DNA of 64,000 nucleotides from Clostridium sp. Its GTDB lineage: Bacteria; Bacillota; Clostridia; Clostridiales; Clostridiaceae. The stretch covers positions 150,439 through 214,438 of the forward strand of contig JARLHR010000204.1 of the NCBI GenBank assembly GCA_031292145.1, in the 5' to 3' direction. A program made the translations under genes and the position numbers. Below, one piece after another: positions 1-64,000 of the stretch. Under the pieces are notes generated by a model, which had not been told where the DNA came from, did no database searches, and was given only the letters and a program-made list of their open reading frames with translations. The stretch's first letter is position 1; each line of letters starts with the position of its first letter.

Positions 1-153
1 TATGAGTAAGCGATTCACGCCAAATCATAGATTTGGGTTCTCTGCTTATCAACAGATTGCCCTAATAGGCTCACTATGATGGCAATCTCCTTCCTTGCCT
101 GATGAAAAATAATCATGGCATTTCGGACTTGTTATTTTCTTTCATGAGCTTAA
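1..153. repeat. Dispersed structured intergenic element, family 1 (cut by window edge)
   Basis: The right end reads GGACTTGTTATTTTCTTTCATG, the inverted-terminal sequence shared with copies near 7.2, 21.8, 38.0, 43.0, 49.3 and 50.0 kb. Internal parts (CCTTGCCTGATGAAAAAT, and paired blocks CAGATTGCCCTAATAG and GATGGCAATCTCC) match the copy at 21.8 kb in reverse orientation. The left terminus lies outside the window or is lost. No reading frame is seen. Confidence 0.75.
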
Positions 154-265
154 ATCAATAATCTGCTATAAATTTAAAATTTCTTGGCAAGACTTTTATA
201 GTATTAGTTAATTTTAAAAAATATGGTAAAATATATTTGGTATTTAGTATACAGGAGGAACATAC

Positions 266-1117
266 ATGACAATAAAAAAACAAACATACAACATATCTAA
301 AATAGTATTAATATCTATATTTTTAAACTTAATACAAGTTATATTTATGGCACTATTTATATATTATAAATACAACAATCCTTATATGATTGAAGGAAAT
401 TTTATTATTAATGTTATAGCTATAAGTATAGGCATTAATAGCATTATTACCGGAATAATATTTTATAATCTTTTATTTAAAAAAGGCAGTAATAATTTAA
501 TAGATACCTTAAAGTATCTTGAGGCATTTAATAAAACCTTAAGAACTCAAAGACATGATTATTTAAATCATATTCAGGTTATTTACTCATTGATGGAACT
601 TGAGGAGTATGACGAAGCAAGAAATTATATAGAGCCTGTTTATAAAGATATAGTAAGAGTTAGTAAGGCTTTGAAAACTTCAGAACCAGCAGTAAATGCA
701 CTACTTCAGGCCAAGTTACAAATGGCAGAAAAAAATGACATAGACATGGAATTAGAAATAAAAAGCGATTTAAAATATCTTAATATGGAACCATGGGAGT
801 TCTGCAGAGTCATAGGAAACATAATAGATAATGCCATATTTGCTTTAAAGCTGAAACCCGACAATAGATATATGCTCGTTGAATTCGCAGAAGATTTACA
901 AAATATTAAAATCAATATATCAAATAATGGTGATACTATATCTAAAGAAATTATGGACAACATCTTTAAAACGGGATTTACCACTAAGGGCAATAATGGC
1001 GATGGTATGGGGCTTGCTATAGTTAAAGAAATTGTCGAGAATTTTTCTGGCACAGTAGCAGTTACATCAAATGATCAAAGAACATCCTTTGAAATAGTTA
1101 TACCCAAAAAGCTCTAG
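266..1117 (+). CDS. Membrane sensor histidine kinase (SpoOB/GHKL-type, LytTR partner)
   Basis: This is a sensor kinase that autophosphorylates and passes phosphate to a response regulator, probably the LytTR regulator at 3349-4092. Two hydrophobic segments (about residues 12-35 and 45-71) anchor a short N-terminal region. The phosphoacceptor box is RHDYLNHIQ with H97. The ATPase part has an N box (NIIDNAIFAL) and a G box (GDGMGLAIVKEI). The protein has 283 residues with almost no extracytoplasmic sensor, as in the family where RHDYxNH kinases pair with LytTR regulators. Start ATG 266 follows AGGAGG at 253-258. Oddly, the likely partner is separated from it by nfeD, floA and a small gene on the same strand. 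The TAG stop lies inside the terminus of a family-1 repeat. The ligand is unknown. Confidence 0.88.
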   Translation: MTIKKQTYNISKIVLISIFLNLIQVIFMALFIYYKYNNPYMIEGNFIINVIAISIGINSIITGIIFYNLLFKKGSNNLIDTLKYLEAFNKTLRTQRHDYLNHIQVIYSLMELEEYDEARNYIEPVYKDIVRVSKALKTSEPAVNALLQAKLQMAEKNDIDMELEIKSDLKYLNMEPWEFCRVIGNIIDNAIFALKLKPDNRYMLVEFAEDLQNIKINISNNGDTISKEIMDNIFKTGFTTKGNNGDGMGLAIVKEIVENFSGTVAVTSNDQRTSFEIVIPKKL

Positions 1118-1181
1118 GCATATGAAAGAAAATGGCAAGTCAGCATGTTACTTAATTTTACATCATCTTTCATATGCCTTA
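1115..1181. repeat. Short derivative of family-1 structured element
   Basis: The sequence begins TAGGCATATGAAAGAAAATGGCAAGTC and ends CTTTCATATGCCTTA, giving a perfect 12-bp inverted terminus (GGCATATGAAAG). It is an internally deleted version of the longer family-1 copies. The TAG of the terminus is the stop codon of the kinase gene. It could act as a transcription-terminating or RNA-stabilising hairpin. Confidence 0.65.
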
Positions 1182-1310
1182 AATGACATTTGAGATTTAA
1201 ATTTGTATAATTTAGAAGTTTTAAGTTACTAAGTTTTATTATCGGTATTATTATAGATATATAAGCAATATAAAAAATAATTCTTCATTTCTAACAGCTA
1301 AGAATTAATT

Positions 1311-1338
1311 GTTAACTGTTAACTCTTAACTGCTAACT
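1311..1338 (+). repeat. Four tandem 7-bp repeats upstream of nfeD
   Basis: Four consecutive heptamers GTTAACT, GTTAACT, CTTAACT and GCTAACT lie directly upstream of the nfeD ribosome site. They could be a repeat-number-variable spacer or a binding array. No function can be assigned from sequence alone. Confidence 0.6.
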
Positions 1339-1363
1339 GAATTAAGGAGGGAGGTACAAAAAA

Positions 1364-1861
1364 GTGAGTGTATTTTTACCAGATATAACAGTTCTAACAG
1401 TTTTACTTCTAATCATAGGCTTTGGGCTAGTGTTTTTAGAAATGCATATTCCTGGCTTCGGAATTCCTGGAGTTGCAGGGGCTATATGTTTAATACTAGC
1501 AGTGGTACTAACAGCTCAAAATTTTGCCCAGGCATTAGTTATGGCATTGGCAATTCTAGCTGTATTAGGAGTTATGCTAGCTGTAGTTCTAACGTTTTTT
1601 ACAAAAGGAAAATTATTCAAGCCATTAATACTGCCAGATGTACAAAAGAAAGAACATGGATATATTAGTTCTTCGGATTTAGATTATTTACTAGGAAAAA
1701 AAGGAATTGCAATTACGGATCTAAGGCCATCAGGTTCTGTAGATATAGATGGAGTTAAATTGGATGTAATTTCTGATGGAGAGTATATTTCCGTTGGCTC
1801 TAAAGTCGAGATATTTAAAGTTAGCGGAGTAAAGTTATTAGTAAAAAAAGTTAAAGTATAA
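1364..1861 (+). CDS. nfeD: NfeD family membrane protein (short form)
   Basis: NfeD proteins are membrane partners of flotillin/stomatin-type scaffold proteins. This 165-residue protein has hydrophobic helices (about residues 9-28, 33-52, 55-77) with the GFGxPGxxGxI signature (HIPGFGIPGVAGAI). A C-terminal beta-rich domain follows (about 100-165, GKKGIAITDLRPSGSVDIDG), which matches the OB-fold of the family. It lacks the N-terminal protease domain of long NfeD proteins. The GTG start at 1364 is set by the strong AGGGAGG site 1345-1353. It lies 76 bp upstream of floA, the usual gene pairing, and the two probably share a transcript. Confidence 0.88.
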   Translation: MSVFLPDITVLTVLLLIIGFGLVFLEMHIPGFGIPGVAGAICLILAVVLTAQNFAQALVMALAILAVLGVMLAVVLTFFTKGKLFKPLILPDVQKKEHGYISSSDLDYLLGKKGIAITDLRPSGSVDIDGVKLDVISDGEYISVGSKVEIFKVSGVKLLVKKVKV

Positions 1862-1937
1862 ATTAATATATAAGTTTTAATTTATACCCTACATTCATTG
1901 TCAATTAGAATATATAAATTTAAAGGAGAGATTATTA

Positions 1938-2921
1938 ATGATTAATTTACTGATAGTAGCTATAGCTGTAGTATGTTTAATAGCTGCATTTATAACATTT
2001 GTGCCACTAGGGTTATGGATATCATCTTTAGCAGCTAATGTTCAAGTAAGTATCTTCAATTTAATTGGTATGAGATTAAGAAGAGTTGTTCCTTCTAAAA
2101 TAGTAATTCCACTTATAAAATCAACAAAGGCTGGTATGGGACTTACTGTTAATCAATTAGAAGCTCACTATTTAGCTGGCGGTAATGTAGATAATGTAGT
2201 AAATGCATTGATTGCAGCTCATAGAGCGGACATAGACTTACAATTTGAAAAGGCAGCTGCTATTGATTTAGCAGGTAGAGATGTTTTGGAAGCAGTTAAA
2301 ATGAGTGTTAATCCAAGAGTAATTGAAACACCAAATGTTTCAGCAGTTGCAAAGAATGGCATAGAACTTCTAGTTAAAGCTAGAGTTACAGTTAGAGCTA
2401 ACCTTGAAAGGCTAGTCGGAGGAGCTGGAGAAGCAACTATTTTGGCAAGAGTTGGTGAAGGTATAGTAACTACAGTTGGTTCTTCTGATAGTCATAAGAT
2501 AGTATTAGAAAATCCAGATGCCATTTCAAAAACCGTATTAAATAAAGGATTAGACGCAGGTACAGCCTTCGAGATTCTATCTATTGATATAGCTGATGTA
2601 GATGTAGGAAGAAATATCGGAGCTCAACTTCAAACGCTTCAAGCAGAAGCAGATAAAAATATAGCTCAAGCTAAGGCTGAGGAAAGAAGAGCAATGGCTG
2701 TAGCTAAGGAACAAGAAATGAGAGCTGCTGTTGTTGAATCAGAAGCTGAAGTGCCAAAGGCAATGGCTTATGCACTTAGAGAAGGAAAGCTTGGAATAAT
2801 GGACTATTATGATATGCAAAATGTTATTGCAGATACAAGCATGAGAAGTTCAATTTCTAATGCTGGAAACAAAAATCAATCTGTACCAAGTGGAGATACA
2901 GAAAAAAGAAATAAAAAATAG
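1938..2921 (+). CDS. floA: Flotillin-like protein FloA
   Basis: FloA is an SPFH/band-7 scaffold that assembles functional membrane microdomains at the inner face of the membrane. The protein has 327 residues, close to the family length. It has a hydrophobic N-terminus (residues 2-35), the SPFH-like core, and a C-terminal helical part rich in AKAEERR and [18 protein letters not shown] repeats typical of flotillin coiled coils. Sequence blocks such as [22 protein letters not shown] and [11 protein letters not shown] are characteristic of the FloA family. ATG 1938 follows AAAGGAGAG. It follows nfeD in the same direction. The C-terminal tail is basic and hydrophilic. Identity is secure; a role here in organising the flanking sensor kinase is inference only. 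Confidence 0.94.
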
Positions 2922-2942
2922 CCTCCTAGGAGAGTGAAAAAT

Positions 2943-3329
2943 ATGAAATATAATGATACTATTGATCTATTAAAGATTTTTGCAAATGCTATCTTTGATC
3001 CTACTTCTATAACAAATAATCTTAAAAAAAGTGCGACTTTAAAATATTCAAGAGCTCTTGGATCAGATAATAGTATAAATAATAATATTTATGCAGAATC
3101 TGAAAGCAGCAATGAAGGATATAGTAAAGGCGTTCCTTTAGAAGATAGTAGGTTTTATAATGATAATAATATTTGCTATGATAAAAAACAAGATACTTCT
3201 TCAACTCCACAAGGAGTTATAGATTCTATTACCCAGGAAATAACACCAGTTAGACTTCAACAAGCTATTATACTTTCAGAAATAGTTGGAAAACCAAGAA
3301 GTAAGACTAGAAAAAGAAGAAGATTTTAA
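2943..3329 (+). CDS. Small basic-tailed protein of unknown function
   Basis: I do not recognise this family. The 128-residue protein has no membrane segment. An N-terminal helical part (MKYNDTIDLLKIFANAIFD) is followed by a polar Asn/Ser-rich middle and a helix ITPVRLQQAIILSEIVG. It ends in a strongly basic tail KPRSKTRKRRRF. ATG 2943 was chosen because AGGAG at 2928-2932 is well spaced for it and overlaps the upstream GTG at 2934. It sits 21 bp after floA and 19 bp before the response regulator gene, so it is probably cotranscribed. The basic tail could contact nucleic acid or membrane lipid; that is a guess. Confidence 0.7.
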   Translation: MKYNDTIDLLKIFANAIFDPTSITNNLKKSATLKYSRALGSDNSINNNIYAESESSNEGYSKGVPLEDSRFYNDNNICYDKKQDTSSTPQGVIDSITQEITPVRLQQAIILSEIVGKPRSKTRKRRRF

Positions 3330-3348
3330 AAATTAGGAGAATTTTTCA

Positions 3349-4092
3349 ATGAATATAAAAGTGCTTATAGTTGATGATGAACAAGGAATGAGAACTATAA
3401 TAAAAAAAATATTAGATAAATCTGGTGGCTTTGAAGTTGTGGGCGATACAGATAATGGTGAGGAAGCTATAGGCATATTTAGGGAACACCGCCCTGAGGT
3501 GGTGTTCTTCGATATTGAAATGCCTGGAAGCAGCGGTATAGATTGCGCTAAAATATTAACAGATATAGATCCAAAGACTATTATTATTTTTGCAACAGCC
3601 CACCAGGAATATATGTCTGATGCATTTCAGTTATATGCTTTTGATTATTTAATTAAACCCTTCAAAATAGAAAGAGTAATGCAAACTTTAGATAGAATTA
3701 AAAAGCTAAATAAACCTACCTATGGAGATGGTATAGATAAAATAATAAAGCATGAAAAGGGTCTAGATAAGCTTATGATAAAAAATAAAGAAGGCATAAG
3801 CTTTGTGGATACAAAAGAAATCGTACTGGTACAAAGAGAAGAAAGTTCTACTGTTATATATACAAAAACAGACAGCTTCACCACTTCTATTTCTTTATCT
3901 GACATAGAGGAAAAACTAGATAACACTCAATTCTTTAGAAGCCACAAGTCATATATCATAAATCTATCATTAATTACAAAAATCTATCCTTATGGAAGAT
4001 GGACTTATGTGGTTAAACTTAAGAATACAGAAAAAGATGCCCTGCTTACCCATGAAAAGTATGAAGAAATAAAGAAACTCTTTAGTTTATAG
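3349..4092 (+). CDS. LytTR-family response regulator
   Basis: This is a DNA-binding response regulator. Residues 1-120 form a receiver domain: acidic pocket DDE, phosphoacceptor D in VVFFDIEMPG, T/A in FATAH and lysine in YLIKPF. Residues about 140-247 form a LytTR DNA-binding domain (LMIKNKEGISFVDTKEIVLVQREE, FFRSHKSYIINL). Length is typical for AgrA/LytR-type regulators. ATG 3349 follows AGGAGA. It is last in the nfeD-floA-unknown run, and the kinase at 266-1117 is the likely partner. LytTR proteins bind paired direct repeats; none was identified confidently here. The stop codon overlaps the terminus of a large inverted-repeat element. Confidence 0.92.
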   Translation: MNIKVLIVDDEQGMRTIIKKILDKSGGFEVVGDTDNGEEAIGIFREHRPEVVFFDIEMPGSSGIDCAKILTDIDPKTIIIFATAHQEYMSDAFQLYAFDYLIKPFKIERVMQTLDRIKKLNKPTYGDGIDKIIKHEKGLDKLMIKNKEGISFVDTKEIVLVQREESSTVIYTKTDSFTTSISLSDIEEKLDNTQFFRSHKSYIINLSLITKIYPYGRWTYVVKLKNTEKDALLTHEKYEEIKKLFSL

Positions 4093-4401
4093 ATAAACAA
4101 CATATATTTTAGACTTAGTCATAATTAACCGAAATGAGATACATGTTTATTCCGCAGGACTATAAAAATATCGCTGAAATCACTAAAAGTAAGGTTGCAC
4201 CCAATTTAGCTTGCTCCCACTTTTAGTGTGACGAGCAAAATTGGAACAACCTTACTTTAAGTGATTTTAACAGCTCATTTTCAAATGCCTGCTGCACAAA
4301 CATGTATCTCATTTCTTTGTTTAGCTATAACCTTAAGCATAACTATTCAATTATGTATTTTACCGGAAACAAGTCTAGTATAGAAAGTGTTTATCTATAA
4401 A
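4086..4401. repeat. Long imperfect inverted-repeat element, family 2 (copy A)
   Basis: The termini are TTTATAGATAAAC and GTTTATCTATAAA. Inside, two ~110-nt arms pair imperfectly: GAAATGAGATACATGTTT recurs as its complement AAACATGTATCTCATTTC, and AGTAAGGTTG as CAACCTTACT. The centre has ACTTGCTC-like sequence around CACTTTTAGTGTG. It resembles the element at 13592-13884 in ends, size and central GTTGTTCC-ATTT motif. No protein frame is present. The left end supplies the TAG stop of the response regulator gene. It may be a MITE-like element or a structured RNA. Confidence 0.75.
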
Positions 4402-4480
4402 TTAATTATAAAGATACACTCAAAAAATCGATTAAGCAAACTACAATTTTATTATAACAATTACATAAGGAGAGATTATT

Positions 4481-6145
4481 ATGTCTAACATAAATAATTT
4501 TAAGCATCAATTTAATAATAATTATATCGAAGAAAAGAACAATAGATTTGGACTCCCCTTAACCATTCTTGTTACAGTACTAGAATATCTCCTATTAAAC
4601 TATTTGCTGCTAATACCATTATCAGCAAGTTTTGTTGGAGTTTTTGTGGTTGCAATAATATTGCTAATGATAAATGCCTTTATTATTGGATTATTTACTC
4701 GTACTTTGCAAAAACAACTGCAAGTATTTGGTGGACTAAGTGTAATAACAATAGTCATTTTATTTGTTTTATGGTTTTTTACTACTTCCCCACTACTTAG
4801 GGCAGATAGTTATAGAAAATTAGCAGGAGATATTGAAACAAAAAATTTTTCTGATCAGGTATCACCTATTGATTTAAAGCAAGTGCCTATTGTTGATGCT
4901 TCTTATGCTCGTAATTTAGCGGATAAAAAATTAGGATCAATCACTGCTCTTGGCAGCCAAGTTCAGCTAGGATCTGTCACTGTTCAACAAGTAAAAGGAA
5001 AGTTATGCTACGTTATCCCACTTGAACATTCAGGTTTTTTTAAATGGTTGAGTAATAAAGAAGGCACCCCTGGATATATAGTTGTTAGTGCTACAGATCC
5101 CGATGATGTACAACTTGTAACTGAAATCAATGGTAACCCATTAAAAATTAAATATCAGCCAGAAGCTTACTTTGGAACAAATATTTTTAGATACGCCTAC
5201 TACAAGGATATGTTTAAAGGATTAACAGACTTTTCATTTGAAATAGATGATGAAGGAAATCCTTACTGGGTAGTTAGTGAATATGAAAAATCAGTTGGAT
5301 TTAATGGTGATAAAGTTACTGGTGCCTTAATTATAAATGCTCAAACTGGAGAAACTAGTAGGTATAACTTAGATGAAATACCTGTATGGGTCGATAGAAT
5401 AATGCCTCTGGATATAGTAAATACCAATATAAATAACTGGGGAAAATTAGTTCATGGTGTGCTCAACTTCTCAAATAAGGATAAATTGCAAACAACAGGT
5501 GAAACCTCCACAGTATACTATAATGATCAATGCTATTACTATAACGGAATAACTTCTGTTGGCGCAGATGAATCTACTGTTGGTTTTCTTCTTACTAATA
5601 CAAGGACAAATGAAACCACATTTTTTAAGGTAGCAGGTTCAACGGAAAGTGCAAGTATGCAAAGTGCTGAAGGTAAAGTCCAAAATATGGGCTACACAGC
5701 TTCTTCACCAATTCTTATTAATGTACAAGATACACCAACTTATTTCTTAACTCTTAAGGATAAAAAAGGTCTTGTTAAAATGTATGCTATGATAAGTGTT
5801 CAAAATTATAATATAGTTGGAATAGGAGAAACTTTAGAAGCAACTATGAGTAATTATATCGAAGCGCTATCTAATAAAAATACTGGTTCTTTAGATACAA
5901 CAGGCGTTCTTAAGGAAGGCCAAGGTACTATAGAAAGAATCGGCACTTTACAAACTGATAAAGATGTTTTGTTCTATATAATTACTAAAGAAAATCCAAC
6001 TACATTACTTATAGCTCCTGCGAATATATCTAAGGAACTCCCATTAACTAAAGAAGGTGATAAGTTTAGTTATAAGTATATTGAAATGAAGAACACTGAT
6101 ATCACATTAAAAGAATTTGATAATCTAAATATTGATATAAAATAA
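4481..6145 (+). CDS. Membrane-anchored protein with large outer domain, function unknown
   Basis: I do not recognise a named family. The 554-residue protein has a short cytoplasmic N-terminus and three hydrophobic helices (about 25-45, 50-75 and 82-102). A long soluble domain of about 440 residues follows, probably outside the cell. The soluble part is beta-rich with repeated themes (KGKLCYVIPLEHSGFFKW, NGDKVTGALIINAQTGE, TYFLTLKDKKGLVKMYAMI) and no cysteine pair or catalytic motif that I can see. ATG 4481 follows AAGGAGAG. A rho-independent terminator follows at 6161, so it looks monocistronic. An envelope role is inferred from topology only. Confidence 0.72.
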   Translation: MSNINNFKHQFNNNYIEEKNNRFGLPLTILVTVLEYLLLNYLLLIPLSASFVGVFVVAIILLMINAFIIGLFTRTLQKQLQVFGGLSVITIVILFVLWFFTTSPLLRADSYRKLAGDIETKNFSDQVSPIDLKQVPIVDASYARNLADKKLGSITALGSQVQLGSVTVQQVKGKLCYVIPLEHSGFFKWLSNKEGTPGYIVVSATDPDDVQLVTEINGNPLKIKYQPEAYFGTNIFRYAYYKDMFKGLTDFSFEIDDEGNPYWVVSEYEKSVGFNGDKVTGALIINAQTGETSRYNLDEIPVWVDRIMPLDIVNTNINNWGKLVHGVLNFSNKDKLQTTGETSTVYYNDQCYYYNGITSVGADESTVGFLLTNTRTNETTFFKVAGSTESASMQSAEGKVQNMGYTASSPILINVQDTPTYFLTLKDKKGLVKMYAMISVQNYNIVGIGETLEATMSNYIEALSNKNTGSLDTTGVLKEGQGTIERIGTLQTDKDVLFYIITKENPTTLLIAPANISKELPLTKEGDKFSYKYIEMKNTDITLKEFDNLNIDIK

Positions 6146-6160
6146 GCAGTAAAAATTTTA

Positions 6161-6187
6161 AGGAAGGCCATTTGGTCTTCCTTTTTG
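6161..6187 (+). terminator. Rho-independent terminator
   Basis: AGGAAGGCC-ATTT-GGTCTTCCT hairpin followed by TTTTTGC, 15 bp after the stop of the membrane-anchored gene. Confidence 0.85.
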
Positions 6188-6440
6188 CTTTTATTATTCC
6201 ATTCCATATTGTCCGAGCTTTTAATGATTATCCGAAGATTTCCTCGATAAATGTAGCTTTTCATCCGCCTTATATAACTTTTTCACCTCTATGTTAGTGT
6301 ATTTCTAGTTTTCTTTTTCCAAATCATCCATGTGACTTAGCATAAGATATTAACATTTATACATTTACTGAATATTATAATATGAAAATGTATGCTGTAG
6401 TAAGGTATATTGAGAAAATAACTCTTAGGAGATGTGATTT

Positions 6441-7004
6441 ATGTTACAGAAAAATTGCAATTATATCGTAAATAATAAAAATATTAAACCACAAGAAGCG
6501 GTTAATATTCCAATTTCTCTATTTGAATCAATACAAGGAAAATATTTTGTAGGTCAAACAGAAACTTTGTCTGTCGGTAATAATTTAAATGCCTGGGCTG
6601 GTTTAGTAAATCCAAGCAATTCAAATGTTAATTTATATGCAAATGTATTTACTATTTCAAATTTCTCTGATAATAATTTAACTGCTGAAATATGGCTCAA
6701 TACTAACAATCCCAAAAAATGGTGTGTATCCCACAAAACTTCTCCGACCAATACTGCTTTAAATCCACCTCCGAAAAACAAGGTAGATATTCGATTTGTA
6801 GAATCCACTCATGAACTTCCTCATGATGGAGTTAATGTATATAAAAGAATAGTACCACCTTATACAACATTAGTAGGTGAAGAAGATGGAAAATTTATAG
6901 AAGCTCCAGGTGGAAACTATGTCCTTATTATAAGATCATCAGTTTCCGAGCTTAGTAAGGTAATAGTTGCATTTGGCTGGTGGGAAAAATTAAGATGCCA
7001 CTAG
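6441..7004 (+). CDS. Conserved clostridial protein of unknown function (possibly DUF6143-like)
   Basis: This 187-residue soluble protein has no signal peptide or membrane segment. It is beta-rich (SVGNNLNAWAGLVNPSNSNVNL, NYVLIIRSSVSELSKVIVAFGWWEKL) and has a proline-rich loop NPPPKNK. From memory it resembles small Bacillus/Clostridium proteins grouped as DUF6143, but I could not confirm this. ATG 6441 follows AGGAGATG. No operon partner is close: the gene stands alone between a terminator and a family-1 repeat. Function is unknown. Confidence 0.65.
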   Translation: MLQKNCNYIVNNKNIKPQEAVNIPISLFESIQGKYFVGQTETLSVGNNLNAWAGLVNPSNSNVNLYANVFTISNFSDNNLTAEIWLNTNNPKKWCVSHKTSPTNTALNPPPKNKVDIRFVESTHELPHDGVNVYKRIVPPYTTLVGEEDGKFIEAPGGNYVLIIRSSVSELSKVIVAFGWWEKLRCH

Positions 7005-7178
7005 ATGTATGTCTAAACATCTAATGTTCTTACTCAAATCGTAGACTATATATTAACTGAAACTAGATATTATATCAAACCTCTCCTTAATACTATGACT
7101 GAATGGTGAAATCCTTTTAAAAGGAGAATTTAACCCCCAAAAAATAATAAATTAAAGGTCATCCTATAGAAATAAAAT

Positions 7179-7282
7179 GGGCACATTAGAAAAAAACAGC
7201 TATGCACCTATGAAAAGAGCAGCTATGCTGCAATACGGAACTTTTCTGGCAGATGAACTTGTTATTTTTTTGAATGTGCCTA
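7179..7282. repeat. Family-1 structured element (variant with GCAGCTATGCTGC hairpin)
   Basis: The ends are GGGCACATTAGAAAAAAA and TTGTTATTTTTTTGAATGTGCCTA. The middle carries AAAAGAGCAGCTATGCTGCAATACGG, whose reverse complement is found inside the copy at 21.8 kb. The rest of the 382-bp gap between 7004 and 7387 shows only AT-rich DNA and the promoter region of the binding-protein gene. Confidence 0.7.
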
Positions 7283-7386
7283 AATACTATTTCTTTTAAT
7301 TGCCTACTTAGGACGAATAAATTTTTAATCAAAAGATAACCTAATATTAAATATGATAATTCATCAAATATGTATGGAGGGTTAAA

Positions 7387-8430
7387 ATGAAGATATTAAA
7401 AAAGACATTATCCTTTGGCTTTATCTGTATATTATTATTACATAGTATTGATATTACTACATATGCTAGTCCAGATACTAATCCTCAAATTCCAGTTAAA
7501 GTAGCGGTATTCCTAAATGATTTTAATGATCAATTTATTTCTAATGTTAAGAAAAACTTAGAAGATATTCAAAAAGAAAATGAAAGTAAAGTTCAATTTA
7601 CTTTTTTTGATGCAAAAGGAAATCAAGTTATTCAAAATGAAAGTATTGATAAAGCACTAAATGATAACTTTAACCTTTTTGTGTTAAATCCAGTTACTAC
7701 GAAACTAGATGAGATTGAAAGCACTCTTAATAAAATAATACAAAAAAATATTCCATTAATTCTATACTACGCTAATACTCCATCTATAGTAAATTTTATT
7801 AAAGGTTACAATAGTGCTGTTATTATAGATACAGATGTTAATCAGTCTGGGATTCTAGAAGGTAAAATTCTTGCTGACGCATGGAATGCTAATAAGGAAT
7901 CTTTTGATAAAAATAAAGATGATATAATGCAATATATTATGTTAACTGGCCCAATAAATAGTCCAGAGACAATTGCAAGAATTAAATATTCCCTTCAAAC
8001 AATTAATGAAGCTGGAATAAAAACGCAGCAACTTTTATCAGTTCCTTGTAATTGGGAAGAAGAATGTGCTAAAACTGCAATAGAATCAAATCTCTTATCA
8101 TTTGGTGACAAAATTGAAGCTATTATCTCCAATAATGATGCTATGGCAATAGGTGCTATTAAGACCCTCCAAAAATATGGGTATAATAAAGATGATAAAT
8201 CAAAATATATTCCAGTTGTTGGGATCGATGGTTTGCCAGAAGCTGAGGAATTAATTAAACAAGGTATTATGACAGGTACCGTTGTGCAAGATCCACGTGC
8301 TCATGCAGACGCAATTTATACCATAGGAATGAATCTAGTTTCTGGGAATAATCCTCTCAATGGTACAAATTATAAATTTGATGAAACAGGAGTTACAATT
8401 AAACTACCTTATTATGAATATGTTAAATAA
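7387..8430 (+). CDS. Periplasmic-binding-protein-like sugar sensor, galactose-binding type
   Basis: This is a secreted substrate-binding protein of the galactose/ribose (Peripla_BP_4, MglB-like) fold. It has a signal peptide (residues 1-28, cleavage near YASP) and no lipobox. Family blocks visible are VKVAVFLNDFNDQFISNVKKNLEDIQ, AIISNNDAMAIGAIKTLQKYGY, IPVVGIDGLPEAEELIKQG and MTGTVVQDPRAHADAIYTIGMNL. It is a clear paralogue of the lipoprotein at 53809-54861. Neither copy has a permease or ATPase gene nearby. Orphan proteins of this class in clostridia often feed a sensor kinase or chemoreceptor; that is inference. ATG 7387 follows GGAGG. A strong terminator follows. Confidence 0.88.
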   Translation: MKILKKTLSFGFICILLLHSIDITTYASPDTNPQIPVKVAVFLNDFNDQFISNVKKNLEDIQKENESKVQFTFFDAKGNQVIQNESIDKALNDNFNLFVLNPVTTKLDEIESTLNKIIQKNIPLILYYANTPSIVNFIKGYNSAVIIDTDVNQSGILEGKILADAWNANKESFDKNKDDIMQYIMLTGPINSPETIARIKYSLQTINEAGIKTQQLLSVPCNWEEECAKTAIESNLLSFGDKIEAIISNNDAMAIGAIKTLQKYGYNKDDKSKYIPVVGIDGLPEAEELIKQGIMTGTVVQDPRAHADAIYTIGMNLVSGNNPLNGTNYKFDETGVTIKLPYYEYVK

Positions 8431-8441
8431 TCACAAAAAAT

Positions 8442-8478
8442 AATAATGGCTTAATCTTTAAAATTAAGCCATTATTTC
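8442..8478. terminator. Bidirectional terminator between convergent genes
   Basis: AATAATGGCTTAAT and ATTAAGCCATTATT form a 14-bp perfect stem with a short loop, flanked by A and T runs. It separates the binding-protein gene from the convergent P-type ATPase gene. Confidence 0.88.
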
Positions 8479-8536
8479 TTGCATATTAATATATTCTATA
8501 TTACGTTAATTGCTTCCGTTATTTGTTAAAGATCCC

Positions 8537-11524
8537 TTAAATCGTTGATAATGTTGTAGTTCCTGAAAGAATTAATAAATCTTTTATATTTAGAGGTACT
8601 GTTGAAAAAAATGAACCTATAAATGGAATATATAGCATCCCTCCAAACATTGCCACACAAGCAATGGCCGAAATGTTCATATATTTATTTTTACTATCTT
8701 TGTCACTTTTACAATTATATACACTTACTATTTGTGAAAGAACTAAATTAGTAAATGCTAAAGTTCTTGCCTTTTGTAAACTAGCTCCTAACCATAATGA
8801 ACCTTGGAATATTCCAAATGTTGTTAACCCTGTTATTACTCCTGTTCTTACTATTTTTCTCTTAAGTTCCCTATCAATAATTTCATAATCTTTTGATATA
8901 GGTGGATTTTTCATTATATCATTAGATGGCTTTTCGAAAGTAAGTGATGCCCCCAATATTGATTCAGATACAACATCGGTCCATAATATTTGTAAAGAAA
9001 GTAATAATGGTATTCCAATGAACATCGATGAAAATAATATGGCAACTATCTCACCTAAACATCCTGAAAGTAAATACCTCATTGAATTTTTGATATTTAA
9101 ATTTACTGCTCTTCCCTCTTCTATAGCTGCAACTATTGTAGCAAAATTATCATCAGTAAGAATTATATCTGCTGTATCTCTGGCAACATCGCTCCCATTT
9201 TTGCCCATAGCTATTCCTATGTCTGCTTCCTTAATAGCTGGAGCATCATTTACCCCATCCCCTGTCATTGCAACTACATTTCCTGCTCTCTTAAAAGCTT
9301 TCACTATTTTATATTTCTGTTCAGGTGAAGTTCGTGCAAAAACTTGTATTTTATTAATGATAGAGGTTAATTTATCATCGCTTATATCATCAAGTTCTGC
9401 TCCTGATAATACGATACCATCTGTTAAAAGTCCTATCTTTCTTCCTATGGCTGCGGCAGTATTTTTATTGTCTCCTGTTATCATTACAACCTTTATTCCT
9501 GCTCCTTTACACTTTTCTATGCACTCCTTCACTTCCTCTCTAGGTGGATCCTCCATACCTACTAATCCTAAAAAGACAAAGTTATTGTCTATGTTTTTAT
9601 TATCATTTAACACCTTTTTATAAGCAAAAGCTAGAACCCTTAATGCTTTTGTACCCATTTCATCTGCTATATGCTTCAGCCTTTCCTTATCAGTATAATT
9701 AAGTAATCTTTCTTTACCGTTTTCATAAATTCTTGTACATTTATCCAACACTTTACTTAGGGAACCTTTACAATACGCCTCTTTTTCATTTTCATGCTTA
9801 ACTAAAACTGTCATATACCTAGTTGAACTGTCAAAAGGAATTTCCTTTATCCTTTCGTATTTATTAGTTATCTCGTCTATCTGTACTTTATTTTTATAAG
9901 CAGCAACTAACAATGCTCCTTCCGTTGGATCACCGTGAATTTGCCACTTTCCATCACAATTTGAAATATTTGAATTGTTACATATGATACCAGAAGTTAT
10001 TATTTTATCTAATGATTCCTTTTTATTTATCCTTCCAGATTTTAGTACTATATCGCCTTTGGGATTATATCCTGTACCTCTAATTTCATATGTATTATTA
10101 TCAACATAAATCTCTTTTACAGTCATTTCATTCATTGTGAGTGTACCTGTTTTATCACAGCATATCACATTGGCTGATCCTAACGTCTCGACCGCAGGTA
10201 ACTTTCTTACAATTGCATTTTTTGAGGCCATCTTTTGAACTGAAAGCGACATTGCAGCTGTTACTACGGCAGGTAAACTTTCAGGTATTGCTCCTATAGC
10301 AAAGCTGACTCCTAAAATAAACACCTGAACTAATGATGTACCTCTCAAAAGTCCTAGAGCACTTATCCCCATACAAATTCCGAATGCAAGCTTTGTTATC
10401 TTATTTGTAAATTTTTTTATTTTATTCTCAATAGGAGTGGATTCATTTTTAATATTTTGAAGTATATATGCTATTTTACCTATTTCAGTATTTTTTCCTG
10501 TAGCTACAACTACAGCTTTGCCTCTACCTGATAATATATCAGTTCCCATGTAAAGCATATTATATCTATCAGCTAGCTCTGCCTCACACTGGCAAAGAGA
10601 TGGGCTCTTACAAACTGATGTACTTTCTCCAGTAAGAGTTGCCTCTGAAACTTTAAGTTCATAACTTTCTATTATTCTAGCATCTGCTGGTACTTTCTCC
10701 CCTGCTTCGATAATAATTACATCCCCTGGAACAACGTATTTTGCATCTATTATACGCTGCTTTCCGTTCCGTATTACTGTTGCATTTCGTACCATCATTT
10801 CTTTAAGAGAATATAACGACTTTTCTGCTTTATGCTGCTGTAAAGTACTTAGCATAGTCTCAACAGCCGCAATACCTAAAATAGCTACTGCATCAACAAT
10901 TTGCCCTAATACAAAAGATAAAAGTCCTACACCAACTAGCAGTTTAGTAGAAAATTCATTAATATTTTCAAAAAATTTTGCAATCATTGATTTCCTTTTT
11001 GCCTCTGAAATTACATTTAATCCAATTTCTTTTAGTTTTTCATCTACTTGTAATTTAGAAAGCCCTTTTCTAAAATTAGTTTTCAACTCTTTCTCAATAT
11101 CAGATGTCTCAATATAGTGATAATTATTATTACTTTTTTCATTTATAGTTTTATTAAGTACTTCTTTTGATCTTTTAAGTTCCAATGTTTTTTCTATACT
11201 TTCAAAATTAACACTTTTTTTACTAATTGCAGAATTAACATCTTTCATATTTATAGGTAGACTTTTATTCATTTTTTTTGAAACAAACCTATATATTTGT
11301 TGCTTAACACAATTTTCATTTATTATTTCATCATCATATACAACTAATAGACTTCCGGTAAAATCATTTGCCTTACAATACTTAACACCAACTACACTGT
11401 TAACTAGTTTTTCCATTTCCAAAGCTTTTTCTTGACTTCTGTAAATATACTCTATATATATTCTTATTCTTTTATATAGCATTTCATTGCTGATCTCATT
11501 ATAAGCCAACGACATTTTTCTCAT
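8537..11524 (-). CDS. P2-type cation ATPase with N-terminal HMA2-like extension
   Basis: This is a membrane cation pump of the calcium-ATPase-like class, 995 residues. Residues about 15-80 form an HMA2-like domain (GVKYCKANDFTGSLLVVYDD). Then come the Cation_ATPase_N region (about 140-200), actuator domain with intact LTGES, TM4 motif AIPESLPAVV, phosphorylation motif DKTGTLT (D457), nucleotide-binding domain, hinge GDGVNDAPAIKEADIGIAMG, and C-terminal membrane helices. The catalytic residues are complete. Ion-site helices are unusual: TM6 reads LWTDVVSESILGASL where calcium pumps have LWVNLVTDGLPATAL, and TM5 has CLGEIV where SERCA has NVGEVV, so specificity may differ. A HMA2 domain also occurs in the genes at 15756 and 17519, hinting at a shared system. 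Confidence 0.9.
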   Translation of the reverse strand: MRKMSLAYNEISNEMLYKRIRIYIEYIYRSQEKALEMEKLVNSVVGVKYCKANDFTGSLLVVYDDEIINENCVKQQIYRFVSKKMNKSLPINMKDVNSAISKKSVNFESIEKTLELKRSKEVLNKTINEKSNNNYHYIETSDIEKELKTNFRKGLSKLQVDEKLKEIGLNVISEAKRKSMIAKFFENINEFSTKLLVGVGLLSFVLGQIVDAVAILGIAAVETMLSTLQQHKAEKSLYSLKEMMVRNATVIRNGKQRIIDAKYVVPGDVIIIEAGEKVPADARIIESYELKVSEATLTGESTSVCKSPSLCQCEAELADRYNMLYMGTDILSGRGKAVVVATGKNTEIGKIAYILQNIKNESTPIENKIKKFTNKITKLAFGICMGISALGLLRGTSLVQVFILGVSFAIGAIPESLPAVVTAAMSLSVQKMASKNAIVRKLPAVETLGSANVICCDKTGTLTMNEMTVKEIYVDNNTYEIRGTGYNPKGDIVLKSGRINKKESLDKIITSGIICNNSNISNCDGKWQIHGDPTEGALLVAAYKNKVQIDEITNKYERIKEIPFDSSTRYMTVLVKHENEKEAYCKGSLSKVLDKCTRIYENGKERLLNYTDKERLKHIADEMGTKALRVLAFAYKKVLNDNKNIDNNFVFLGLVGMEDPPREEVKECIEKCKGAGIKVVMITGDNKNTAAAIGRKIGLLTDGIVLSGAELDDISDDKLTSIINKIQVFARTSPEQKYKIVKAFKRAGNVVAMTGDGVNDAPAIKEADIGIAMGKNGSDVARDTADIILTDDNFATIVAAIEEGRAVNLNIKNSMRYLLSGCLGEIVAILFSSMFIGIPLLLSLQILWTDVVSESILGASLTFEKPSNDIMKNPPISKDYEIIDRELKRKIVRTGVITGLTTFGIFQGSLWLGASLQKARTLAFTNLVLSQIVSVYNCKSDKDSKNKYMNISAIACVAMFGGMLYIPFIGSFFSTVPLNIKDLLILSGTTTLSTI

Positions 11525-11750
11525 CCTACCATTCCTATCATTAATTTCATGTAAATTGTTAATTAAAACATAAACTTAATTATTTCCCGTATATAAATAT
11601 TTATTCATAAAAATATCTTTCTTTTAATCATTTCCAACATTTACATATAGAAGTTAATATTTATTTAACTTTAATTTTAAGATAACTTTACAATAGTTTT
11701 ATATTATATTTATTGTAGCCGAAATATAAATAAAGGTAGGTGTATAACTT

Positions 11751-12371
11751 ATGAACACTAAAGAAAAATATGTTATGGGTGAACATATTCATTTAGTAGA
11801 AGAGAAATGTATTCAAGTAATAGAGAGAGAACTTGATTCATTTTTTGAAATACGCCTAAATTTTATCTATTTGATTTGTGGGTTATATATAAATGGTTCC
11901 GTAAAACATTCAGATGATATTCTTAAATATCTTAATCTTTTTAATTATGAATTAGAAACTTTTATTGAAACTGTGGTATATAAAGTAAGTAATATATTAA
12001 ATCACAATCTTTCTCAACATACTATATATTTTAATAATTATAATATGAAAAATAATTATATGTATTATGTAGAGAATAATATTAAAAAATTTATAGAAAC
12101 TGAGAAATTGTTAAGTCTTTGTGAGATGGTTTTAGATATATCTTTATCCAAAATGTTAGGAACATGTTGTCAAAGTACAGTACTTAACTATGCTTTTAAT
12201 ACTTTAAATTTACCTGAGAAAATTCTTGATACTAATAGTTTAAAGCATCAAAGATTAGTACATAGCAGTACTGTCTTTGAGCAACTAAAAGGTTATATAC
12301 TAAACCTTAAATGTGATTTGAGAAATGATCTTGTAAAATGGATGTTTCTTCTTGTTAATTCAATCTACTAG
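11751..12371 (+). CDS. Protein of unknown function
   Basis: I do not recognise this 206-residue protein. It appears largely helical, with two moderately hydrophobic stretches (FFEIRLNFIYLICGLYI and WMFLLVNSIY) that may pack rather than span a membrane, and the cysteines of SLCEMV and GTCCQS. There is no signal peptide. ATG 11751 follows AGGTAGGTG. It is divergent from the P2-type ATPase with 226 bp between the starts, so the two could share regulation. Its nearest downstream neighbour is a secreted choline-binding protein. Confidence 0.6.
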   Translation: MNTKEKYVMGEHIHLVEEKCIQVIERELDSFFEIRLNFIYLICGLYINGSVKHSDDILKYLNLFNYELETFIETVVYKVSNILNHNLSQHTIYFNNYNMKNNYMYYVENNIKKFIETEKLLSLCEMVLDISLSKMLGTCCQSTVLNYAFNTLNLPEKILDTNSLKHQRLVHSSTVFEQLKGYILNLKCDLRNDLVKWMFLLVNSIY

Positions 12372-12647
12372 GCTTATGCACTAAATTTTAATATTTAAAC
12401 TTAAAATTCATTAAAACAAGGGCTAATTTCTGGTACTTACAACTCTTATTACTACCTAATGGTATTTTATAGCATTATAATATGAATTTATATACATGAA
12501 AGAACACCTTAAATTGATAAATAAGTTAATTAAGTTAAAAAAGAGGTGAAAATTTGTCGAATGTGTGGTAAAATTATTATTGGACAGACTTATAAAAATA
12601 CATAGATTTTGAAAACGATTTTACACAAAAGAAAAGGGGAAAAACTA

Positions 12648-13589
12648 ATGAAGAAAGCTTTTTTAAGAAGAATTATTGGTACAGTTATTACTGCTACAAC
12701 AATTACTACTTTATTACCATTAGGAGTATCTGCACAATGGCAAGAAAACCATGATAAGAGCTGGAGTTACATTGATGGAAGCTCATTAGCAGGAAATTGG
12801 AAAAATATCTCAGGAACATGGTATTATTTTACTCCAAATGGAGACATGAGGACAGGCTGGGTTTATTATAAAGGTGCTTGGTACTATTTAAATAACTCAG
12901 GTGAAATGCAAACAGGCTGGGCTAATGTTAATAAAGCTTGGTACTATCTGGATAGTACAGGTGTAATGGAAACTGGCTGGATAAAAAATAATGGCAACTG
13001 GTATCACTTAGATGATAATGGAACAATGCAAACAGGTACTATAACTTTAGGTAATAAAACATATTATCTTAATAAATCCGGCTCATTAGACGAAACCTTG
13101 AACAATTCTGATCAAGAAACAACAGATAATGGTTCTCCTACAACTTATGATGCTACAGTGGATGTAGACGGCTTAACTAAATTGCCTCAAAACTATACCA
13201 TAAGTGTACAAGCATCTGCTGAAAATAAGATTCTCGAATTGATGAATCAAAAAAGAATAGAAGCTGGTTTAAATCCATTAACAATGGATAATACTTTACA
13301 AAAGATAGCACGATACAGAAGCGATCATATGATACAATATGATTATTTTGATCACACAACTCCAGATGGAAAGGATTGGACAACCTTGTTGGATTCAGTT
13401 GGCTTCCAATATACTTCAACTGGAGAAAATATAGCATATAATAATTATGATCCAGTTGAATTATTCAATCAATGGTGGAATTCCTCAGAACATAGGGCAA
13501 ATATGATGAATTCATCTTATGCAAAAGTTGGTATAGGAGTAATTTATGGGAATAATAAATATATGGGAACACAAAATTTTTCAAACTAG
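12648..13589 (+). CDS. Secreted CAP/SCP-domain protein with choline-binding repeats
   Basis: This secreted cell-surface protein has a signal peptide (residues 1-31, ending GVSAQ). Next come about five 20-residue cell-wall-binding repeats of the choline-binding type (WYYLNNSGEMQTGWA, WYYLDSTGVMETGWI). Then a CAP/SCP domain occupies about 180-313: ENKILELMNQKRIEAGLNPL, HTTPDGKDW, TGENIAY, and WWNSSEHRANMMN with the conserved His/Glu. ATG 12648 was chosen because AAAAGGGGAAAAACT precedes it; the upstream in-frame ATG at 12609 has no good ribosome site. CAP proteins of this kind are widespread in spore-formers; enzymatic activity is unproven. It stands alone, followed by a long inverted-repeat element. 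Confidence 0.88.
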   Translation: MKKAFLRRIIGTVITATTITTLLPLGVSAQWQENHDKSWSYIDGSSLAGNWKNISGTWYYFTPNGDMRTGWVYYKGAWYYLNNSGEMQTGWANVNKAWYYLDSTGVMETGWIKNNGNWYHLDDNGTMQTGTITLGNKTYYLNKSGSLDETLNNSDQETTDNGSPTTYDATVDVDGLTKLPQNYTISVQASAENKILELMNQKRIEAGLNPLTMDNTLQKIARYRSDHMIQYDYFDHTTPDGKDWTTLLDSVGFQYTSTGENIAYNNYDPVELFNQWWNSSEHRANMMNSSYAKVGIGVIYGNNKYMGTQNFSN

Positions 13590-13591
13590 CA

Positions 13592-13884
13592 GTTCTAGAT
13601 AAATACCGTATAGCCTTGGCTTATGCAATAACCTACCAAAATAACCGGTAGCCTTTTGCTCGGTTGCTAGAGAATATAGCTGCGGATTTCTAACATTAGA
13701 AGTTGTTCCGATTTAACTTGCTCCAAATATAAAATTTGGACAAGTTAAATCGGAACAACTTCCACTGAAGAAATGCCTGCAGCCATATTCTCAATGCAAC
13801 ACTGCGCAAAAGACTACCGGTTATTTCTAGCATTGCATATCTTTCAAAGTATAAATCTCGTTCATGGTTTGTTTATCTACAAAT
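13592..13884. repeat. Long imperfect inverted-repeat element, family 2 (copy B)
   Basis: Arms pair over about 120 nt: AATAACCGGTAG with CTACCGGTTATT, GAGAATATAGCTGC with GCAGCCATATTCTC, and GAAGTTGTTCCGATTTAACTTG with its complement across a CTCCAAATATAAAATTTGG centre. The right end GTTTATCTACAAA resembles the terminus of copy A (GTTTATCTATAAA). It starts just after a stop codon. No reading frame is seen. It fills most of the 334-bp gap between the CAP-protein gene and the DUF445 gene. Confidence 0.75.
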
Positions 13885-13923
13885 TATAACTAGTCTAAAA
13901 TATTATTAACTTCAATGATATGC

Positions 13924-15168
13924 TTATAATATTTTAATTATTCCTAACACTAATCCAATAAAAAATCCACAGATTGCACCATTTATCCTTATCCACTGCA
14001 AATCATCTCCTACCTTATACTCTATCAGCTCTATAAGGCTTTTAGTATCTAACCTTTCAATATTCTCCTTAACAAGTTTACCTATTTTTTCATGATTATT
14101 ATTAATATAATCTGATGCTTGCTCCTGTATGTACCCCTCTAATTTATTTATTAAATCAGCATTAGCTAAAGATTTATCTATTAAATTTTCTAATAATGGT
14201 ATTATGTTTGCTTCTATATAATTATCATCGTTAACATAACTTAATATTAAGCTTTGCATTTCATTTAAAGTTTTCAATATAAAATCATTTAATTTAACAT
14301 TACTAGTTAAATTATTTTTATAGTCATCTATTTTTTGTACAATATATGTATTATCACTAATATTGCTTATGTTGTTTCGTATGAATTTAACAATAATTAC
14401 TCTATTTGAATTGTCAACCTTTTTTAAATCTTTTAGTATTAAGATAATTAAATCTTGAATTAAGCTTGCTGTTCTATCCTTTCCAAGGCTCTCTATAATT
14501 GCTCTCACTACATATTGGATTAGTTTATTTACTTTAAGCTTCTCCATAGAATCAAATACTACATTTCCAATTTCTTTTTTTATTTCTTCCCTTTTTATTA
14601 CTTCTTCAAGTTTATTAATTATGCTGTCTACAATTTTTTCCTCACAATTATACTTCAAACATGCGTTAATCAATACTTCAAGAAAATTTTTAGTATCAAA
14701 TGTATTTAAATAACATCCTATTAATTCATATAAATATGAAGAAATTTTAGTTATAGGTGCATTACTTATGCCACTCCTTATAATATAAATTATTCTAGAT
14801 TTAACTTCCTTAGAATATATTTTTCTTTTACATATTTTTAAAGTTCTTTCCACAATATTGAATTGCTGTATCTTATTCAGAATACTAGATTTATTGAGTA
14901 AGTTATTTTCTACTATTGAAACCAAAGCCATAGTTATTCTCGTACGGTTATTAGGTAACAATGCTGTATGTGGAATTTTAATCCCAAGCGGATAACGAAA
15001 TAGTGCCGTTACTGCAAACCAATCTGCAAGACCTCCTACTAGACCTGCTTCAAACCCACTTTGTAATATCATTATTATAGTTACATTGTCTGAAAATAAG
15101 GTACCCATGAAACCTATAATCATGATAATTAATGATATTAAAGCTTTTTGATTAGTTTTTATTTTCAT
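13924..15168 (-). CDS. DUF445 family membrane protein
   Basis: This is a 414-residue member of the DUF445 family. It has an N-terminal membrane segment (about 9-35), the family signature GLVGGLADWFAVTALFRYPLGIKIPHTALLP at about 42-72, a long helical middle, and a C-terminal hydrophobic segment (WIRINGAICGFFIGLVLGIIKIL). The C-terminal segment makes an anti-parallel membrane hairpin likely. Function is unknown; members are thought to sit at membranes with a coiled-coil stalk. It is divergent from the helical-protein gene at 15331 with 162 bp between starts, so co-regulation with the ATPase cluster is possible but unproven. Confidence 0.88.
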   Translation of the reverse strand: MKIKTNQKALISLIIMIIGFMGTLFSDNVTIIMILQSGFEAGLVGGLADWFAVTALFRYPLGIKIPHTALLPNNRTRITMALVSIVENNLLNKSSILNKIQQFNIVERTLKICKRKIYSKEVKSRIIYIIRSGISNAPITKISSYLYELIGCYLNTFDTKNFLEVLINACLKYNCEEKIVDSIINKLEEVIKREEIKKEIGNVVFDSMEKLKVNKLIQYVVRAIIESLGKDRTASLIQDLIILILKDLKKVDNSNRVIIVKFIRNNISNISDNTYIVQKIDDYKNNLTSNVKLNDFILKTLNEMQSLILSYVNDDNYIEANIIPLLENLIDKSLANADLINKLEGYIQEQASDYINNNHEKIGKLVKENIERLDTKSLIELIEYKVGDDLQWIRINGAICGFFIGLVLGIIKIL

Positions 15169-15330
15169 GTTATAACCTCCTCTAACGTCAGTATGTAAAA
15201 ATGTTTTAATATTTATACTATTGACTTGAAAATTACATGTAAAATTAACTTAAATTTTACGTATAATTTTTTTTAATATGTATATAATAACGATTAAAAT
15301 CTTAAATAAATACCTAGGAGGCATAATTAT

Positions 15331-15744
15331 ATGGAAAACCCAGAACAAATTAATCAACAATTTACTGAACTTAAAGAAAAATATGAATCTTTAATTCAAA
15401 GGTTAGATAATATTGAAAAAGAAAGTACTAATAGGGAAAATGATTTTCAAGCTATTAACAATAACATAAAAGAACTTATGGCAAAAATTGATTCAATGGT
15501 TGAATATAAAGAAACAAGCAAACTATTCAATAGCGGTAGAAAAAGTAGTTCTTCATTTATGAATATGATCACAACACCTATGAGGAAAATTACTGTGGGT
15601 ACTATGCGTACCATCTTTTCAATGGCTGACTATGCATCAGAAAGGGTTTCTTGTGCGCGTGAAGGTATAGAAGATATCGTTGCAGAAGCTCAATATGAAA
15701 ACAAGAAAAGAAGATCTACTATGATGCCTAGTGCGCAAAGTTAA
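15331..15744 (+). CDS. Coiled-coil protein with PacL-like C-terminal segment
   Basis: This 137-residue protein has an N-terminal coiled coil (about 5-55, many E/K/Q heptads). Its C-terminal segment reads PMRKITVGTMRTIFSMADY, then ASERVSCAREGIEDIVAEAQ. The pattern PxRxxTV...AExxR...DIVAEA resembles, from memory, the soluble region of actinobacterial DUF1490/PacL proteins that scaffold metal-exporting P-type ATPases. Unlike PacL it has no clear transmembrane helix. ATG 15331 follows CTAGGAGG. The ATPase-like gene at 15756 starts 11 bp after its stop, and the operon runs on to a real P-type ATPase, the same context as PacL genes. The similarity is a hypothesis; the gene itself is secure. Confidence 0.72.
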   Translation: MENPEQINQQFTELKEKYESLIQRLDNIEKESTNRENDFQAINNNIKELMAKIDSMVEYKETSKLFNSGRKSSSSFMNMITTPMRKITVGTMRTIFSMADYASERVSCAREGIEDIVAEAQYENKKRRSTMMPSAQS

Positions 15745-15755
15745 AATATTGTAAT

Positions 15756-16916
15756 ATGAATATTAAAAAATTATCATCAATTCCAGGAAGAATACGCTTA
15801 TATATAGAAGGACTTAAAGGAAATTATTATATAGCTATACATATTGAAAATATGCTAACAAATTTTTCTCATATACAGTCAATTAATATCAACACTAAAA
15901 CTGGTAATATACAATTAATTTATAATTCATATTATATTAATGAAGATATGATATTCCGCATCATATCTTCATCTTCTATTAAGGTAAATAATTTAGCTAA
16001 ATTAACTTACTGTAGAAATAAAGCAAGTAATTGTTCAAAAGAACTTCTCCAAAATACAAAATCTTTATCAAGAGGACTTTTAGCTTTATCACTATCTGTA
16101 GCTTCAATATTATTTTTTACTTCCTCTCCCACACATGCTATTTGTTCTCTTATTTTAGGATTTCCTGGAGCAATATATCTTACTTCCTATTTTTCATTAA
16201 AGTATATATTACATAAAGCTTACTTAAATAATGTTTATATTAAAGATATTCATTCTATTAGATACATTAAAAATATGAAAGGAATTTCACTGCATCCAAG
16301 TATAGTATTTAATAATAACTTTGATAAATTCAAGTCTATAAACTATTTTAGACTTGAAAGCCTTATATATACTAATAAAATAGATGATCCTATTAATATA
16401 GAAGTTAGAAAATTAATAAAAAATTTGAGAACTATAGGACTTAATAACATAACTATTATTTCAAACTATAGAAATAACAATTTAATATTGTATGCAAATA
16501 AAAGCCTTGGGCTTTATGATCACAAAGAAAATCAGCAACATAAAATAACAGTTATAAATTATAAAGATTTGAGCGAAATCGATAAAATTGATAGAAAAAT
16601 AATCTTGAGCATATCCCCATCCAAAAAATTTTATGAAGACAATATCACCATAGCTTGTAGTAAATTATGCCAGATTCCATGGCTAATTGAAGTATGCATG
16701 AATAGTGAAGAACATTTAGTAAGAGCTCAATCTATTGCTGTGAGTATTAATGTATTTGGAATTTTTCTTGCTTTGATTAAATTTATAAGTTTAAGCCAAA
16801 CCATTCTACTTTATTTAATGAATACATTAGGAACTTTATTCTATATTAAATACAATATAATACATACTATAAAAAATAATAAGGAGTTACCATTATGGAA
16901 ACCAAAGGAACTTTAG
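15756..16916 (+). CDS. HMA2-domain membrane protein: catalytically empty P-type ATPase relative
   Basis: The 386-residue protein starts with an HMA2-like domain (IPGRIRLYIEGLKG, then TKTGNIQLIYN; residues 5-75). Two hydrophobic helices follow (about 105-150). The middle soluble part resembles only the second half of a P domain (EVRKLIKNLRTIGLNNITIISNY). Two C-terminal helices (SINVFGIFLALIKF, LLYLMNTLGTLFYIKYNI) match the last pair of P1B ATPases. DKTGT, TGE, the nucleotide-binding domain and GDGxND are all absent, so it cannot be a pump on its own. It could be a subunit or regulator of the ATPase at 17519. It has no good ribosome site and may be translationally coupled to the gene ending at 15744. 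Confidence 0.75.
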   Translation: MNIKKLSSIPGRIRLYIEGLKGNYYIAIHIENMLTNFSHIQSININTKTGNIQLIYNSYYINEDMIFRIISSSSIKVNNLAKLTYCRNKASNCSKELLQNTKSLSRGLLALSLSVASILFFTSSPTHAICSLILGFPGAIYLTSYFSLKYILHKAYLNNVYIKDIHSIRYIKNMKGISLHPSIVFNNNFDKFKSINYFRLESLIYTNKIDDPINIEVRKLIKNLRTIGLNNITIISNYRNNNLILYANKSLGLYDHKENQQHKITVINYKDLSEIDKIDRKIILSISPSKKFYEDNITIACSKLCQIPWLIEVCMNSEEHLVRAQSIAVSINVFGIFLALIKFISLSQTILLYLMNTLGTLFYIKYNIIHTIKNNKELPLWKPKEL

Positions 16917-17143
16917 AGATACTTGAAGAAGAATTATCAAATATAGAAAAAAAAGCTAATGAAATTATAACTTTTAGTTTAAAATCAATAAAATCAGATC
17001 CTTCACTTGAGAAGGAAATACTAAAAATGTTTATGACTGCATCCACAAGAATAACCAATTATTTCATTAAAGAAACTGAAAGCACTAATACCGAATATGT
17101 AGGAAAAAATGTAATGAAATATGCAATGTTTAAAAAATTTTAA
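16895..17143 (+). CDS. Small helical protein in the ATPase cluster
   Basis: This 82-residue protein is of unknown family. It is predicted as mostly amphipathic helix (TLEILEEELSNIEKKANEIITFSLKSIKSD) with no membrane segment. Its ATG overlaps the end of the preceding gene by 22 bp and has its own ribosome site (AAGGAG at 16881-16886), a typical operon arrangement. It is probably cotranscribed with the two HMA2 genes around it. A scaffold or adaptor role is inferred from context only. Confidence 0.72.
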   Translation: METKGTLEILEEELSNIEKKANEIITFSLKSIKSDPSLEKEILKMFMTASTRITNYFIKETESTNTEYVGKNVMKYAMFKKF

Positions 17144-17228
17144 TTAGTAAATAACTCTACACATGTATAAATTGCATTTTCTCGGGCATAATGAAGAAAT
17201 GTATTTTTATATTAATGGAGGTATTTAA

Positions 17229-17477
17229 ATGAAATCAAATAAAAAACGATTGCTTTGTGGCTTAACTATAGGAACCATAGGCTTGGTATTATATAATTCA
17301 ATTAAATATCATGAAGAAAAGCTTAAATATATAGAAAGAGATACATCCAATGATCCTATTAATACTGATAAGTCGCCAGAAAGTTCTAGAAAAGATAATG
17401 AGCTAATAGATTTTTTTAATGATCTAAAAAAACAAGCAAGTTTACTTGAAGATAGATTAAATGAACTTAAGAAGTAA
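17229..17477 (+). CDS. Small single-pass membrane protein in the ATPase cluster
   Basis: The 82-residue protein has one N-terminal hydrophobic helix (about 8-25, LLCGLTIGTIGLVLYNSI), a polar linker, and a charged C-terminal helix (NELIDFFNDLKKQASLLEDRLNELKK). The architecture of one membrane helix followed by a soluble coiled coil is that of small accessory proteins found beside P-type ATPases in other phyla (PacL, DUF5132-like). No sequence identity to them is claimed. ATG 17229 follows GGAGG. It lies 42 bp upstream of the ATPase gene at 17519 and is probably in the same operon. Confidence 0.75.
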   Translation: MKSNKKRLLCGLTIGTIGLVLYNSIKYHEEKLKYIERDTSNDPINTDKSPESSRKDNELIDFFNDLKKQASLLEDRLNELKK

Positions 17478-17518
17478 TAATTTACTCCATTGATTAATAA
17501 TAAAGAGGTGATTTATTT

Positions 17519-19654
17519 TTGGATTGTTTAAGTGCTTTACCAGGAAGAGTGCGATTTAGATCATTAGATATATGCTATAATAGCAATCTTTCAGAATATG
17601 TAGAAAAATATATATATAGTTTATATGGTGTTAAATCTACTAGACTTACAGAACGCACTGGTTCAATATTAGTTGTCTATGATATACAAAAAACAAATAT
17701 ACATACTCTAAAAGAAAATATAGAAAATGCTCTTTCTACTACTATAATTAAAGATGATACTAGATTTAATAATTTTCAAGAATACTTTAAAGTAGTAAGT
17801 AATAAAAAAATAGCAAGAAGAAAACTTTTATTTTGGAGCTTATTTTATCTATTGCTTAAAATCAAAAATTCCACTTATGGTAAGTTTCCTTTAAGCAGAA
17901 ATTTAACTGTGCTTAAAGTCGCTTCTGTAGTAACTATTATAGGTGGATACCCATTGATTAAAAAGTTGTATAAAAAGTTTACTAAAACTTTACCCACAAA
18001 TGAAGATATTTTACTAGAACTTACTGCCTTATCTTTTACTATCATAAGAGAAAGTTCTAAAGGTGTCTTAGTTCTTATTTTAAAGTCTTTAAATGATTAC
18101 ATTAAATACTCTGCCGAAATCGAAAGTAGAAAAGCTTTACTGGATTCCTATGATCTAAATTATAAAATGGCCTGGACTGATTCACTTAATGGTGATAAAA
18201 TTCTAGTTTCAACTGATGCCTTAAAAATTGGGGATTATGTTTATAATTATACTGGTGAAATAGTACCTGTTGAGGGAATTATAGAGGAGGGTAGTGCTAC
18301 TACAAATACTTTATATTATTCTGGTCAGCCAGTAATTTCTCATATAGGTAAAGGCTCTAAGATTTATGAAGGCACTGCAATAATCTCTGGTAATTTAAAA
18401 ATTAAGATTACTAAGTTATCAGATTCAGGAGAAAAAAATGATATCGCACCCGAAAAACTTTATATACATAATAAAACTAAGAACTTCCAACATAAAATCA
18501 CCCATTTTGCAATATGGGCTGCAGGCTTAAGTTACTTATTTACACGTAATATACTAAATGCATTTTCTGTATTCTTAGTTTTAAGCCCTAAAGCTACTTC
18601 AGTAGCTTTTAATTCTGGAATTAAAAATTACATATGGTTATTAAATAAAAATAATATTTATTTAAGAAATCCAAATACATTTGAGAATATATTAAATGTA
18701 AATAAAGTTATTTTTGATAAGACTGGAACACTAACCTATGGAAAAATGAATATTATATCTATATCTTCACTTGATGAAGAATATTCAGAAAAGGAAATAC
18801 TTGAAATATGTGCTGCATGTGAAGCAGAACATTTCCACCCTATTTCAGTAACTTTACAAGATACTTGCGACGATATTGATTTTAACCAAGTTAATAATTC
18901 TGTACTTATACCATCACAAGGAATAAAAGCTACTCATAATAACAAAGAAGTTCTAATTGGTAATATGGACTTAATGAAAAATAATCATATAAATCTACTA
19001 ACTGGTGAAAAAACATATTTAAACTATCAAAAAGAATCATTAATCCCTATCTTTGTAGCTATAAACAAAAATCTTGTAGGTATATTAGTTCTCGACGATA
19101 TTTTAAGAGAAGATTCTAGTGATCTTATAAACGGCTTAAGATATAATGGAATAAACGATGTATCTATACTAAGTGGTGACTCTTACCCTAAAGCACAAAA
19201 AATAGGTTCTAAGCTCGGAATAACTGAGATATATGCTGACATGAATTACTTAGAAAAAGCTAATATAGTTGAAGCTGCAAGTACTAACAATACTGTCATA
19301 ATGGTTGGTGATGGAATTAATGATACATTAGCTATGAAAGCAGCAGACATAAGTATAAGTTTTGCTAATAGGTCTTGCGATATGATAAAGCTTCATTCTG
19401 ACTGTATCATATACGATGATAATTTGACTAGACTTTCAGATCTAATATCTATATCAAAAAAATCTTATACTGCTATTACTAGAACTATTCTTTTCTCAAA
19501 TATATATAATATTACCCTTGGTTTTATTGCATTTACAGGAGGCATGGATATATTTGTAGCAAAATCCTTAAATACATTAAACTCACTATTAGTATTACTT
19601 CTTAACCAAAGGATTCATTATATAAGACCAAGTAAGACATATGAAAAAAAATAA
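17519..19654 (+). CDS. Divergent P1B-like heavy-metal ATPase with altered SGQ and SPK motifs
   Basis: The 711-residue protein has the layout of a metal-translocating P-type ATPase. An N-terminal HMA2 domain (LPGRVRFRSLDICYN, SILVVYD) and about three helices (105-120, 135-160, 165-195) precede the actuator domain. Then come a helix pair, DKTGTLT (D400), the HP motif in EAEHFHPISV, hinge GDGIND, and two final helices. Three key places differ: TGE of the actuator domain is S268-G269-Q270, the membrane CPx motif is S356-P357-K358, and the hinge continues TLAMKAAD instead of SPALAAAD. The TGE glutamate drives dephosphorylation, so turnover may be impaired. TTG start at 17519 is supported by AAAGAGGTG at 17502-17510. 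The last codons lie in a family-1 repeat end. Confidence 0.87.
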   Translation: MDCLSALPGRVRFRSLDICYNSNLSEYVEKYIYSLYGVKSTRLTERTGSILVVYDIQKTNIHTLKENIENALSTTIIKDDTRFNNFQEYFKVVSNKKIARRKLLFWSLFYLLLKIKNSTYGKFPLSRNLTVLKVASVVTIIGGYPLIKKLYKKFTKTLPTNEDILLELTALSFTIIRESSKGVLVLILKSLNDYIKYSAEIESRKALLDSYDLNYKMAWTDSLNGDKILVSTDALKIGDYVYNYTGEIVPVEGIIEEGSATTNTLYYSGQPVISHIGKGSKIYEGTAIISGNLKIKITKLSDSGEKNDIAPEKLYIHNKTKNFQHKITHFAIWAAGLSYLFTRNILNAFSVFLVLSPKATSVAFNSGIKNYIWLLNKNNIYLRNPNTFENILNVNKVIFDKTGTLTYGKMNIISISSLDEEYSEKEILEICAACEAEHFHPISVTLQDTCDDIDFNQVNNSVLIPSQGIKATHNNKEVLIGNMDLMKNNHINLLTGEKTYLNYQKESLIPIFVAINKNLVGILVLDDILREDSSDLINGLRYNGINDVSILSGDSYPKAQKIGSKLGITEIYADMNYLEKANIVEAASTNNTVIMVGDGINDTLAMKAADISISFANRSCDMIKLHSDCIIYDDNLTRLSDLISISKKSYTAITRTILFSNIYNITLGFIAFTGGMDIFVAKSLNTLNSLLVLLLNQRIHYIRPSKTYEKK

Positions 19655-19780
19655 TAGACCAAAATACTGGTCTATTTTGTGCTATGCTTCATCACCACAA
19701 CCCTTACATAGCTTGCTATGCACGGGTTGTGGTCCTTCGCCTAGCTCAAAATATCCTAAGAATATTTGACTTGTTATCTT
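19636..19780. repeat. Family-1 related element at the end of the ATPase gene
   Basis: ACATATGAAAAAAAATAATAGACC matches the left terminus of the copy at 49.3 kb (CACATGAAAAAAAATAATAGACC). The far end reads TTTGACTTGTTATCTTC, close to the other terminal type. Inside are two hairpins: AATAGACC-AAAATACT-GGTCTATT and CCACAACCC...GGGTTGTGG. The terminus contributes the last codons and the TAA stop of the ATPase gene. It probably terminates transcription. Confidence 0.65.
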
Positions 19781-19791
19781 CTTCCAACTTC

Positions 19792-21579
19792 CTAATCAAT
19801 AACATTTATTAAATAGCAGCTTCCAGAAATATGTTTAACTTCCTTTTTTATTGATGCTACAGCTAAACCTACTTCTTCTGGATTTAAAAAGTTATTGAAT
19901 TCACCATACATACCAGCAATCGAAAGAGAAGTAAGTGGAAATATACCTTTCCTTCCATCCCTACTTGTTGCTTCAATATACTTGTTTCTTTTATCTTTCT
20001 CATTAAAAAAGTCTAAAATCGACCTATCAAATTCTTCTATTATTTCTTCACATAATTTTTCACACTCTTCAATTGAATTTTCTATTACACCAACAAAATC
20101 ATCCCCGCCTATATGTCCAACAAATCCATTGTAAGGGAAAAGTGCTTTTATTTTAGAATGGATTAATTGGGCTGTATACTTAAGAATCCTGTCTCCATTT
20201 TCAAACCCATAAGTATCATTGTAAATTTTAAAATTGTCTAAGTCTAAATAAAGAATGCAGCATGTGCGTTTAGTTTTAAGCATATTATTTATAGTATTTT
20301 GTATAACTGTATTACCTGGAAGTTCCGTAAGTGGATTAAGCTGCCTTGCATAATTACATTCAAGCATAGTAGTATAATTAAGCAAAGATCTTATAGTAAC
20401 AATACCACAATACTTACTATTATTAGTTATGATAATATAGTCATATATATTTTCTGTTTTTCTAGACATAGCCATTCTTGAAACTTCAACGACTGGCGTA
20501 TGATAATCTACTATTAAAGGATTTCTGTCCATTACTAATGAAACAGGACGTTTTGTAAAAACAGCTACGCCATATTGTGTAGCAAGAGCTGAATCTAATG
20601 CATGTTTCATAACAAAACCCACCGGAATACCATTATTTACGATGCAGGCTCCTGTAATATCGTTAGAATCAAAATATTCCTTAATTTCCCCACATTGAGT
20701 TGTAGGATTAAAGGACTTATCGCGTCTTACAATTTCACCTATATTGTTAGAGTTGCAATTATAATAAGTATTCTCTTTAAATTTGTTACATTTTATAATT
20801 ATATTTTTAACATTGTTTGGTATATCTAAAAATGTTCCTGCTGGTCGGCTAATGAAGAAGCCTTGTCCAGCATATACCCCTAGATTAATTAATGTTTTCA
20901 GCTCTTCTTCCGTTTCTATCCCTTCAGCAATAAGTTTCATATTGTTTGCTTCTGAAAGCTTAACGAAACATTCCAATAAAGATTGTTTAAAAGAATCCTC
21001 ATTTATATTTTTAATTAAATCCATATCAATTTTTATATAATGAGGTTTTGTTTCATTAAGCATCTTAAGTCCTGAGTAACCTGCCCCAGTATCATCAATT
21101 GCAATTTTATATCCCTGATCTACATAATTGCTGAGAGCTTTTTTAAAACTTTTATAATCTTCTACACAAGTTTTTTCAGTAATTTCGAATATTATACAGT
21201 CAGGCGACATGTTATTCTCTGCAAGAAATTCCTTAGTAAATCCTTTCTTAAACTTTTCATCCTTAAAAATATGCGGATCCACATTTATAAAAAGATATTT
21301 ATTCTTTTCAATATTAGACGCTCTTTCAATAGCTTTTATTCTGCATAATTGCTCTAATTCCCAAGTTTTATTATGGATTTGAGCAGAATTAAATAATTTG
21401 TCAGGATTTTGCAATGGTGAACCTACAGGGCCTCTGCTCAAAGCTTCGTAGCCTATAATTGTCCCGTCTAAAAGTGAAACGATAGGTTGATAAACTGTAG
21501 AAATATTTTTATTATTAAGTATACTCTCCAACTCTTCCACCTCATTATATTTTGAATCATAAGCAAGTTCATTTAACAT
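19792..21579 (-). CDS. Cyclic-di-GMP protein: EAL - CBS pair - GGDEF
   Basis: This is a cytoplasmic cyclic-di-GMP turnover protein of 595 residues. Residues about 20-260 are an EAL phosphodiesterase domain with key motifs intact (YEALSRG, INVDP, FEITE, DDTGAGYSGL, IKID, AEGIE, GQGFFISRP). Residues about 280-410 contain two CBS-like repeats. Residues about 415-575 are a GGDEF domain (LYLDLDNFKIYND). Its signature is GGDDF and no RxxD inhibitory site precedes it, so it may be a weak cyclase or a GTP-binding regulatory domain. The order EAL first, GGDEF last is the less usual one. No membrane helix is seen. It is monocistronic and upstream DNA is unusually long and structured. Confidence 0.9.
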   Translation of the reverse strand: MLNELAYDSKYNEVEELESILNNKNISTVYQPIVSLLDGTIIGYEALSRGPVGSPLQNPDKLFNSAQIHNKTWELEQLCRIKAIERASNIEKNKYLFINVDPHIFKDEKFKKGFTKEFLAENNMSPDCIIFEITEKTCVEDYKSFKKALSNYVDQGYKIAIDDTGAGYSGLKMLNETKPHYIKIDMDLIKNINEDSFKQSLLECFVKLSEANNMKLIAEGIETEEELKTLINLGVYAGQGFFISRPAGTFLDIPNNVKNIIIKCNKFKENTYYNCNSNNIGEIVRRDKSFNPTTQCGEIKEYFDSNDITGACIVNNGIPVGFVMKHALDSALATQYGVAVFTKRPVSLVMDRNPLIVDYHTPVVEVSRMAMSRKTENIYDYIIITNNSKYCGIVTIRSLLNYTTMLECNYARQLNPLTELPGNTVIQNTINNMLKTKRTCCILYLDLDNFKIYNDTYGFENGDRILKYTAQLIHSKIKALFPYNGFVGHIGGDDFVGVIENSIEECEKLCEEIIEEFDRSILDFFNEKDKRNKYIEATSRDGRKGIFPLTSLSIAGMYGEFNNFLNPEEVGLAVASIKKEVKHISGSCYLINVID

Positions 21580-21790
21580 ATTACAATCTCCTCATATGTG
21601 TCTTAAATAAATTATTACAATAAAATAGCTTTAACATAGGCAGTATAGCACAAGATTATTAAGAATTGCTTTTATTTATGTTAATTTAATGTAAAAATAG
21701 TAATTGTATTATGCATGTGGAATATCTTGTACTACAGCTGCATTTATAGTAATACTAATCAATAAAGTTAAAATCAACCTAACCTCAAAA

Positions 21791-22005
21791 TTAGGCACAT
21801 GAAAGAAAATAACAAGTCCAAAATGCCATGGAATGTTCTTATATGCAGAAAAGTTCCGTATTGCAGCATAGCTGCTCTTTTTAAAGGTGTTCATTTTTCA
21901 TCAGGCAAGGAAGTAGATTGTTCTCATAGCAGCTCTATTAGGGCAATCTACTGACGTAGCATAATTGAAAATAGGCTTGACCTCGAGAAATCCTAATCTT
22001 GTTTT
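21791..22005. repeat. Family-1 structured element (largest copy)
   Basis: The left end is TTAGGCACATGAAAGAAAATAACAAGTC. It carries a GCAG-AAAAGTTCC...GCAGCATAGCTGC insert shared with the copy at 7.2 kb. Then comes the core hairpin, in which AGTAGATTG pairs with CAATCTACT. The right terminus is decayed (CTAATCTTGTTTTTCTATTT). It fills the middle of the 667-bp gap 21580-22246; 21580-21790 shows nothing except the upstream region of the EAL-GGDEF gene. Confidence 0.72.
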
Positions 22006-22079
22006 TCTATTTAAAATTGTAAGTATTATAAACAGATAATTAATATAAATTTAATTAATATAAGCTTAAGTAATATAGC

Positions 22080-22144
22080 GTTCTAAAAGTGAAACCTATT
22101 TGAATTTCTAAATATGAAACTAAATAAATTTCCAATAGTGGAAC
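22080..22144. promoter_or_regulatory. Array of three similar imperfect palindromes, ~25-bp spacing
   Basis: GTTCTAAAAGTGAAAC (22080), TTTCTAAATATGAAAC (22105) and TTTCCAATAGTGGAAC (22129) are each near-palindromic (TTYC...GRAAC) and spaced 24-25 bp apart. Related half-motifs follow at 22157-22204 and near 27923-28025. This fits a phased protein-binding array, but the regulator and target gene are unknown. Confidence 0.4.
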
Positions 22145-22211
22145 TAATATTTATATTTCAAGTTGTATAAATAGAACCTATTATTTGTTTCAGATTTAGA
22201 ACGAAAAAATA

Positions 22212-22236
22212 AAGCTAGGAAATTTAATCCTAGCTA
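22212..22236 (-). terminator. Terminator of the PH-SHOCT gene
   Basis: GCTAGGA-AATTTAA-TCCTAGC hairpin. On the minus strand it is followed by TTTATTTTTT, 13 bp beyond the stop of the gene at 22247. Confidence 0.82.
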
Positions 22237-22246
22237 TATTGCTTTA

Positions 22247-22783
22247 TTAATTATTAAGTAATTTCGCTTTGCCTTGTGCAAATTCTTCTTCTGTTAATAT
22301 TCCTTGTTCTTTTAATTTTGCAAGCTTCTGCAACTGTAATGTAACATCATCATTATTTTGACCTGAAGTTTGCTGAAATGAATTTGTTTTATTTTTATAT
22401 TTTTGGATAGATTCATTAAGAATATCTACCATTGGTTTAACTGTTTTCTTTGATATACTTTTAATTTCAATTTTAGATGCACCATCCCAAACTGATATCT
22501 CTCCTAAAACTAAGCCTGTTTTATGCTCTATCGAATTAATTTTATCTAAAGGTATCTCTTTTTGTTTTAAACCAAATATCATTCCTTTATCTAAAAATAT
22601 TATTCGCTTATTTGTACATGATATAAGCCAAGTAGTCCCATCAAAAAGTCCTGATGTTATGTATAATAACTCTTCATCATCATGTAATATATTAGGTAAT
22701 TCCTTAATTTCTTTTTTTGTACCAAATGAGTCTATAGTCCCCATTTCTTTTAATCTTTCTTTAACATATTCTTTAGTCTTCAT
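22247..22783 (-). CDS. PH-like domain protein with C-terminal SHOCT motif
   Basis: This 178-residue cytoplasmic protein has a bacterial PH-like domain at about 25-125 (DDEELLYITSGLFDGTTWLISCTNKRIIFLDKG, EIPLDKINSIEHKTGLVLGEISVWDGASKIEI). A polar linker and a SHOCT motif (LQKLAKLKEQGILTEEEFAQGKAKLL) close the C-terminus. SHOCT segments are thought to mediate oligomerisation; the PH-like fold may bind membranes or proteins. No partner gene is adjacent. A promoter with TTGACA and TACAAT lies at 22821-22848, with a tandem copy of the -35 block upstream. Function is unknown. Confidence 0.88.
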   Translation of the reverse strand: MKTKEYVKERLKEMGTIDSFGTKKEIKELPNILHDDEELLYITSGLFDGTTWLISCTNKRIIFLDKGMIFGLKQKEIPLDKINSIEHKTGLVLGEISVWDGASKIEIKSISKKTVKPMVDILNESIQKYKNKTNSFQQTSGQNNDDVTLQLQKLAKLKEQGILTEEEFAQGKAKLLNN

Positions 22784-22820
22784 AATCCATCTCCTACCTC
22801 ACATAATAATATATACTATT

Positions 22821-22848
22821 ATTGTATAATAATAGAAAGTTTTGTCAA
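22821..22848 (-). promoter_or_regulatory. Promoter of PH-SHOCT gene, with duplicated -35 block
   Basis: On the minus strand TTGACA (22843-22848), 16-bp spacer, TACAAT (22821-22826). The 24-bp block ATAATAATAGNAAGTTTTGTCAAT occurs twice in tandem (from 22826 and 22852). The same TTGACAAAA-N13-TACAAT layout precedes the genes at 23849 and 32834. Confidence 0.7.
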
Positions 22849-22971
22849 TACATAATAATAGTAAGTTTTGTCAATCCTATTTCTTTTTCTATAAAAAAAT
22901 AAGGAGTATATATACGAAGCATAGCTTTGTAAGAATAGATTTATCTATAATATTTATATTAATATACATTA

Positions 22972-23035
22972 GTTTAAATCATGTCTGTATTTTTATTAAT
23001 ATTGTCTATAATAAAAATACAGACATGATTTAAAC
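22972..23035. repeat. Perfect 27-bp inverted repeat
   Basis: Left arm 22972-22998 starts GTTTAAATCATGTCTGTATT; the right arm 23009-23035 is its exact complement with a 10-nt loop. CATGTCTGTAT recurs in the hairpin after the gene at 23300. It may be a terminator or a small structured RNA. The gap 22784-23299 otherwise holds the promoter above, the hairpin at 23043 and the promoter of the next gene. Confidence 0.75.
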
Positions 23036-23042
23036 CAAAAAA

Positions 23043-23083
23043 AGAGATAGTATTTTACAGCCAATCACCTAAATACTATCTCT
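23043..23083. terminator. Hairpin with AGAGATAGTATTT stem
   Basis: AGAGATAGTATTT pairs with AAATACTATCTCT and is followed by ATTTTTT. The identical 13-bp stem, with a different loop, recurs at 24646-24690, so the two hairpins bracket the choline-binding gene pair. Confidence 0.75.
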
Positions 23084-23299
23084 ATTTTTTATATATGATT
23101 TTTACTGAATTTCTGAAGTCTATGTTCCTTCAAGCCTCCTATTATTTGTGCTTTTATTTTTTTCAATTCACACTTATCTTTTTAACACTTAATCATAAAA
23201 TATAATTTTAAATATACATAAATAACTAATTATCATTCATTATACATTTACATAATATGGTATAATATATATATAAATACAGGATAGAAGGTATTAACA

Positions 23300-23755
23300 A
23301 TGAAAAAGAATACAATAAAAATTTTAAGTACATTGTTTATTGGCATTGGTTTATTTGCAATTAATCAAATAGCTAAAGCGTCTTATTTCAAATCAGAAAA
23401 CAATGTAAAAGCTAATGAAATAACTAATGAAATATCTATTAAATCAAAGTTACTTATAGTATATGCAGATGCTTCTCAATGGAATTATATATCACCTTTT
23501 TGGGAATTAGCTACACCAGATTTTCAACAAATTTATTATAATGCATGGGCTAGTGTAAATGGAGATTGGTATTATATTAATTCAGACGGCCATTTGGTAG
23601 AAAATTGCATGATTAAAGATATGGCTAGCAATAAAGAATATTATGTAAAAGAAGATGGTTCATTGTTAATTAATGATTATTACACAGATTATAATGACAA
23701 TCAAATTAAATATTATGCCGATAGCGATGGAGCTTTAACAAAGGTAGATAATTAA
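23300..23755 (+). CDS. Small secreted protein with one choline-binding-type repeat
   Basis: The 151-residue protein has a signal peptide (1-29, ending AKAS), a polar segment, and one clear cell-wall-binding repeat (WASVNGDWYYINSDGHLVENCMI). Degenerate repeats follow (KEYYVKEDGSLLIND, KYYADSDGALTKVDN). No catalytic domain is present, so it may be a surface-binding or decoy protein. It starts at ATG 23300 after AGAAGG. It is convergent with another choline-binding gene at 23849, and both are bracketed by hairpins with the same stem. Confidence 0.75.
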   Translation: MKKNTIKILSTLFIGIGLFAINQIAKASYFKSENNVKANEITNEISIKSKLLIVYADASQWNYISPFWELATPDFQQIYYNAWASVNGDWYYINSDGHLVENCMIKDMASNKEYYVKEDGSLLINDYYTDYNDNQIKYYADSDGALTKVDN

Positions 23756-23769
23756 TTGAATTTTCCCTA

Positions 23770-23805
23770 TACATCATGTCAATACTTATATACAGACATG
23801 ATGTA
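23770..23805. terminator. Hairpin between convergent choline-binding genes
   Basis: TACATCATGTC pairs with GACATGATGTA across a 14-nt loop, 15 bp after the stop of the gene at 23300. No clean T run follows, so termination strength is uncertain. Confidence 0.55.
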
Positions 23806-23848
23806 AGTTCAAATTAAAAGCCAGGAAATTTAATCCTAACTTTCATTT

Positions 23849-24556
23849 TTATCTTCTAACTTCTCCGTTTATAGCACTTACATAATAAGAATCTTCTTGA
23901 GTATTTGTTGTAGTTGAATAAAATGTAAAATAATATTCTCCATGCTCATTAAGTTTTTGATCTGAATTAACAGTAAATTTATATTCATTAATATGTGAAT
24001 TATTAAAGTATGCATCTGCTATATTTTTGCATTGCTCATAAGTATATTTAGTATTTACTATTTCGCTAGTATCAAGTTTTGTAAGAATACCTTGTTTTAA
24101 CTGAAATGCTGTATCTGTACCTGGCGTATAATAATATTCATTTGGATAAACTTTAGATTCTCCGTAAAATCTATATGTTAAATCTCCATCTTTAATAAGT
24201 GTTTTTGAATAATTAATATTTTCATTAGCATATTCCTTTATTCTATTATATGCAGTTACTAATTCACTTGGCATTGTAGTAGTTGTTTTCGCATTATTTA
24301 AAGAACCATCTTCAGTTAAATAATACCAAGTTCCATTATCGTTAATCCAACCAGTTTGCATTATTCCAGACTTATCAATATAATACCAATTACTATTTGT
24401 TAAAATCCAACCGGTTTTCATAGTTCCATTTTCAAAGTAAACCCATCCAGTATAAATTTCTTGCCACCCAGATGCTGCATAAGCATTTTGAGTAAATCTC
24501 GTACACACTAATAGTATTAGTGTTATTAAAAAGCTTGTAAATATTTTCTTATTCAT
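23849..24556 (-). CDS. Secreted protein with choline-binding repeats and a small C-terminal domain
   Basis: The 235-residue secreted protein has a signal peptide (1-28, ending AYAAS). Three choline-binding-type repeats follow (GWQEIYTGWVYFENGTMKTGW, NWYYIDKSGIMQTGW, TWYYLTEDGSL), then a C-terminal domain (about 95-235) with KTLIKDGDLTYRFYGES and NADAYFNNSHINEYKFTVN-like features that I do not recognise. The start was moved to ATG 24556 because GAGGGTGA lies just upstream and the longer frame runs into the promoter at 24586-24613. Function of the C-terminal domain is unknown; surface location is inferred from the repeats. Confidence 0.82.
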   Translation of the reverse strand: MNKKIFTSFLITLILLVCTRFTQNAYAASGWQEIYTGWVYFENGTMKTGWILTNSNWYYIDKSGIMQTGWINDNGTWYYLTEDGSLNNAKTTTTMPSELVTAYNRIKEYANENINYSKTLIKDGDLTYRFYGESKVYPNEYYYTPGTDTAFQLKQGILTKLDTSEIVNTKYTYEQCKNIADAYFNNSHINEYKFTVNSDQKLNEHGEYYFTFYSTTTNTQEDSYYVSAINGEVRR

Positions 24557-24585
24557 AAATTTATCACCCTCTTTTCTATACCATA

Positions 24586-24613
24586 ATTGTATATCGTTTG
24601 TAACTTTTGTCAA
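24586..24613 (-). promoter_or_regulatory. Promoter of the gene at 23849-24556
   Basis: On the minus strand TTGACA (24608-24613), 16-bp spacer, TACAAT (24586-24591), ending 29 bp before the start codon. It fixes the downstream ATG as the real start. Confidence 0.75.
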
Positions 24614-24645
24614 CAATGCCTATTGAAACATAACTTTTCTGTTAT

Positions 24646-24690
24646 AGAGATAGTATTTTTCCTCTCTGCATAAACCTAAATACTATCTCT
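24646..24690. terminator. Hairpin with AGAGATAGTATTT stem (second copy)
   Basis: Same 13-bp stem as at 23043-23083 with an unrelated loop, followed on the + strand by CTTTTCC and on the - strand by a T-poor stretch. It lies between a small-gene remnant and the promoter of the gene at 23849. Confidence 0.65.
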
Positions 24691-24699
24691 TTTCCATTT

Positions 24700-24900
24700 T
24701 TATAATTCTTTTTTTCTTTCTTTAATTAAAGTTTCTAATTCATCTAAGTCTTCGAATGTAGCTTGATTTTTTACAAAGCTTCTAGCCATGAATCTATTAC
24801 TTAAATATTTAGCCTTTTCCTTATTCTGGTCTTGCCAACGCTTATTAGCTTCTGTTTGTGCATTTTTCTTCCATCTTGTAACCTCCTCAGATAATGTGTA
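24700..24900 (-). pseudogene. Remnant of a small charged protein gene without a start codon
   Basis: An open frame ends at 24700 and encodes TRWKKNAQTEANKRWQDQNK followed by EKAKYLSNRFMARSFVKNQA and TFEDLDELETLIKERKKEL. It looks like a small mobile-element-associated DNA-binding-type protein. No start codon exists in frame near the GAGGAGG site; ATG there reads in another frame and stops after nine codons. A single-base frameshift close to the start would restore it. The family name is not known to me. Confidence 0.5.
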
Positions 24901-24988
24901 TTATTGCTCTTATTACTAAGATTAAAAACGCCACTAATCCTATAAGTTTTGCTATCTCAAGCAATAATTTTAGTATTGATTTTTTCAT
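24887..24988 (-). CDS. Tiny hydrophobic peptide (33 residues)
   Basis: ATG 24988 to TGA 24887 encodes MKKSILKLLLEIAKLIGLVA followed by FLILVIRAIIHII, a positively charged N-terminus and one membrane helix. No clear ribosome site is visible. Its stop overlaps the GAGGAGG site of the next open frame, suggesting translational coupling. It could be a type I-toxin-like or holin-like peptide, or a chance frame. Evidence is composition and arrangement only. Confidence 0.35.
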   Translation of the reverse strand: MKKSILKLLLEIAKLIGLVAFLILVIRAIIHII

Positions 24989-25058
24989 ATTGATTGTGGA
25001 GAACTTACATGTTATTATTTTGTTAAGTGGCTAAGTCGTAACCTTAACCCCTATTTAG

Positions 25059-25184
25059 TTATTTTAGTATATCTTTTAGAACTAAGATTATCAGGCTTAT
25101 CGTTCCTAAGCGAAATACTATTTGGATTCCGAGCTTATTAAGTAGTTTTACTATTTTAATAAGCTCTTTTATTTTGTCCTCCAC
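25059..25184 (-). CDS. Small membrane peptide (41 residues)
   Basis: GTG 25184 to TAA 25059, preceded by GGAGGGAAAACA, encodes MEDKIKELIKIVKLLNKLGI followed by QIVFRLGTISLIILVLKDILK: an amphipathic helix then one membrane helix. It is followed on the same strand by another hydrophobic peptide and a charged frame, a run typical of small phage or plasmid remnants. The good ribosome site makes this the likeliest real gene of the three. Function is unknown. Confidence 0.5.
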   Translation of the reverse strand: MEDKIKELIKIVKLLNKLGIQIVFRLGTISLIILVLKDILK

Positions 25185-25289
25185 TGTTTTCCCTCCTTCC
25201 ATACTCTTGCCATACTACGCATAGTATAATACATCACCATAATTTAGTTAATATATTGTAATTTTATAAAATTATTTTATTTTAGAAAC

Positions 25290-25387
25290 AAAAAAATGCA
25301 GCCAAATTAATGGCTGCATCTATATAATGTAAAAAGATTATGAGGATATCAACTTCAAAGGGATGTGTTGATATCATTTACATTATA
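25290..25387 (-). ncRNA. Candidate small structured RNA (minus strand)
   Basis: A minus-strand TATAAT (25382-25387) is followed by hairpin GATATCAAC...GTTGATATC and then a terminator hairpin ATGCAGCCA-N6-TGGCTGCAT with a run of T (25290-25320), giving a ~90-nt unit. No convincing -35 box is seen. On the opposite strand a 50-codon hydrophobic frame starts at 25340 without a ribosome site, so a peptide gene is an alternative reading. Both are tentative. Confidence 0.3.
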
Positions 25388-25450
25388 CTTTATTTGGACA
25401 TGCTATTATATAGTGTTCCTATGGTTATTATGTATATAAGTGTAAAAAAT

Positions 25451-25489
25451 AAGGGTAGCAAACAATATTTCTACTGTCTACTACCCTTA
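25451..25489 (-). terminator. Terminator of the gene at 25548
   Basis: AAGGGTAG and CTACCCTT form the stem; on the minus strand TTATTTTTTAC follows. It lies 59 bp beyond the stop codon. Confidence 0.8.
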
Positions 25490-25547
25490 AATTAATATAT
25501 TAATGAAAAATTAACACTACTGCCATTCTCTATTATTTAAGCATTCC

Positions 25548-25886
25548 TTAATAATAAGGATATGGTGGAGCCACATAAGGATATGGCAATAAAGATAATG
25601 CGGCTAAATTTGCAAGTGGATAAATTCGAGGTCTATAGACTCTGTATCTTCTCGCTGGATAACGAAAACCATATGGACTTCGGTAATCTTGATTCATTTG
25701 ATTTTCTTGATCAATTACATCCTCACCTACTAACATTATAATTCGATCTTCTTTTACATCTCCAATAATTCCATCTAATGTACTTCCATCTTTCATTGTT
25801 AGCACAACGTGATAATACATATGTTTTTTGCATTTCTCATGCAAATGATGTGCTTCGTGGTAATATTCATCTTTTTCCTTGCACAT
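25548..25886 (-). CDS. Small Sm-fold-like protein with Tyr/Pro-rich tail, spore-coat-like
   Basis: The 112-residue protein begins with a His/Lys/Cys-rich stretch. A short beta-barrel-like segment follows (YHVVLTMKDGSTLDGIIGDVKEDRIIMLVGEDVID, about 25-60), then a Tyr/Arg/Pro-rich tail (YRSPYGFRYPARRYRVYRPR, ending PYPYVAPPYPYY). Such short proteins in Bacillales and clostridia are often spore-coat associated; that is inference from composition. The start at 25886 has AGAGGAGATG upstream. It has its own terminator and no partner. Confidence 0.72.
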   Translation of the reverse strand: MCKEKDEYYHEAHHLHEKCKKHMYYHVVLTMKDGSTLDGIIGDVKEDRIIMLVGEDVIDQENQMNQDYRSPYGFRYPARRYRVYRPRIYPLANLAALSLLPYPYVAPPYPYY

Positions 25887-25980
25887 TTTCTAAATCATCT
25901 CCTCTCAAATACCATCATATTCATCTCTAATGGAGATCGTGCTATACTAAACAAGTAAATTATTACAAGATAAAAAAATA

Positions 25981-26020
25981 AAGGGCAGCATATGAGAACT
26001 TAATCCCTACACTGCCCTTA
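25981..26020 (-). terminator. Terminator of the broken amidase gene
   Basis: AAGGGCAG and CTGCCCTT stem with a 24-nt loop; on the minus strand TTTATTTTTTT follows. Confidence 0.8.
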
Positions 26021-26048
26021 AATACACTCTTGCCATTATACATGTTAG

Positions 26049-26622
26049 TTATTGTAATTTAGTTGCAACACCATTGCTATCAAATCTATATCCATACAAG
26101 TCGCAATCATGAATCATGCTGCCATCCGAATATAAACAATAGTCCTTACCACCATCATTTAGCCATCCAGTTTTCATTGCACCAGTAGAATCTAAGTAAT
26201 ACCACTTTCCGTCTACTTCTTGCCATCCTGCAAGCATTACACCATCAAAATTTAAGTAATACCAACGTCCAAGATTTTTATCATATGCCCAGCCTGTTTT
26301 CATAGTTTCATAATCTAGTTGACCTAGATAGTACCAATTACATCCAACATACTTCCAATCATAAAGCATATATCCTTCTGAATCGAATATGTACCAACAC
26401 CAATCTATTTTTTCCCCCTCCATCTTTTGTGTAACTTCCATCACTATGTTTATACCAGTACTTATTATCCTGTATAATCCATGTTTCGCTTACTGTTTCA
26501 TCTGAAGGATTCCATCAGATTCCAAACACATTTCTATTCCAAGAGAGAATTTGTATTAGTTATGCCATAAGCTCCATGTCCATCTCCGCAATGCCAGGAG
26601 TAATTATTATCTGTATCTATAA
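26049..26622 (-). pseudogene. Broken N-acetylmuramoyl-L-alanine amidase with choline-binding repeats
   Basis: The 3' part (26049-26444) reads as 131 residues of choline-binding repeats, nearly parallel to the C-terminus of the GH25 lysozyme at 34314 (shared GKDYCLYS and GYRFDSNGVATKL). Upstream on the same strand, other frames give WNPSDETVSETWIIQDNKYW and, further up, NNYSWHCGDGHGAYGITNTN, the Amidase_2 signature. Between them are at least a TGA within GIxWNPS, a frame change after TNTNSL, and another at the GGAGGGGGAAAAAA run (~26415). The N-terminus is missing. It is therefore a decayed lysin gene, not a short functional protein. Confidence 0.8.
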
Positions 26623-26753
26623 TTTCCTAAAAGAATCAAAAAAGCTGCCAATAAAATAGCAAAAGTTTTTTTAAATTATTTTTTACAATTTTTTTGACGA
26701 AAGTCTTTTTCTTCAGCATGAGCAAGGAGCCATCAGCCCCTTACCCTTTATTT

Positions 26754-27875
26754 TTAGCCAATCCATTCATTTAAAAATTCAATTAATTCATGGAAAGTTG
26801 GACTTGCAGCATTTCTAACATAGAATCCTGATGCTGCAGTACCCATTATTAAAGATTCTTTAGGGGTTAAGCCTAAAACTTCTCCTAAGCAGAATCCTGC
26901 ATTGAAGTTATCTCCTGCGCCTGTTGTAAGTTTTGGATTAGGTTCAAATGGACCTAAAGTATGGAAATATTCCCCACTACAAACTGCAACAGCTTCTTTT
27001 ACAGGGTGAACTACGAGGCAATATATATTAAGCATTTTAGCTATTTCTGTAGCTAATGTCTTTAATTCTATTTGAGAAAATCCATCTGACACTTCCAATA
27101 TATCTCCTATTTCTATAGCTTCTTTTAAGTTTAACCCCAAGATTACTTTAAACTTTGAAGAAAATTCTTGTATAACTGATAATGCCTCAAGTATATCTGC
27201 TTTTAATCTGTTTTCAGGATCAGCTAAATCAAAGAAAATATATTTTTCTTTATCAACGTCAATATGTGGTAAAACTTCGGCTAACATGCCTCTCCAAATG
27301 TCTGTCATATAAGGTAGCATAGTCCAATTTTCTAAACCAATTAATTGGCTCTCATTTACTAATTCAATTAAATTTTCAAGCCCTACAATTTCTTTTAGTT
27401 TATCCCATTTAACATCTTTCAATGCTTCTCTCTTACCAATCATCAATTTACCATCAAGAAATTCAACAGCATCTGTTTGGCCAGGGTTAGCAATTGAAAT
27501 TAATTTGCATTTATCATGCATTGGCTCAAATACAGCATTTATCGAAGGTACCCCCAAAGCACCAATATATGTTAAATCTAACCCAAAAGATGTTAATGCA
27601 TTAGCCATAATTGGACCATTCCCACCTAATTTAGATTTAATAGGTACAAGCTCAACGCTTGTACTTAGTCCAGCCGCCTTAGAAATTTTATCTCCAAAGT
27701 CCTTAAGAGTTTTCATTCTAGTATAATTTTCAGCATTTTCTCGAGTTTCAACAGCATGTAATATCTGATCAACAAATCCATCAAATCCCATAATAGCCTT
27801 GACATCGATTTCATTCACAGGATTCAGTTTTGAAATTAAATTTAAAATATCATTTTTTAATATCGAATCCAACAT
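26754..27875 (-). CDS. PfkB/ribokinase-family carbohydrate kinase
   Basis: This kinase probably phosphorylates a sugar or sugar derivative using ATP. The 373-residue protein shows the ribokinase-family glycine motif near the N-terminus (SKLGGNGPIMANALTSFGLDLTYIGALG) and the C-terminal ATP/anion-hole signature TTGAGDNFNAGFCLGEVLGL with the catalytic Asp. The middle domain contains FFDLADPENR. Length is longer than typical ribokinases (~310), mostly through N-terminal extension. It stands alone, divergent from the beta-helix protein at 28097, so the substrate cannot be inferred. The upstream region shares repeated TTTCAAGT...AATAGAAC motifs with 22157-22204. Confidence 0.88.
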   Translation of the reverse strand: MLDSILKNDILNLISKLNPVNEIDVKAIMGFDGFVDQILHAVETRENAENYTRMKTLKDFGDKISKAAGLSTSVELVPIKSKLGGNGPIMANALTSFGLDLTYIGALGVPSINAVFEPMHDKCKLISIANPGQTDAVEFLDGKLMIGKREALKDVKWDKLKEIVGLENLIELVNESQLIGLENWTMLPYMTDIWRGMLAEVLPHIDVDKEKYIFFDLADPENRLKADILEALSVIQEFSSKFKVILGLNLKEAIEIGDILEVSDGFSQIELKTLATEIAKMLNIYCLVVHPVKEAVAVCSGEYFHTLGPFEPNPKLTTGAGDNFNAGFCLGEVLGLTPKESLIMGTAASGFYVRNAASPTFHELIEFLNEWIG

Positions 27876-28096
27876 ATTGACTCCTCCTTCAGGTTTAAAT
27901 GTTCTACATAATATATATATATTTCAAGTAACAAAAATAGAACTTATTTACTTAAATTAACAAACTTAGCAACATCTCTTTAACAAGGCATGCTACTGTT
28001 TTAGATTTAGGTTAATCTTAGAACGAACCCCAATTATTACCAAAAGAGTGTTCTTTATGGTAAAATTAACATGTTAAAGATAAGGGGGTAACGAAA

Positions 28097-29269
28097 ATGA
28101 TAAATGTTAAATTTAAAAAAGTCTTTGCAAGTTCATTAATAGCAGTTTCACTATTAGCATTAAGTCCATTAGAAGCAAGGGCTTCGTGGAGGCAAGATAG
28201 TACAGGCTGGTGGTATACAACAGCTAATTCATGGACTACAGGATGGATGAAAATTGATGGGAAATGGTATTATTTTTATTTTGATGGTTATATGGCTCAT
28301 GACACAACTATTGATGGTTATAAATTAGGTTCTGATGGTGCATGGATTGTTACTGAACATGCAGCATTAACAACTACTTCAGACGAAAAAATTGTTGATG
28401 TCACTGTTGAAACAGCTCAAGAGCTAATTAACGCCATAGGCTCTAATAAAAGAATTTTATTAAAACCAGGAGTATACAATTTATCAAATATTGAACAAGT
28501 CAGTAAAGCAGATAATTCAGTGATTTGGAAAAACGTATACGATGGAAAAGAATTAAATATTCAAAATGTTCATAATTTGACCATTGAGGGAATGGATTCA
28601 GGAAAAGTAGAAATAACAGTGGCTCCTCGTTTTGCTAATATAATGAACTTTACTAATGTTAACAATATTACTATAAAAAACATTATTGCAGGTCATACAC
28701 CAGCACCATATGAATGTAATGCAGGAGTATTGAAGTTTACTGGCAGTAATGATATCTCTATATCAAATTCAGAGCTATATGGGTGTGGAAGTATAGGATT
28801 GGATTTAGACAATGTAAAGAGGCTTAACACATCAAACTGTAAAATAGATCACTGTTCTTTACGAGCAATAGAGATTCGTAATTCTGAAGCTATTAAATTT
28901 ACAGAAAATAAAATAGTTAATCATGAAGCTTACAGCAATATAATAATGGTAAGTGGATCAAAGGATATCACATTGGAAAAATGCGATATTACAGATAATA
29001 ACAACTTTAGTTGGAGCTTTATTGAAGCATCAGGAAAATCAGATATCTTACTAGATAAGTGCATAATAAAAAATAATACAAAACCAACAAACTCAGAGTA
29101 TAATGAAAAAGCATATTTCTTTAATACCACTGACTACTCTGGAATCAGCGATAGCAAAATAACAATAAAATATTCAGAAATAAGTAACAATAAATGCGAT
29201 TATTTAGTAGATAATAAGGAAAATGTAAATTTCGAAAATTGCACCATGAACAACAATGATTGGAAATAA
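28097..29269 (+). CDS. Secreted right-handed beta-helix protein with choline-binding repeats
   Basis: The 390-residue secreted protein has a signal peptide (1-29, ending ARAS). About two choline-binding-type repeats (GWWYTTANSWTTGWMKIDGKWYYF) and a parallel beta-helix domain (about 105-385) follow. The helix part shows repeated short turns such as NITIKNI, NDISISNSELYG, KDITLEKCDITDNNN and SDILLDKCIIKNN, typical of NosD/pectate-lyase-like folds. A lyase or hydrolase activity on a polysaccharide is possible, but no catalytic residues can be picked. ATG 28097 follows AAGGGGGTAACG. A hairpin at 29329 ends it. Confidence 0.85.
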   Translation: MINVKFKKVFASSLIAVSLLALSPLEARASWRQDSTGWWYTTANSWTTGWMKIDGKWYYFYFDGYMAHDTTIDGYKLGSDGAWIVTEHAALTTTSDEKIVDVTVETAQELINAIGSNKRILLKPGVYNLSNIEQVSKADNSVIWKNVYDGKELNIQNVHNLTIEGMDSGKVEITVAPRFANIMNFTNVNNITIKNIIAGHTPAPYECNAGVLKFTGSNDISISNSELYGCGSIGLDLDNVKRLNTSNCKIDHCSLRAIEIRNSEAIKFTENKIVNHEAYSNIIMVSGSKDITLEKCDITDNNNFSWSFIEASGKSDILLDKCIIKNNTKPTNSEYNEKAYFFNTTDYSGISDSKITIKYSEISNNKCDYLVDNKENVNFENCTMNNNDWK

Positions 29270-29328
29270 AATAAAATGCAACGGTAATACATTACCATTT
29301 ATATCAAATTCACCAAACTAAACCACAA

Positions 29329-29362
29329 GAAAATCCTCGACTATAAATAGCCGAGGATTTTA
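29329..29362 (+). terminator. Hairpin after the beta-helix gene
   Basis: AAAATCCTCG(A)CTA and TAG(C)CGAGGATTTT form an 11-13-bp stem with A/T runs on both sides; likely bidirectional with the convergent oxidoreductase gene. Confidence 0.75.
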
Positions 29363-29437
29363 ATGGTAGTGGCAAAGCGTACCTAACCCCTACCTTACTA
29401 TGTAAAATTAAAAAATTTAGCATTTACTTATAATGTT

Positions 29438-30430
29438 TTACTTTATATCATTATCTGCTGGAAATATAATTCCACTTTTATTTCTTGCAATTGTTTGAAC
29501 TTCACTAACTATTAAACTATGCTCTAACATTTGATAACATTTTTCTAAATTATTATTTTTAATCATATCTGCAAATTCAATAAACTCGTTAACCATACGA
29601 TGCTCATAATTATTTTCATTTATTAAAGAACTAGTACCATCATTCATTAATAGTTCAAATCTCTCACAAACATTAGATGGAGTATCTTGATATATGCAGC
29701 CCTTATCTCCTTGAATATTGTTTGCAATAGGTGCTTTGCAATCTTTAGCTCCAATGCAGATACATTTAAATTTTTCATAATCTAATATTAGTATTCCTGA
29801 TGTATCTATACCTCTTTCAATATTCGGATAATATTCAATATTTCTAGGTTTTCCAAATAACCCTACTGTATAATGTATATTATAAATATTTAAGTCCATT
29901 AATGCACCACCTGAAAAATTAGGATCAAAGGCAGGTAATACATTTCCTTCTTTAAATTTATCATATCTACTAGAATATTGAGAATAGTTACATTGAACAA
30001 TTTTAATATTTCCTAAAGTAGGAAGCAACTCTTTAATTTTTTTATAGTTGGGAAAATATTGATTTGTAATTGCTTCAAATATAAATAACTGTTTTTGTTT
30101 AGCTAAATCACTTAAGATTAATGCTTCTTTATAATTTGATGTCATTGGTTTTTCAATAATAACATTTTTATGTGCCTCTAATGCCTTTTTTGCAAATTCA
30201 AAATGTAGATTATTAGGTAATGCAATATAAATTGTATCTACATCACTGCTCAATAATTCATCATAATCATAATAAGTATTTGTAATCTTATATTGACTCT
30301 CAAATTCCTTAATTTTCTCTTCAGCACTTTTTCTTGCAAAAATGGCTGTTAATTTTATATCCTTTAAATATGGAGTAATAGTCAAAAACTCCTTTACAAT
30401 CATTCCTGCTCCTATAATTCCCAATTTCAT
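29438..30430 (-). CDS. Gfo/Idh/MocA-family oxidoreductase
   Basis: This NAD(P)-dependent dehydrogenase acts on a sugar, inositol or related polyol. The 330-residue protein has an N-terminal Rossmann fold (MKLGIIGAGMIVKEF), the EKP motif with catalytic-region lysine (VIIEKPMTSNYKEAL), and a C-terminal alpha/beta domain (GGALMDLNIYNIHYTVGLFG). ATG 30430 was preferred over the longer frame at 30451 because GGGAGGAATAAAT immediately precedes it. No transporter or kinase gene is adjacent on the same strand, so the substrate is unknown. Confidence 0.88.
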   Translation of the reverse strand: MKLGIIGAGMIVKEFLTITPYLKDIKLTAIFARKSAEEKIKEFESQYKITNTYYDYDELLSSDVDTIYIALPNNLHFEFAKKALEAHKNVIIEKPMTSNYKEALILSDLAKQKQLFIFEAITNQYFPNYKKIKELLPTLGNIKIVQCNYSQYSSRYDKFKEGNVLPAFDPNFSGGALMDLNIYNIHYTVGLFGKPRNIEYYPNIERGIDTSGILILDYEKFKCICIGAKDCKAPIANNIQGDKGCIYQDTPSNVCERFELLMNDGTSSLINENNYEHRMVNEFIEFADMIKNNNLEKCYQMLEHSLIVSEVQTIARNKSGIIFPADNDIK

Positions 30431-30724
30431 ATTTATTCCTCCCTTATACAATCCATAATATGCATTATTTCTATAGAATCATTCCAACTCATAATTTCAC
30501 TTCGAAGCTTTCCTTCATTGAATACATTTAATCACCTCTCTAATTTGATATTCAAATCCATTTATATTAAACGGCATATGTATTTTATTTTTCTCATCCT
30601 CTCTACCCCTTTTCATATTTTAGATTCGTTATACTTAGATTCTATAAGTCTATCTACACAAGTTATATTCTAAGCACTAAGCTTTAACTTCATTATAATC
30701 ACTATAATATTCTTTCCTCAAACT

Positions 30725-30756
30725 AAAGTATTTCACCCTTTGGTGTGAAATACTTT
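30725..30756 (-). terminator. Terminator downstream of the BglG-type regulator
   Basis: AAAGTATTTCACC and GGTGTGAAATACTTT pair. A second hairpin AATCCTATA...TATAGGATT lies at 30791-30840, nearer the gene. The rest of the gap 30431-30846 shows no gene, only AT-rich DNA and the ribosome site of the oxidoreductase gene. Confidence 0.72.
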
Positions 30757-30846
30757 ATGTTAACACTGTTATTATTCAATAATAGCATTTAATCCTATAA
30801 CCCAAAGCATCAATTTTGCACTGCTCTGGACTATAGGATTAACTCA

Positions 30847-32346
30847 CTATAATTTACTTTTATAATTATCAAGATATTCTGTAATTATATCAATGTCATT
30901 TGTTTCAACTTCCGGATTTATTTTAATAAACGGAATATTAGTAATGTCAGCAATTGTTGAAGTTGTAATTATAAATTCTACTTTTTTAAGATTTTCCTCA
31001 TTCTCATACATAAATTCCTGGTAATCATAAAATTTGTTAATTTTTATTTTTTCTCCAAAATGATTTTTTATTTTATCTTCAATAAAACTTAATATGGACT
31101 CATCATAATCACAAACAATAACTGCATTTAACTTATATCTCCGCATTCCACACATAGATACGAGATGAATAGTTATATAAACTAGCTCAATAAATTCCAC
31201 ACTTAAATTTAATTTTCTTTTAATAATATTTGAAATTTCACTAGCCATTATAAATTCTGTTTTGTAGTTTTCCATAACTTTTTCGCTTATTTTCTCAGGT
31301 ATACAATGTTTGTATTTTAAACGATTTATCATTGGTGCAACATATAAAAGTAACTTATATTTATTATCCGAATTAGAACTTAAGTCTATCTTGAATTTAT
31401 CATGTAATATTCTCAAAAACTCATCTACTATACAAGCAGCTTCCTCTGTTTCAATATTCATAATATTTGTTCCATGAAGAAATTGCTTTGATTCAAAATA
31501 TTCCTGTAAATTCACCCATTCTATTTCAGGTAAATTCACTTCCAATTCCTTCTCTATGTTTTCTCGTACAGCAGTCATTACTGGCATTAGGCTATCATTT
31601 ATATTACCTAAATCATTAAAATTAAACCCTAATTGACAACGCTTAACTGCAACTAAAATTTCGTAACATAAAAGTTGAGAACTATGTCCTGATAAATAAT
31701 AACCATATTTTTTAGTTTCAGCACTCACTATATGGTAAAGGCTTCTAGCTTTTGTAATAACCTCATTCTCTTCGAATAAATAGTTCCAATACTTTGAAAT
31801 AGTGCTTATATTAGTCCTTATAGATAAAACCCAGCTAATAATATTTCTTTTTTCTTTTTCATTTGCCTTAAGTGTAACTCCATTATTTAAAGAATAGCTT
31901 ATACCTAATTTAAAATCGCTCTTCAACCATTTATTAACAAAAATAATATCATTATTTACAGTAGCTACTGATACATATAATGATTCTGCCAATTCTTCTA
32001 CAGAAATATATTCTTTAGTTGTTAATTTTAGCAATATATACATTTGTCTGTCTCTAGGAAAATTGGGTGTTTCAATTATATACTCATAATCCAATACTTT
32101 TCTAATAATATTATGTTTCTTAAAAATCTCTTTATTATCTTTACTAAGGAAATAACCTTTTTTTATACTAGAATCCACTTCTACATTATATTCTTTTAAC
32201 AAACCATTAATCTCTTTAATATCTCGTCTTATTGTGCGAATGCTAACATTACAAAGTCTAGCTAACTCATTTCCAGTAATATATCCATCTGTATTTAATA
32301 TTATGCTTAAAATTTCTCGGTATCTTCGATTCAAATCTGTGGCCAC
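30847..32346 (-). CDS. BglG-type PTS-responsive transcriptional regulator
   Basis: The 499-residue regulator has an N-terminal HTH_11 domain (ITGNELARLCNVSIRTIRRDIKEIN), a second Mga-like winged helix (ISVEELAESLYVSVATVNNDI), PRD-like helical domains (about 190-400; EFIELVYITIHLVSMCG with a conserved His) and a C-terminal EIIB-like domain (LNAVIVCDYDESILSFIEDKI). Such proteins switch carbohydrate operons through PTS-dependent phosphorylation. No PTS gene lies in this window, so the target is unknown. The GTG start at 32346 has GTAGGTG just upstream; a downstream start cannot be excluded. Confidence 0.87.
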   Translation of the reverse strand: MATDLNRRYREILSIILNTDGYITGNELARLCNVSIRTIRRDIKEINGLLKEYNVEVDSSIKKGYFLSKDNKEIFKKHNIIRKVLDYEYIIETPNFPRDRQMYILLKLTTKEYISVEELAESLYVSVATVNNDIIFVNKWLKSDFKLGISYSLNNGVTLKANEKEKRNIISWVLSIRTNISTISKYWNYLFEENEVITKARSLYHIVSAETKKYGYYLSGHSSQLLCYEILVAVKRCQLGFNFNDLGNINDSLMPVMTAVRENIEKELEVNLPEIEWVNLQEYFESKQFLHGTNIMNIETEEAACIVDEFLRILHDKFKIDLSSNSDNKYKLLLYVAPMINRLKYKHCIPEKISEKVMENYKTEFIMASEISNIIKRKLNLSVEFIELVYITIHLVSMCGMRRYKLNAVIVCDYDESILSFIEDKIKNHFGEKIKINKFYDYQEFMYENEENLKKVEFIITTSTIADITNIPFIKINPEVETNDIDIITEYLDNYKSKL

Positions 32347-32572
32347 CTACCTATAAATCAACAAATTTAATATTGTTGTATTCCCTCTATTTTATGTCAA
32401 TGCTAATATTTTTGCATTTAATTAACTTTGGAAATTAATTATAACATATTTTATAAATATGTACCTATAAGTAACAAAGCTCTTATTTCATAAATCCTTA
32501 AAATATCTGTTCTAAAAGTGTTTATTTTTCTTAATACATGGCAATGCTGTTCTAAAAGAGGTGTTTCAATTA

Positions 32573-32860
32573 ATGGATTTTATAAAGAACTATTCTCTTC
32601 ATAATATAAGAAATAAACTCCTAGCACTATATATGCTTAATGTAACAGACATAATATTTACTATTTTACTTTTAAACACTGGATTCTATATGGAAGCAAA
32701 TAGCTTAGTATCTAAACTCTTACAAAGCCCACTCCTTAGTTTAATTTCAAAGATTGTGTTGCCTGCAGTTCTTTTTATGTTTATATATGATAGAATGAGA
32801 AAAGCAACTGATAGGCAGCTAAAGCAATCCAATTTACTTTTTATTTTGTTTTCCTGGTAA
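32573..32860 (+). CDS. Small membrane protein, DUF5658-like
   Basis: The 95-residue protein has three hydrophobic helices. LNVTDIIFTILLLNTGFYMEANSLVSKLL matches my memory of DUF5658 (LxxxDxxxTxxLLxxGxxxEANP). ATG 32573 is favoured because AAGAGGTG at 32557-32563 serves it; the frame could open at GTG 32561, but that overlaps the ribosome site. Its 3' end overlaps the convergent metallo-hydrolase gene by 27 bp. Function is unknown. Confidence 0.72.
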   Translation: MDFIKNYSLHNIRNKLLALYMLNVTDIIFTILLLNTGFYMEANSLVSKLLQSPLLSLISKIVLPAVLFMFIYDRMRKATDRQLKQSNLLFILFSW

Positions 32861-33718
32861 ATCAGAAGCTTTATCTACTGGTTTTACATTAAAATTTATC
32901 TCTTTGCCATTTGATGTGGCAATTATAGTTCCTTCTAAATCTGTTCTAAATACATTAATATTTTTTGCATTAAGTTTGTCTAATGTTACCTTATGTGGGT
33001 GTCCATAATCATTATCTGTCCCACAGCTAATTACCGCATACTTAGGATTCACTTTATCTAAAAATTCTTGTGTTGTTGAAGAATGGCTGCCATGATGCCC
33101 TACCTTCAAAACATCAGCTTGAACATCTAACTGCTTTTTTAATATTTCACCTTCACTTACATCTTGAGCATCTCCCATAAATATAAATGAATTGTTTCCA
33201 TACTTTAGCTTAACTACTATAGAATAATTATTTAAATCATCATATTTATCACTATTAGGTGCTAAAAATGTTAATGTAGCAGTTCCTATAGTAAGCTGAT
33301 CTCCTACTTTTGGTACTGTTAACTTTAAATTTTTACTCTTTAAAGCCTTTATCATATTTTCGTATGTCTTAGTTGTTGTCGTTACTTTTGGAGAATAAAA
33401 AGTTTCAATATTAAATTCTTTAATAACATCATCCATGCTACCGATATGATCTTCATGAGGATGGGTAGCAATTACATAATCCAACTTAGTAATACCAATG
33501 GATTTAAGATAGTTTAAAGCTTTTTTATCACTAGTTCCTGCATCTATTAATATATTCTTATCTCCAATTTGAATTAACTCACTATCCCCTTGTCCAACAT
33601 CTATGTAATGAATCTTTAAATCTCCTGCTGCTGTTTGTGTGCTTTTACTGCATGAAATTAGGAATACGGAAAATAGTGCCGCTAGCAATAAACAAGATAT
33701 TTTTTTATTTTTTTTCAT
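32834..33718 (-). CDS. Secreted lipoprotein metallo-beta-lactamase-fold hydrolase (ComEC/Rec2-like)
   Basis: The 294-residue protein has a lipoprotein signal (lipobox LISC, Cys23). A metallo-beta-lactamase fold follows, of the type found in the C-terminal part of ComEC: HYIDVGQGDSELIQ, the metal motif THPHEDHIGS, FMGDAQDVSEGEIL and VGHHGSHSSTTQEFL. It has no membrane channel domain, so it is a stand-alone surface nuclease-like or phosphodiesterase-like enzyme. Substrate is not shown. A promoter TTGACA-N16-TACAAT sits at 33743-33770. Its end overlaps the convergent small gene. Confidence 0.9.
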   Translation of the reverse strand: MKKNKKISCLLLAALFSVFLISCSKSTQTAAGDLKIHYIDVGQGDSELIQIGDKNILIDAGTSDKKALNYLKSIGITKLDYVIATHPHEDHIGSMDDVIKEFNIETFYSPKVTTTTKTYENMIKALKSKNLKLTVPKVGDQLTIGTATLTFLAPNSDKYDDLNNYSIVVKLKYGNNSFIFMGDAQDVSEGEILKKQLDVQADVLKVGHHGSHSSTTQEFLDKVNPKYAVISCGTDNDYGHPHKVTLDKLNAKNINVFRTDLEGTIIATSNGKEINFNVKPVDKASDLPGKQNKK

Positions 33719-33742
33719 ATGACTTCCCCCTACTATATACTA

Positions 33743-33770
33743 ATTGTATATATGTAGAATCTTTTGTCAA
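33743..33770 (-). promoter_or_regulatory. Promoter of the metallo-hydrolase gene
   Basis: On the minus strand TTGACA (33765-33770), 16-bp spacer, TACAAT (33743-33748), 25 bp upstream of the start codon. Same layout as at 22821 and 24586. Confidence 0.75.
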
Positions 33771-33853
33771 TAACACTAAAAAATCACTTTATCCATATAG
33801 TCAAAATAAAAGGTAGATTAAATCATAAAATTTAACCTACCTTCTAAAAATAA

Positions 33854-34024
33854 TTAATGAACTTGCAAAAATTTTTCATAGTTCTCTATTTTATCCTCTC
33901 TGCTATTCTTTTGTAACCAACTATTATAATCTAAAATATTTTCTTCTAGCTTTTTTATGTCAATTATCCTGCCATTTGTCTTCTTTTGTTCAGCATACAT
34001 ATTAATCTTTATTAAATTCCCCAT
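33854..34024 (-). CDS. Small protein of unknown function
   Basis: The 56-residue product MGNLIKINMYAEQKKTNGRI... is charged and soluble, with a helical C-terminal half (REDKIENYEKFLQVH). ATG 34024 is well spaced from AAGGAGGGA; ATG 34030 is too close and the longer frame to 34084 has no ribosome site. It is followed by no partner. I do not recognise the family. Confidence 0.55.
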   Translation of the reverse strand: MGNLIKINMYAEQKKTNGRIIDIKKLEENILDYNSWLQKNSREDKIENYEKFLQVH

Positions 34025-34276
34025 TCTCATTCCCTCCTTAATATAATATCTAATATTATATATTTTAATTATATTTATCTTCAAATATATATTATCACAT
34101 TATTAACTAATAATCAATATCTTTTAATATATTCTATTATTGCTTTTAAGAATAGTGGTTGAATTACTATTGGCCTCCACTTTCTTTACTCAAAATTAGT
34201 TATCATGCAAATAGTAACATAATCCTTTAGTTTAATTCTCTAAGTGCTTCAACTTCACTAATTTAAATGAAACTAA

Positions 34277-34300
34277 AGGGTACAGTATCCCATGTACCCC
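34277..34300 (-). terminator. Terminator of the GH25 lysozyme gene
   Basis: GGGTACAGTATCCCATGTACCC forms a hairpin; on the minus strand TTTAGTTT follows. It lies just beyond the stop at 34314. Confidence 0.65.
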
Positions 34301-34313
34301 ATCATCTTAAAAT

Positions 34314-35345
34314 TTAACTTAGTTTTGTTGCTACACCGTTACTATCAAATCTATAACCATATTCTACGGAATTTGCAATCATCTCTCCAGAGCTATATAA
34401 ACAATAATCTTTGCCATTATCACTTATCCAACCAGTTTTCATTGCTCCAGAAGACTCAAAGTAATACCATTTACCATCTATCTTTTGCCATCCTATTTGC
34501 ATTGCTCCATTTTCATTAAAATAATACCATTTACTACCTGTAAGCACCCATCCTGTTTTCATTGAACCATCATTAGCGTTACCTAAGAAATACCAATAGT
34601 TTCCATCCTTCTTCCAGTCGTAGACCATCCAACCTTCTGCATCAAAAAAGTACCATTTCCCAGCAATTTTTTCCCACCCATTAGAAGTGTAAGAGCCATC
34701 ATCATGTTTATACCACCACTTGCCGTCTTGATTTATACTCCAAGTTCCAGCCTTAGTAGTATTGCTTAATAATACACCTTCTGTAAATATATTAACGTCA
34801 CAATTACTATTTATTCCACTTATTGATCCCGTTTCTGTATATTGGTGTCCTACTCTATTTGTAAAGAAATTAGATGACAAGTTCCAAGGATCATTATTAT
34901 AATTTGCTTCCCAGAAAGGCATATCCTTAATTATTGCTTCAGCACCTGCCAAGTAAGATATAAAGCTAGTATAACTGTATATTCCTAGTGTTAATGGACT
35001 TAATTTATTAAACGTAGCTATAAATCTTTTTACATAGTTTGAAAGTTCATCAAAGTTAGTTTCTACATCCATCATAGGCACTAAATCCCATTCAGAGTTT
35101 TTTATCTTTTCATAAAAATTTTGTGCTTGTGCTTCCGGAGTACTTGTCCCAACTAAGAAGTGATATGCTCCAACTTTTAATCCATTACTTTTACAATCAT
35201 TATAAAAGACTTCCATAGTGCTATCTTTAAATGTAGCACCTTCTGTTGCCTTTACATATACATATTCTACCCCATCACTAGCTACTTCACTAAAATTTAT
35301 TTCACCTTCATTGTTAGATACATCAATTCCTTTAATATCTGACAT
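34314..35345 (-). CDS. GH25 lysozyme with C-terminal choline-binding repeats
   Basis: This muramidase cleaves peptidoglycan. Residues about 3-190 form a GH25 domain: IDVSNNEGEINF, VYVKATEGATFKD, GAYHFL, and MMDVETNFDEL with the catalytic-site acids. Residues about 200-343 carry six or so choline-binding-type repeats (WYFFDAEGWMVYDW, WYYFNENGAMQIGWQ, WYYFESSGAMKTGW). No signal peptide is present, as for phage-type endolysins. The start at 35345 follows AAAGGAG. The C-terminus is a close paralogue of the broken amidase at 26049. It could be a prophage-derived or autolytic enzyme; no holin gene is adjacent. Confidence 0.92.
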   Translation of the reverse strand: MSDIKGIDVSNNEGEINFSEVASDGVEYVYVKATEGATFKDSTMEVFYNDCKSNGLKVGAYHFLVGTSTPEAQAQNFYEKIKNSEWDLVPMMDVETNFDELSNYVKRFIATFNKLSPLTLGIYSYTSFISYLAGAEAIIKDMPFWEANYNNDPWNLSSNFFTNRVGHQYTETGSISGINSNCDVNIFTEGVLLSNTTKAGTWSINQDGKWWYKHDDGSYTSNGWEKIAGKWYFFDAEGWMVYDWKKDGNYWYFLGNANDGSMKTGWVLTGSKWYYFNENGAMQIGWQKIDGKWYYFESSGAMKTGWISDNGKDYCLYSSGEMIANSVEYGYRFDSNGVATKLS

Positions 35346-35531
35346 AAGCTATTACTCCTTTCAATTTTTATAATACATAATATGAAATAACAGCCTTTAA
35401 GTGTACCTTATTAACTAGGAACTAAATAATAACAAAAAATAAGCAAATATATTTTCAAAAATCATTTTGCTTTTAGTAATTAATTTGATATAATCAAGTC
35501 ATAATAAGTTAATACATAAGAGGTGGATTTT

Positions 35532-35828
35532 ATGGCGCAAAACCATACATGTGAATTATGTAATAGAAACGTTTCTATCATAACTAAACATCATTTAATT
35601 CCCTTGCAAAAGGGTGGAAAAAAATTTGAAACACTCTCGTTATGTCCAACTTGTCATCAACAAATTCACGCTCTTTTTACAAATCGTGAATTAGCAACAC
35701 ACTATCATACTCTTGAATCATTAAAAAGAGATACAAAAATTCTTAAATACCTTAGATTCATAGATAACATCCCTGGAGATTTTCATTTAACAATAAAAAA
35801 GTCAAGGCGCGTTAGAAAAAGTAGTTAA
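35532..35828 (+). CDS. HNH endonuclease-like small protein
   Basis: The 98-residue protein has a zinc-finger HNH motif: CELCNRNV, then TKHHLIPLQKGGKK, then LCPTCHQQIHALFTN. The paired CxxC and the H-H...H residues are all present. It is a stand-alone HNH protein of the type widespread in Firmicutes and could be a nuclease. ATG 35532 is used because AGAGGTGG precedes it; GTG 35523 overlaps that site. A terminator follows. No restriction or phage genes are adjacent. Confidence 0.87.
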   Translation: MAQNHTCELCNRNVSIITKHHLIPLQKGGKKFETLSLCPTCHQQIHALFTNRELATHYHTLESLKRDTKILKYLRFIDNIPGDFHLTIKKSRRVRKSS

Positions 35829-35859
35829 AAAATATTTAAGAATTTTATATATAATTGAG

Positions 35860-35888
35860 GAGGAGCTAAATAATTATTTAGCTCCTCT
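35860..35888 (+). terminator. Terminator after the HNH gene
   Basis: GAGGAGCTAAATAA and TTATTTAGCTCCTC pair, followed by TTAGATT. Confidence 0.8.
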
Positions 35889-36056
35889 TAGATTATAATT
35901 TATTTTTGATCTCATATTCTGTTAGTTGGTAAAAAAGAAGATTTCCTGCAATATCGTTCAATGTTCTTATATCTTTATCGAATAATTTATAATATAATTC
36001 CTATTCCTCTTTATTATTTTGTTGAAACTTAGCTTTCCCCGTTGCACTTAGATATA

Positions 36057-36128
36057 TTACATATGCTAATATTCCAACGCATATTATAACAGAACCATAC
36101 TTTACTACCTCATACACAAACTTCACCT
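36057..36128 (-). CDS. Possible tiny membrane peptide (frame ends early)
   Basis: GTG 36128 after GAAAGAAG opens a frame encoding MKFVYEVVKYGSVIICVGIL then AYV. Skipping two bases at ATGTGTAA would extend it with VIYLSATGKAKFQQNNKEE, the usual form of a one-helix small membrane protein. It may thus be a decayed small gene. The rest of the 431-bp gap 35829-36259 holds only the terminator above and AT-rich DNA. Confidence 0.25.
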
Positions 36129-36259
36129 TCTTTCCACAACAATATTACCATATTGTGTAACGTAATTCAAAAAAAAAAGCTCTATATATACACACTATTT
36201 TTCCCTTTTGTAATATTATTCCACTTTGATGGCAATACTTCAAACAAGTGAGGTGTTTT

Positions 36260-36397
36260 ATGGTTATATTAAGTCTAATATTTTTAACAGTTGTAGGAAT
36301 TAATATCTTCTCAAGTTCTGTTAAAAAAGAAAATGTGGATGCTTATATTAAAGACATGGAAAAACAATTATCAGAAGAATTAAAAATTATAAAATAA
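36260..36397 (+). CDS. Small single-pass membrane protein (45 residues)
   Basis: ATG 36260 follows GTGAGGTG. The peptide starts MVILSLIFLTVVGINIFSSS, a membrane helix, and ends with a charged helix (KENVDAYIKDMEKQLSEELKIIK). A terminator follows 14 bp later, so this is a compact complete transcription unit. The family and function are unknown. Confidence 0.62.
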   Translation: MVILSLIFLTVVGINIFSSSVKKENVDAYIKDMEKQLSEELKIIK

Positions 36398-36410
36398 GTT
36401 TAATTTCAGC

Positions 36411-36442
36411 AAAAATGCAGCCATAATAATGACTGCATTTTT
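36411..36442. terminator. Bidirectional terminator
   Basis: AAAAATGCAG and CTGCATTTTT pair across a 12-nt loop, between the small membrane protein and the convergent spore-protein gene. Confidence 0.8.
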
Positions 36443-36455
36443 AATTAATTATTTT

Positions 36456-36662
36456 TTATAGTCCTTGTTCATAACTTTCTATCATTCTCTTTACCATTTC
36501 TCCACCAACGCTTCCGTTTTGTCTTGAAGAAAGGTTTCCTTTGTCAGTGCTTTCATAGTTTGATAATCCAATTTCTGATGCAACCTCAGTTTTTAATCTG
36601 TTTAAACCTGCCTTTGCTTCTGGTACTAAAGTTCTGTTTCTTCCACTATTGTTTGAACTCAT
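36456..36662 (-). CDS. Alpha/beta-type small acid-soluble spore protein (SASP)
   Basis: SASPs coat spore DNA and protect it, then are degraded at germination. The 68-residue protein has the family signatures EAKAGLNRLKTEVASEIGL, containing the germination-protease site region, and GSVGGEMVKRMIESYEQGL. ATG 36662 follows AAGGAGG. Expression in the forespore under sigma-G is expected for the family; I could not mark its promoter with confidence. It shows that the organism makes endospores. Confidence 0.95.
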   Translation of the reverse strand: MSSNNSGRNRTLVPEAKAGLNRLKTEVASEIGLSNYESTDKGNLSSRQNGSVGGEMVKRMIESYEQGL

Positions 36663-37096
36663 TTGAACCTACCTCCTTAGATTATAATTTGCTTAGCAAT
36701 TTATTATTAATTTGCTTTGCACTATTATGTTAACCATCATTATAAATAATACTCTATAAAATTGTTAACAGAAGTGGTATTGAAAAACCTTTTCAGTTAA
36801 CTTTTGATGTATTTTCTTTGTACTTGTATTTTCACCTCACTTTTACAAAGGCTCAGTGTTACACATAAATTATTTTGGCTAATAATTCATCATTTAATTC
36901 AAAAAATATTATTCTCTTCTACTTTTCCTACATTAAAACACTTAACTACCAATTTTTATAATTTATTGAATAGTTTGCTGGTAATTTATATAATGTTATA
37001 TAAGGTAATACTTGTGCTTTCCTAAATAAAAATGATACTTAGGAAGCTACTGCTCATTGATTTAATGTAGTAAACACAGTTTGAGAAGGTGTATTT
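36663..37096. other. Gene-free AT-rich stretch
   Basis: Between the divergent SASP and PHP genes I see only their ribosome sites and AT-rich DNA. Hydrophobic frames on the + strand here lack ribosome sites and resemble no protein. Confidence 0.5.
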
Positions 37097-37960
37097 ATGA
37101 ATTATAGAATTGATTTACATACCCATACTAATATTTCTGATGGTGCATGCACTCCTAAGGAACTAATAGATGCTGCGGTTAAAGAAAATGTAAAAGCAAT
37201 AGCGTTAACAGATCATGACAACATTGCTTGTATAGCTGAGGCTCACAAATATGCAAAAGAAAATAAAATCGATTTTTTAAGTGGAATAGAAATAAGTTCA
37301 TTATATAAAAATGGTAGGATACTTCACATTCTAGGTATTGGAATTGATGTTACTAATGATTTCTTTTTAACTTCTTTTTATAATATGAAAAAAGCAAGAG
37401 AACTTAAAGTTAAATACATATTAGAGGAAATTTCTAAAAAGGGAATCAACATTTCCATTGAAGAGCTAAGAAAAAATGCTTTAAGTGAATATTTAGATAG
37501 GTATGATATTTATAGATATTTTATTAAAAACAACCTTTGCAATTCTGCTCAAGAAGTCTGGGACATGTACTTAGATCCTATTCCATATGGTGAAGGTGAG
37601 ATTATTAAAGCAGAAGATGCTATTGATATGATAAAAAAATCTGGCGGTCTATCCTTTTTGGCTCATTACAATAAATCTATTGGTTTTGCTGGCCTTAGTA
37701 ATGAACAAATTGAAACTGAAATTAAACATTTAATCGCTTTAGGCTTGGATGGTATAGAAAAATATTATCCCTCATTTACGAAAAATGATTACAAATTTAT
37801 AAATTATCTTATAGATAAATACGATTTACTTTATTCTGGTGGAACTGACTATCATGGAGCTAATAGACCAGATATACAGATTGGATCTGGTAAAAATGAT
37901 AATTTGTTTATACCATATAGTATCTATAAAAGCATTATGGATAAACTACACAAAATTTAA
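37097..37960 (+). CDS. PHP-domain metal-dependent phosphoesterase
   Basis: This cytoplasmic phosphoesterase is of the PHP family (YciV/TrpH-like, acting on nucleoside 3',5'-bisphosphates or short RNA in known members). The 287-residue protein has the metal-binding motifs RIDLHTHTNISDG, ALTDHDNI, GIEIS, FLAHYN and GGTDYHG in order. Length and motif order are standard. ATG 37097 follows AGAAGGTG. It is monocistronic and a family-1 repeat follows. The exact substrate is inferred from the family. Confidence 0.9.
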   Translation: MNYRIDLHTHTNISDGACTPKELIDAAVKENVKAIALTDHDNIACIAEAHKYAKENKIDFLSGIEISSLYKNGRILHILGIGIDVTNDFFLTSFYNMKKARELKVKYILEEISKKGINISIEELRKNALSEYLDRYDIYRYFIKNNLCNSAQEVWDMYLDPIPYGEGEIIKAEDAIDMIKKSGGLSFLAHYNKSIGFAGLSNEQIETEIKHLIALGLDGIEKYYPSFTKNDYKFINYLIDKYDLLYSGGTDYHGANRPDIQIGSGKNDNLFIPYSIYKSIMDKLHKI

Positions 37961-38021
37961 GCTTATTTATTCATATAAAACAAAATTAAACCATAATAAG
38001 TTAATTAATAAATATTATAGT

Positions 38022-38187
38022 CTAAGGCATATTCAAAAAATAACAAGTCCATCTACCAGACTATGTCCCATCATCCTACGCCTAAAGATCACACTAATAA
38101 GCTTGCATGAGGACAATCTACTTCATTGCCTGATGGAAGAAAATGTACATTGCATTTTCGACTTGTTATTTTCTTTCATGTGCCTAA
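38022..38187. repeat. Family-1 structured element, both termini intact
   Basis: It begins TAAGGCATATTCAAAAAATAACAAGTCC and ends GACTTGTTATTTTCTTTCATGTGCCTAA. TAACAAGTC and GACTTGTTA are exact inverted repeats. The interior (TTGCCTGATGGAAGAAAATG, GACAATCTACTTCA) matches copies at 0.1 and 21.9 kb. It lies between the convergent PHP gene and the broken chemoreceptor. Confidence 0.8.
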
Positions 38188-38208
38188 TTTATTATGTATA
38201 TTTACCTT

Positions 38209-38755
38209 TTAAATAAAATAATCAATCCTATAATTCCTGATATATTCACCAACTATTTTCTTTTTATAAAATTTTACACCATCCTTTAAAGCTAGTTTTG
38301 AATCTTCTAAAGAAGTTGATAAATTTTCAACATTTCCATTCATTTCGTCCATTTTTTTATTTATACCCTCAACTAATTCCTTAGTTGAATCTGCCAATTT
38401 TCTAACCTCATCAGCAACAACTGCAAAACCTCTTCCTGCTTCTCCAGCTCTAGCCGCTTCAATATTTGCATTTAAAGCCAAAAGATTTGTTTCATTAGCT
38501 ATCTCGTTAATATTCTCTGACAAATTACTTATATCTCTAAAAGACACTTTAAGAATATTAAATACATTTGCAAATTGATCCATACTGCTTTCTATATTAT
38601 GCATTTTTGTTTTTAAGTCAGTCATCATAGCATTCAGAAACTTGACTAAATGTTACAGAAACATCATTTACAGCCTTTGATATAGTAATTTCGCTATCCA
38701 TAAGATTAGACATTCTTTCTTGTACGTAACTCAAACTATAAGTAATGTATTTATT
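38209..38755 (-). pseudogene. Truncated, frameshifted methyl-accepting chemotaxis protein
   Basis: The readable part (38209-38628) contains the chemoreceptor hairpin tip ([41 protein letters not shown]). Upstream sequence in another frame gives SYVQERMSNLMDSEITISKA and [13 protein letters not shown]; one extra T near 38629 separates the two frames. The N-terminal sensor and membrane parts are missing, and the C-terminus stops shortly after the tip. The fragment starts right after the DUF438 hemerythrin-like gene. A functional short cytoplasmic receptor is less likely. Confidence 0.75.
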
Positions 38756-38756
38756 T

Positions 38757-39521
38757 TCATATAAATTGTATTTTAGGTGTAAATCCACAATATCCTATTA
38801 CATCACACCTTTTTTTCATATCCTCCCATACTTCTTTATCCTTTATAGATTCTATTGCTGTAGGATATAAAATATAATTTTCTTTGAATATGTGATCTCT
38901 TAAGTTAAATATAATATATTTTGCTGTATCATCAACTTTTTCTTTAAATTCATTAAATTCTAATGTAGAAACTTCTTCAGCTGTTTTTATTAAAAACTTT
39001 TTCTTAGCTCTTAAATCATCATGCTCCATTCTCATAATTCTAGTTGGACCAGTGATGCTTCTATCTTCCATCTCAGCAAATAACACCTGTTCTTCTCTTT
39101 GGTGATGACTTTCTGCATCTAATATATTATTTACAACAGTTTTTAATGCTTCAAATTCTTCTAAGCTGCTATCATAACTTTCTAATTTTTGAATTTTAGA
39201 ATTAATCTCTTCAAGTTCTGTTAAAAACTCAAGGATTTTGTCATGTTCAGCAATAAGTGTATGCACAACATGTCCTGGCTCAATTTGAGTTTTAATTTTA
39301 TCAAGTTCACTTTTTAAAACTTCCATGTGAATATCACAAAGGTGCCTTAAGTCATGTGGATTCATTCCTTTCTCTATTAAATTTTGTTCTGCTATTGAAA
39401 GCTCAATGGGATTTATATTTGAAACAACATCTAACGCTTCTTTTCTTAAATTCTCTGTAATACCTATCTCATTTAATTTTTGTAAAACTTCAGTTAATTT
39501 TTCTATCTTTTTATTATCCAT
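38757..39521 (-). CDS. DUF438 / hemerythrin-like domain protein
   Basis: The 254-residue protein has an N-terminal DUF438 domain (about 1-75; LSIAEQNLIEKGMNPHDLRHLCDIH) and a hemerythrin-like domain (about 85-235). The latter has His/Glu residues in LIAEHDKILEFL, ESHHQREEQVLF, RMEHDDLRAKKKF and FNLRDHIFKENYILYP, consistent with a di-iron site. The C-terminal PAS domain found in many DUF438 proteins is absent. It lies 16 bp downstream of the RIC gene and shares its strand. A role in O2/NO sensing or iron-cluster repair is inferred from family and context. Confidence 0.87.
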   Translation of the reverse strand: MDNKKIEKLTEVLQKLNEIGITENLRKEALDVVSNINPIELSIAEQNLIEKGMNPHDLRHLCDIHMEVLKSELDKIKTQIEPGHVVHTLIAEHDKILEFLTELEEINSKIQKLESYDSSLEEFEALKTVVNNILDAESHHQREEQVLFAEMEDRSITGPTRIMRMEHDDLRAKKKFLIKTAEEVSTLEFNEFKEKVDDTAKYIIFNLRDHIFKENYILYPTAIESIKDKEVWEDMKKRCDVIGYCGFTPKIQFI

Positions 39522-39537
39522 TTTTAATTCTCCTTTA

Positions 39538-40251
39538 TTAATTATTTTTTAATTCGCAAAGTCTTGGAAATAGTATATTGTTTTCTAAATGTATGTGTTG
39601 AAATATATCTGCTTCCATTTCTTGAAGTTTAGAATAAGTTAATCTATAAGTAATGCATCCATTAGTTGGAACTTCATAATCATTAGTTATTTCTCTTAAT
39701 TCCTTAAGTATATTTCCAGCTCCAGTGTGTTCATCTTGCAATTGATTAATTATATTTATTGCTTTATCTAAATCAGCTTCGCTATTACTTTTTAGATATG
39801 CATTAATTGCTGGATATTGAATTGTCTCTTCTTCTATCAAATGAGCTTCTAATTCCATTTTAATAGTATGAAATAACTTATGAACTCTTGAAAGCTCAGG
39901 ATGATTTTCTCCATGCACTCTTAATATTTTAGTTGTTAGTTCACTTATTTTAGGAAGATTTTCGTAAAGGTAACCATGATGTACATTTACTATTTGATTA
40001 ACTAATTCATCAAGGGGTGCTTCCACCCAATTTCTATCCTTTGAATAAATATTATTTTTTAATTTCCCATATAAATCATTTATTCTTTCCAATAGCTGTG
40101 TTTCATTAATCCCTTGCTCTTTTATAGCTTCAATTAGTGCCCTATCTCCGCCACAGCAAAAATCAATTTTATATTCTTTAAATATATCTGCAGCACTTGG
40201 AAATTGAGTTACTATCTCACCGATTTTTTGATTATTATTAAATTTATTCAT
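39538..40251 (-). CDS. ric: RIC/ScdA/YtfE di-iron iron-sulfur cluster repair protein
   Basis: RIC proteins help restore iron-sulfur clusters damaged by nitric oxide or peroxide. The 237-residue protein has the N-terminal ScdA_N domain (KIGEIVTQFPSAADIFKEYK, IDFCCGGDRALIEA) and a hemerythrin-like di-iron domain with conserved His/Glu (VNVHHGYLYENLPKI, HGENHPEL, EAHLIEEETIQYP, LQDEHTGAG, HIHLENNILFPR). Length matches the family. A TGTGA-N6-TCAAA site 122 bp upstream suggests control by the Crp/Fnr regulator encoded next to it. It forms an operon with the DUF438 gene. Confidence 0.93.
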   Translation of the reverse strand: MNKFNNNQKIGEIVTQFPSAADIFKEYKIDFCCGGDRALIEAIKEQGINETQLLERINDLYGKLKNNIYSKDRNWVEAPLDELVNQIVNVHHGYLYENLPKISELTTKILRVHGENHPELSRVHKLFHTIKMELEAHLIEEETIQYPAINAYLKSNSEADLDKAINIINQLQDEHTGAGNILKELREITNDYEVPTNGCITYRLTYSKLQEMEADIFQHIHLENNILFPRLCELKNN

Positions 40252-40372
40252 TTGATTATTCCTCCTAGATTGTATATTTAAAATAAGCTTTTATTCATTT
40301 CATTATTTATTTTGTAAATTTGTTTTTTCGTTAGCTTCTGACTTTATTATATCTATATTGATTTTAATAATA

Positions 40373-40388
40373 TGTGATTCAAATCAAA
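40373..40388. promoter_or_regulatory. Crp/Fnr-type operator upstream of ric
   Basis: TGTGATTCAAATCAAA, or TTGAT-N4-ATCAC read on the minus strand, fits the FNR/CRP half-site pattern. It lies between the Crp/Fnr gene and ric. Two related palindromes are at 42555 and 42913. Confidence 0.65.
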
Positions 40389-40451
40389 TATAAGACACAA
40401 TCAAAAAAATAAAGTTCACTATTACTCATAATGTAATAATGAACTCTTAAT

Positions 40452-41165
40452 TTATATATAATCTTTTAAACCTTCTTGATTTAAAATTATTATGTTTTTT
40501 GTACCCACTATCTTTATTAATTTTTCATCTTCAAATTTTTTTAATTTTCTGCTTATAGTTTCACGCGTAACCCCAATAAAACTTGCCATCTCTTCACGTG
40601 ATAATGGTAATTCTATAGATATATTTTTTTCTACGTTTTCTCCATACTTCTCCATTAAGTCTATTAATAAATAAGCCATTCGTGAATCTACATCGTTAGT
40701 AGCAAGATTCTGAACTAGACTTTCTACTTTTGATAATCTTTCACCCACAGTTTCTAAAACCTTTATACCAATCTCAGGATTTTTCATAATTATCTCTTTC
40801 ATTTCATCTTTAGTAAGTGTACATATTTTTGAGTCAATTATTGCCTTCGAATTGAATCCATGCTTGGAAGGTTTTATAAGCTCTAATTCTCCAAAAAACT
40901 CTCCTTCTGATATCACATGTAGTATTTGTTCCTTACCATCTTTAGTATACTTATATAATTTTATCTTTCCTTCATTTATAAAATAAAGCGTATTAGCCAC
41001 ATTTCCCTCTGTGAAAATAACATCACCTTTAGCATATTCTTTATGGTTAATAGTTTTTACAATCTCTAATAATTCTTCATTATTTAAATTTTGAAATATG
41101 GGCACTTTACTAGCGCAAAGCTCCCCACTACAATGGCTACAACAATGACTACAGTGATTGCTCAT
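40452..41165 (-). CDS. Crp/Fnr-family regulator with Cys-rich N-terminus
   Basis: The 237-residue regulator has a cyclic-nucleotide-binding-like beta roll (about 25-140; FTEGNVANTLYFINEGKIKLYK, GEFFGELELI) and a C-terminal winged helix (REEMASFIGVTRETISRKLKKFEDEKLIKI). The recognition helix TRETISR carries the R-E..SR residues that read TGTGA/TTGAT half-sites. The N-terminus has cysteines at 5, 8, 9, 12 and 17 (CSHCCSHCSGELC), which could bind an iron-sulfur cluster or NO as in FNR. ATG 41165 follows AAGGGGGAAA; the longer TTG start overlaps that site. It probably controls the nitrosative-stress genes around it. Confidence 0.9.
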   Translation of the reverse strand: MSNHCSHCCSHCSGELCASKVPIFQNLNNEELLEIVKTINHKEYAKGDVIFTEGNVANTLYFINEGKIKLYKYTKDGKEQILHVISEGEFFGELELIKPSKHGFNSKAIIDSKICTLTKDEMKEIIMKNPEIGIKVLETVGERLSKVESLVQNLATNDVDSRMAYLLIDLMEKYGENVEKNISIELPLSREEMASFIGVTRETISRKLKKFEDEKLIKIVGTKNIIILNQEGLKDYI

Positions 41166-41240
41166 ATTATTTTCCCCCTTTGCCAACTATTTAAAAGATA
41201 AATATATTACAATTGCCTTATTTTAAGACATATATTTAAA

Positions 41241-42002
41241 TTACACTGTCTTTTTTCCAACAGCTGCAAGATATATTACAAACTCCTCATTTCCATCTAA
41301 CTCCAAAAGTTCATCAATCTTCTTTTGATCGTATATACCTATTGCACAAGTTCCCGCCTCAACAGATTCACTTGCTAAATAAAGATTTTGGCATACATGC
41401 CCAATATCAATTAAGATTTTTTTATGTGCCGTAATATCAAACTTCCACTCGGAACGATATGGTGTAGTACTCCACGCAAATACCACTGCTGCCTTCTTTA
41501 CAAAATTAGGTACAAAAGGCTGATCTAAAGTGATTTCATTTATTTTATTACCTATTTCATCTAATTTATACATGAAGAGAAGTTTATGTTCAATCGGAAG
41601 ATATCTGTATACTCCGCTTTGTACTCCTTCCACTCTTAAAATAAATAGATACGTTTCAAAAGAATGTGTTGCACCACTGCACGGAACTGTTCTGAGTGTA
41701 AGTCCAGCCTTATTAGTCCCTGTAATCCCCTGAGTTGCCCAGAGCAAATATGATAATTCCTCTAAAGTCATTAATTTATCAGCATAAAACCTTGTGCTTC
41801 TTCTATCCTTTATACACTCATAAATGTTTGAATTCTTTACAATTTCTTTATTAACTTTTGGAAGATTAATAATATTAGACGATAAATCATAGCCCTTAAC
41901 AATAGGGGGCTGAGGTACTCCATTCATCTTATCAGTTTTTATGTTTTTAAATTCATCAAAATTAGATTTTAAAAAATTTCTGTGTTTTTCATATCTTTTC
42001 AT
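41241..42002 (-). CDS. SagB/ThcOx-type nitroreductase-family oxidoreductase
   Basis: This FMN-dependent nitroreductase-fold protein has 253 residues. Visible motifs are the FMN-binding RRSTRFYADKLMTLEELSYLLWATQG, RTVPCSGATHSFETYL, and the C-terminal IDIGHVCQNLYLASESVEAGTCAIGIYD. No cyclodehydratase or peptide precursor gene is nearby, so azole synthesis is unlikely; reduction of a nitro or quinone compound fits the context. A GTAAC-N4-GTTAC operator and a -10 box lie at 42178-42214, with a terminator-like hairpin at 42069 in between, suggesting a leader that may attenuate. Confidence 0.87.
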   Translation of the reverse strand: MKRYEKHRNFLKSNFDEFKNIKTDKMNGVPQPPIVKGYDLSSNIINLPKVNKEIVKNSNIYECIKDRRSTRFYADKLMTLEELSYLLWATQGITGTNKAGLTLRTVPCSGATHSFETYLFILRVEGVQSGVYRYLPIEHKLLFMYKLDEIGNKINEITLDQPFVPNFVKKAAVVFAWSTTPYRSEWKFDITAHKKILIDIGHVCQNLYLASESVEAGTCAIGIYDQKKIDELLELDGNEEFVIYLAAVGKKTV

Positions 42003-42068
42003 AAAACTATCTATCCTTCCTTACTTCCTTACTTATTTACTAACTTCTAAAACTTAAGATTCAAAACA

Positions 42069-42098
42069 AATCCTAGCTACTTATTGATAGCTAGGATT
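42069..42098 (-). terminator. Hairpin terminator or attenuator upstream of the nitroreductase gene
   Basis: AATCCTAGCTA and TAGCTAGGATT pair; TTGTTTTG follows on the minus strand. It could end transcripts of the DUF2249 gene, or stop transcripts from the promoter at 42178 before the nitroreductase gene. The same stem appears at 45266. Confidence 0.72.
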
Positions 42099-42177
42099 AT
42101 ATATAATAAATAAGATTTTGAGAGAGCTTTTTTAAAATAATTTTTTTCAATTTCTTAGTTTTTACAGTTTAGAGTTT

Positions 42178-42214
42178 ACTATATTCCTTCCAATATATCT
42201 GTAACACATGTTAC
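42178..42214 (-). promoter_or_regulatory. GTAAC-N4-GTTAC operator overlapping a promoter
   Basis: GTAACACATGTTAC (42201-42214) overlaps a TTACAG -35-like box; a TATAGT -10 box (42178-42183) lies 15 bp further. The hcp promoter at 47151-47187 has the same palindrome, the same 15-bp spacing and the same TATAGTAAACTCTA continuation. An activator-dependent promoter is likely. HcpR-type regulators are candidates. Confidence 0.75.
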
Positions 42215-42252
42215 TAGTTCGAATTATTTTTTTCTTCTTCAAAGCTAAAAAT

Positions 42253-42486
42253 TTATTTCTTTGTAATCCCGATTCTCCATAACTCAGGCCCTTGTTCTAA
42301 ATACTCCCACTTAAATTGATTTGGAAGCTCTACATTAAAATGATCATAGAGCGGACGAGGATCATGATCATTAATAAGTTCCATTGTTTCGCCATGAGCT
42401 AAGTTTTCAAAAGTTGTAAAAATGGCAGATCGTTTATCTTTTGGTGCATATATTCTAACATCTACAGTTGCTGCAAAATTGCACAT
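42253..42486 (-). CDS. DUF2249 domain protein
   Basis: The 77-residue protein shows the DUF2249 pattern: VDVRIYAPKDKRSAIFTTFENLAHGETMELINDHDPRPLYDHF then WEYLEQGPELWRIGI. The family often accompanies hemerythrin-like, RIC and nitrogen-oxide genes; biochemical role is unknown. ATG 42486 follows AGGAGG. A near-perfect TGTGA-N6-TCACA site lies 69 bp upstream, so it is probably part of the local Crp/Fnr regulon. Confidence 0.9.
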   Translation of the reverse strand: MCNFAATVDVRIYAPKDKRSAIFTTFENLAHGETMELINDHDPRPLYDHFNVELPNQFKWEYLEQGPELWRIGITKK

Positions 42487-42554
42487 CTATAATTCCTCCT
42501 TATTATTTTTTATTATTATTTTATAATATTATATCCATTGCTGTACATTTTTAA

Positions 42555-42570
42555 TGTGACTTATATCACA
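42555..42570. promoter_or_regulatory. Crp/Fnr-type operator upstream of the DUF2249 gene
   Basis: TGTGACTTATATCACA has perfect TGTGA and TCACA half-sites with a 6-bp spacer. Confidence 0.78.
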
Positions 42571-42689
42571 TCATCTAAATTCTTATATATACTAACATAA
42601 ATTTATAATTTGAAATTATATCTTAACTTGAAACCTCAAAAACCATACTTATTATTTCAGTGAACCATTTTAATAATTATACCTTGCAA

Positions 42690-42885
42690 TCAGGAATTAG
42701 TAGCTTTTAATTCTTTTATTAGTTCCTTCATTGCAGGTGTTAACCATTTATTTTTATGATATAGCACTTGTGTCATCATATTAAAATCATAATCATTCAA
42801 CTTCAATTTTACTGAATTACCTTTGGCTAATTCATTTTCTACGGTCATAACAGAGTAATTCCGGAAGCTTAATTGTGCAAATTGA
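42690..42885 (-). pseudogene. Remnant of a LysR-family regulator (C-terminus)
   Basis: The minus strand encodes VENELAKGNSVKLKLNDYDF, then NMMTQVLYHKNKWLTPAMKE and LIKELKATNS with a TGA stop at 42690. This is the end of a LysR-type substrate-binding domain. No N-terminal HTH or longer frame is present, so the gene is a leftover. The surrounding gap 42487-43047 also holds two operators and a short family-1 repeat. Confidence 0.65.
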
Positions 42886-42912
42886 TTCGACTACACCAAT
42901 TTTTAATAGCTA

Positions 42913-42928
42913 AGTGATTTACGTCACG
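42913..42928. promoter_or_regulatory. Crp/Fnr-type operator upstream of the flavin reductase gene
   Basis: AGTGATTTACGTCACG has GTGA and TCAC half-sites with a 6-bp spacer, 120 bp upstream of the flavin reductase/nitrite reductase pair. Confidence 0.65.
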
Positions 42929-42980
42929 ACACTAAAATCTTTTATATTATAAAATTAAATAGTTAAATAAAATAATTTAC

Positions 42981-43019
42981 TTAGGCACATTCAAAAAAAT
43001 AACAAGTCCATGTGCCTAG
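42981..43019. repeat. Minimal family-1 element
   Basis: TTAGGCACATTCAAAAAAATAACAAGTCC is directly followed by ATGTGCCTAG, so only the two outer ends remain. It lies between the operator at 42913 and the ribosome site of the flavin reductase gene, that is in the probable 5' leader. Confidence 0.75.
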
Positions 43020-43047
43020 AAAATAAAATTTTCAGGAGGACTATAAA

Positions 43048-43593
43048 ATGGAAAAGATAAATGTTAGCTATGAAAAAATGTATTATGGATTCCCTGTAAT
43101 TCTTGTGAGTTTTTATGATAAAAATGGAGTTCCCAACGTAACTACCCTTTCGTCATCTTATACCCTTAAAGATATGGTTGTTCTCGGCTTTAGCAGTAAG
43201 GGATATGCAATTAACCAAATTAAAGATGTTTATGATTTTGTAATTAATATACCTAACAGTTCACTTGCATACGAAATAGATTATTGCGGAACTAAATCTG
43301 GTCATGAATTCAAGAAGTTTGATAATGTCAAATTAACACCAGTCAAATCTAAAGTTATAAATGCTCCTATTATAGAAGAATGTCCTATTGCCATTGAATG
43401 TACTTTAACTGATGTAATAGAAAGAGATACCTATAAAGGTATTTCTAATATTTTAGCCACTATTAAGGGCAGACTTATTTCAAAAGAATATTTAGATGAC
43501 AAAGATAGAATAAACCCTGAAAAATTTGATGACATTCTATATTTTGGTGATGGTGTAAATCGTGGATACAGGTATATGAAAAATGAACTATAA
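43048..43593 (+). CDS. Flavin reductase-like domain protein
   Basis: The 181-residue protein has the flavin reductase-like FMN-binding split-barrel fold: YYGFPVILVSFYDKNGVPNVTTLSS, VVLGFSSKGYAINQIKDVYDFVINIP, CGTKSGHEFKKFDNVKL. It probably binds FMN and could transfer electrons. It starts at ATG 43048 after AGGAGG and is followed 17 bp later by a siroheme-type reductase, so it may be the electron donor or a partner for that enzyme. Its expression is probably under the Crp/Fnr-type site at 42913. Confidence 0.87.
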   Translation: MEKINVSYEKMYYGFPVILVSFYDKNGVPNVTTLSSSYTLKDMVVLGFSSKGYAINQIKDVYDFVINIPNSSLAYEIDYCGTKSGHEFKKFDNVKLTPVKSKVINAPIIEECPIAIECTLTDVIERDTYKGISNILATIKGRLISKEYLDDKDRINPEKFDDILYFGDGVNRGYRYMKNEL

Positions 43594-43610
43594 GATAAGG
43601 AGGACATTAT

Positions 43611-45212
43611 ATGTCTTATGAGGCGATTTGGTCTAAAGATGAGAAATTAAATGAAGTTGAACATATAAAACTTAAAAAGGATGGTTTGGATGTAATTAAA
43701 ACCATTATAGAAAAATATTCAAAGGAAGGTTATGATTCCATAACTCCTGAGGATATGAATCAATTTAAATGGGCTGGTGTTTATGAACAAAAACCAAGAG
43801 AAGGATATTTTATGATGAGAGTACGTATAAATTCTGGAATAATGAAATCTGAACAAGCAAAAGTTTTAGCATGTATTGCTAAAGATTTTGGACGTGGAAT
43901 TGCAAATGTTACTACAAGAGGAGCTGTTCAATTTCATTGGGTTCAAGTTGAAGATTTACCTGTAATTTTCAAAAGACTTGAAACTTGTGGTCTAAGTTCC
44001 TTTGAAGCCTGCGGTGATTGCCCTAGAACAATAGTTGGTAACCCCCTTGCTGGGGTTGATAAGGATGAGCTTATGGATACAGCTGAGATCATTGAAGAAG
44101 TTAATAATTTCTTTTTGTTAAACAAAGATTTCTCTAATCTACCAAGGAAATTTAAAATATCAATATCTGCCAGCATACATAATGCAGCTCATGCACAAAT
44201 TAATGATCTTGCTTTCACTCCAGCAATAAAAAACATTGACGGAAATGAAGTAATTGGTTTTCATGTTTGGATTGGAGGAGGTCTTTCAGCTAGCCCTCAT
44301 TTAGCGCAAAAACTTAATATCTTCGTAAAACCTGAAGATGTACTTAACGTTGTCATAGGTGTATGTACTATATTTAGAGATTATGGATATAGAGAAAAAC
44401 GTACTCGTGCCCGTTTAAAATTCTTAGTTGCAGACTGGGGTGTAGAAAAATTTCAAGATAAACTATTAGAACTTATTGGATTTATGCCAAGCAGTGGTGA
44501 AGACAAATTATCTACCTGGAATGCTTCTTATTACTTTGGTGTACACACTCAAAAACAAGTAGGTAAAAATTATATTGGAGTCAACTTACCATTAGGTGAA
44601 ATAACTAGTTATGAACTTTTTGAACTTGCAGATATTTCAGAAAAATATGGAGATGGCAAAATAAGAACTACATTATCACAAAATCTGATTATTACTGGTA
44701 TAAATGACGCAGATGTACCTTCTTTACTTGAAAGAGATATTTTTAAACATTTATCTCCTACTCCAAATACTTTTATTGGCTACACCGTTTCTTGTACTGG
44801 TAAAGAATTTTGTAACTTAGCTATTGTTGAAACAAAAGAACGAGCAAAAAAAGTTATTGAATATCTTGATTCTAAAATAAAGTTAGATACACCAATTCGC
44901 ATCCATTTTACTGGGTGCCCCAACTCTTGTGGACAAAAACATATAGCTGATATCAGCCTTCAAGGAGCACTTATAAAAACTGAAAACAGTTGTGATGAAG
45001 CTTTCACTATTTGGCTTGGCGGCACGCTAAATAATAATGGAAAATTTGCTGAAAATCTTAACTATCGCGTAAAATCAACTGATGCTCATTTAGTTCTTGA
45101 AAAGATAGTGCTTTTCTTTAAGAACAATAGGTTTGAAAATGAGGCCTTTAATGAATTTGTCAGCAGAATAGGAATTGATGAAATTAAAAAAATATATAGA
45201 TCTGAAACTTAA
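43611..45212 (+). CDS. Ferredoxin-type nitrite/sulfite reductase (siroheme, 4Fe-4S)
   Basis: This enzyme performs six-electron reduction of nitrite to ammonia or sulfite to sulfide using a siroheme coupled to a [4Fe-4S] cluster. The 533-residue protein has two ferredoxin-like half domains (GYFMMRVRINSGIM; YIGVNLPLGEIT), the siroheme-binding VTTRGAVQFHWVQ and CPRTIVGNPLAG, and the four cluster cysteines in CTGKEFCNLA and CPNSCGQKHIAD. Length and motifs match NirA/CysI-type proteins. Nitrite is the likelier substrate given neighbours Hcp, RIC and the regulator. ATG 43611 follows AAGGAGG. It is second in an operon with the flavin reductase. Confidence 0.93.
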   Translation: MSYEAIWSKDEKLNEVEHIKLKKDGLDVIKTIIEKYSKEGYDSITPEDMNQFKWAGVYEQKPREGYFMMRVRINSGIMKSEQAKVLACIAKDFGRGIANVTTRGAVQFHWVQVEDLPVIFKRLETCGLSSFEACGDCPRTIVGNPLAGVDKDELMDTAEIIEEVNNFFLLNKDFSNLPRKFKISISASIHNAAHAQINDLAFTPAIKNIDGNEVIGFHVWIGGGLSASPHLAQKLNIFVKPEDVLNVVIGVCTIFRDYGYREKRTRARLKFLVADWGVEKFQDKLLELIGFMPSSGEDKLSTWNASYYFGVHTQKQVGKNYIGVNLPLGEITSYELFELADISEKYGDGKIRTTLSQNLIITGINDADVPSLLERDIFKHLSPTPNTFIGYTVSCTGKEFCNLAIVETKERAKKVIEYLDSKIKLDTPIRIHFTGCPNSCGQKHIADISLQGALIKTENSCDEAFTIWLGGTLNNNGKFAENLNYRVKSTDAHLVLEKIVLFFKNNRFENEAFNEFVSRIGIDEIKKIYRSET

Positions 45213-45265
45213 ACACTCTATTATGGAGGATTAATTCACCGAATATTATTATTAAAGTTTAAAAA

Positions 45266-45298
45266 TAAATCCTAGCTACAATTTTGCAGCTAGGATTC
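45266..45298. terminator. Bidirectional terminator between nitrite reductase and hcp
   Basis: AATCCTAGCTACA and TGCAGCTAGGATT pair, with A/T runs on both sides. The same AATCCTAGCT stem is used at 42069. Confidence 0.82.
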
Positions 45299-45370
45299 TA
45301 TATTGTAAATAATACTGTAGATTATAAATAGGGTGCATTTTTATTGTATATTATTTAATAATACTATTTT

Positions 45371-47074
45371 TTAAGCTTCCATAAACATTTTCATATCATC
45401 TTCTACATTAGTAATTCCACCAATTCCAAAGTTATCTACTAATACTTTAGCAACATTTGGTGAAAGGAATGCTGGAAGTGTTGGGCCTAGGTGAATGTTT
45501 TTAACCCCTAAGTGTAATAATGATAATAATACTATTACAGCTTTTTGTTCATACCAAGCTATATTATATGATATAGGTAATTCATTTACACTCTTTAATC
45601 CAAATACTTCTTGAAGCTTAAGTGCAATAACAACTAATGAATATGAATCATTACATTGTCCTGCATCTAATACTCTTGGAATTCCTCCAATATCACCTAA
45701 GTTTAATTTGTTGTATTTATATTTAGCACAACCTGCTGTTAATATAACTGTATCCATTGGTAATTTTTGTGCAAATTCTGCATAATAATCTCTTGATTTT
45801 GCTCTTCCATCGCAGCCTGCCATTACAAAGAATCTCTTAATAGCACCAGATTTAACTGCATCAACAACCTTATCAGCAAGAGCTAAAACTTGGTTATGAG
45901 CAAATCCACCAACTATTTGTCCTTTTTCTATTTCAGTAGGAGCTTTACATTTTTTAGCCATTTCTATTACTTTAGAGAAATCTTTTGTACCATCAGCCTT
46001 AGCTTCTATATGAGCACATCCTGGCATTCCTGTAGCACCTGTTGTAAATAATCTGCTCTTATAAGAATCCTTTGGTATAACTATACAGTTTGTAGTCATA
46101 AGGATTGGTCCATTGAATTTTTCAAATTCTTCTTTTTGTTTCCACCATGCATTACCGAAGTTTCCTGCAAAATGTGAATACTTCTTAAATTTTGGATAAT
46201 ATTGTCCTGCAAGCATTTCCCCATGAGTATATACATCTATTCCAGTTCCTTCTGTTTGCTCTAATAACATTTCTAAATCTCTTAAGTCATGTCCTGAAAT
46301 TAATATTCCTGGATTAGTTCTAACTCCAATATCAACAGTTGTTATTTCAGGATGTCCGTAGCTTTCAGTATTAGCCTTATCAAGTAATGCCATACCATCT
46401 ACACCAAACTTACCAGCTTCTAATGCTAAAGCTACATAATCATCAACTGTTAAAGTATCATCTATTGTAGCAGCTAATGCTTTTGCCATAAATGCATGAA
46501 CTTCTTCATTATTATATTTTAAGTTCATTGCATGCTTCATGTAAGCAGATAATCCTTTTAATCCATAAGTTATAAGTTCTCTTAAGCTTCTTATATCTTC
46601 GTTTTCTGTTGCAAGTACTCCAACTTTCTCTGCCTTTGCATCAAATTCTATAGTATTATAAGCAGTCCAAGTTGCTGCCTCTGGCATTATCATTTCTGTA
46701 GTTTGCATTCCAAATATCTTCTTGAAGAATCCACCATTTACTTTTACTTCTCCAACAGTTCCGCCAGCTTTAACTACTTTAGCTTTTAATTCTTCTCTTA
46801 ATTTTAAAGTTTCTCTTACTCTATCCAAAATAGAATCTCTATCAAAATTTGCATTTGTAATTGTTGTAAATAAATTTTCTGTTATGAATTTATCAACTTT
46901 AGCATCTGTAACTCCGACTTTTCTTCCTTCATTACTTACTATAGCTAGTCCTTTAGTTACATATATTAATAAATCTTGAGCTTTTGCTACATGCTCATCT
47001 TTACCGCATACCCCTACTTTAGTACAGCCTTTACATCCTGCTGTTTCTTGACATTGATAACAAAACATTGACAT
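45371..47074 (-). CDS. hcp: Hydroxylamine reductase / hybrid-cluster protein
   Basis: Hcp carries a cubane Fe-S cluster and a hybrid Fe-S-O cluster, and in anaerobes it reduces nitric oxide or hydroxylamine. The 567-residue protein begins [20 protein letters not shown] then GVCGKD, giving the N-terminal cysteine set. Hybrid-cluster ligands are visible in [70 protein letters not shown] and [12 protein letters not shown] 47074 follows AGGAGG at 47083-47088; the longer frame to 47140 has no ribosome site. Two GTAAC-N4-GTTAC sites lie upstream. It is monocistronic. Confidence 0.96.
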
Positions 47075-47150
47075 ATTAAATCCTCCTATTTCTCTATATA
47101 AAATTAATAATTTCTTTTTATGATTTCTCATCTTTGACAATCTAGAGTTT

Positions 47151-47187
47151 ACTATATTGTCATCATTGTTTCTGTAACATACGTTAC
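47151..47187 (-). promoter_or_regulatory. GTAAC-N4-GTTAC operator overlapping the hcp promoter
   Basis: GTAACATACGTTAC (47174-47187) overlaps the TTACAG -35-like box; TATAGT (47151-47156) is the -10 box at 15-bp spacing. Layout is identical to 42178-42214. Confidence 0.78.
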
Positions 47188-47262
47188 TAACATAATTTAT
47201 TTTTTCTTTTGTGTTAGCTCCTCGCTACGGTTATATATTACTAAAATACTCTGCTTAATTCT

Positions 47263-47276
47263 GTAACAACGGTTAC
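47263..47276. promoter_or_regulatory. Second GTAAC-N4-GTTAC site upstream of hcp
   Basis: GTAACAACGGTTAC, 89 bp upstream of the proximal operator. It may bind a second regulator dimer at the hcp promoter. Confidence 0.65.
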
Positions 47277-47326
47277 GAAATAAAAAAATATAAAAAACAA
47301 ATAGAGCTCGGATATAAATCCACGCT

Positions 47327-48756
47327 CTACATAAATTGTGAAGGAGTAAACCATGCATTTTTTAATATTTTAATACCTTTTTCAATTTCTATTTCTTTTA
47401 TACCGCCAAAGCCCAATAAAACCATAGGAAATTCATTAGTCACACAGTCATCATAATGAATTGATGTAGGATAAATTTTAATCTTCATTTTATGAGCAGC
47501 TTGAATTAATTCTTCTTCTGTCATTCCATTTTTGACTTTCAATAAAATATGTAATCCTGATTTTGCTCCTATAATTTCAACATTTTCATTCATATGTCTA
47601 TTAATTGCCGAAATCAATATTGCATGTTTCCTACGATATAATGTTCTCATCTTATTAATGTGACTTGAAAAATATCCTTCTTTCATAAATTTATAAAGTG
47701 TATTTTGATGAAGTCTGGATATTGTTTGCTTATATACTTTAAAATATTCTTGGTATTTCTCAACTAATTTCATGGGTAAAACTAAATAACTCATTCTAAT
47801 TGAAGGGATTAATGACTTAGAAAATGTCCCTACATAAATAACATTTTCATTGCTATCTAATCCCTGTAAAGAAGGAACTGGTTTTCCTTTATATCTAAAT
47901 TCACTATCATAATCATCTTCTATTATATAACCATCTTTTTCTTCACACCATTTCAATAACTCTAGTCTTCTAGAAATCGGCATAACCATTCCATAAGGAA
48001 ATTGGTGGGAAGGTGTAACATAGACACTCTAGCAGAACTTTTTCTTAAATCATCTACACAAATTCCATTTTCGTCGATTGGAATAGGATCAAAATCTATT
48101 CCTTGATCTTTAAAAACATCTCTTACTCTGTTATAGCCAGGATTTTCGATTGCATATTTATAGTCTTTACCTAACATCATGCATAATAATATCATTAAAT
48201 ATTGTATACCTGCTCCAATAATGATTTGTTCTGGTATGCATCTAACGTTTCTTGATTGGAATAGATATTTAGATATTTCTCTACGCAAGTCTTCTTCTCC
48301 TTGAGAATCACCTACTAATAAAAGATTGCTTTCATCCGAATATAGACATTGAGCTGCTAATTTCCTCCATATAGTATACGGAAAATTTTCCAAATCAACA
48401 TTTCCTGAACTAAAATCTATTAAATATTCAAAGTCATTTCTCTGTTTTATATTTATATCATTTTTATCTCTTGGTGATTGAGTATATAATAAATTATCCT
48501 CTAATTTTGTTACAAACATACCTATACGCGGCCTACTTTCCACGTATCCTTCTGCACATAACTGTTCATAAGAAGTCTGAATAGTATTTTGGCTAATGCC
48601 TAGATAATTTGCCAATTTTCTTTTTGATGGTAATTTCGTATCTGGTTTAATTGTCCCAATTTCTATTTCACGTTTGATATATTCATATAATTGCACATAA
48701 AGTGGTGTGCTCTTTGAGCAATCCAACATAGGCATAATTTCAATCATTCTCTCCAT
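47327..48756 (-). pseudogene. MocR/PdxR-type GntR-aminotransferase regulator, split by a frameshift
   Basis: The 5' frame (47962-48756) has the GntR-type winged helix (TKLPSKRKLANYLGISQNTIQTSYEQL) and the first part of the aminotransferase-like domain. The 3' frame (47327-47989) continues with EEKDGYIIEDDYDSEFRYKG and the PLP-lysine region TFSKSLIPSIRMSYLVLP. A lost base near 48024-48034 shifts the frame; restoring it gives SVYVTPSHQFPYG, the expected family sequence. Everything else is intact, so the damage is recent, phase-variable or a sequence error. It is divergent from the CGGC gene. Start at 48756 is tentative because two further in-frame ATGs follow closely. Confidence 0.85.
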
Positions 48757-48847
48757 CCCCCACTAACTGATACTATAAAATTAACTAAAACTGATACTTT
48801 TTATTATATCAGATTAAACTTATAATTTACAAAAAGGAGGGGTAAAT

Positions 48848-49258
48848 ATGAATGCTAAATATGTTGTTATAATTCAGTGTGATATTGCACTTAAAAGGTG
48901 CAGTGGGTTTGCTTGTACAAATGCTTTTTACAATAAAGATGAGGTTTTTAAAAATTATAATGATGATACAAGATATATTTCTTTTTCTTGTGGTGGGTGT
49001 TGCGGAAAGGGTGTTGCATCCAAATTAGAACACTTTTCAAAAAAGTTAAAAAGCAAAAACAATATAAATAAAGATGAGGTAATAGTTCATTTATCATCTT
49101 GCATGGTAACTGATAATTATCACAGCGATAGATGTCCACATGTAGATTATATAAAGAACATAATATCGAAAAAAGGTTATAAAAATTTAGTTGAGAGAAC
49201 TTATATAAGTAATAATGCACAAAGAAAAAGAGACGAAGGCATTTACAAAAGTTATTAG
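48848..49258 (+). CDS. CGGC-domain protein
   Basis: The 136-residue protein has a CGGC domain: YVVIIQCDIALKRCSGFACTNAF, then SCGGCCGKGVASKL, then HLSSCMVTDNYHSDRCPHVDYI. Many conserved cysteines suggest metal or redox binding, but the family has no proven function. ATG 48848 follows AAAGGAGGGG. It is divergent from the frameshifted MocR-type regulator, with direct repeats AACTGATAC in between, so that regulator may control it. Basic C-terminal tail (NNAQRKRDEGIYKSY). Confidence 0.9.
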   Translation: MNAKYVVIIQCDIALKRCSGFACTNAFYNKDEVFKNYNDDTRYISFSCGGCCGKGVASKLEHFSKKLKSKNNINKDEVIVHLSSCMVTDNYHSDRCPHVDYIKNIISKKGYKNLVERTYISNNAQRKRDEGIYKSY

Positions 49259-49288
49259 TAATTTCTTTTTTCATTTTTAGATTTTATT

Positions 49289-49451
49289 TTAGGCACATGA
49301 AAAAAAATAATAGACCAAAGATGCGACGCATATTTTGTGTCAGACAAGGAAGTAAATTCTGCTCATAGCGGGCCTATTAGTAGAATTTACTGACGCAGTA
49401 TGACGCGAAATAGGCAAGCATACTGGTCTATTATTTTTTTGATTGTGCCTT
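49289..49451. repeat. Family-1 structured element with compensatory stem changes
   Basis: It begins TTAGGCACATGAAAAAAAATAATAGACC and ends GGTCTATTATTTTTTTGATTGTGCCTT. Where other copies have AACAAGTC/GACTTGTT, both arms here read AATAGACC/GGTCTATT, so pairing is kept. The core hairpin also covaries: AGTAAATTCT pairs with AGAATTTACT instead of AGTAGATTG with CAATCTACT. Confidence 0.85.
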
Positions 49452-49495
49452 ATTGCTTTCTAGAGTTCGAATTACATTTTTTTCACCAAAGAGAT

Positions 49496-49661
49496 TTATC
49501 CAATATACTGCACATTAAATCCTTTCAGATAATGTGCTAAATCTTCTGATATTCCTTTAGCTGCTGAAGCACTACTAAAAATCCTGCAAGGGTTATTCCT
49601 ATTTGTATAATAGATAAAAGGTTAGTTGGTTCTTCCATAAGCTTTAAGGTAACTATTTCTT
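49496..49661 (-). pseudogene. Fragment of a CorC/hemolysin-family (DUF21) membrane protein
   Basis: Minus-strand frames give EIVTLKLMEEPTNLLSIIQI GITLAGFL and, after a one-base shift, SASAAKGISEDLAHYLKGFN VQYIG. Together these match the DUF21 segment EEPTxxLSTIQIGITLAGFLASASAA. Neither end of the gene is present. It follows the broken small membrane gene at 49660 directly, so both may be pieces of one deletion-prone region. Confidence 0.65.
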
Positions 49662-49945
49662 AATCTGAAATTTCATCATTATGATCTGAACTCTTAGGTT
49701 GGTCAAAGGAATAGAATCTGTAATACATTTCTCCAAAGTTTCTTCCTGTTAATAATTCGAATAGCTTACCTAAAAATAAACCTAAGATAATTCCAGGAGC
49801 CAAACTTGAAATTGATGCAATAACGCCCATTCTGCTATTAGGATCTCCACAAAGCATGAGAACTGACATAGCAAGAAAAATCTGTGTTATCAAAATACCA
49901 ATAACAACTAAGATGAGAGTACGTAACAATTTTTTCTGTTTTCAT
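49660..49945 (-). pseudogene. Small membrane protein gene with a poly-A frameshift near the start
   Basis: AGAGGTGTTTTAT precedes ATG 49945, which reads MKTEK and then leaves frame at an A6 run (about 49930-49935). With A5 the frame continues as LLRTLILVVIGILITQIFLA and so on for 89 residues with two membrane helices and a polar tail. As written, only a TTG start without ribosome site at 49929 would express it. The family is unknown. An assembly error or slippage-controlled expression are alternatives. Confidence 0.6.
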
Positions 49946-49966
49946 ATAAAACACCTCTTTTCTTAT

Positions 49967-50028
49967 TTAGGCACATTCAAAAAAATAACAAGTCCATCTG
50001 CCAAGCCTATTCTCTTTCATGTGCCTTA
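49967..50028. repeat. Shortened family-1 element after azlD
   Basis: TTAGGCACATTCAAAAAAATAACAAGTCC at one end and CTTTCATGTGCCTTA at the other, with most of the interior lost. It abuts the stop codon of azlD at 50029. Confidence 0.75.
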
Positions 50029-50361
50029 TTAAAATATCAACTGAACCAAAATCATATATAAAATGGTTCCCCCTGCAATTGAAATCAGCATTTGCCTTTT
50101 CCAAAAGTGGAGCAATATAATAACCATAATTGAAATCAGTTCTGGAATTGCGTGGTTTCCCCTAAATAAACTCACATCTTTTAGACAATATATAACTAGC
50201 ATTCCCAAAGCTGCTGAAGGAAGCATTTTTCCAAGATACTGAACATATTTAGGTGTAGGTTTGTCAGATGTAAAAATAAAAAATGGAAGAAACCGTGTTA
50301 TCACAGTTCCCAATATAACCATGCAAATCATGATAACTCTTTGAATTAAACTCATTGACAT
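50029..50361 (-). CDS. azlD: Branched-chain amino acid exporter, small subunit AzlD
   Basis: AzlD is the small membrane partner of AzlC in export of branched-chain amino acids or their analogues. The 110-residue protein has about four helices with the family pattern [11 protein letters not shown] and [21 protein letters not shown]. It overlaps azlC by 10 bp. Length is typical. Control is probably by the divergent MocR-type regulator at 51176. Confidence 0.92.
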
Positions 50362-51068
50362 TCATATGCACCTACTTTCTCTAGAGGACTTTTCATTAAA
50401 GTAAGAGTACCAAGAATCATAAGCATTGAGGGAATAATAAAGTTTTCCCCTCCAAATAGAATAAGGCACAAAAGCGAAAGCCCTAATCCTAGCAATGCGC
50501 TGTGATGGGTTGTCTCTTTCATCCATTGTTCAAGGAAAATAACCACAAAAAGCGCGGTCATTACAAATTCAAGCCCATTGGTATTAAATTTAACCAATGC
50601 TCCAAAAACACCACCAATAGTGGCTCCAAAAAACCAGTATAAATGATTAAGCAGCGTTACACAAAACATAAACCATCCCTTGTCCACATCTTTTGGAATA
50701 TTCGCTGTATAGTTTATTGAAAAGGATTCATCACACATACCAAAAATCAAATAGAATTTTTTAAGACCAGTTCCTTTGTATTTATCCAGCATTGAAATTC
50801 CATAAAATAAATGACGTGCATTTATCATTAAAGTAATTATAAGTGCGCTAAGGGGATTGAATGTCCCAAGTAAAAGATTAACTGCCACAAATTCTACAGA
50901 TCCTGCAAAAATCGTTAAGCTCATAAGTACTGGATACACTGGACTAAAGCCTGATACATTCATATAGATTCCATAAGCAATTCCTAAAAACGTAAAGCCT
51001 GCAAAAATAGGAATGGTATGCGGAAACGCCGCTGAAAAAGCTTTTTTAATCTCATTTCTTTTTCCCAT
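50352..51068 (-). CDS. azlC: Branched-chain amino acid exporter, large subunit AzlC
   Basis: This is the main permease of the LIV-E family. The 238-residue protein shows [53 protein letters not shown] and DESFSINYT, the AzlC signatures, with about seven membrane helices. ATG 51068 follows AGGAGGTG. It is in an operon with azlD. An inverted repeat AATCCATACAAT...ATTGTATGGATT lies between it and the divergent MocR-type gene and is a likely operator. Confidence 0.94.
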
Positions 51069-51112
51069 CTTTTATATACACCTCCTAAAGTTAATAAAAT
51101 TTTATCATTGTC

Positions 51113-51146
51113 AATCCATACAATCAACGATATAATTGTATGGATT
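51113..51146. promoter_or_regulatory. Inverted repeat in the azlC - MocR intergenic region
   Basis: AATCCATACAAT (51113-51124) and ATTGTATGGATT (51135-51146) are exact inverted repeats with a 10-bp spacer, between divergent starts. The distance and location fit an operator of the MocR-type protein; binding is not shown. Confidence 0.72.
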
Positions 51147-51175
51147 ACAATTTTGTCCGATTATGGAGGTGTTTT

Positions 51176-52567
51176 ATGCCTGTTAACTCTTTTGAAAATT
51201 ACCCAATGTCATGGAAACCAGACAGGTCCACATTAAAGCGTCCTTTCTACCTTTCCATTGCTCAAGATCTAGAAAATGATATAACAAATGGTTTTTTAGC
51301 TCCTGGAACGAAGCTTCCTCCACAGCGAGAATTGGCCGATTTTTTAGATGTTAATTTTACAACAATTACGCGTTCATATAAGATATGTGAATTAAAGGGA
51401 TTAATTTACGCAGTTACTGGAAGTGGCACTTTTATTTCACCTAATGCAACTCGGTCTATCACAATTTCAACAGATAATTTTTCAGGTACCTGTATCGACC
51501 TTGGTTTTGTTGCATCTTTTGAACAATGCAATTATATGCTATTAGAGACTACAAAAAAAGTAATGGAAAAACGATATCTAGAACAGCTTTTTAATTACAA
51601 TAACCCTACTGGAATGCCTCATCAAAAAATGGCTGGGCTAAATTGGATGGAATCCCTTGGTATCTATGCTGATACGGAGCATTTAGCTATTGTTTCAGGT
51701 GCCCAAAATGCACTGGCAATTACACTGTCTGCGTTATTCGAACCGGGAAACCGTATTGCAGTTGATTTTTATACCTATTCAAATTTTATAGAGTTATCGA
51801 AAATGTTTCACATTCAATTAGTTCCAATTCTCGGTGATGGAAATGGAATGTTATCAGATGAACTAGAAAATCAATGCCGTCTAAACGACATACATGGCAT
51901 ATTTTTGATGCCATCTTGCTGTAATCCTACTACTATTGTGATTTCTGATGACCGAAAGAAAGAATTGGCTAGAGTTATCAAAAAATATAATTTGATTGTA
52001 ATCGAAGACGATATTAACGCCTTTTTAACTGCTAGTATTGTCGCTGATTATAAACAACCAATTTTTCAGCTTTTACCTGAACAAACCGTCTATATCTGTA
52101 GCACCTCGAAATCCATTTGTTCTGGACTCCGAGTTGCCTATATGGTATTTGGTGATAAGTTCAAAGAAAAGATATTAAAGGCTATTTTCAATATTAATGT
52201 CAAAACCTCCTCTTTAGATGGAGAGATTATTACAGAGCTTATCTTATCTGGTAAGGCAAACGAAATTGCTGCTGAAAAAAAGAGGCTTGCTCAGTCTGCA
52301 AATAACATCTTCATAGAATATTTTCCTGAGGCTCCTCGCAGTGGGCATCCTCTTAGCTTTTTTAAATGGTTGCCAATATCCGAGAATATGAATGCTCAAG
52401 AACTTGAAGCTACTATGCTGCAAAAGGGTATTCGTGTATTTCATTCAGATCGCTTTCTTAGCGGCTCAAATATGCCAGATAAGTTTTTGCGTATTGCACT
52501 TGCATCTACTAATTCCCTAGATGAATTGAAAATAGGATTTGAAATTTTAAAAGCACAATTAATATAA
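51176..52567 (+). CDS. MocR-family (GntR-aminotransferase) transcriptional regulator
   Basis: The 463-residue regulator has an N-terminal GntR winged helix (TKLPPQRELADFLDVNFTTITRSYKICELKGL) and a class I aminotransferase-like domain. The latter shows NPTGMPHQK, MPSCCNPTTI, VIEDDINAFL and the PLP-lysine region ICSTSKSICSGLRVAYMVFG. ATG 51176 follows GGAGGTG; the upstream frame to 51140 lies in the operator region. It is divergent from azlCD and probably regulates it, perhaps responding to an amino acid or amine. The ligand is unknown. Confidence 0.92.
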   Translation: MPVNSFENYPMSWKPDRSTLKRPFYLSIAQDLENDITNGFLAPGTKLPPQRELADFLDVNFTTITRSYKICELKGLIYAVTGSGTFISPNATRSITISTDNFSGTCIDLGFVASFEQCNYMLLETTKKVMEKRYLEQLFNYNNPTGMPHQKMAGLNWMESLGIYADTEHLAIVSGAQNALAITLSALFEPGNRIAVDFYTYSNFIELSKMFHIQLVPILGDGNGMLSDELENQCRLNDIHGIFLMPSCCNPTTIVISDDRKKELARVIKKYNLIVIEDDINAFLTASIVADYKQPIFQLLPEQTVYICSTSKSICSGLRVAYMVFGDKFKEKILKAIFNINVKTSSLDGEIITELILSGKANEIAAEKKRLAQSANNIFIEYFPEAPRSGHPLSFFKWLPISENMNAQELEATMLQKGIRVFHSDRFLSGSNMPDKFLRIALASTNSLDELKIGFEILKAQLI

Positions 52568-52631
52568 TTTAAAAGGAACGGATGCAATGTCCGTTCTTTC
52601 ACATGTTTTTTTCAGTATTTTATTATAATTA

Positions 52632-53453
52632 TTATTTATTTCTTTCGATAAATTCATCAATTATCTTTCGTGCTAGAGTAAATTTTTGAGGTATATTAGG
52701 GAAATTGTCTTTTGTAAACCAATCAGCCTGTACTATTTCATTTCCATCAACTTTTATTTCACCAGATTCATATTCAGCAAAAAAGCCAATCATTAATGAA
52801 TTAGGAAATGACCAAGGAGAGCTCATATGAAATTTGATGTTTTTTATTTTTATTCCAACTTCTTCGAATACTTCTCGTTTTACAGTGCTGAGTAAATCTT
52901 CCCCCGCCTCAACAAAACCTGCAATTAAGCTATACCTATTATCCTTGAATCCCCTATTATGAGCAAGAAGTATCTTATCCCCCTTTGTCACTGCGACTAT
53001 TATTGCAGGACAAATTACCGGATACATTACATGATTGCAGTTAGGGCAAACTTTGGCAAGTTCATCTTCTTTATTTTCTGTTTTAGAACCACATTTTCCA
53101 CAGAATTTATGAGTTTTATCCCAATTCAATATTTGATTAGCTCTTCCTGCTGCTAAAAAGAATTCTTCATCTACTAGTGCTCCAAATTCATATAATGGCA
53201 TTAACTCATAATTTTCTGGCAGGCTAAATTCAAGAAATGCTTCTATACCAAAACAAGCTTGTTCTCTAACTTCACCTAAAAAAAATTCGCTTTCGTATTG
53301 TATATTTAACTCTTTAATTTCATCTAAAACAGGAATATTTATTGTATTTTCTTCTTTCCTGACTAGTATATTACCTTTGAAAAATGTAAAAAATAAATTA
53401 TTATATTTACTTTCCTTAGCTGTACTGGATATTATTTTAAAATTATTATTCAT
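52632..53453 (-). CDS. nudC: NADH pyrophosphatase NudC-like Nudix hydrolase
   Basis: NudC hydrolyses NAD(H) and can remove NAD caps from RNA. The 273-residue protein has a four-cysteine zinc ribbon (FCGKCGSKT, VCPNCNHVMYP) and a Nudix box GFVEAGEDLLSTVKREVFEEVGI with all catalytic Glu. The family motif after the box (SQPWPFPxS in E. coli) reads SSPWSFPNSLM here. Length is near the family norm. It is monocistronic and the upstream DNA shows nothing special. Confidence 0.92.
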   Translation of the reverse strand: MNNNFKIISSTAKESKYNNLFFTFFKGNILVRKEENTINIPVLDEIKELNIQYESEFFLGEVREQACFGIEAFLEFSLPENYELMPLYEFGALVDEEFFLAAGRANQILNWDKTHKFCGKCGSKTENKEDELAKVCPNCNHVMYPVICPAIIVAVTKGDKILLAHNRGFKDNRYSLIAGFVEAGEDLLSTVKREVFEEVGIKIKNIKFHMSSPWSFPNSLMIGFFAEYESGEIKVDGNEIVQADWFTKDNFPNIPQKFTLARKIIDEFIERNK

Positions 53454-53721
53454 ATGTTCTAAATCCTTTCATTATAGTTTTACCATATCCCCTGCCTCTT
53501 TTATCTTGTTTTACTAATAAGGACTACTCCTTTTTTATGTAAGCCTACGCTATTTAATTATAATTTTAACATAATATTTGCCCTAACAAAGTAAATTAAT
53601 CCAAATTTATTAGTATAATAAATAAATTTATCTTACCATCTTCCAAAATAATATTTAAATGTAATACATTTATACTAAAAGTATTGAAAAACAATAATTT
53701 TATCAATAAAGAAGAACAAAG

Positions 53722-53763
53722 TGTTGATACAAAATAAAAATTAAGTTTATATTTTGTATCAAC
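53722..53763 (-). terminator. Hairpin downstream of the sugar-binding lipoprotein gene
   Basis: TGTTGATACAAAATA and TATTTTGTATCAACA form a 15-bp stem. It lies 46 bp beyond the stop of the gene at 53809. The rest of the gap 53454-53808 shows no supportable gene. Confidence 0.8.
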
Positions 53764-53808
53764 ACCCTTCTTAATATTATGAATATATATTATTTCTTTA
53801 TACATGTA

Positions 53809-54861
53809 TTACCTTGATAAAAATATATTTTTATATAAATAATCTGTTTCAGGAAGATAAATTCTAACTCCTGTATCATCAAGTTTGTATTTTGTACCTT
53901 CAACAGGATTTTTACCAGCAACTAAATTCATTCCACAAGCATATAAAGCTTCTGCATATGCCCTACCACTTTGATAAACTGACCCTAACATCTCTCCTTT
54001 TTCTATTAATTCTTTAGCTTCTGGCGTTACATCAACTCCAACAATTGGAATTGTTTGTGATTTATCGCCCTTATTATATCCATATTCTTGCAAGGCTTTA
54101 ATGGCACCTATGGCCATAGTGTCATCATTTGCAATTATTACTTCAATTTGAGTGCCGTATTTTAGAAATAATGATTTCATAGCCTCATATGCCAAATCTT
54201 CAAGCCAATCACATACTCTAAGTGCTAGCTGATCGGTTTTAATTCCAGCTCCCTCAATAGTTGAGACAGAATATTTTGTCCTTAAAATTGCTTCTTGATT
54301 ATCACTTTCCCCTTCTAACATTATGTATTGCATTATTCCATCGTTATTTTTGTCAATATATTTTTTACTGGTATCCCATACATCAACAATCATTTTTCCT
54401 TGTAACATGCCGATTTGTTCTGAATCTGTTCCTATATACAAAGCTTTATTATAAGATTGTATAGGCGTTGGTGTAAGTGGCTCCCTATTAAATAAAATCA
54501 CTGGAATATTAGTTTCTTTAATTTTATTTATAACTGCTTGTGATTCTCCCCTATTAACTATATTTAATAATATAAGATCAGTTCCTTCCTCAAGAACCTT
54601 ATCAATTTGTTTATTTTGAATATCTTGGTTTGACTTGCCATCATAAAAAGTATATACAACCTTATCTGGATTTTCCTTTTGAATATCTTCTAAGTTTTTG
54701 CCAATTAATGAAATAAAATCGTCAGTAAAATCTAATAAAAATACGGCTGCTTTTATTGGTTTTGCTTGTGCAAAAACCATATATGAGAGTTTTTTGCTGC
54801 AATTTGTTAATGTAACAATAACCATAAATGTTATCATAATAACTTTTAATATTCTTTTCAT
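53809..54861 (-). CDS. Galactose-type substrate-binding lipoprotein
   Basis: The 350-residue protein is a Peripla_BP_4 / MglB-like binding protein with a lipoprotein signal (lipobox LTNC, Cys21). It is a paralogue of 7387-8430: IKAAVFLLDFTDDFISLIGKNLEDIQ, EVIIANDDTMAIGAIKALQEYGY, IPIVGVDVTPEAKELIEKG and AGKNPVEGTKYKLDDTGVRI. Unlike that copy it is membrane-anchored. No ABC transporter genes are adjacent. It could supply a distant transporter or a sensor. RBS GGAGG precedes ATG 54861. Confidence 0.9.
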   Translation of the reverse strand: MKRILKVIMITFMVIVTLTNCSKKLSYMVFAQAKPIKAAVFLLDFTDDFISLIGKNLEDIQKENPDKVVYTFYDGKSNQDIQNKQIDKVLEEGTDLILLNIVNRGESQAVINKIKETNIPVILFNREPLTPTPIQSYNKALYIGTDSEQIGMLQGKMIVDVWDTSKKYIDKNNDGIMQYIMLEGESDNQEAILRTKYSVSTIEGAGIKTDQLALRVCDWLEDLAYEAMKSLFLKYGTQIEVIIANDDTMAIGAIKALQEYGYNKGDKSQTIPIVGVDVTPEAKELIEKGEMLGSVYQSGRAYAEALYACGMNLVAGKNPVEGTKYKLDDTGVRIYLPETDYLYKNIFLSR

Positions 54862-55022
54862 TTAATCCTCCACAATATAGCAGACTAATTATTTTATAAA
54901 AATTTTGATTTCTTTTATCTATGTTATAATTTAGTCTGAATTCAAAATCCTTTACACTACAAATAATTTCTCATTTATATATTCTTATTATCCTTTTAAT
55001 TTTTAAAAATATACAGCACAAT

Positions 55023-55067
55023 AAAGAGCTATTAAAAATAGAAACTTCTATTTTTAATAACTCTTTA
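55023..55067. terminator. Hairpin in the gap between binding protein and chemoreceptor
   Basis: AAAGAG-TATTAAAAATAGAA and TTCTATTTTTAATA-CTCTTT pair with one bulge. It could end the chemoreceptor transcript (stop at 55185). The 323-bp gap 54862-55184 holds nothing else recognisable. Confidence 0.7.
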
Positions 55068-55184
55068 TATATAATTATTCTGTTAAATTTAATTCTTTTG
55101 GTTTAGAAACTGCACTCATTCTATTATAGATATAAAACCTTGCATATATGTTTAACATAGCAGCCTTAATTACATTTATAGAAA

Positions 55185-56657
55185 TTAAATAGCTTTTAAT
55201 ACCTCTATTCCCAACTTGGAGTTTTTTTCAATTTCATTAATAGTATTATCTATATGCCTAAAAATCTCTTTTGATAATTTTTCAGCTTGTAAATATAAGT
55301 TATTTGCTTGTGTTTGATTATTCACCTTGACTGCATCAATTACCTTTATTCCCATACTGTGTAATTCATGATGCACTTTATCAATGGCTGTCCAATCTTT
55401 CACTACATCAGGATGAGTTAAATTAATAGAATGATAAAAATGTCCAAATGCACATTTTTTTGAATTAGTTTGTACAGGATAAGTTTTCATTTCACCTACA
55501 ATTCTTTTTAAACTTATCATCCAATTATTATGAGCTTCCTTGGCTTTTAATAAATTTCTTAATAGTTCTTCATTTGATATTGCATTTGCTCCACCATTTA
55601 AAGCTGATATCATTTCCCTTATAATATCACTAAGTTCTGTATCAATTTTAGATACTTGTTTTGCATTTTCTGCACTTTGAATAGCATCAGTATGAATCTC
55701 TTGTGTCATATAATTTAATTTTTCTACATCTCTAGTTGATGCTTCCATAGCTATATTTATTTGCTTCGTTGCTTCCTTTATATCTTCCGTTGATTCTGAT
55801 ATTTGATCAACATCCTTAATTGTCTCTTTTAATAGTAACACATTTTCTTTAATGGTATCATGTATTCCATCTAATTTTGAATTCATATTTGTAGTTGAAT
55901 TCATTGTGCGATCCATACTTTCTCTACCACCAGTTGCTGCATTATGTATATTATTTACAAAAATTCTCATATCATCTAGATTAGTTTTAGTGCTATCTGC
56001 TAATTTCCTAATTTCATCAGCCACAACTGCAAAACCTTTTCCATATTCCCCTGCACGTGCAGCTTCAATTGAAGCATTTAATGCTAATAAATTAGTTTGT
56101 TCTGCTATTTCTTCTACTCCATTTACTATTTTATTTACTTTATCAGCCATATCAACTAACTGTTTAATTTGTTCATTCATGGTAGTTATATCTTCTATAA
56201 CATTTTCTTTTAATATTTTAACTTCATTTAATTGGAGCATACCTTCATCATTCTTTTTAACTAATGCCTTCGAAGATTTAGATAATTGGTTCATTGTATC
56301 CGAAGTAGTACTTATTGAATTATTCACTTGATTCATACTTGCAGTAATTTCCTCTATTATGGCAAGGTTAGATTCACTTAACAGTGACATATCTTTTGCA
56401 AAATCAATTAATTTATTAGCAGAATATGTTGTTTTAACATCAAAATCACTTAATGAAGTGGTACTGCTTAACATTTTTTTTGCACTAATTGACATCTTCT
56501 TTTCACTTTCTAAAAGCCTATCAAAGTGTTTAAATATTGTTCTATGAATAGGATAATCCACCTTCGGATTTTCAACTACTTTTCCACTAAGTCTATCTTC
56601 AACATTTTTGATTATGCAAGCCGCTTCATCACAAGGTGCTTTCTTAAAAAATTTCAT
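55185..56657 (-). CDS. Soluble methyl-accepting chemotaxis protein with C-terminal CZB domain
   Basis: This cytoplasmic chemoreceptor passes signals to CheA. The 490-residue protein has no membrane segment. A long helical bundle (about 40-370) carries the signalling tip [40 protein letters not shown]. The C-terminal ~120 residues form a chemoreceptor zinc-binding (CZB) domain: [22 protein letters not shown] and [13 protein letters not shown] supply the His/Cys ligands. CZB receptors respond to zinc or oxidants in other bacteria. It stands alone. Upstream, 56658-56967 shows only AT-rich DNA and promoters of the divergent genes. Confidence 0.92.
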
Positions 56658-56967
56658 GGTAATTTTCCCCCCACTATTTTATTGCCTCAATACATTTAAT
56701 AATATTTAAATTTATATTATACCATTTTATTTAAGTATATTAACATTTATATTTAAATGCAACCCTGAAAAACTATCCACTTAAAGTAATTAATCACGCT
56801 CCATATATTGCAAATAGCAAGTATATCTCTACCTTTTTTAATCTATATGCTATAATTAGACTGTTGTTTTTCTACTTTGCTAAAAAAATAGTACAAACAA
56901 TTAAATTATTTATTAGAAATATTAAAAAATAATTTAAATTAAAACATTTATCGTAAAGGAGACTTTA

Positions 56968-57723
56968 ATGGAAGTTAAGAACGTAATTGACATTGCTCTT
57001 ACTGCAGGAGAAATATTGCTAGCCAATGGTGCTGAAAATTACAGGATAGAAGAAACAGTGTCTAAAATATGTACATCCTATAGCTTAAATGGAGAATGTA
57101 TAGCTATGTCTAATGGAATTCTACTATTAATTGAAGATTTTAACGGAGAAAAAATTACTTCTATGAAAAAAGTAAAAGACAAGCATGTAGATTTGTATAG
57201 AATAGAACTCATTAATTCTTTTTCAAGAAATCTTGAAAAGAATCCATTGCCATACGATGAAGCTAAAAAAAGCTTAAATAAAATAGAAGCAGCACCTAAT
57301 TTCACTATGAGAATTAGAACACTTGCTGCTTGCATGACTGGATTTATTTATACACTATTTTTTAATGGAACTATACTAGATGGGATAGCAGCTATTATGA
57401 TTTGTTTTATTACATATATATTATTTGAAAAAGTTTCACAGCTTGGATTTTTTCAATTTCTAGATTTTTTTCTAGCAGGGGTTTTAATTGGGGGCGCAAG
57501 CATTTTTGCTCATTTTCTAATTCCTGCTATTAATTATCATAATGTAATCACAGGAGCAATAATGATTTTACTCCCAGGAGTTGTACTAACTAATGGCATA
57601 AAAGATGTTCTCTGTGGTGACTTTTCAGCAGGGACTGCAAAGTTTTTCGAAGCAATGATTGTTATTATAGCTGTAGGAGTCGGAATTGGAACCTCATTAT
57701 TTATTAGCCTGAAAGGAATCTAA
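56968..57723 (+). CDS. ThrE-type exporter subunit, YjjP-like (DUF1212)
   Basis: The 251-residue protein matches the N-terminal half of the threonine/serine exporter ThrE. A soluble N-terminal domain (about 1-110; AGEILLANGAENYRIEETVSKIC, MSNGILLLI) precedes about five helices (FFLAGVLIGGASIFAHFL, GAIMILLPGVVLTNGIKDVLCGDFSAGTAKFFEAM). The two halves are separate genes here, as in E. coli yjjP/yjjB. ATG 56968 follows AAAGGAG. The partner follows 5 bp later. Substrates may be threonine, serine or dicarboxylates. Confidence 0.92.
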   Translation: MEVKNVIDIALTAGEILLANGAENYRIEETVSKICTSYSLNGECIAMSNGILLLIEDFNGEKITSMKKVKDKHVDLYRIELINSFSRNLEKNPLPYDEAKKSLNKIEAAPNFTMRIRTLAACMTGFIYTLFFNGTILDGIAAIMICFITYILFEKVSQLGFFQFLDFFLAGVLIGGASIFAHFLIPAINYHNVITGAIMILLPGVVLTNGIKDVLCGDFSAGTAKFFEAMIVIIAVGVGIGTSLFISLKGI

Positions 57724-57728
57724 TTAAT

Positions 57729-58160
57729 ATGTTAATTAAAATGACTTTATTATCTTTTTTAGGAAGTGTATTTCCTGTTATATTATTTAATATTGATAGA
57801 AAAAAAATCATATGGTGTGGACTAGCTGGTGCTCTTGGCTGGATTGTATACAGCCTAAACTTATCCTTAACCGGAAGCGAAGTAATTGGTTCATTTTTTG
57901 GTGCTTTCGCTGTTAACCTCTACAGTGAACTTATGGCCAGGATAATAAAAACCCCGGCATCAATGTTTTATGTTCCAGGGATTTTTCCATTAGTACCAGG
58001 TATAACTGCCTATAGTACCATAATTGCTATAGTTCAAGCCAGCTTTTCAGCCGCTTTAAGCAGAGGTATATTAACTTTGGCTATTGGGGGGGCTATAGCC
58101 TTTGGTATAATGTTGTCATCCACTATTGTGAGGCTAATTTCTAATATTATAAAAAAATAA
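57729..58160 (+). CDS. ThrE-type exporter subunit, YjjB-like (DUF3815)
   Basis: The 143-residue membrane protein has four helices and the family motif YVPGIFPLVPGITAYSTIIAIVQ at about 78-100. It is the C-terminal half of ThrE as a separate gene, directly behind the YjjP-like gene, and needs it to form the exporter. A terminator follows the stop. Confidence 0.92.
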   Translation: MLIKMTLLSFLGSVFPVILFNIDRKKIIWCGLAGALGWIVYSLNLSLTGSEVIGSFFGAFAVNLYSELMARIIKTPASMFYVPGIFPLVPGITAYSTIIAIVQASFSAALSRGILTLAIGGAIAFGIMLSSTIVRLISNIIKK

Positions 58161-58194
58161 TAGGTAGTTTTGTATTTTAATAAAACTACCTTTT
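58161..58194 (+). terminator. Terminator after the exporter operon
   Basis: AGGTAGTTTT and AAAACTACCT pair, followed by TTTGCC. It also lies in the path of the convergent gene at 58242. Confidence 0.8.
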
Positions 58195-58241
58195 GCCATA
58201 AAAACATACTACAATATGCTTATCTATTATAATTAATTTAT

Positions 58242-59597
58242 TTAAACTAGCTCTACTCTATTTTTAATGTTATTAATTGCTGTCTGCTCTTCTTCGCTTA
58301 AACTTGAGATATACTTATTAAATTCAAAATACCATTCCTTATTATATTCATTTCCTAAACTTAGATCTGACACATATTTTGATAATAAGATTATTTCCAT
58401 CTTGGATAAATTTTTAAATAGTTCATTAAATTCATCGTTAAATAAGCATTCAGCTTCTAACATATCCACTAAATCATCCAAGCTGTTAATATTATTCTTT
58501 ATTAATTTAATCTTATCTTTAATTGAAGAACATTCCCTAATTCTTTCACTTAATTTTCTGAAAGCGGAATTACTCAATTTTGTGCCATCCATATACTCAA
58601 TTAACTCATTATTTTTACTTTTATTAAATGATATAAATACTGTTTCTAATTTATTTAACTCAATACTTCCGTTAATATATGAAGTGATCTTAACTACAGA
58701 ATTTCTAATGTAATTTATTAGCTCTTTATTTTCTATACCTAAAATCTCACAACAATTATCTGCATATTTTAATAGTGATCCTTGTAATTCTTCCACTGAT
58801 AATTTGCTTAGCTTATCCTTTATTCGTTCCCTATCCATACTGCTTATATTAAGACGCTTTAGAGACTTCTCACTAATTACTAATCCCAACGCATTTATCA
58901 GTACTAATTCAAATATATTTATTAGCAATAATTCACATTTCTCATCATATCCATTTAGCAATTCAGTAATTTCATTAATATCAAATTTACTGCAAAATTC
59001 ATTTTCTAAACTTAATGTCTCTAAATATTTTTTTATATACTCAATACCTTTATAGTTCATATTGTCAATACAAAGCTGATAATCTATAGATCCTGAGCCT
59101 TCATGAGGCACAAAAAACTCTTCATATTCTTTAAAAAATAATGGGATGCCATAATCTATAGTATCGTTATATGAATAATTATCAACCTTAAGTTTGTTTT
59201 CCTGAATTTCTTTCAATAGCTTTTTACTTTCTACTACTTCTTTCTTTATTAAATCATTTCCTGCTTTAAGCATATCAAACAAACTTGTATTCTTTAACTC
59301 TTCTAATATTAATTCAAAATTATCAAAAGATTTTAAATACACTCCTATTGTGTAATCAATACCTTCCATTAGCCTTTCAGCCACCTCAATCATAACTGAA
59401 CTACTGGCATCCTTTGTGTAATATTTTAATTGTACTTTTAAAGTTTCTAATCTCTCAAGAGCGATCTTTTTTAAGATTTCATCATCTAGTAATTTTTTCT
59501 CATAACAAGCAATTAAAATATCTTTAAAAAAGTAGTCTTCTCTTAATGTATTTTCTATGAAATAATCATATTTTCTAATACTTTCACAAATGCCCAT
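58242..59597 (-). CDS. Uncharacterised helical protein, DUF6179-like
   Basis: The 451-residue soluble protein is almost wholly helical, with many Glu/Lys/Leu residues and no membrane or signal segment. From memory, its pairing and content (YIDYTIGVYLKS-like blocks, YFFKDILIACYEKKLLDDEIL, EVAERLMEGIDYTIG) match clostridial proteins grouped as DUF6179. It lies 6 bp downstream of the DUF6323-like gene, and this two-gene order recurs in clostridia as I recall. Function is unknown. The pair is transcribed from a consensus promoter with an embedded palindrome. Confidence 0.78.
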   Translation of the reverse strand: MGICESIRKYDYFIENTLREDYFFKDILIACYEKKLLDDEILKKIALERLETLKVQLKYYTKDASSSVMIEVAERLMEGIDYTIGVYLKSFDNFELILEELKNTSLFDMLKAGNDLIKKEVVESKKLLKEIQENKLKVDNYSYNDTIDYGIPLFFKEYEEFFVPHEGSGSIDYQLCIDNMNYKGIEYIKKYLETLSLENEFCSKFDINEITELLNGYDEKCELLLINIFELVLINALGLVISEKSLKRLNISSMDRERIKDKLSKLSVEELQGSLLKYADNCCEILGIENKELINYIRNSVVKITSYINGSIELNKLETVFISFNKSKNNELIEYMDGTKLSNSAFRKLSERIRECSSIKDKIKLIKNNINSLDDLVDMLEAECLFNDEFNELFKNLSKMEIILLSKYVSDLSLGNEYNKEWYFEFNKYISSLSEEEQTAINNIKNRVELV

Positions 59598-59603
59598 AGT
59601 TTA

Positions 59604-60068
59604 TCAATCCTTTTCACTCTCAAGATTTGTATAATCTTTTACACCATTTCTTATATTGTCAGCAATTTTATACAATACTTTTCCCTCTAAAAGTTCTAAA
59701 GATCCTTGGCAATAGTTATCAAAATACTCCTTCATGATTTCTATTAACTCATCATCGCCTATATAATCTAAGGTTTCATTCTTATAATTATAGAAAATTT
59801 CTACAAGTTCATTTATTGTATCACTATAATTATATTGAGAGATATATGGCGAATCACAAAATGCTGTAATAATTTTATTTATGATTTGACCATTAAATTC
59901 TATTCGTCCACTTTTTTCAAGTGCAATACTTCTTGTTTTAATTATTTCCTTTACATCTTCCGCATTGAGCGTTAATCCATATTCAAGCGTAAAATCATTG
60001 CACTCAATTACTTCATTAAATATCTGCTTTTCTAGTGAGTTTTCAAATAAATTCATAATTTCATTCAA
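59604..60068 (-). CDS. Uncharacterised protein, DUF6323-like
   Basis: The 154-residue soluble protein shows the pattern I recall for DUF6323: LEYGLTLNAEDVKEIIKTRSIALEKSGRIEFNG, KIITAFCDSPYISQYNYSDTINELVEIFYNYKNE, IGDDELIEIMKEYFDNYCQGSLELLEG. The start is TTG 60068, spaced from GGAAG; ATG 60056 is an alternative. It is the first gene of a two-gene operon with the DUF6179-like gene. No function is known to me. Confidence 0.8.
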   Translation of the reverse strand: MNEIMNLFENSLEKQIFNEVIECNDFTLEYGLTLNAEDVKEIIKTRSIALEKSGRIEFNGQIINKIITAFCDSPYISQYNYSDTINELVEIFYNYKNETLDYIGDDELIEIMKEYFDNYCQGSLELLEGKVLYKIADNIRNGVKDYTNLESEKD

Positions 60069-60147
60069 CTTTAAAACTTCCTTTCAAAAAACTATTGACA
60101 TGTATTTTAAAATGTGTTATGATTAAATTGAATGGTTATAATTGTAT

Positions 60148-60179
60148 ATTATAACATTGACATTTTATATTGTCAATGT
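60148..60179 (-). promoter_or_regulatory. Consensus promoter with embedded 9-bp palindrome
   Basis: On the minus strand TTGACA (60171-60176), 17-bp spacer, TATAAT (60148-60153): a perfect sigma-A promoter. The arms ACATTGACA (60154-60162) and TGTCAATGT (60171-60179) form an exact inverted repeat covering the -35 box and spacer, as expected for a repressor operator. It drives the DUF6323/DUF6179 pair. Confidence 0.82.
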
Positions 60180-60189
60180 ATTTTAACGT

Positions 60190-60227
60190 AAAAAGAGTAT
60201 CTCTCATGGGAAAGATACTCTTTTTTT
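60190..60227 (-). terminator. Terminator of the P-loop kinase gene
   Basis: AAAAAGAGTATCT and GATACTCTTTTT pair; T run on the minus strand. It overlaps the last two bases of the gene. Confidence 0.82.
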
Positions 60228-60798
60228 AATTACTTTTCAGATTCATCTTCATTATACTATTGTCAATAAAATCATACGCTCTTTGTATTTCCATTTCATA
60301 GTCACTATTAATTTCAAAATATTCAGCACCATTTTCTATACATTTTTTCCTTAGCTCTTCATGCTCCTTAATAAATTGCGCAATCTGTCTACTTTCTTCA
60401 TAGTTACGAGTCTCTATGGCATTTCTGTACTCAATAATATTTGACACAAATTTTTCTTTTATATAATCAGCTGAGAATCCTATTAATACTGATATAATTT
60501 GATCTAAATATTCTTTTTCAAAGTCCTTAACCAAGTGAGGCAATAAATAACAGCCTTCTATAATTATATTTTGGTTATTTTCAATATTTGTCATTATAAT
60601 CCCTTTAATTATAGGCCATAACTTTTCCCCTATGACTTCACTGCTATCCATTGGAGTGAAACCACAATTACTATCGCCTCTAAATAGTCCCATTTTTAAG
60701 TGATCAATTGAAAAATAGGGTATTTTATATCTTTCAAGTAGTTTTTGAGCCATTAATGTTTTTCCAGTGGAACTAACACCACCAAGCAATATAACCAT
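60226..60798 (-). CDS. P-loop (AAA/zeta-type) small-molecule kinase-like protein
   Basis: The 190-residue protein begins with a Walker A loop GGVSSTGKT, followed by YFSIDHLKMGLFRGD and NIIIEGCYLLPHLVKDF (Walker-B-like IIIEG). C-terminal helices carry Arg-rich lid-like segments (EYRNAIETRNYEESRQIAQ). It resembles 2-phosphoglycerate-kinase-like or zeta-type nucleotide-dependent kinases. No antitoxin gene is adjacent, so a toxin role is not supported. The substrate is unknown. Start at 60798 has a weak ribosome site (AAAGGG). Confidence 0.8.
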   Translation of the reverse strand: MVILLGGVSSTGKTLMAQKLLERYKIPYFSIDHLKMGLFRGDSNCGFTPMDSSEVIGEKLWPIIKGIIMTNIENNQNIIIEGCYLLPHLVKDFEKEYLDQIISVLIGFSADYIKEKFVSNIIEYRNAIETRNYEESRQIAQFIKEHEELRKKCIENGAEYFEINSDYEMEIQRAYDFIDNSIMKMNLKSN

Positions 60799-61225
60799 AA
60801 TCTAAAACCCTTTCGTATATGTTATTTCTTACTTCGTCAATAATATGAAACTTTCTATTAATTGGCTGATAGAAAGCATACGTATAATTCTATTTGCCTA
60901 CCCTTAATAAATCCAATTTTTCATTCTTACCGCATTTATCACTAGGGTACGTTTCACAATTTAATTATTTTTTAATTACAATTTAGGGCACATTTAAAGA
61001 AGATTGTTTATTAGCTTTGATATTCATATTTGGCTAACCATTTGCTAATAATATATGTTCATTTACCATTCTATTACCAGTTTATTTCTAACCCTACTCC
61101 AACTTCTCTCACAGGCAGATTTTTATGTATCTCTGTTCTAACAGCAAATGAAGTACAATGGCAAGTGTATAATTCCTTTAAATTGTTCTACTTTAGGTTA
61201 TTTTTACTTTTGTATGTTATAAAAA
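60799..61225. other. Gene-poor gap with a possible gene remnant
   Basis: The minus strand around 61075-61160 encodes CHCTSFAVRTEIHKNLPVRE then VGVGLEINW before a stop, without a start codon. It looks like a protein C-terminus that I cannot identify. GGGCACATTTAAAGAAG at 60987 vaguely resembles a family-1 terminus. Nothing else is supportable. Confidence 0.35.
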
Positions 61226-62065
61226 CTATTTACTCATATGTTCAGATAATTTTAAAAGGTTATTTGATACTTCACTTAATCTTTGGTTTCCAGATGCGAT
61301 TTGTTCTGCTTGTGCAGCTTGTGTTTCACCTATAGCAGAAAAATTACTTAAAGCATCTACTATGGAATTTATATTAGTTTTAATCGTTTCTAATGTTTCA
61401 CTAATTTGCCCTGTTGAGTCTTTGCTATTAGCAGCAAGTTTTCTTATCTCACCAGCTACAACATTAAATCCTTTTCCATGTTCACCAGCTCTTGCTGCTT
61501 CAATTGCTGCATTTAGACCTAATAAATTTGTTGTATTAGCTATACTTTTTATATATGATATTATACTATCCATACTTTCAATACTACTTTGAGTTTCATT
61601 TATTAGTCTATTAACATTTTGACTATTTGCAGCTAATTCTTGCGTAGACGCTGACAATTCCTCAGAAGATGCCGCCAATTCTTCTGAAAATGTCTGAAAC
61701 ACATCTATCATTTCATTTAATTCATTTTCTTTTTGTAAAGAGACTGCATATGTAATTGTTCCAACAACATTATTTGTACCTGGATTAACTACTGGCACTC
61801 CATAAGCAATAATTGGAAAACCAAAAGTTTCTTTTGGATAATTTAACGATTGCTTACGTCTAGTTTTTATTGCATTTTCTGAAACCCCACCCTTTACTAT
61901 TGGCATATCCTCGCTTATATTCAATTTAAAGGTTTCCGCCTGCTTAAAAATTACAAACCTTTCCTTGTCTGTAATTGACATAGCTACATCAGATGCAAAT
62001 AACGTTGGTAAAACGCTAAATCCTGCCTTTAGTGCCTCAAAAAATTCTTCATCATTCATGTGCAT
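61226..62065 (-). CDS. Short soluble methyl-accepting chemotaxis-type protein
   Basis: The 279-residue protein has an N-terminal sensory domain (about 1-110; [60 protein letters not shown]) without membrane helices. A chemoreceptor signalling helix bundle follows ([41 protein letters not shown]). This compact arrangement, about half normal receptor length, is common among clostridial cytoplasmic receptors; redox or ligand sensing is likely. AUG 62065 and 62059 are both possible. It is monocistronic. Confidence 0.88.
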
Positions 62066-62143
62066 TTTCTATTCAACTCCATAACTTAATAATTTAGTAC
62101 CATTATGTACTAATTATAGCATATTATATTACCATCGCATTAT

Positions 62144-62515
62144 TCAATTTTCAAAGAACATTTTTTTATTTACCTGATTGTTTCCTTTCATTTCTAAAAT
62201 CATAGGAATATTATTTCGTATATCATTACTATTCTTGTTATTCCCCATATTATTATTAACCGAAGTCATATTTTCACAAGCAATTTCTAACTTACAACTA
62301 TCATTAGCATCAAATTTTACTGCTTCATTTTGAATTGGCTTATTTTTTGATTCATTATCTCTCTTTTCATATACTTCTACTTCCTGTTTTAGATTGTCTA
62401 TCACTTCAGTTTCAATATTCTTTTCTTCTTTTTCTTTATCACTAAATTTAACTTTTTCCTTAATCTTAATATTTTGGTGCTTTATTAATTTTAGAGAAAA
62501 GAAAAAAGATACCAT
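62144..62515 (-). CDS. Low-complexity charged protein, doubtful
   Basis: The frame encodes MVSFFFSLKLIKHQNIKIKE and then a Lys/Glu/Asn-rich stretch (KFSDKEKEEKNIETEVIDNL, NNNMGNNKNSNDIRNNIPMI). There is no domain, no good ribosome site, and the 5' end lies in a terminator-like hairpin. It may be a real but fast-evolving gene or a chance frame. Confidence 0.3.
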   Translation of the reverse strand: MVSFFFSLKLIKHQNIKIKEKVKFSDKEKEEKNIETEVIDNLKQEVEVYEKRDNESKNKPIQNEAVKFDANDSCKLEIACENMTSVNNNMGNNKNSNDIRNNIPMILEMKGNNQVNKKMFFEN

Positions 62516-62542
62516 CTTTTTAACAGAAAGTGGCATCTTTTT
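62503..62542. terminator. Terminator-like hairpin
   Basis: AAAAAGATACCA and TGGCATCTTTTT pair with one G-U/A-C mismatch column and flanking A/T runs. No intact gene ends directly before it on either strand. Confidence 0.55.
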
Positions 62543-62775
62543 AAATTTAATTAATCTATTGATATATATCTATCATTTAATTTTAAAATTAAAGTCTATC
62601 TCTTTGCATTTGCAAGCTAATTTCAATCCTACAATTTTCATAATCATAACATAACCCGAAGTTATATCAAACATATCTAACATGTATTTCTGTTATATAT
62701 TATTAATAAATATAATATTAACTAATAGTTAATTTATTTAATTCGTAGGTGGAATAATTATTAGGAGGGTAATCT

Positions 62776-63456
62776 ATGTACAAAGATATACAAAATAAAT
62801 TCAATGATATTTCTCAAAAATATGATAGTCAGAGAAAAAAATTAATACCTTGCTTTGAAGACTTTTATAGTATTTCAACAGCTATTGCTGAAACTGATTT
62901 AGATAATCCTAAAATTTTAGATTTAGGTGCTGGAACTGGAATTTTTTCTGAATATATATTAAAAAAGTATCCTAAAGCTTCACTAACCTTAATAGATATT
63001 TCAGAAAAAATGCTTGAAATTTCTAAATTAAGATTTAAGAATGAAAACAATATAAAATATATTTTTGAGGATTATTTATCTTATGATTTTAATGAAAAAT
63101 ATGATATTATTATTTCTTCATTATCAATTCATCATCTTATTGATGAAGAGAAATTTAAATTATTCAAGAAGTGCTACTCTCTTCTTAATATTGGTGGCAT
63201 ATTTATTAACGCAGATCAATTTCAAGGGGAAACACCTTATATAGAAAGTTTAAATAAGAAACTATGGAAATTAAAAATTGAAAATAGTGATTTATCTACC
63301 GAAGAGCTATTATCCTGTTATGAAAGAATTAAATTAGATAAGGAGGCTACATTAAGTCAGCATATTAAGTGGTTTAAAGAATGTGGATTTAGCGATATAG
63401 GATGTGTCTATAAATACCATCACTTCGGAGTTATATGTGGAAGGAAAAACACTTAA
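62776..63456 (+). CDS. Class I SAM-dependent methyltransferase
   Basis: The 226-residue enzyme transfers a methyl group from S-adenosylmethionine. Motif I is ILDLGAGTGIFSEYIL, motif II LTLIDISEKMLEISK, motif III FEDYLSYDF, and YDIIISSLSIHHLIDEEKF is the post-motif region. It is most like the UbiE/TAM-type small-molecule methyltransferases; the substrate cannot be deduced. ATG 62776 follows TAGGAGGG. It is monocistronic, with a terminator at 63504. Confidence 0.9.
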   Translation: MYKDIQNKFNDISQKYDSQRKKLIPCFEDFYSISTAIAETDLDNPKILDLGAGTGIFSEYILKKYPKASLTLIDISEKMLEISKLRFKNENNIKYIFEDYLSYDFNEKYDIIISSLSIHHLIDEEKFKLFKKCYSLLNIGGIFINADQFQGETPYIESLNKKLWKLKIENSDLSTEELLSCYERIKLDKEATLSQHIKWFKECGFSDIGCVYKYHHFGVICGRKNT

Positions 63457-63503
63457 TTTTTAAAATATGGATAGCAAATCATTCTTAGGGAGTTAATTGT
63501 GAA

Positions 63504-63539
63504 GAATCAACTACTAGAATTTTATCATGTAGTTGATTC
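63504..63539 (+). terminator. Terminator after the methyltransferase gene
   Basis: GAATCAACTAC and GTAGTTGATTC pair with a 14-nt loop, 48 bp after the stop. Confidence 0.75.
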
Positions 63540-63699
63540 TCAAATTCCTATTTCTTAATGTAATTGTCCCTACCTTATTAGCAAATGAAGCCATACTTTT
63601 TCATTCTCTCCATTAACACTTAAATACGTTCCTTTAGATCCTAAAGTTGCTTATAAAACCTAAACATTACAATTTAATATCCATTTAGCTTTTTTACCA

Positions 63700-64000
63700 C
63701 TATTCAATAGTAAATTCATGAGTTTTTAAGTCAGCCTTTAAGACAGCAATATATTTACCACATTTTCTAGTTATTACAAGTTTGTTACCATCAATTTCTG
63801 TAATGCATTCTCCATCTAATCCAAATGCCGGATTAGTATTACGGAATTTCATTAAATCCCTAATATCATTTACTATTTTTCTATTTTCAAAGTTTTCTTT
63901 AATTTCCTCTTTTGAATAATAGTGACGATTAATATCTCTACCATTTTTAGTTGATTCCATTAATTCAATATCATTTCCCCCTGCAAGCATTCCTACATAA
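63700..64000 (-). CDS. Sucrose phosphorylase-like protein, C-terminal end (cut by window)
   Basis: Only the last 100 residues are inside the window. They read YVGMLAGGNDIELMESTKNG RDINRHYYSKEEI and LMKFRNTNPAFGLDGE, matching the C-terminus of GH13 sucrose phosphorylases (YYVGLLAGxNDxELLExTKxGRxINRHYYS). The enzyme would split sucrose or sucrose-6'-phosphate with phosphate. The reading frame continues past base 64000, so start and catalytic domain are not visible. Confidence 0.82.
   Translation of the reverse strand, partial: YVGMLAGGNDIELMESTKNGRDINRHYYSKEEIKENFENRKIVNDIRDLMKFRNTNPAFGLDGECITEIDGNKLVITRKCGKYIAVLKADLKTHEFTIE

What the first reader, a model, noticed from the sequence alone, without database searches (positions are those of the whole stretch)
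8537..19654. Possible undescribed HMA2 transport system: two ATPases, an empty ATPase relative and small helical partners
Three proteins in 11 kb (8537, 15756, 17519) share an N-terminal HMA2-like domain. Between and beside them are a coiled-coil protein with a PacL-like C-terminus (15331), a helical protein (16895), a one-helix membrane protein with coiled coil (17229) and a DUF445 membrane protein (13924). Genes 15331-17519 are tightly packed on one strand. Actinobacterial PacL proteins scaffold P-type ATPases, so a clostridial multi-subunit ATPase assembly is a reasonable hypothesis.
Basis: partly seen in the sequence, partly recalled or inferred. Interest (0 to 1): 0.78.

Follow-up and report, generated by a model that had tools for sequence, protein, structure and literature searches.

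The report
Conserved pump cluster with disabled pump
Some Clostridium-like bacteria keep a gene cluster in which one apparently working ion pump sits beside pump look-alikes that have lost parts of the engine and beside small scaffold-like proteins, which suggests that disabled pumps are being used as building blocks of a membrane machine.

Summary
Proteins 8537, 15756 and 17519 share a homologous HMA_2 N-terminus and are the only three HMA_2 proteins over cut-off in the genome. The order [8537-type pump, opposite strand] > (11751) > 15331 > (15756) > 16895 > (17229) > 17519 recurs across genera. In the family, the 17519-type ATPase, the HMA_2-bearing P2A pump and 15331 share the same 16 of 206 genomes.

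New here: 8537 keeps its catalytic motifs, but 18 of 18 17519-type ATPases have Gln for the actuator glutamate that drives dephosphorylation, against Glu in 27 of 27 other P1B ATPases compared, under strong purifying selection. 15756 is a pseudo-ATPase; a relative in another lineage lost the motifs separately. 15331 and, more weakly, 17229 resemble FezA/DUF6110, the PacL-like partner of FezB ferrosome ATPases. 17519 is not FezB.

Best reading: a PacL/FezA-like membrane platform with one active P2A pump and non-cycling P1B subunits docked through HMA_2 domains. Assembly and substrate are inferred. DUF445 is a genus-level neighbour only.

The parts
8537..11524 (-). HMA_2-bearing P2A-type ATPase (995 aa), catalytic motifs intact; presumed active pump
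11751..12371 (+). 206-aa helical protein without Pfam, NCBIfam or PHROG hit; homologue next to the cluster in 11 of 18 loci
15331..15744 (+). coiled-coil protein with FezA/PacL-like C-terminal core; in 18 of 18 loci
15756..16916 (+). HMA_2 pseudo-ATPase (no actuator domain, no DKTGT, no GDGIND); in 12 of 18 loci, one of them a fragment
16895..17143 (+). 82-aa helical protein found so far only with this system; in 17 of 18 loci
17229..17477 (+). one-helix membrane protein with coiled coil; family matches FezA-like proteins weakly (86.5%)
17519..19654 (+). HMA_2 P1B-type ATPase (711 aa, TTG start) with DKTGT (D400) but Gln (Q270) for the actuator Glu; probable non-cycling subunit
19653..19676 (.). 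terminator-like hairpin at the end of the operon, between two convergent genes (listed for the - strand)
13924..15168 (-). DUF445 membrane protein; neighbour in the window's genus only, probably not part of the system

Best explanation
The cluster encodes a membrane platform of the PacL/FezA-plus-P-ATPase kind. The pumping subunit is the HMA_2-P2A ATPase 8537. 17519 is a P1B ATPase that can probably still be phosphorylated but does not cycle normally, and 15756 is a gutted P1B relative; both are kept as non-transporting structural or regulatory subunits. The shared HMA_2 domains are docking handles. The FezA/PacL-like proteins 15331 (coiled coil plus core) and 17229 (membrane helix plus coil) hold the HMA_2 proteins together at the membrane. 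Shown: homologies, motifs, co-occurrence, gene order, purifying selection. Inferred: physical assembly, pumping by 8537, lack of turnover by 17519, and transport of a divalent cation through an ion site that differs from ordinary Ca2+ pumps.
For: Same 16 of 206 family genomes for 17519-type ATPase, 15331 and ~1000-aa HMA_2-P2A pump. Fixed order in the loci read. 18 of 18 Gln versus 27 of 27 Glu in the actuator loop, and Glu-to-Gln there blocks dephosphorylation of ATP8A2 (PMC4937031, passage). dN/dS of 17519 0.16-0.19 versus 0.09-0.22 for the pump, 8 pairs each. 19 of 19 P2A partners keep TGE, DKTGT and GDG[VI]ND. The P1B member is further gutted in L060 (N domain) and, separately, in G182. 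15331 core matches FezA/DUF6110. PacL1 binds the N-terminal region of the P-ATPase CtpC and the two form large complexes (PMC9374683, passages).
Against: No interaction, structure, expression or transport datum for these proteins. DKTGT and, with one exception (L048, GEG), GDGxND are kept in 17519-type ATPases, which a purely structural protein would not need. 15756 is absent from 6 of 18 loci and 17229-like proteins from 3. The 15331 and 17229 families do not match each other directly (5.6%). The 15331-FezA link is profile-level, and the FezA set was picked by position and motif. Metal-binding C-terminal motif of PacL is missing.
Confidence: 0.5

Rival explanations
1. 17519 is an active but slow or regulated pump that does without the canonical actuator glutamate; the cluster then encodes two working pumps of different specificity with shared helpers.
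For: DKTGT in 18 of 18 and GDGxND in 17 of 18 are kept; the HP-type nucleotide motif is kept in 13 of 18; strong purifying selection.
Against: Gln at the dephosphorylating position in 18 of 18; usual P1B metal motifs of TM4 (CPC, or SC of P1B6) and TM6 (HN) lost in 18 of 18; N domain largely lost in L060; separate loss of catalytic motifs in G182.
Confidence: 0.2
2. The genes are neighbours with separate functions (a P2A exporter on one strand, a P1B remnant operon on the other) kept together by co-inheritance.
For: Pump and operon are on opposite strands, with up to 4.5 kb between them in some loci; other genes such as DUF445 and an EAL protein also sit nearby in several loci.
Against: Same 16 of 206 genomes, across several genera and also in two other families (G467, G297); shared HMA_2 domain; in L047-L050 the two are divergent with only 165-522 bp between.
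Confidence: 0.1
3. 15756 and 17519 are decaying remnants of an old pump.
For: 15756 evolves faster (dN/dS 0.24-0.47), is absent from 6 of 18 loci and is broken up in L044.
Against: 17519 is as constrained as the pump; its Gln is fixed across genera and families; gene order is kept.
Confidence: 0.07
4. It is an ordinary ferrosome (fezAB) cluster.
For: HMA_2 P1B-type ATPase with a FezA-like partner.
Against: 17519-type lacks the HN and [FY][SC]C motifs present in 24 of 24 FezB- and DUF6110-type ATPases compared, has Gln for Glu and forms its own 100/100 clade apart from the C. difficile-type ATPases.
Confidence: 0.04

Closest known systems
PacL-CtpC metal efflux platform / effluxosome of Mycobacterium (PMC9374683, PMC13043812; passages seen)
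   Same: Small PacL-like protein encoded beside a P-ATPase; scaffold role proposed; PacL1 binds the N-terminal region of its P-ATPase and several pumps share foci.
   Different: Here the scaffold core is on a coiled-coil protein without the membrane helix (15331) and a separate membrane-helix protein (17229); no C-terminal His/Asp metal motif; one partner is a P2A pump and the P1B partners look disabled.
FezA-FezB ferrosome pair of Clostridioides difficile (review PMC12574912, passages; primary papers not held)
   Same: HMA_2-like P1B ATPase next to a FezA/DUF6110 protein, homologous to 15331's core by profile.
   Different: FezB-type keeps TGE, HN and SC motifs and forms another clade; no P2A pump, 16895 or 15756 relative was identified beside the pair in the loci read.
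DUF6110-P1B6 clusters of Firmicutes (noted in PMC9374683; L076-L081 here)
   Same: Several HMA_2 proteins, a P1B6 ATPase and a DUF6110-like protein in one cluster.
   Different: The extra HMA_2 proteins are ~130-290 aa and not recognisably ATPase-derived; the ATPase is canonical at TGE and HN.
P2A Ca2+-ATPases (Listeria LMCA1, PMR1/SERCA types)
   Same: 8537 core domains and catalytic motifs.
   Different: N-terminal HMA_2 domain; M6 Glu for Asp in 19 of 19 cluster members; PESLP in 17 of 19; under NCBI equivalog cut-offs.
KdpFABC (listing and abstracts seen)
   Same: Precedent for a multi-subunit P-type ATPase.
   Different: Its other subunits are not P-type ATPase relatives (recalled).

Membership tests
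HMA_2 (PF19991) | profile match over the curated cut-off | tested here: met
   8537 33.5, 15756 39.1 bits against 30; 17519 28.0 but 30.5
P2A Ca2+-ATPase (for 8537) | P2A domain set with TGE, DKTGT, GDGxND | tested here: met
P2A Ca2+-ATPase (for 8537) | equivalog score for PMR1- or SERCA-type Ca2+ pump | tested here: not met
   659.8 of 798.3 and 603.5 of 703.4 bits
P2A Ca2+-ATPase (for 8537) | Asp in M6 ion site | tested here: not met
   Glu in 19 of 19 cluster pumps; Asp in 12 of 12 other pumps compared
P1B ATPase (for 17519) | P1B-type profile match | tested here: inconclusive
   TIGR01525 E 4.6e-86 but 289.9 bits under the cut-off of 346.25
P1B6 / FezB (for 17519) | HN in TM6 (PMC9374683) and SC in TM4 (seen here) | tested here: not met
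   0 of 18, against 24 of 24 FezB- and DUF6110-type
P1B6 / FezB (for 17519) | groups with C. difficile-type FezB in a tree | tested here: not met
   separate 100/100 clades
cycling P-type ATPase (for 17519) | actuator-loop Glu | tested here: not met
   Gln in 18 of 18
FezA/DUF6110/PacL (for 15331) | homologous cytoplasmic core | tested here: met
   94.6%, E 7.3e-8, controls at most 0.4%
FezA/DUF6110/PacL (for 15331) | N-terminal membrane helix | tested here: not met
   coiled coil instead in the window; a helix is present in the L061 and G182 homologues
FezA/DUF6110/PacL (for 15331) | Pfam DUF6110 or DUF1490 hit | tested here: not met
   not among the hits of the window protein (all 19 shown); DUF1490 E 3.8e-4 only for the L061 homologue
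FezA/DUF6110/PacL (for 17229) | profile match over membrane helix and core | tested here: inconclusive
   86.5%, E 4.6e-6, reversed control 0.4%; members picked partly by position
Ferrosome system | fez-dependent iron granules | not testable with these tools
   needs electron microscopy

The most novel reading that the evidence does not exclude
A ferrosome-like membrane compartment or platform whose original P1B pump was turned into a non-cycling scaffold while an HMA_2-tagged P2A pump took over the pumping, so that it loads a different cation: a pump swap inside a bacterial organelle-type system, with a phosphorylation-locked ATPase as structural or ATP-sensing subunit.
Probability: 0.12. Interest if true: 0.88.

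Novelty: new variant of a known kind. Interest (0 to 1): 0.62.

Why it matters
A clade of P-type ATPases with a conserved change at the dephosphorylating residue, retained beside an active pump of another class and sharing its extra domain, would be a natural case of P-type pseudo-pumps used as subunits. It would extend the PacL/FezA platform idea to P2A pumps and to mixed pump classes, and it offers a compact system in which the role of the HMA_2 domain and of PacL-like proteins can be tested.

Tried and rejected
Ferrosome identity: tested against the C. difficile pair (L083) and rejected as membership. L058 (G098) passed the ATPase threshold, but it is 26% identical, keeps TGE, CPC and HN and has no partner genes in the 19 kb read; it is not counted. 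L062 (G367) is a P1B ATPase with CPC and HN whose best frame starts after the HMA_2 region; not counted. Plasmids: no 15331 match and one 24% ATPase match. Rfam: nothing at gathering score; two sub-threshold miRNA-family hits near 13.7 kb fall in a palindromic repeat. Promoters: ATGAATAAATATTT lies before the P2A gene in 5 of 5 genus loci; no Fur-box-like site stood out by eye; not pursued; sigma-70-like matches 85 against 79.7 in shuffles. A class-wide search with the L061 ATPase mostly returned other P1B ATPases (169 of 393 genomes) and was not used for counts.

ORFs came from a simple longest-ORF script that missed a 16895-type gene in L052 (found). 17229-like proteins other than L043-L046 were chosen by position and size. 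Rows dropped before the tree: L044, L062, L086, L089, L127; it is drawn with a midpoint root. FezA-like ORFs were picked by position and a motif resembling the core: 18 of 24 loci gave one; the six left out show a comparable ORF by eye. The P2A control used 12 of the 17 non-cluster matches.

Full report
What is there. The window (64 kb of a 6.34 Mb, 282-contig genome) carries at 8537-19654 a P-type ATPase on the - strand, a spacer with 11751, a CAP-domain choline-binding-repeat protein (12609) and DUF445 (13924), and then five + strand genes: 15331 (137 aa), 15756 (386 aa), 16895 (82 aa), 17229 (82 aa) and 17519 (711 aa, TTG start). A terminator-like hairpin lies at 19653-19676. That the host is a Clostridium is inferred: it belongs to the same class as G452 (listing of class members), whose ATPase is 93% identical to one of Clostridioides difficile.

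The shared domain. Pfam finds HMA_2 on 8537, 15756 and 17519. Family profiles of the three N-termini match each other at 97.5-98.9% (E 5.1e-12 to 2.7e-17); reversed controls 0.1-2.6%. In the whole genome these three are the only HMA_2 proteins over cut-off; two weaker hits lie elsewhere.

The neighbourhood. The ATPase at E <= 1e-60 is in 17 of 206 family genomes; one of them, G098, is a distant canonical P1B ATPase without the partners. 15331 at E <= 1e-3 is in 17 of 206: the other 16 plus G182. HMA_2 frames of 990-1029 aa, the P2A type, at E <= 1e-5 are in 16 of 206, the same 16. In 18 genomes with a 17519-type ATPase (window, L043-L057, L060, and L059 with L082 on two contigs) and in L061 the pump is on the opposite strand from the operon; the order is 15331, (15756), 16895, (17229-like), 17519, with exceptions: L054 has 16895 and two extra 15331 homologues after the ATPase, and L061 has 16895 after it. 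Over the 18: P2A pump 18, 15331 18, 16895 17 (L052 recovered; none in L055), 17229-like 15, 15756 12 (a fragment in L044), 11751 11. In L047-L050 pump and 15331 are divergent and 165-522 bp apart. In a class sample of 393 genomes the 17519 type is in 6 and the L061 type in 1; the 16895 profile finds six of these seven (all but G127) at E <= 5.2e-28, plus one hit at 5e-4 inside a 749-aa frame that I take for chance. The system is rare and patchy, but the block stays together.

The pump that should work. 8537's best solved relative is the Listeria Ca2+-ATPase LMCA1 (E 6.3e-165); it falls under NCBI's equivalog cut-offs for PMR1- and SERCA-type Ca2+ pumps. All 19 cluster pumps keep TGE, DKTGT and GDG[VI]ND. 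In all 19 the M6 acidic residue is Glu, whereas 12 of 12 other P2A-like pumps compared, from five of the same genomes, have Asp; 17 of 19 read PESLP in M4. I infer an active pump with an altered ion site; the cation is unknown.

The pump that probably does not cycle. In the actuator loop 18 of 18 17519-type ATPases have Gln in place of the catalytic Glu; 27 of 27 other P1B ATPases in the same alignment have Glu (L058, L061, L062, L075-L081 and 17 named FezB-type). DKTGT is in all 45; the GDGxND motif reads GEG in two (L048, L058). The P1B6 signatures, HN in TM6 (PMC9374683) and [FY][SC]C in TM4 (seen here), are in 24 of 24 FezB- and DUF6110-type ATPases and in none of the 18. Glu-to-Gln at this position blocks dephosphorylation of ATP8A2 (PMC4937031, passage). 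The 17519 family is not drifting: dN/dS 0.16-0.19 over 8 pairs, against 0.09-0.22 for the P2A pump over the same 8 pairs. L060's version (615 aa) lacks most of the N domain.

The empty relatives. 15756 residues 100-386 match 17519 (98.0%, E 1.8e-13), but actuator domain, DKTGT and GDGIND are missing. It evolves faster (dN/dS 0.24-0.47) and is absent from six loci. In G182, a relative of the L061 lineage (whose ATPase still has TGE and DKTGT), the P1B member (534 aa) has no match to L061 residues 77-336, which include the actuator loop, and reads ENIDV for DKTGT and CDAISN for GDGIND, while its PacL-like, 16895-like and membrane-coil neighbours are open frames in the L061 order; the 3197-bp contig ends before a pump could be seen, and this genome is 81% complete. 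P1B members of this system thus seem to have been disabled more than once.

The small proteins. A 49-column stretch at the C-terminus of the 15331 family matches a profile of 18 FezA-like proteins encoded just upstream of FezB-type ATPases (94.6%, E 7.3e-8; reversed and five column-shuffled controls at most 0.4%; against the 16895 and 11751 families 1.0 and 0.3%). The C. difficile member of that set is DUF6110 (E 1.5e-23; 13 of the 18 rows of A6 hit DUF6110). In L061 and G182 the 15331 homologue is a short protein with a membrane-helix-like start before the same core, an apparent intermediate. The 17229-like family matches FezA more weakly (86.5%, E 4.6e-6; reversed 0.4%), and the two families do not match each other directly (5.6%); L082's 17229-like protein still shows the core by eye. 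The FezA set was chosen by position and a motif resembling the core, a bias that the six omitted loci, which show a comparable ORF, only partly offset.

Known systems. PacL proteins (DUF1490) are published as scaffolds for P-ATPases in Mycobacterium: PacL1 binds the N-terminal region of CtpC and both sit in large complexes; related DUF6110 proteins are noted beside P1B6 ATPases, mainly in Firmicutes (PMC9374683, passages; PMC13043812, passages). C. difficile FezA and FezB are needed for ferrosomes (review PMC12574912, passages; primary papers not held). The C. difficile pair found here (L083: DUF6110 protein, then HMA_2-like P1B6-type ATPase) fits that, and the close relative G452 has a single HMA_2 match at E <= 1e-4; that L083 is fezAB is my inference. 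The tree puts the 17 17519-type rows in a 100/100 clade with a long stem, joined to L061 (100/99), apart from the FezB-type and DUF6110-type clades. The window cluster is related in plan to FezA/PacL systems but is not one of them.

Prior description. Searches of the open-licence PMC library listed no paper whose title, abstract or passages seen describe this cluster; papers outside that library were not seen.

Mechanism and confidence. A membrane platform: HMA_2 domains as docking handles, FezA/PacL-like proteins as scaffold, 8537 as pump, 17519 and 15756 as non-cycling subunits (0.5). The main rival is a slow but active 17519 (0.2). The boldest reading is a ferrosome-like compartment with a swapped pump (0.12). 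No experiment on any of these proteins was available.

Noticed in passing
window 13595-13850: Imperfect palindromic repeat (arms of 27 and 26 nt) dispersed in the genome: 60 matches, some of them the same place on both strands, with 40 of 120 candidates scored. Looks like a MITE- or BIME-like element.
   Followed up: partly
window 19792-21579; L043, L044, L051, L057: An EAL-CBS-GGDEF protein lies near the cluster in five loci, on different sides of it.
   Followed up: no
L053 11916-13961, L054 3962-5980: dCache chemoreceptors lie beside the cluster in these loci.
   Followed up: no
window 11751-12371: Fast-evolving helical family (dN/dS 0.24-0.50) without known domain, next to the cluster in 11 of 18 loci.
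   Followed up: partly
window 1364-2921: NfeD and flotillin-like FloA pair about 5.6 kb from the P2A gene; not checked in other loci.
   Followed up: no
window 38757-47140: Prismane/hybrid-cluster protein, two hemerythrin-domain proteins, a Crp-type regulator and a nitrite/sulfite-reductase-type protein close together; looks like a nitrosative-stress cluster.
   Followed up: no
L048 7739-8884; L060 12698-14230: An IS605-type OrfB gene lies between the 15331 and 16895 homologues in L048, and a DDE transposase beside the P2A pump in L060.
   Followed up: no
G125 C2 1186715-1187929; G126 C1 1456070-1457191: By frame lengths these genomes also hold an HMA_2 set of the L076-L081 kind elsewhere, so the two systems can coexist.
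   Followed up: no
L054 6189-8561: Extra 15331 and 16895 homologues follow the ATPase in G099, one with a 347-aa coiled-coil extension.
   Followed up: no
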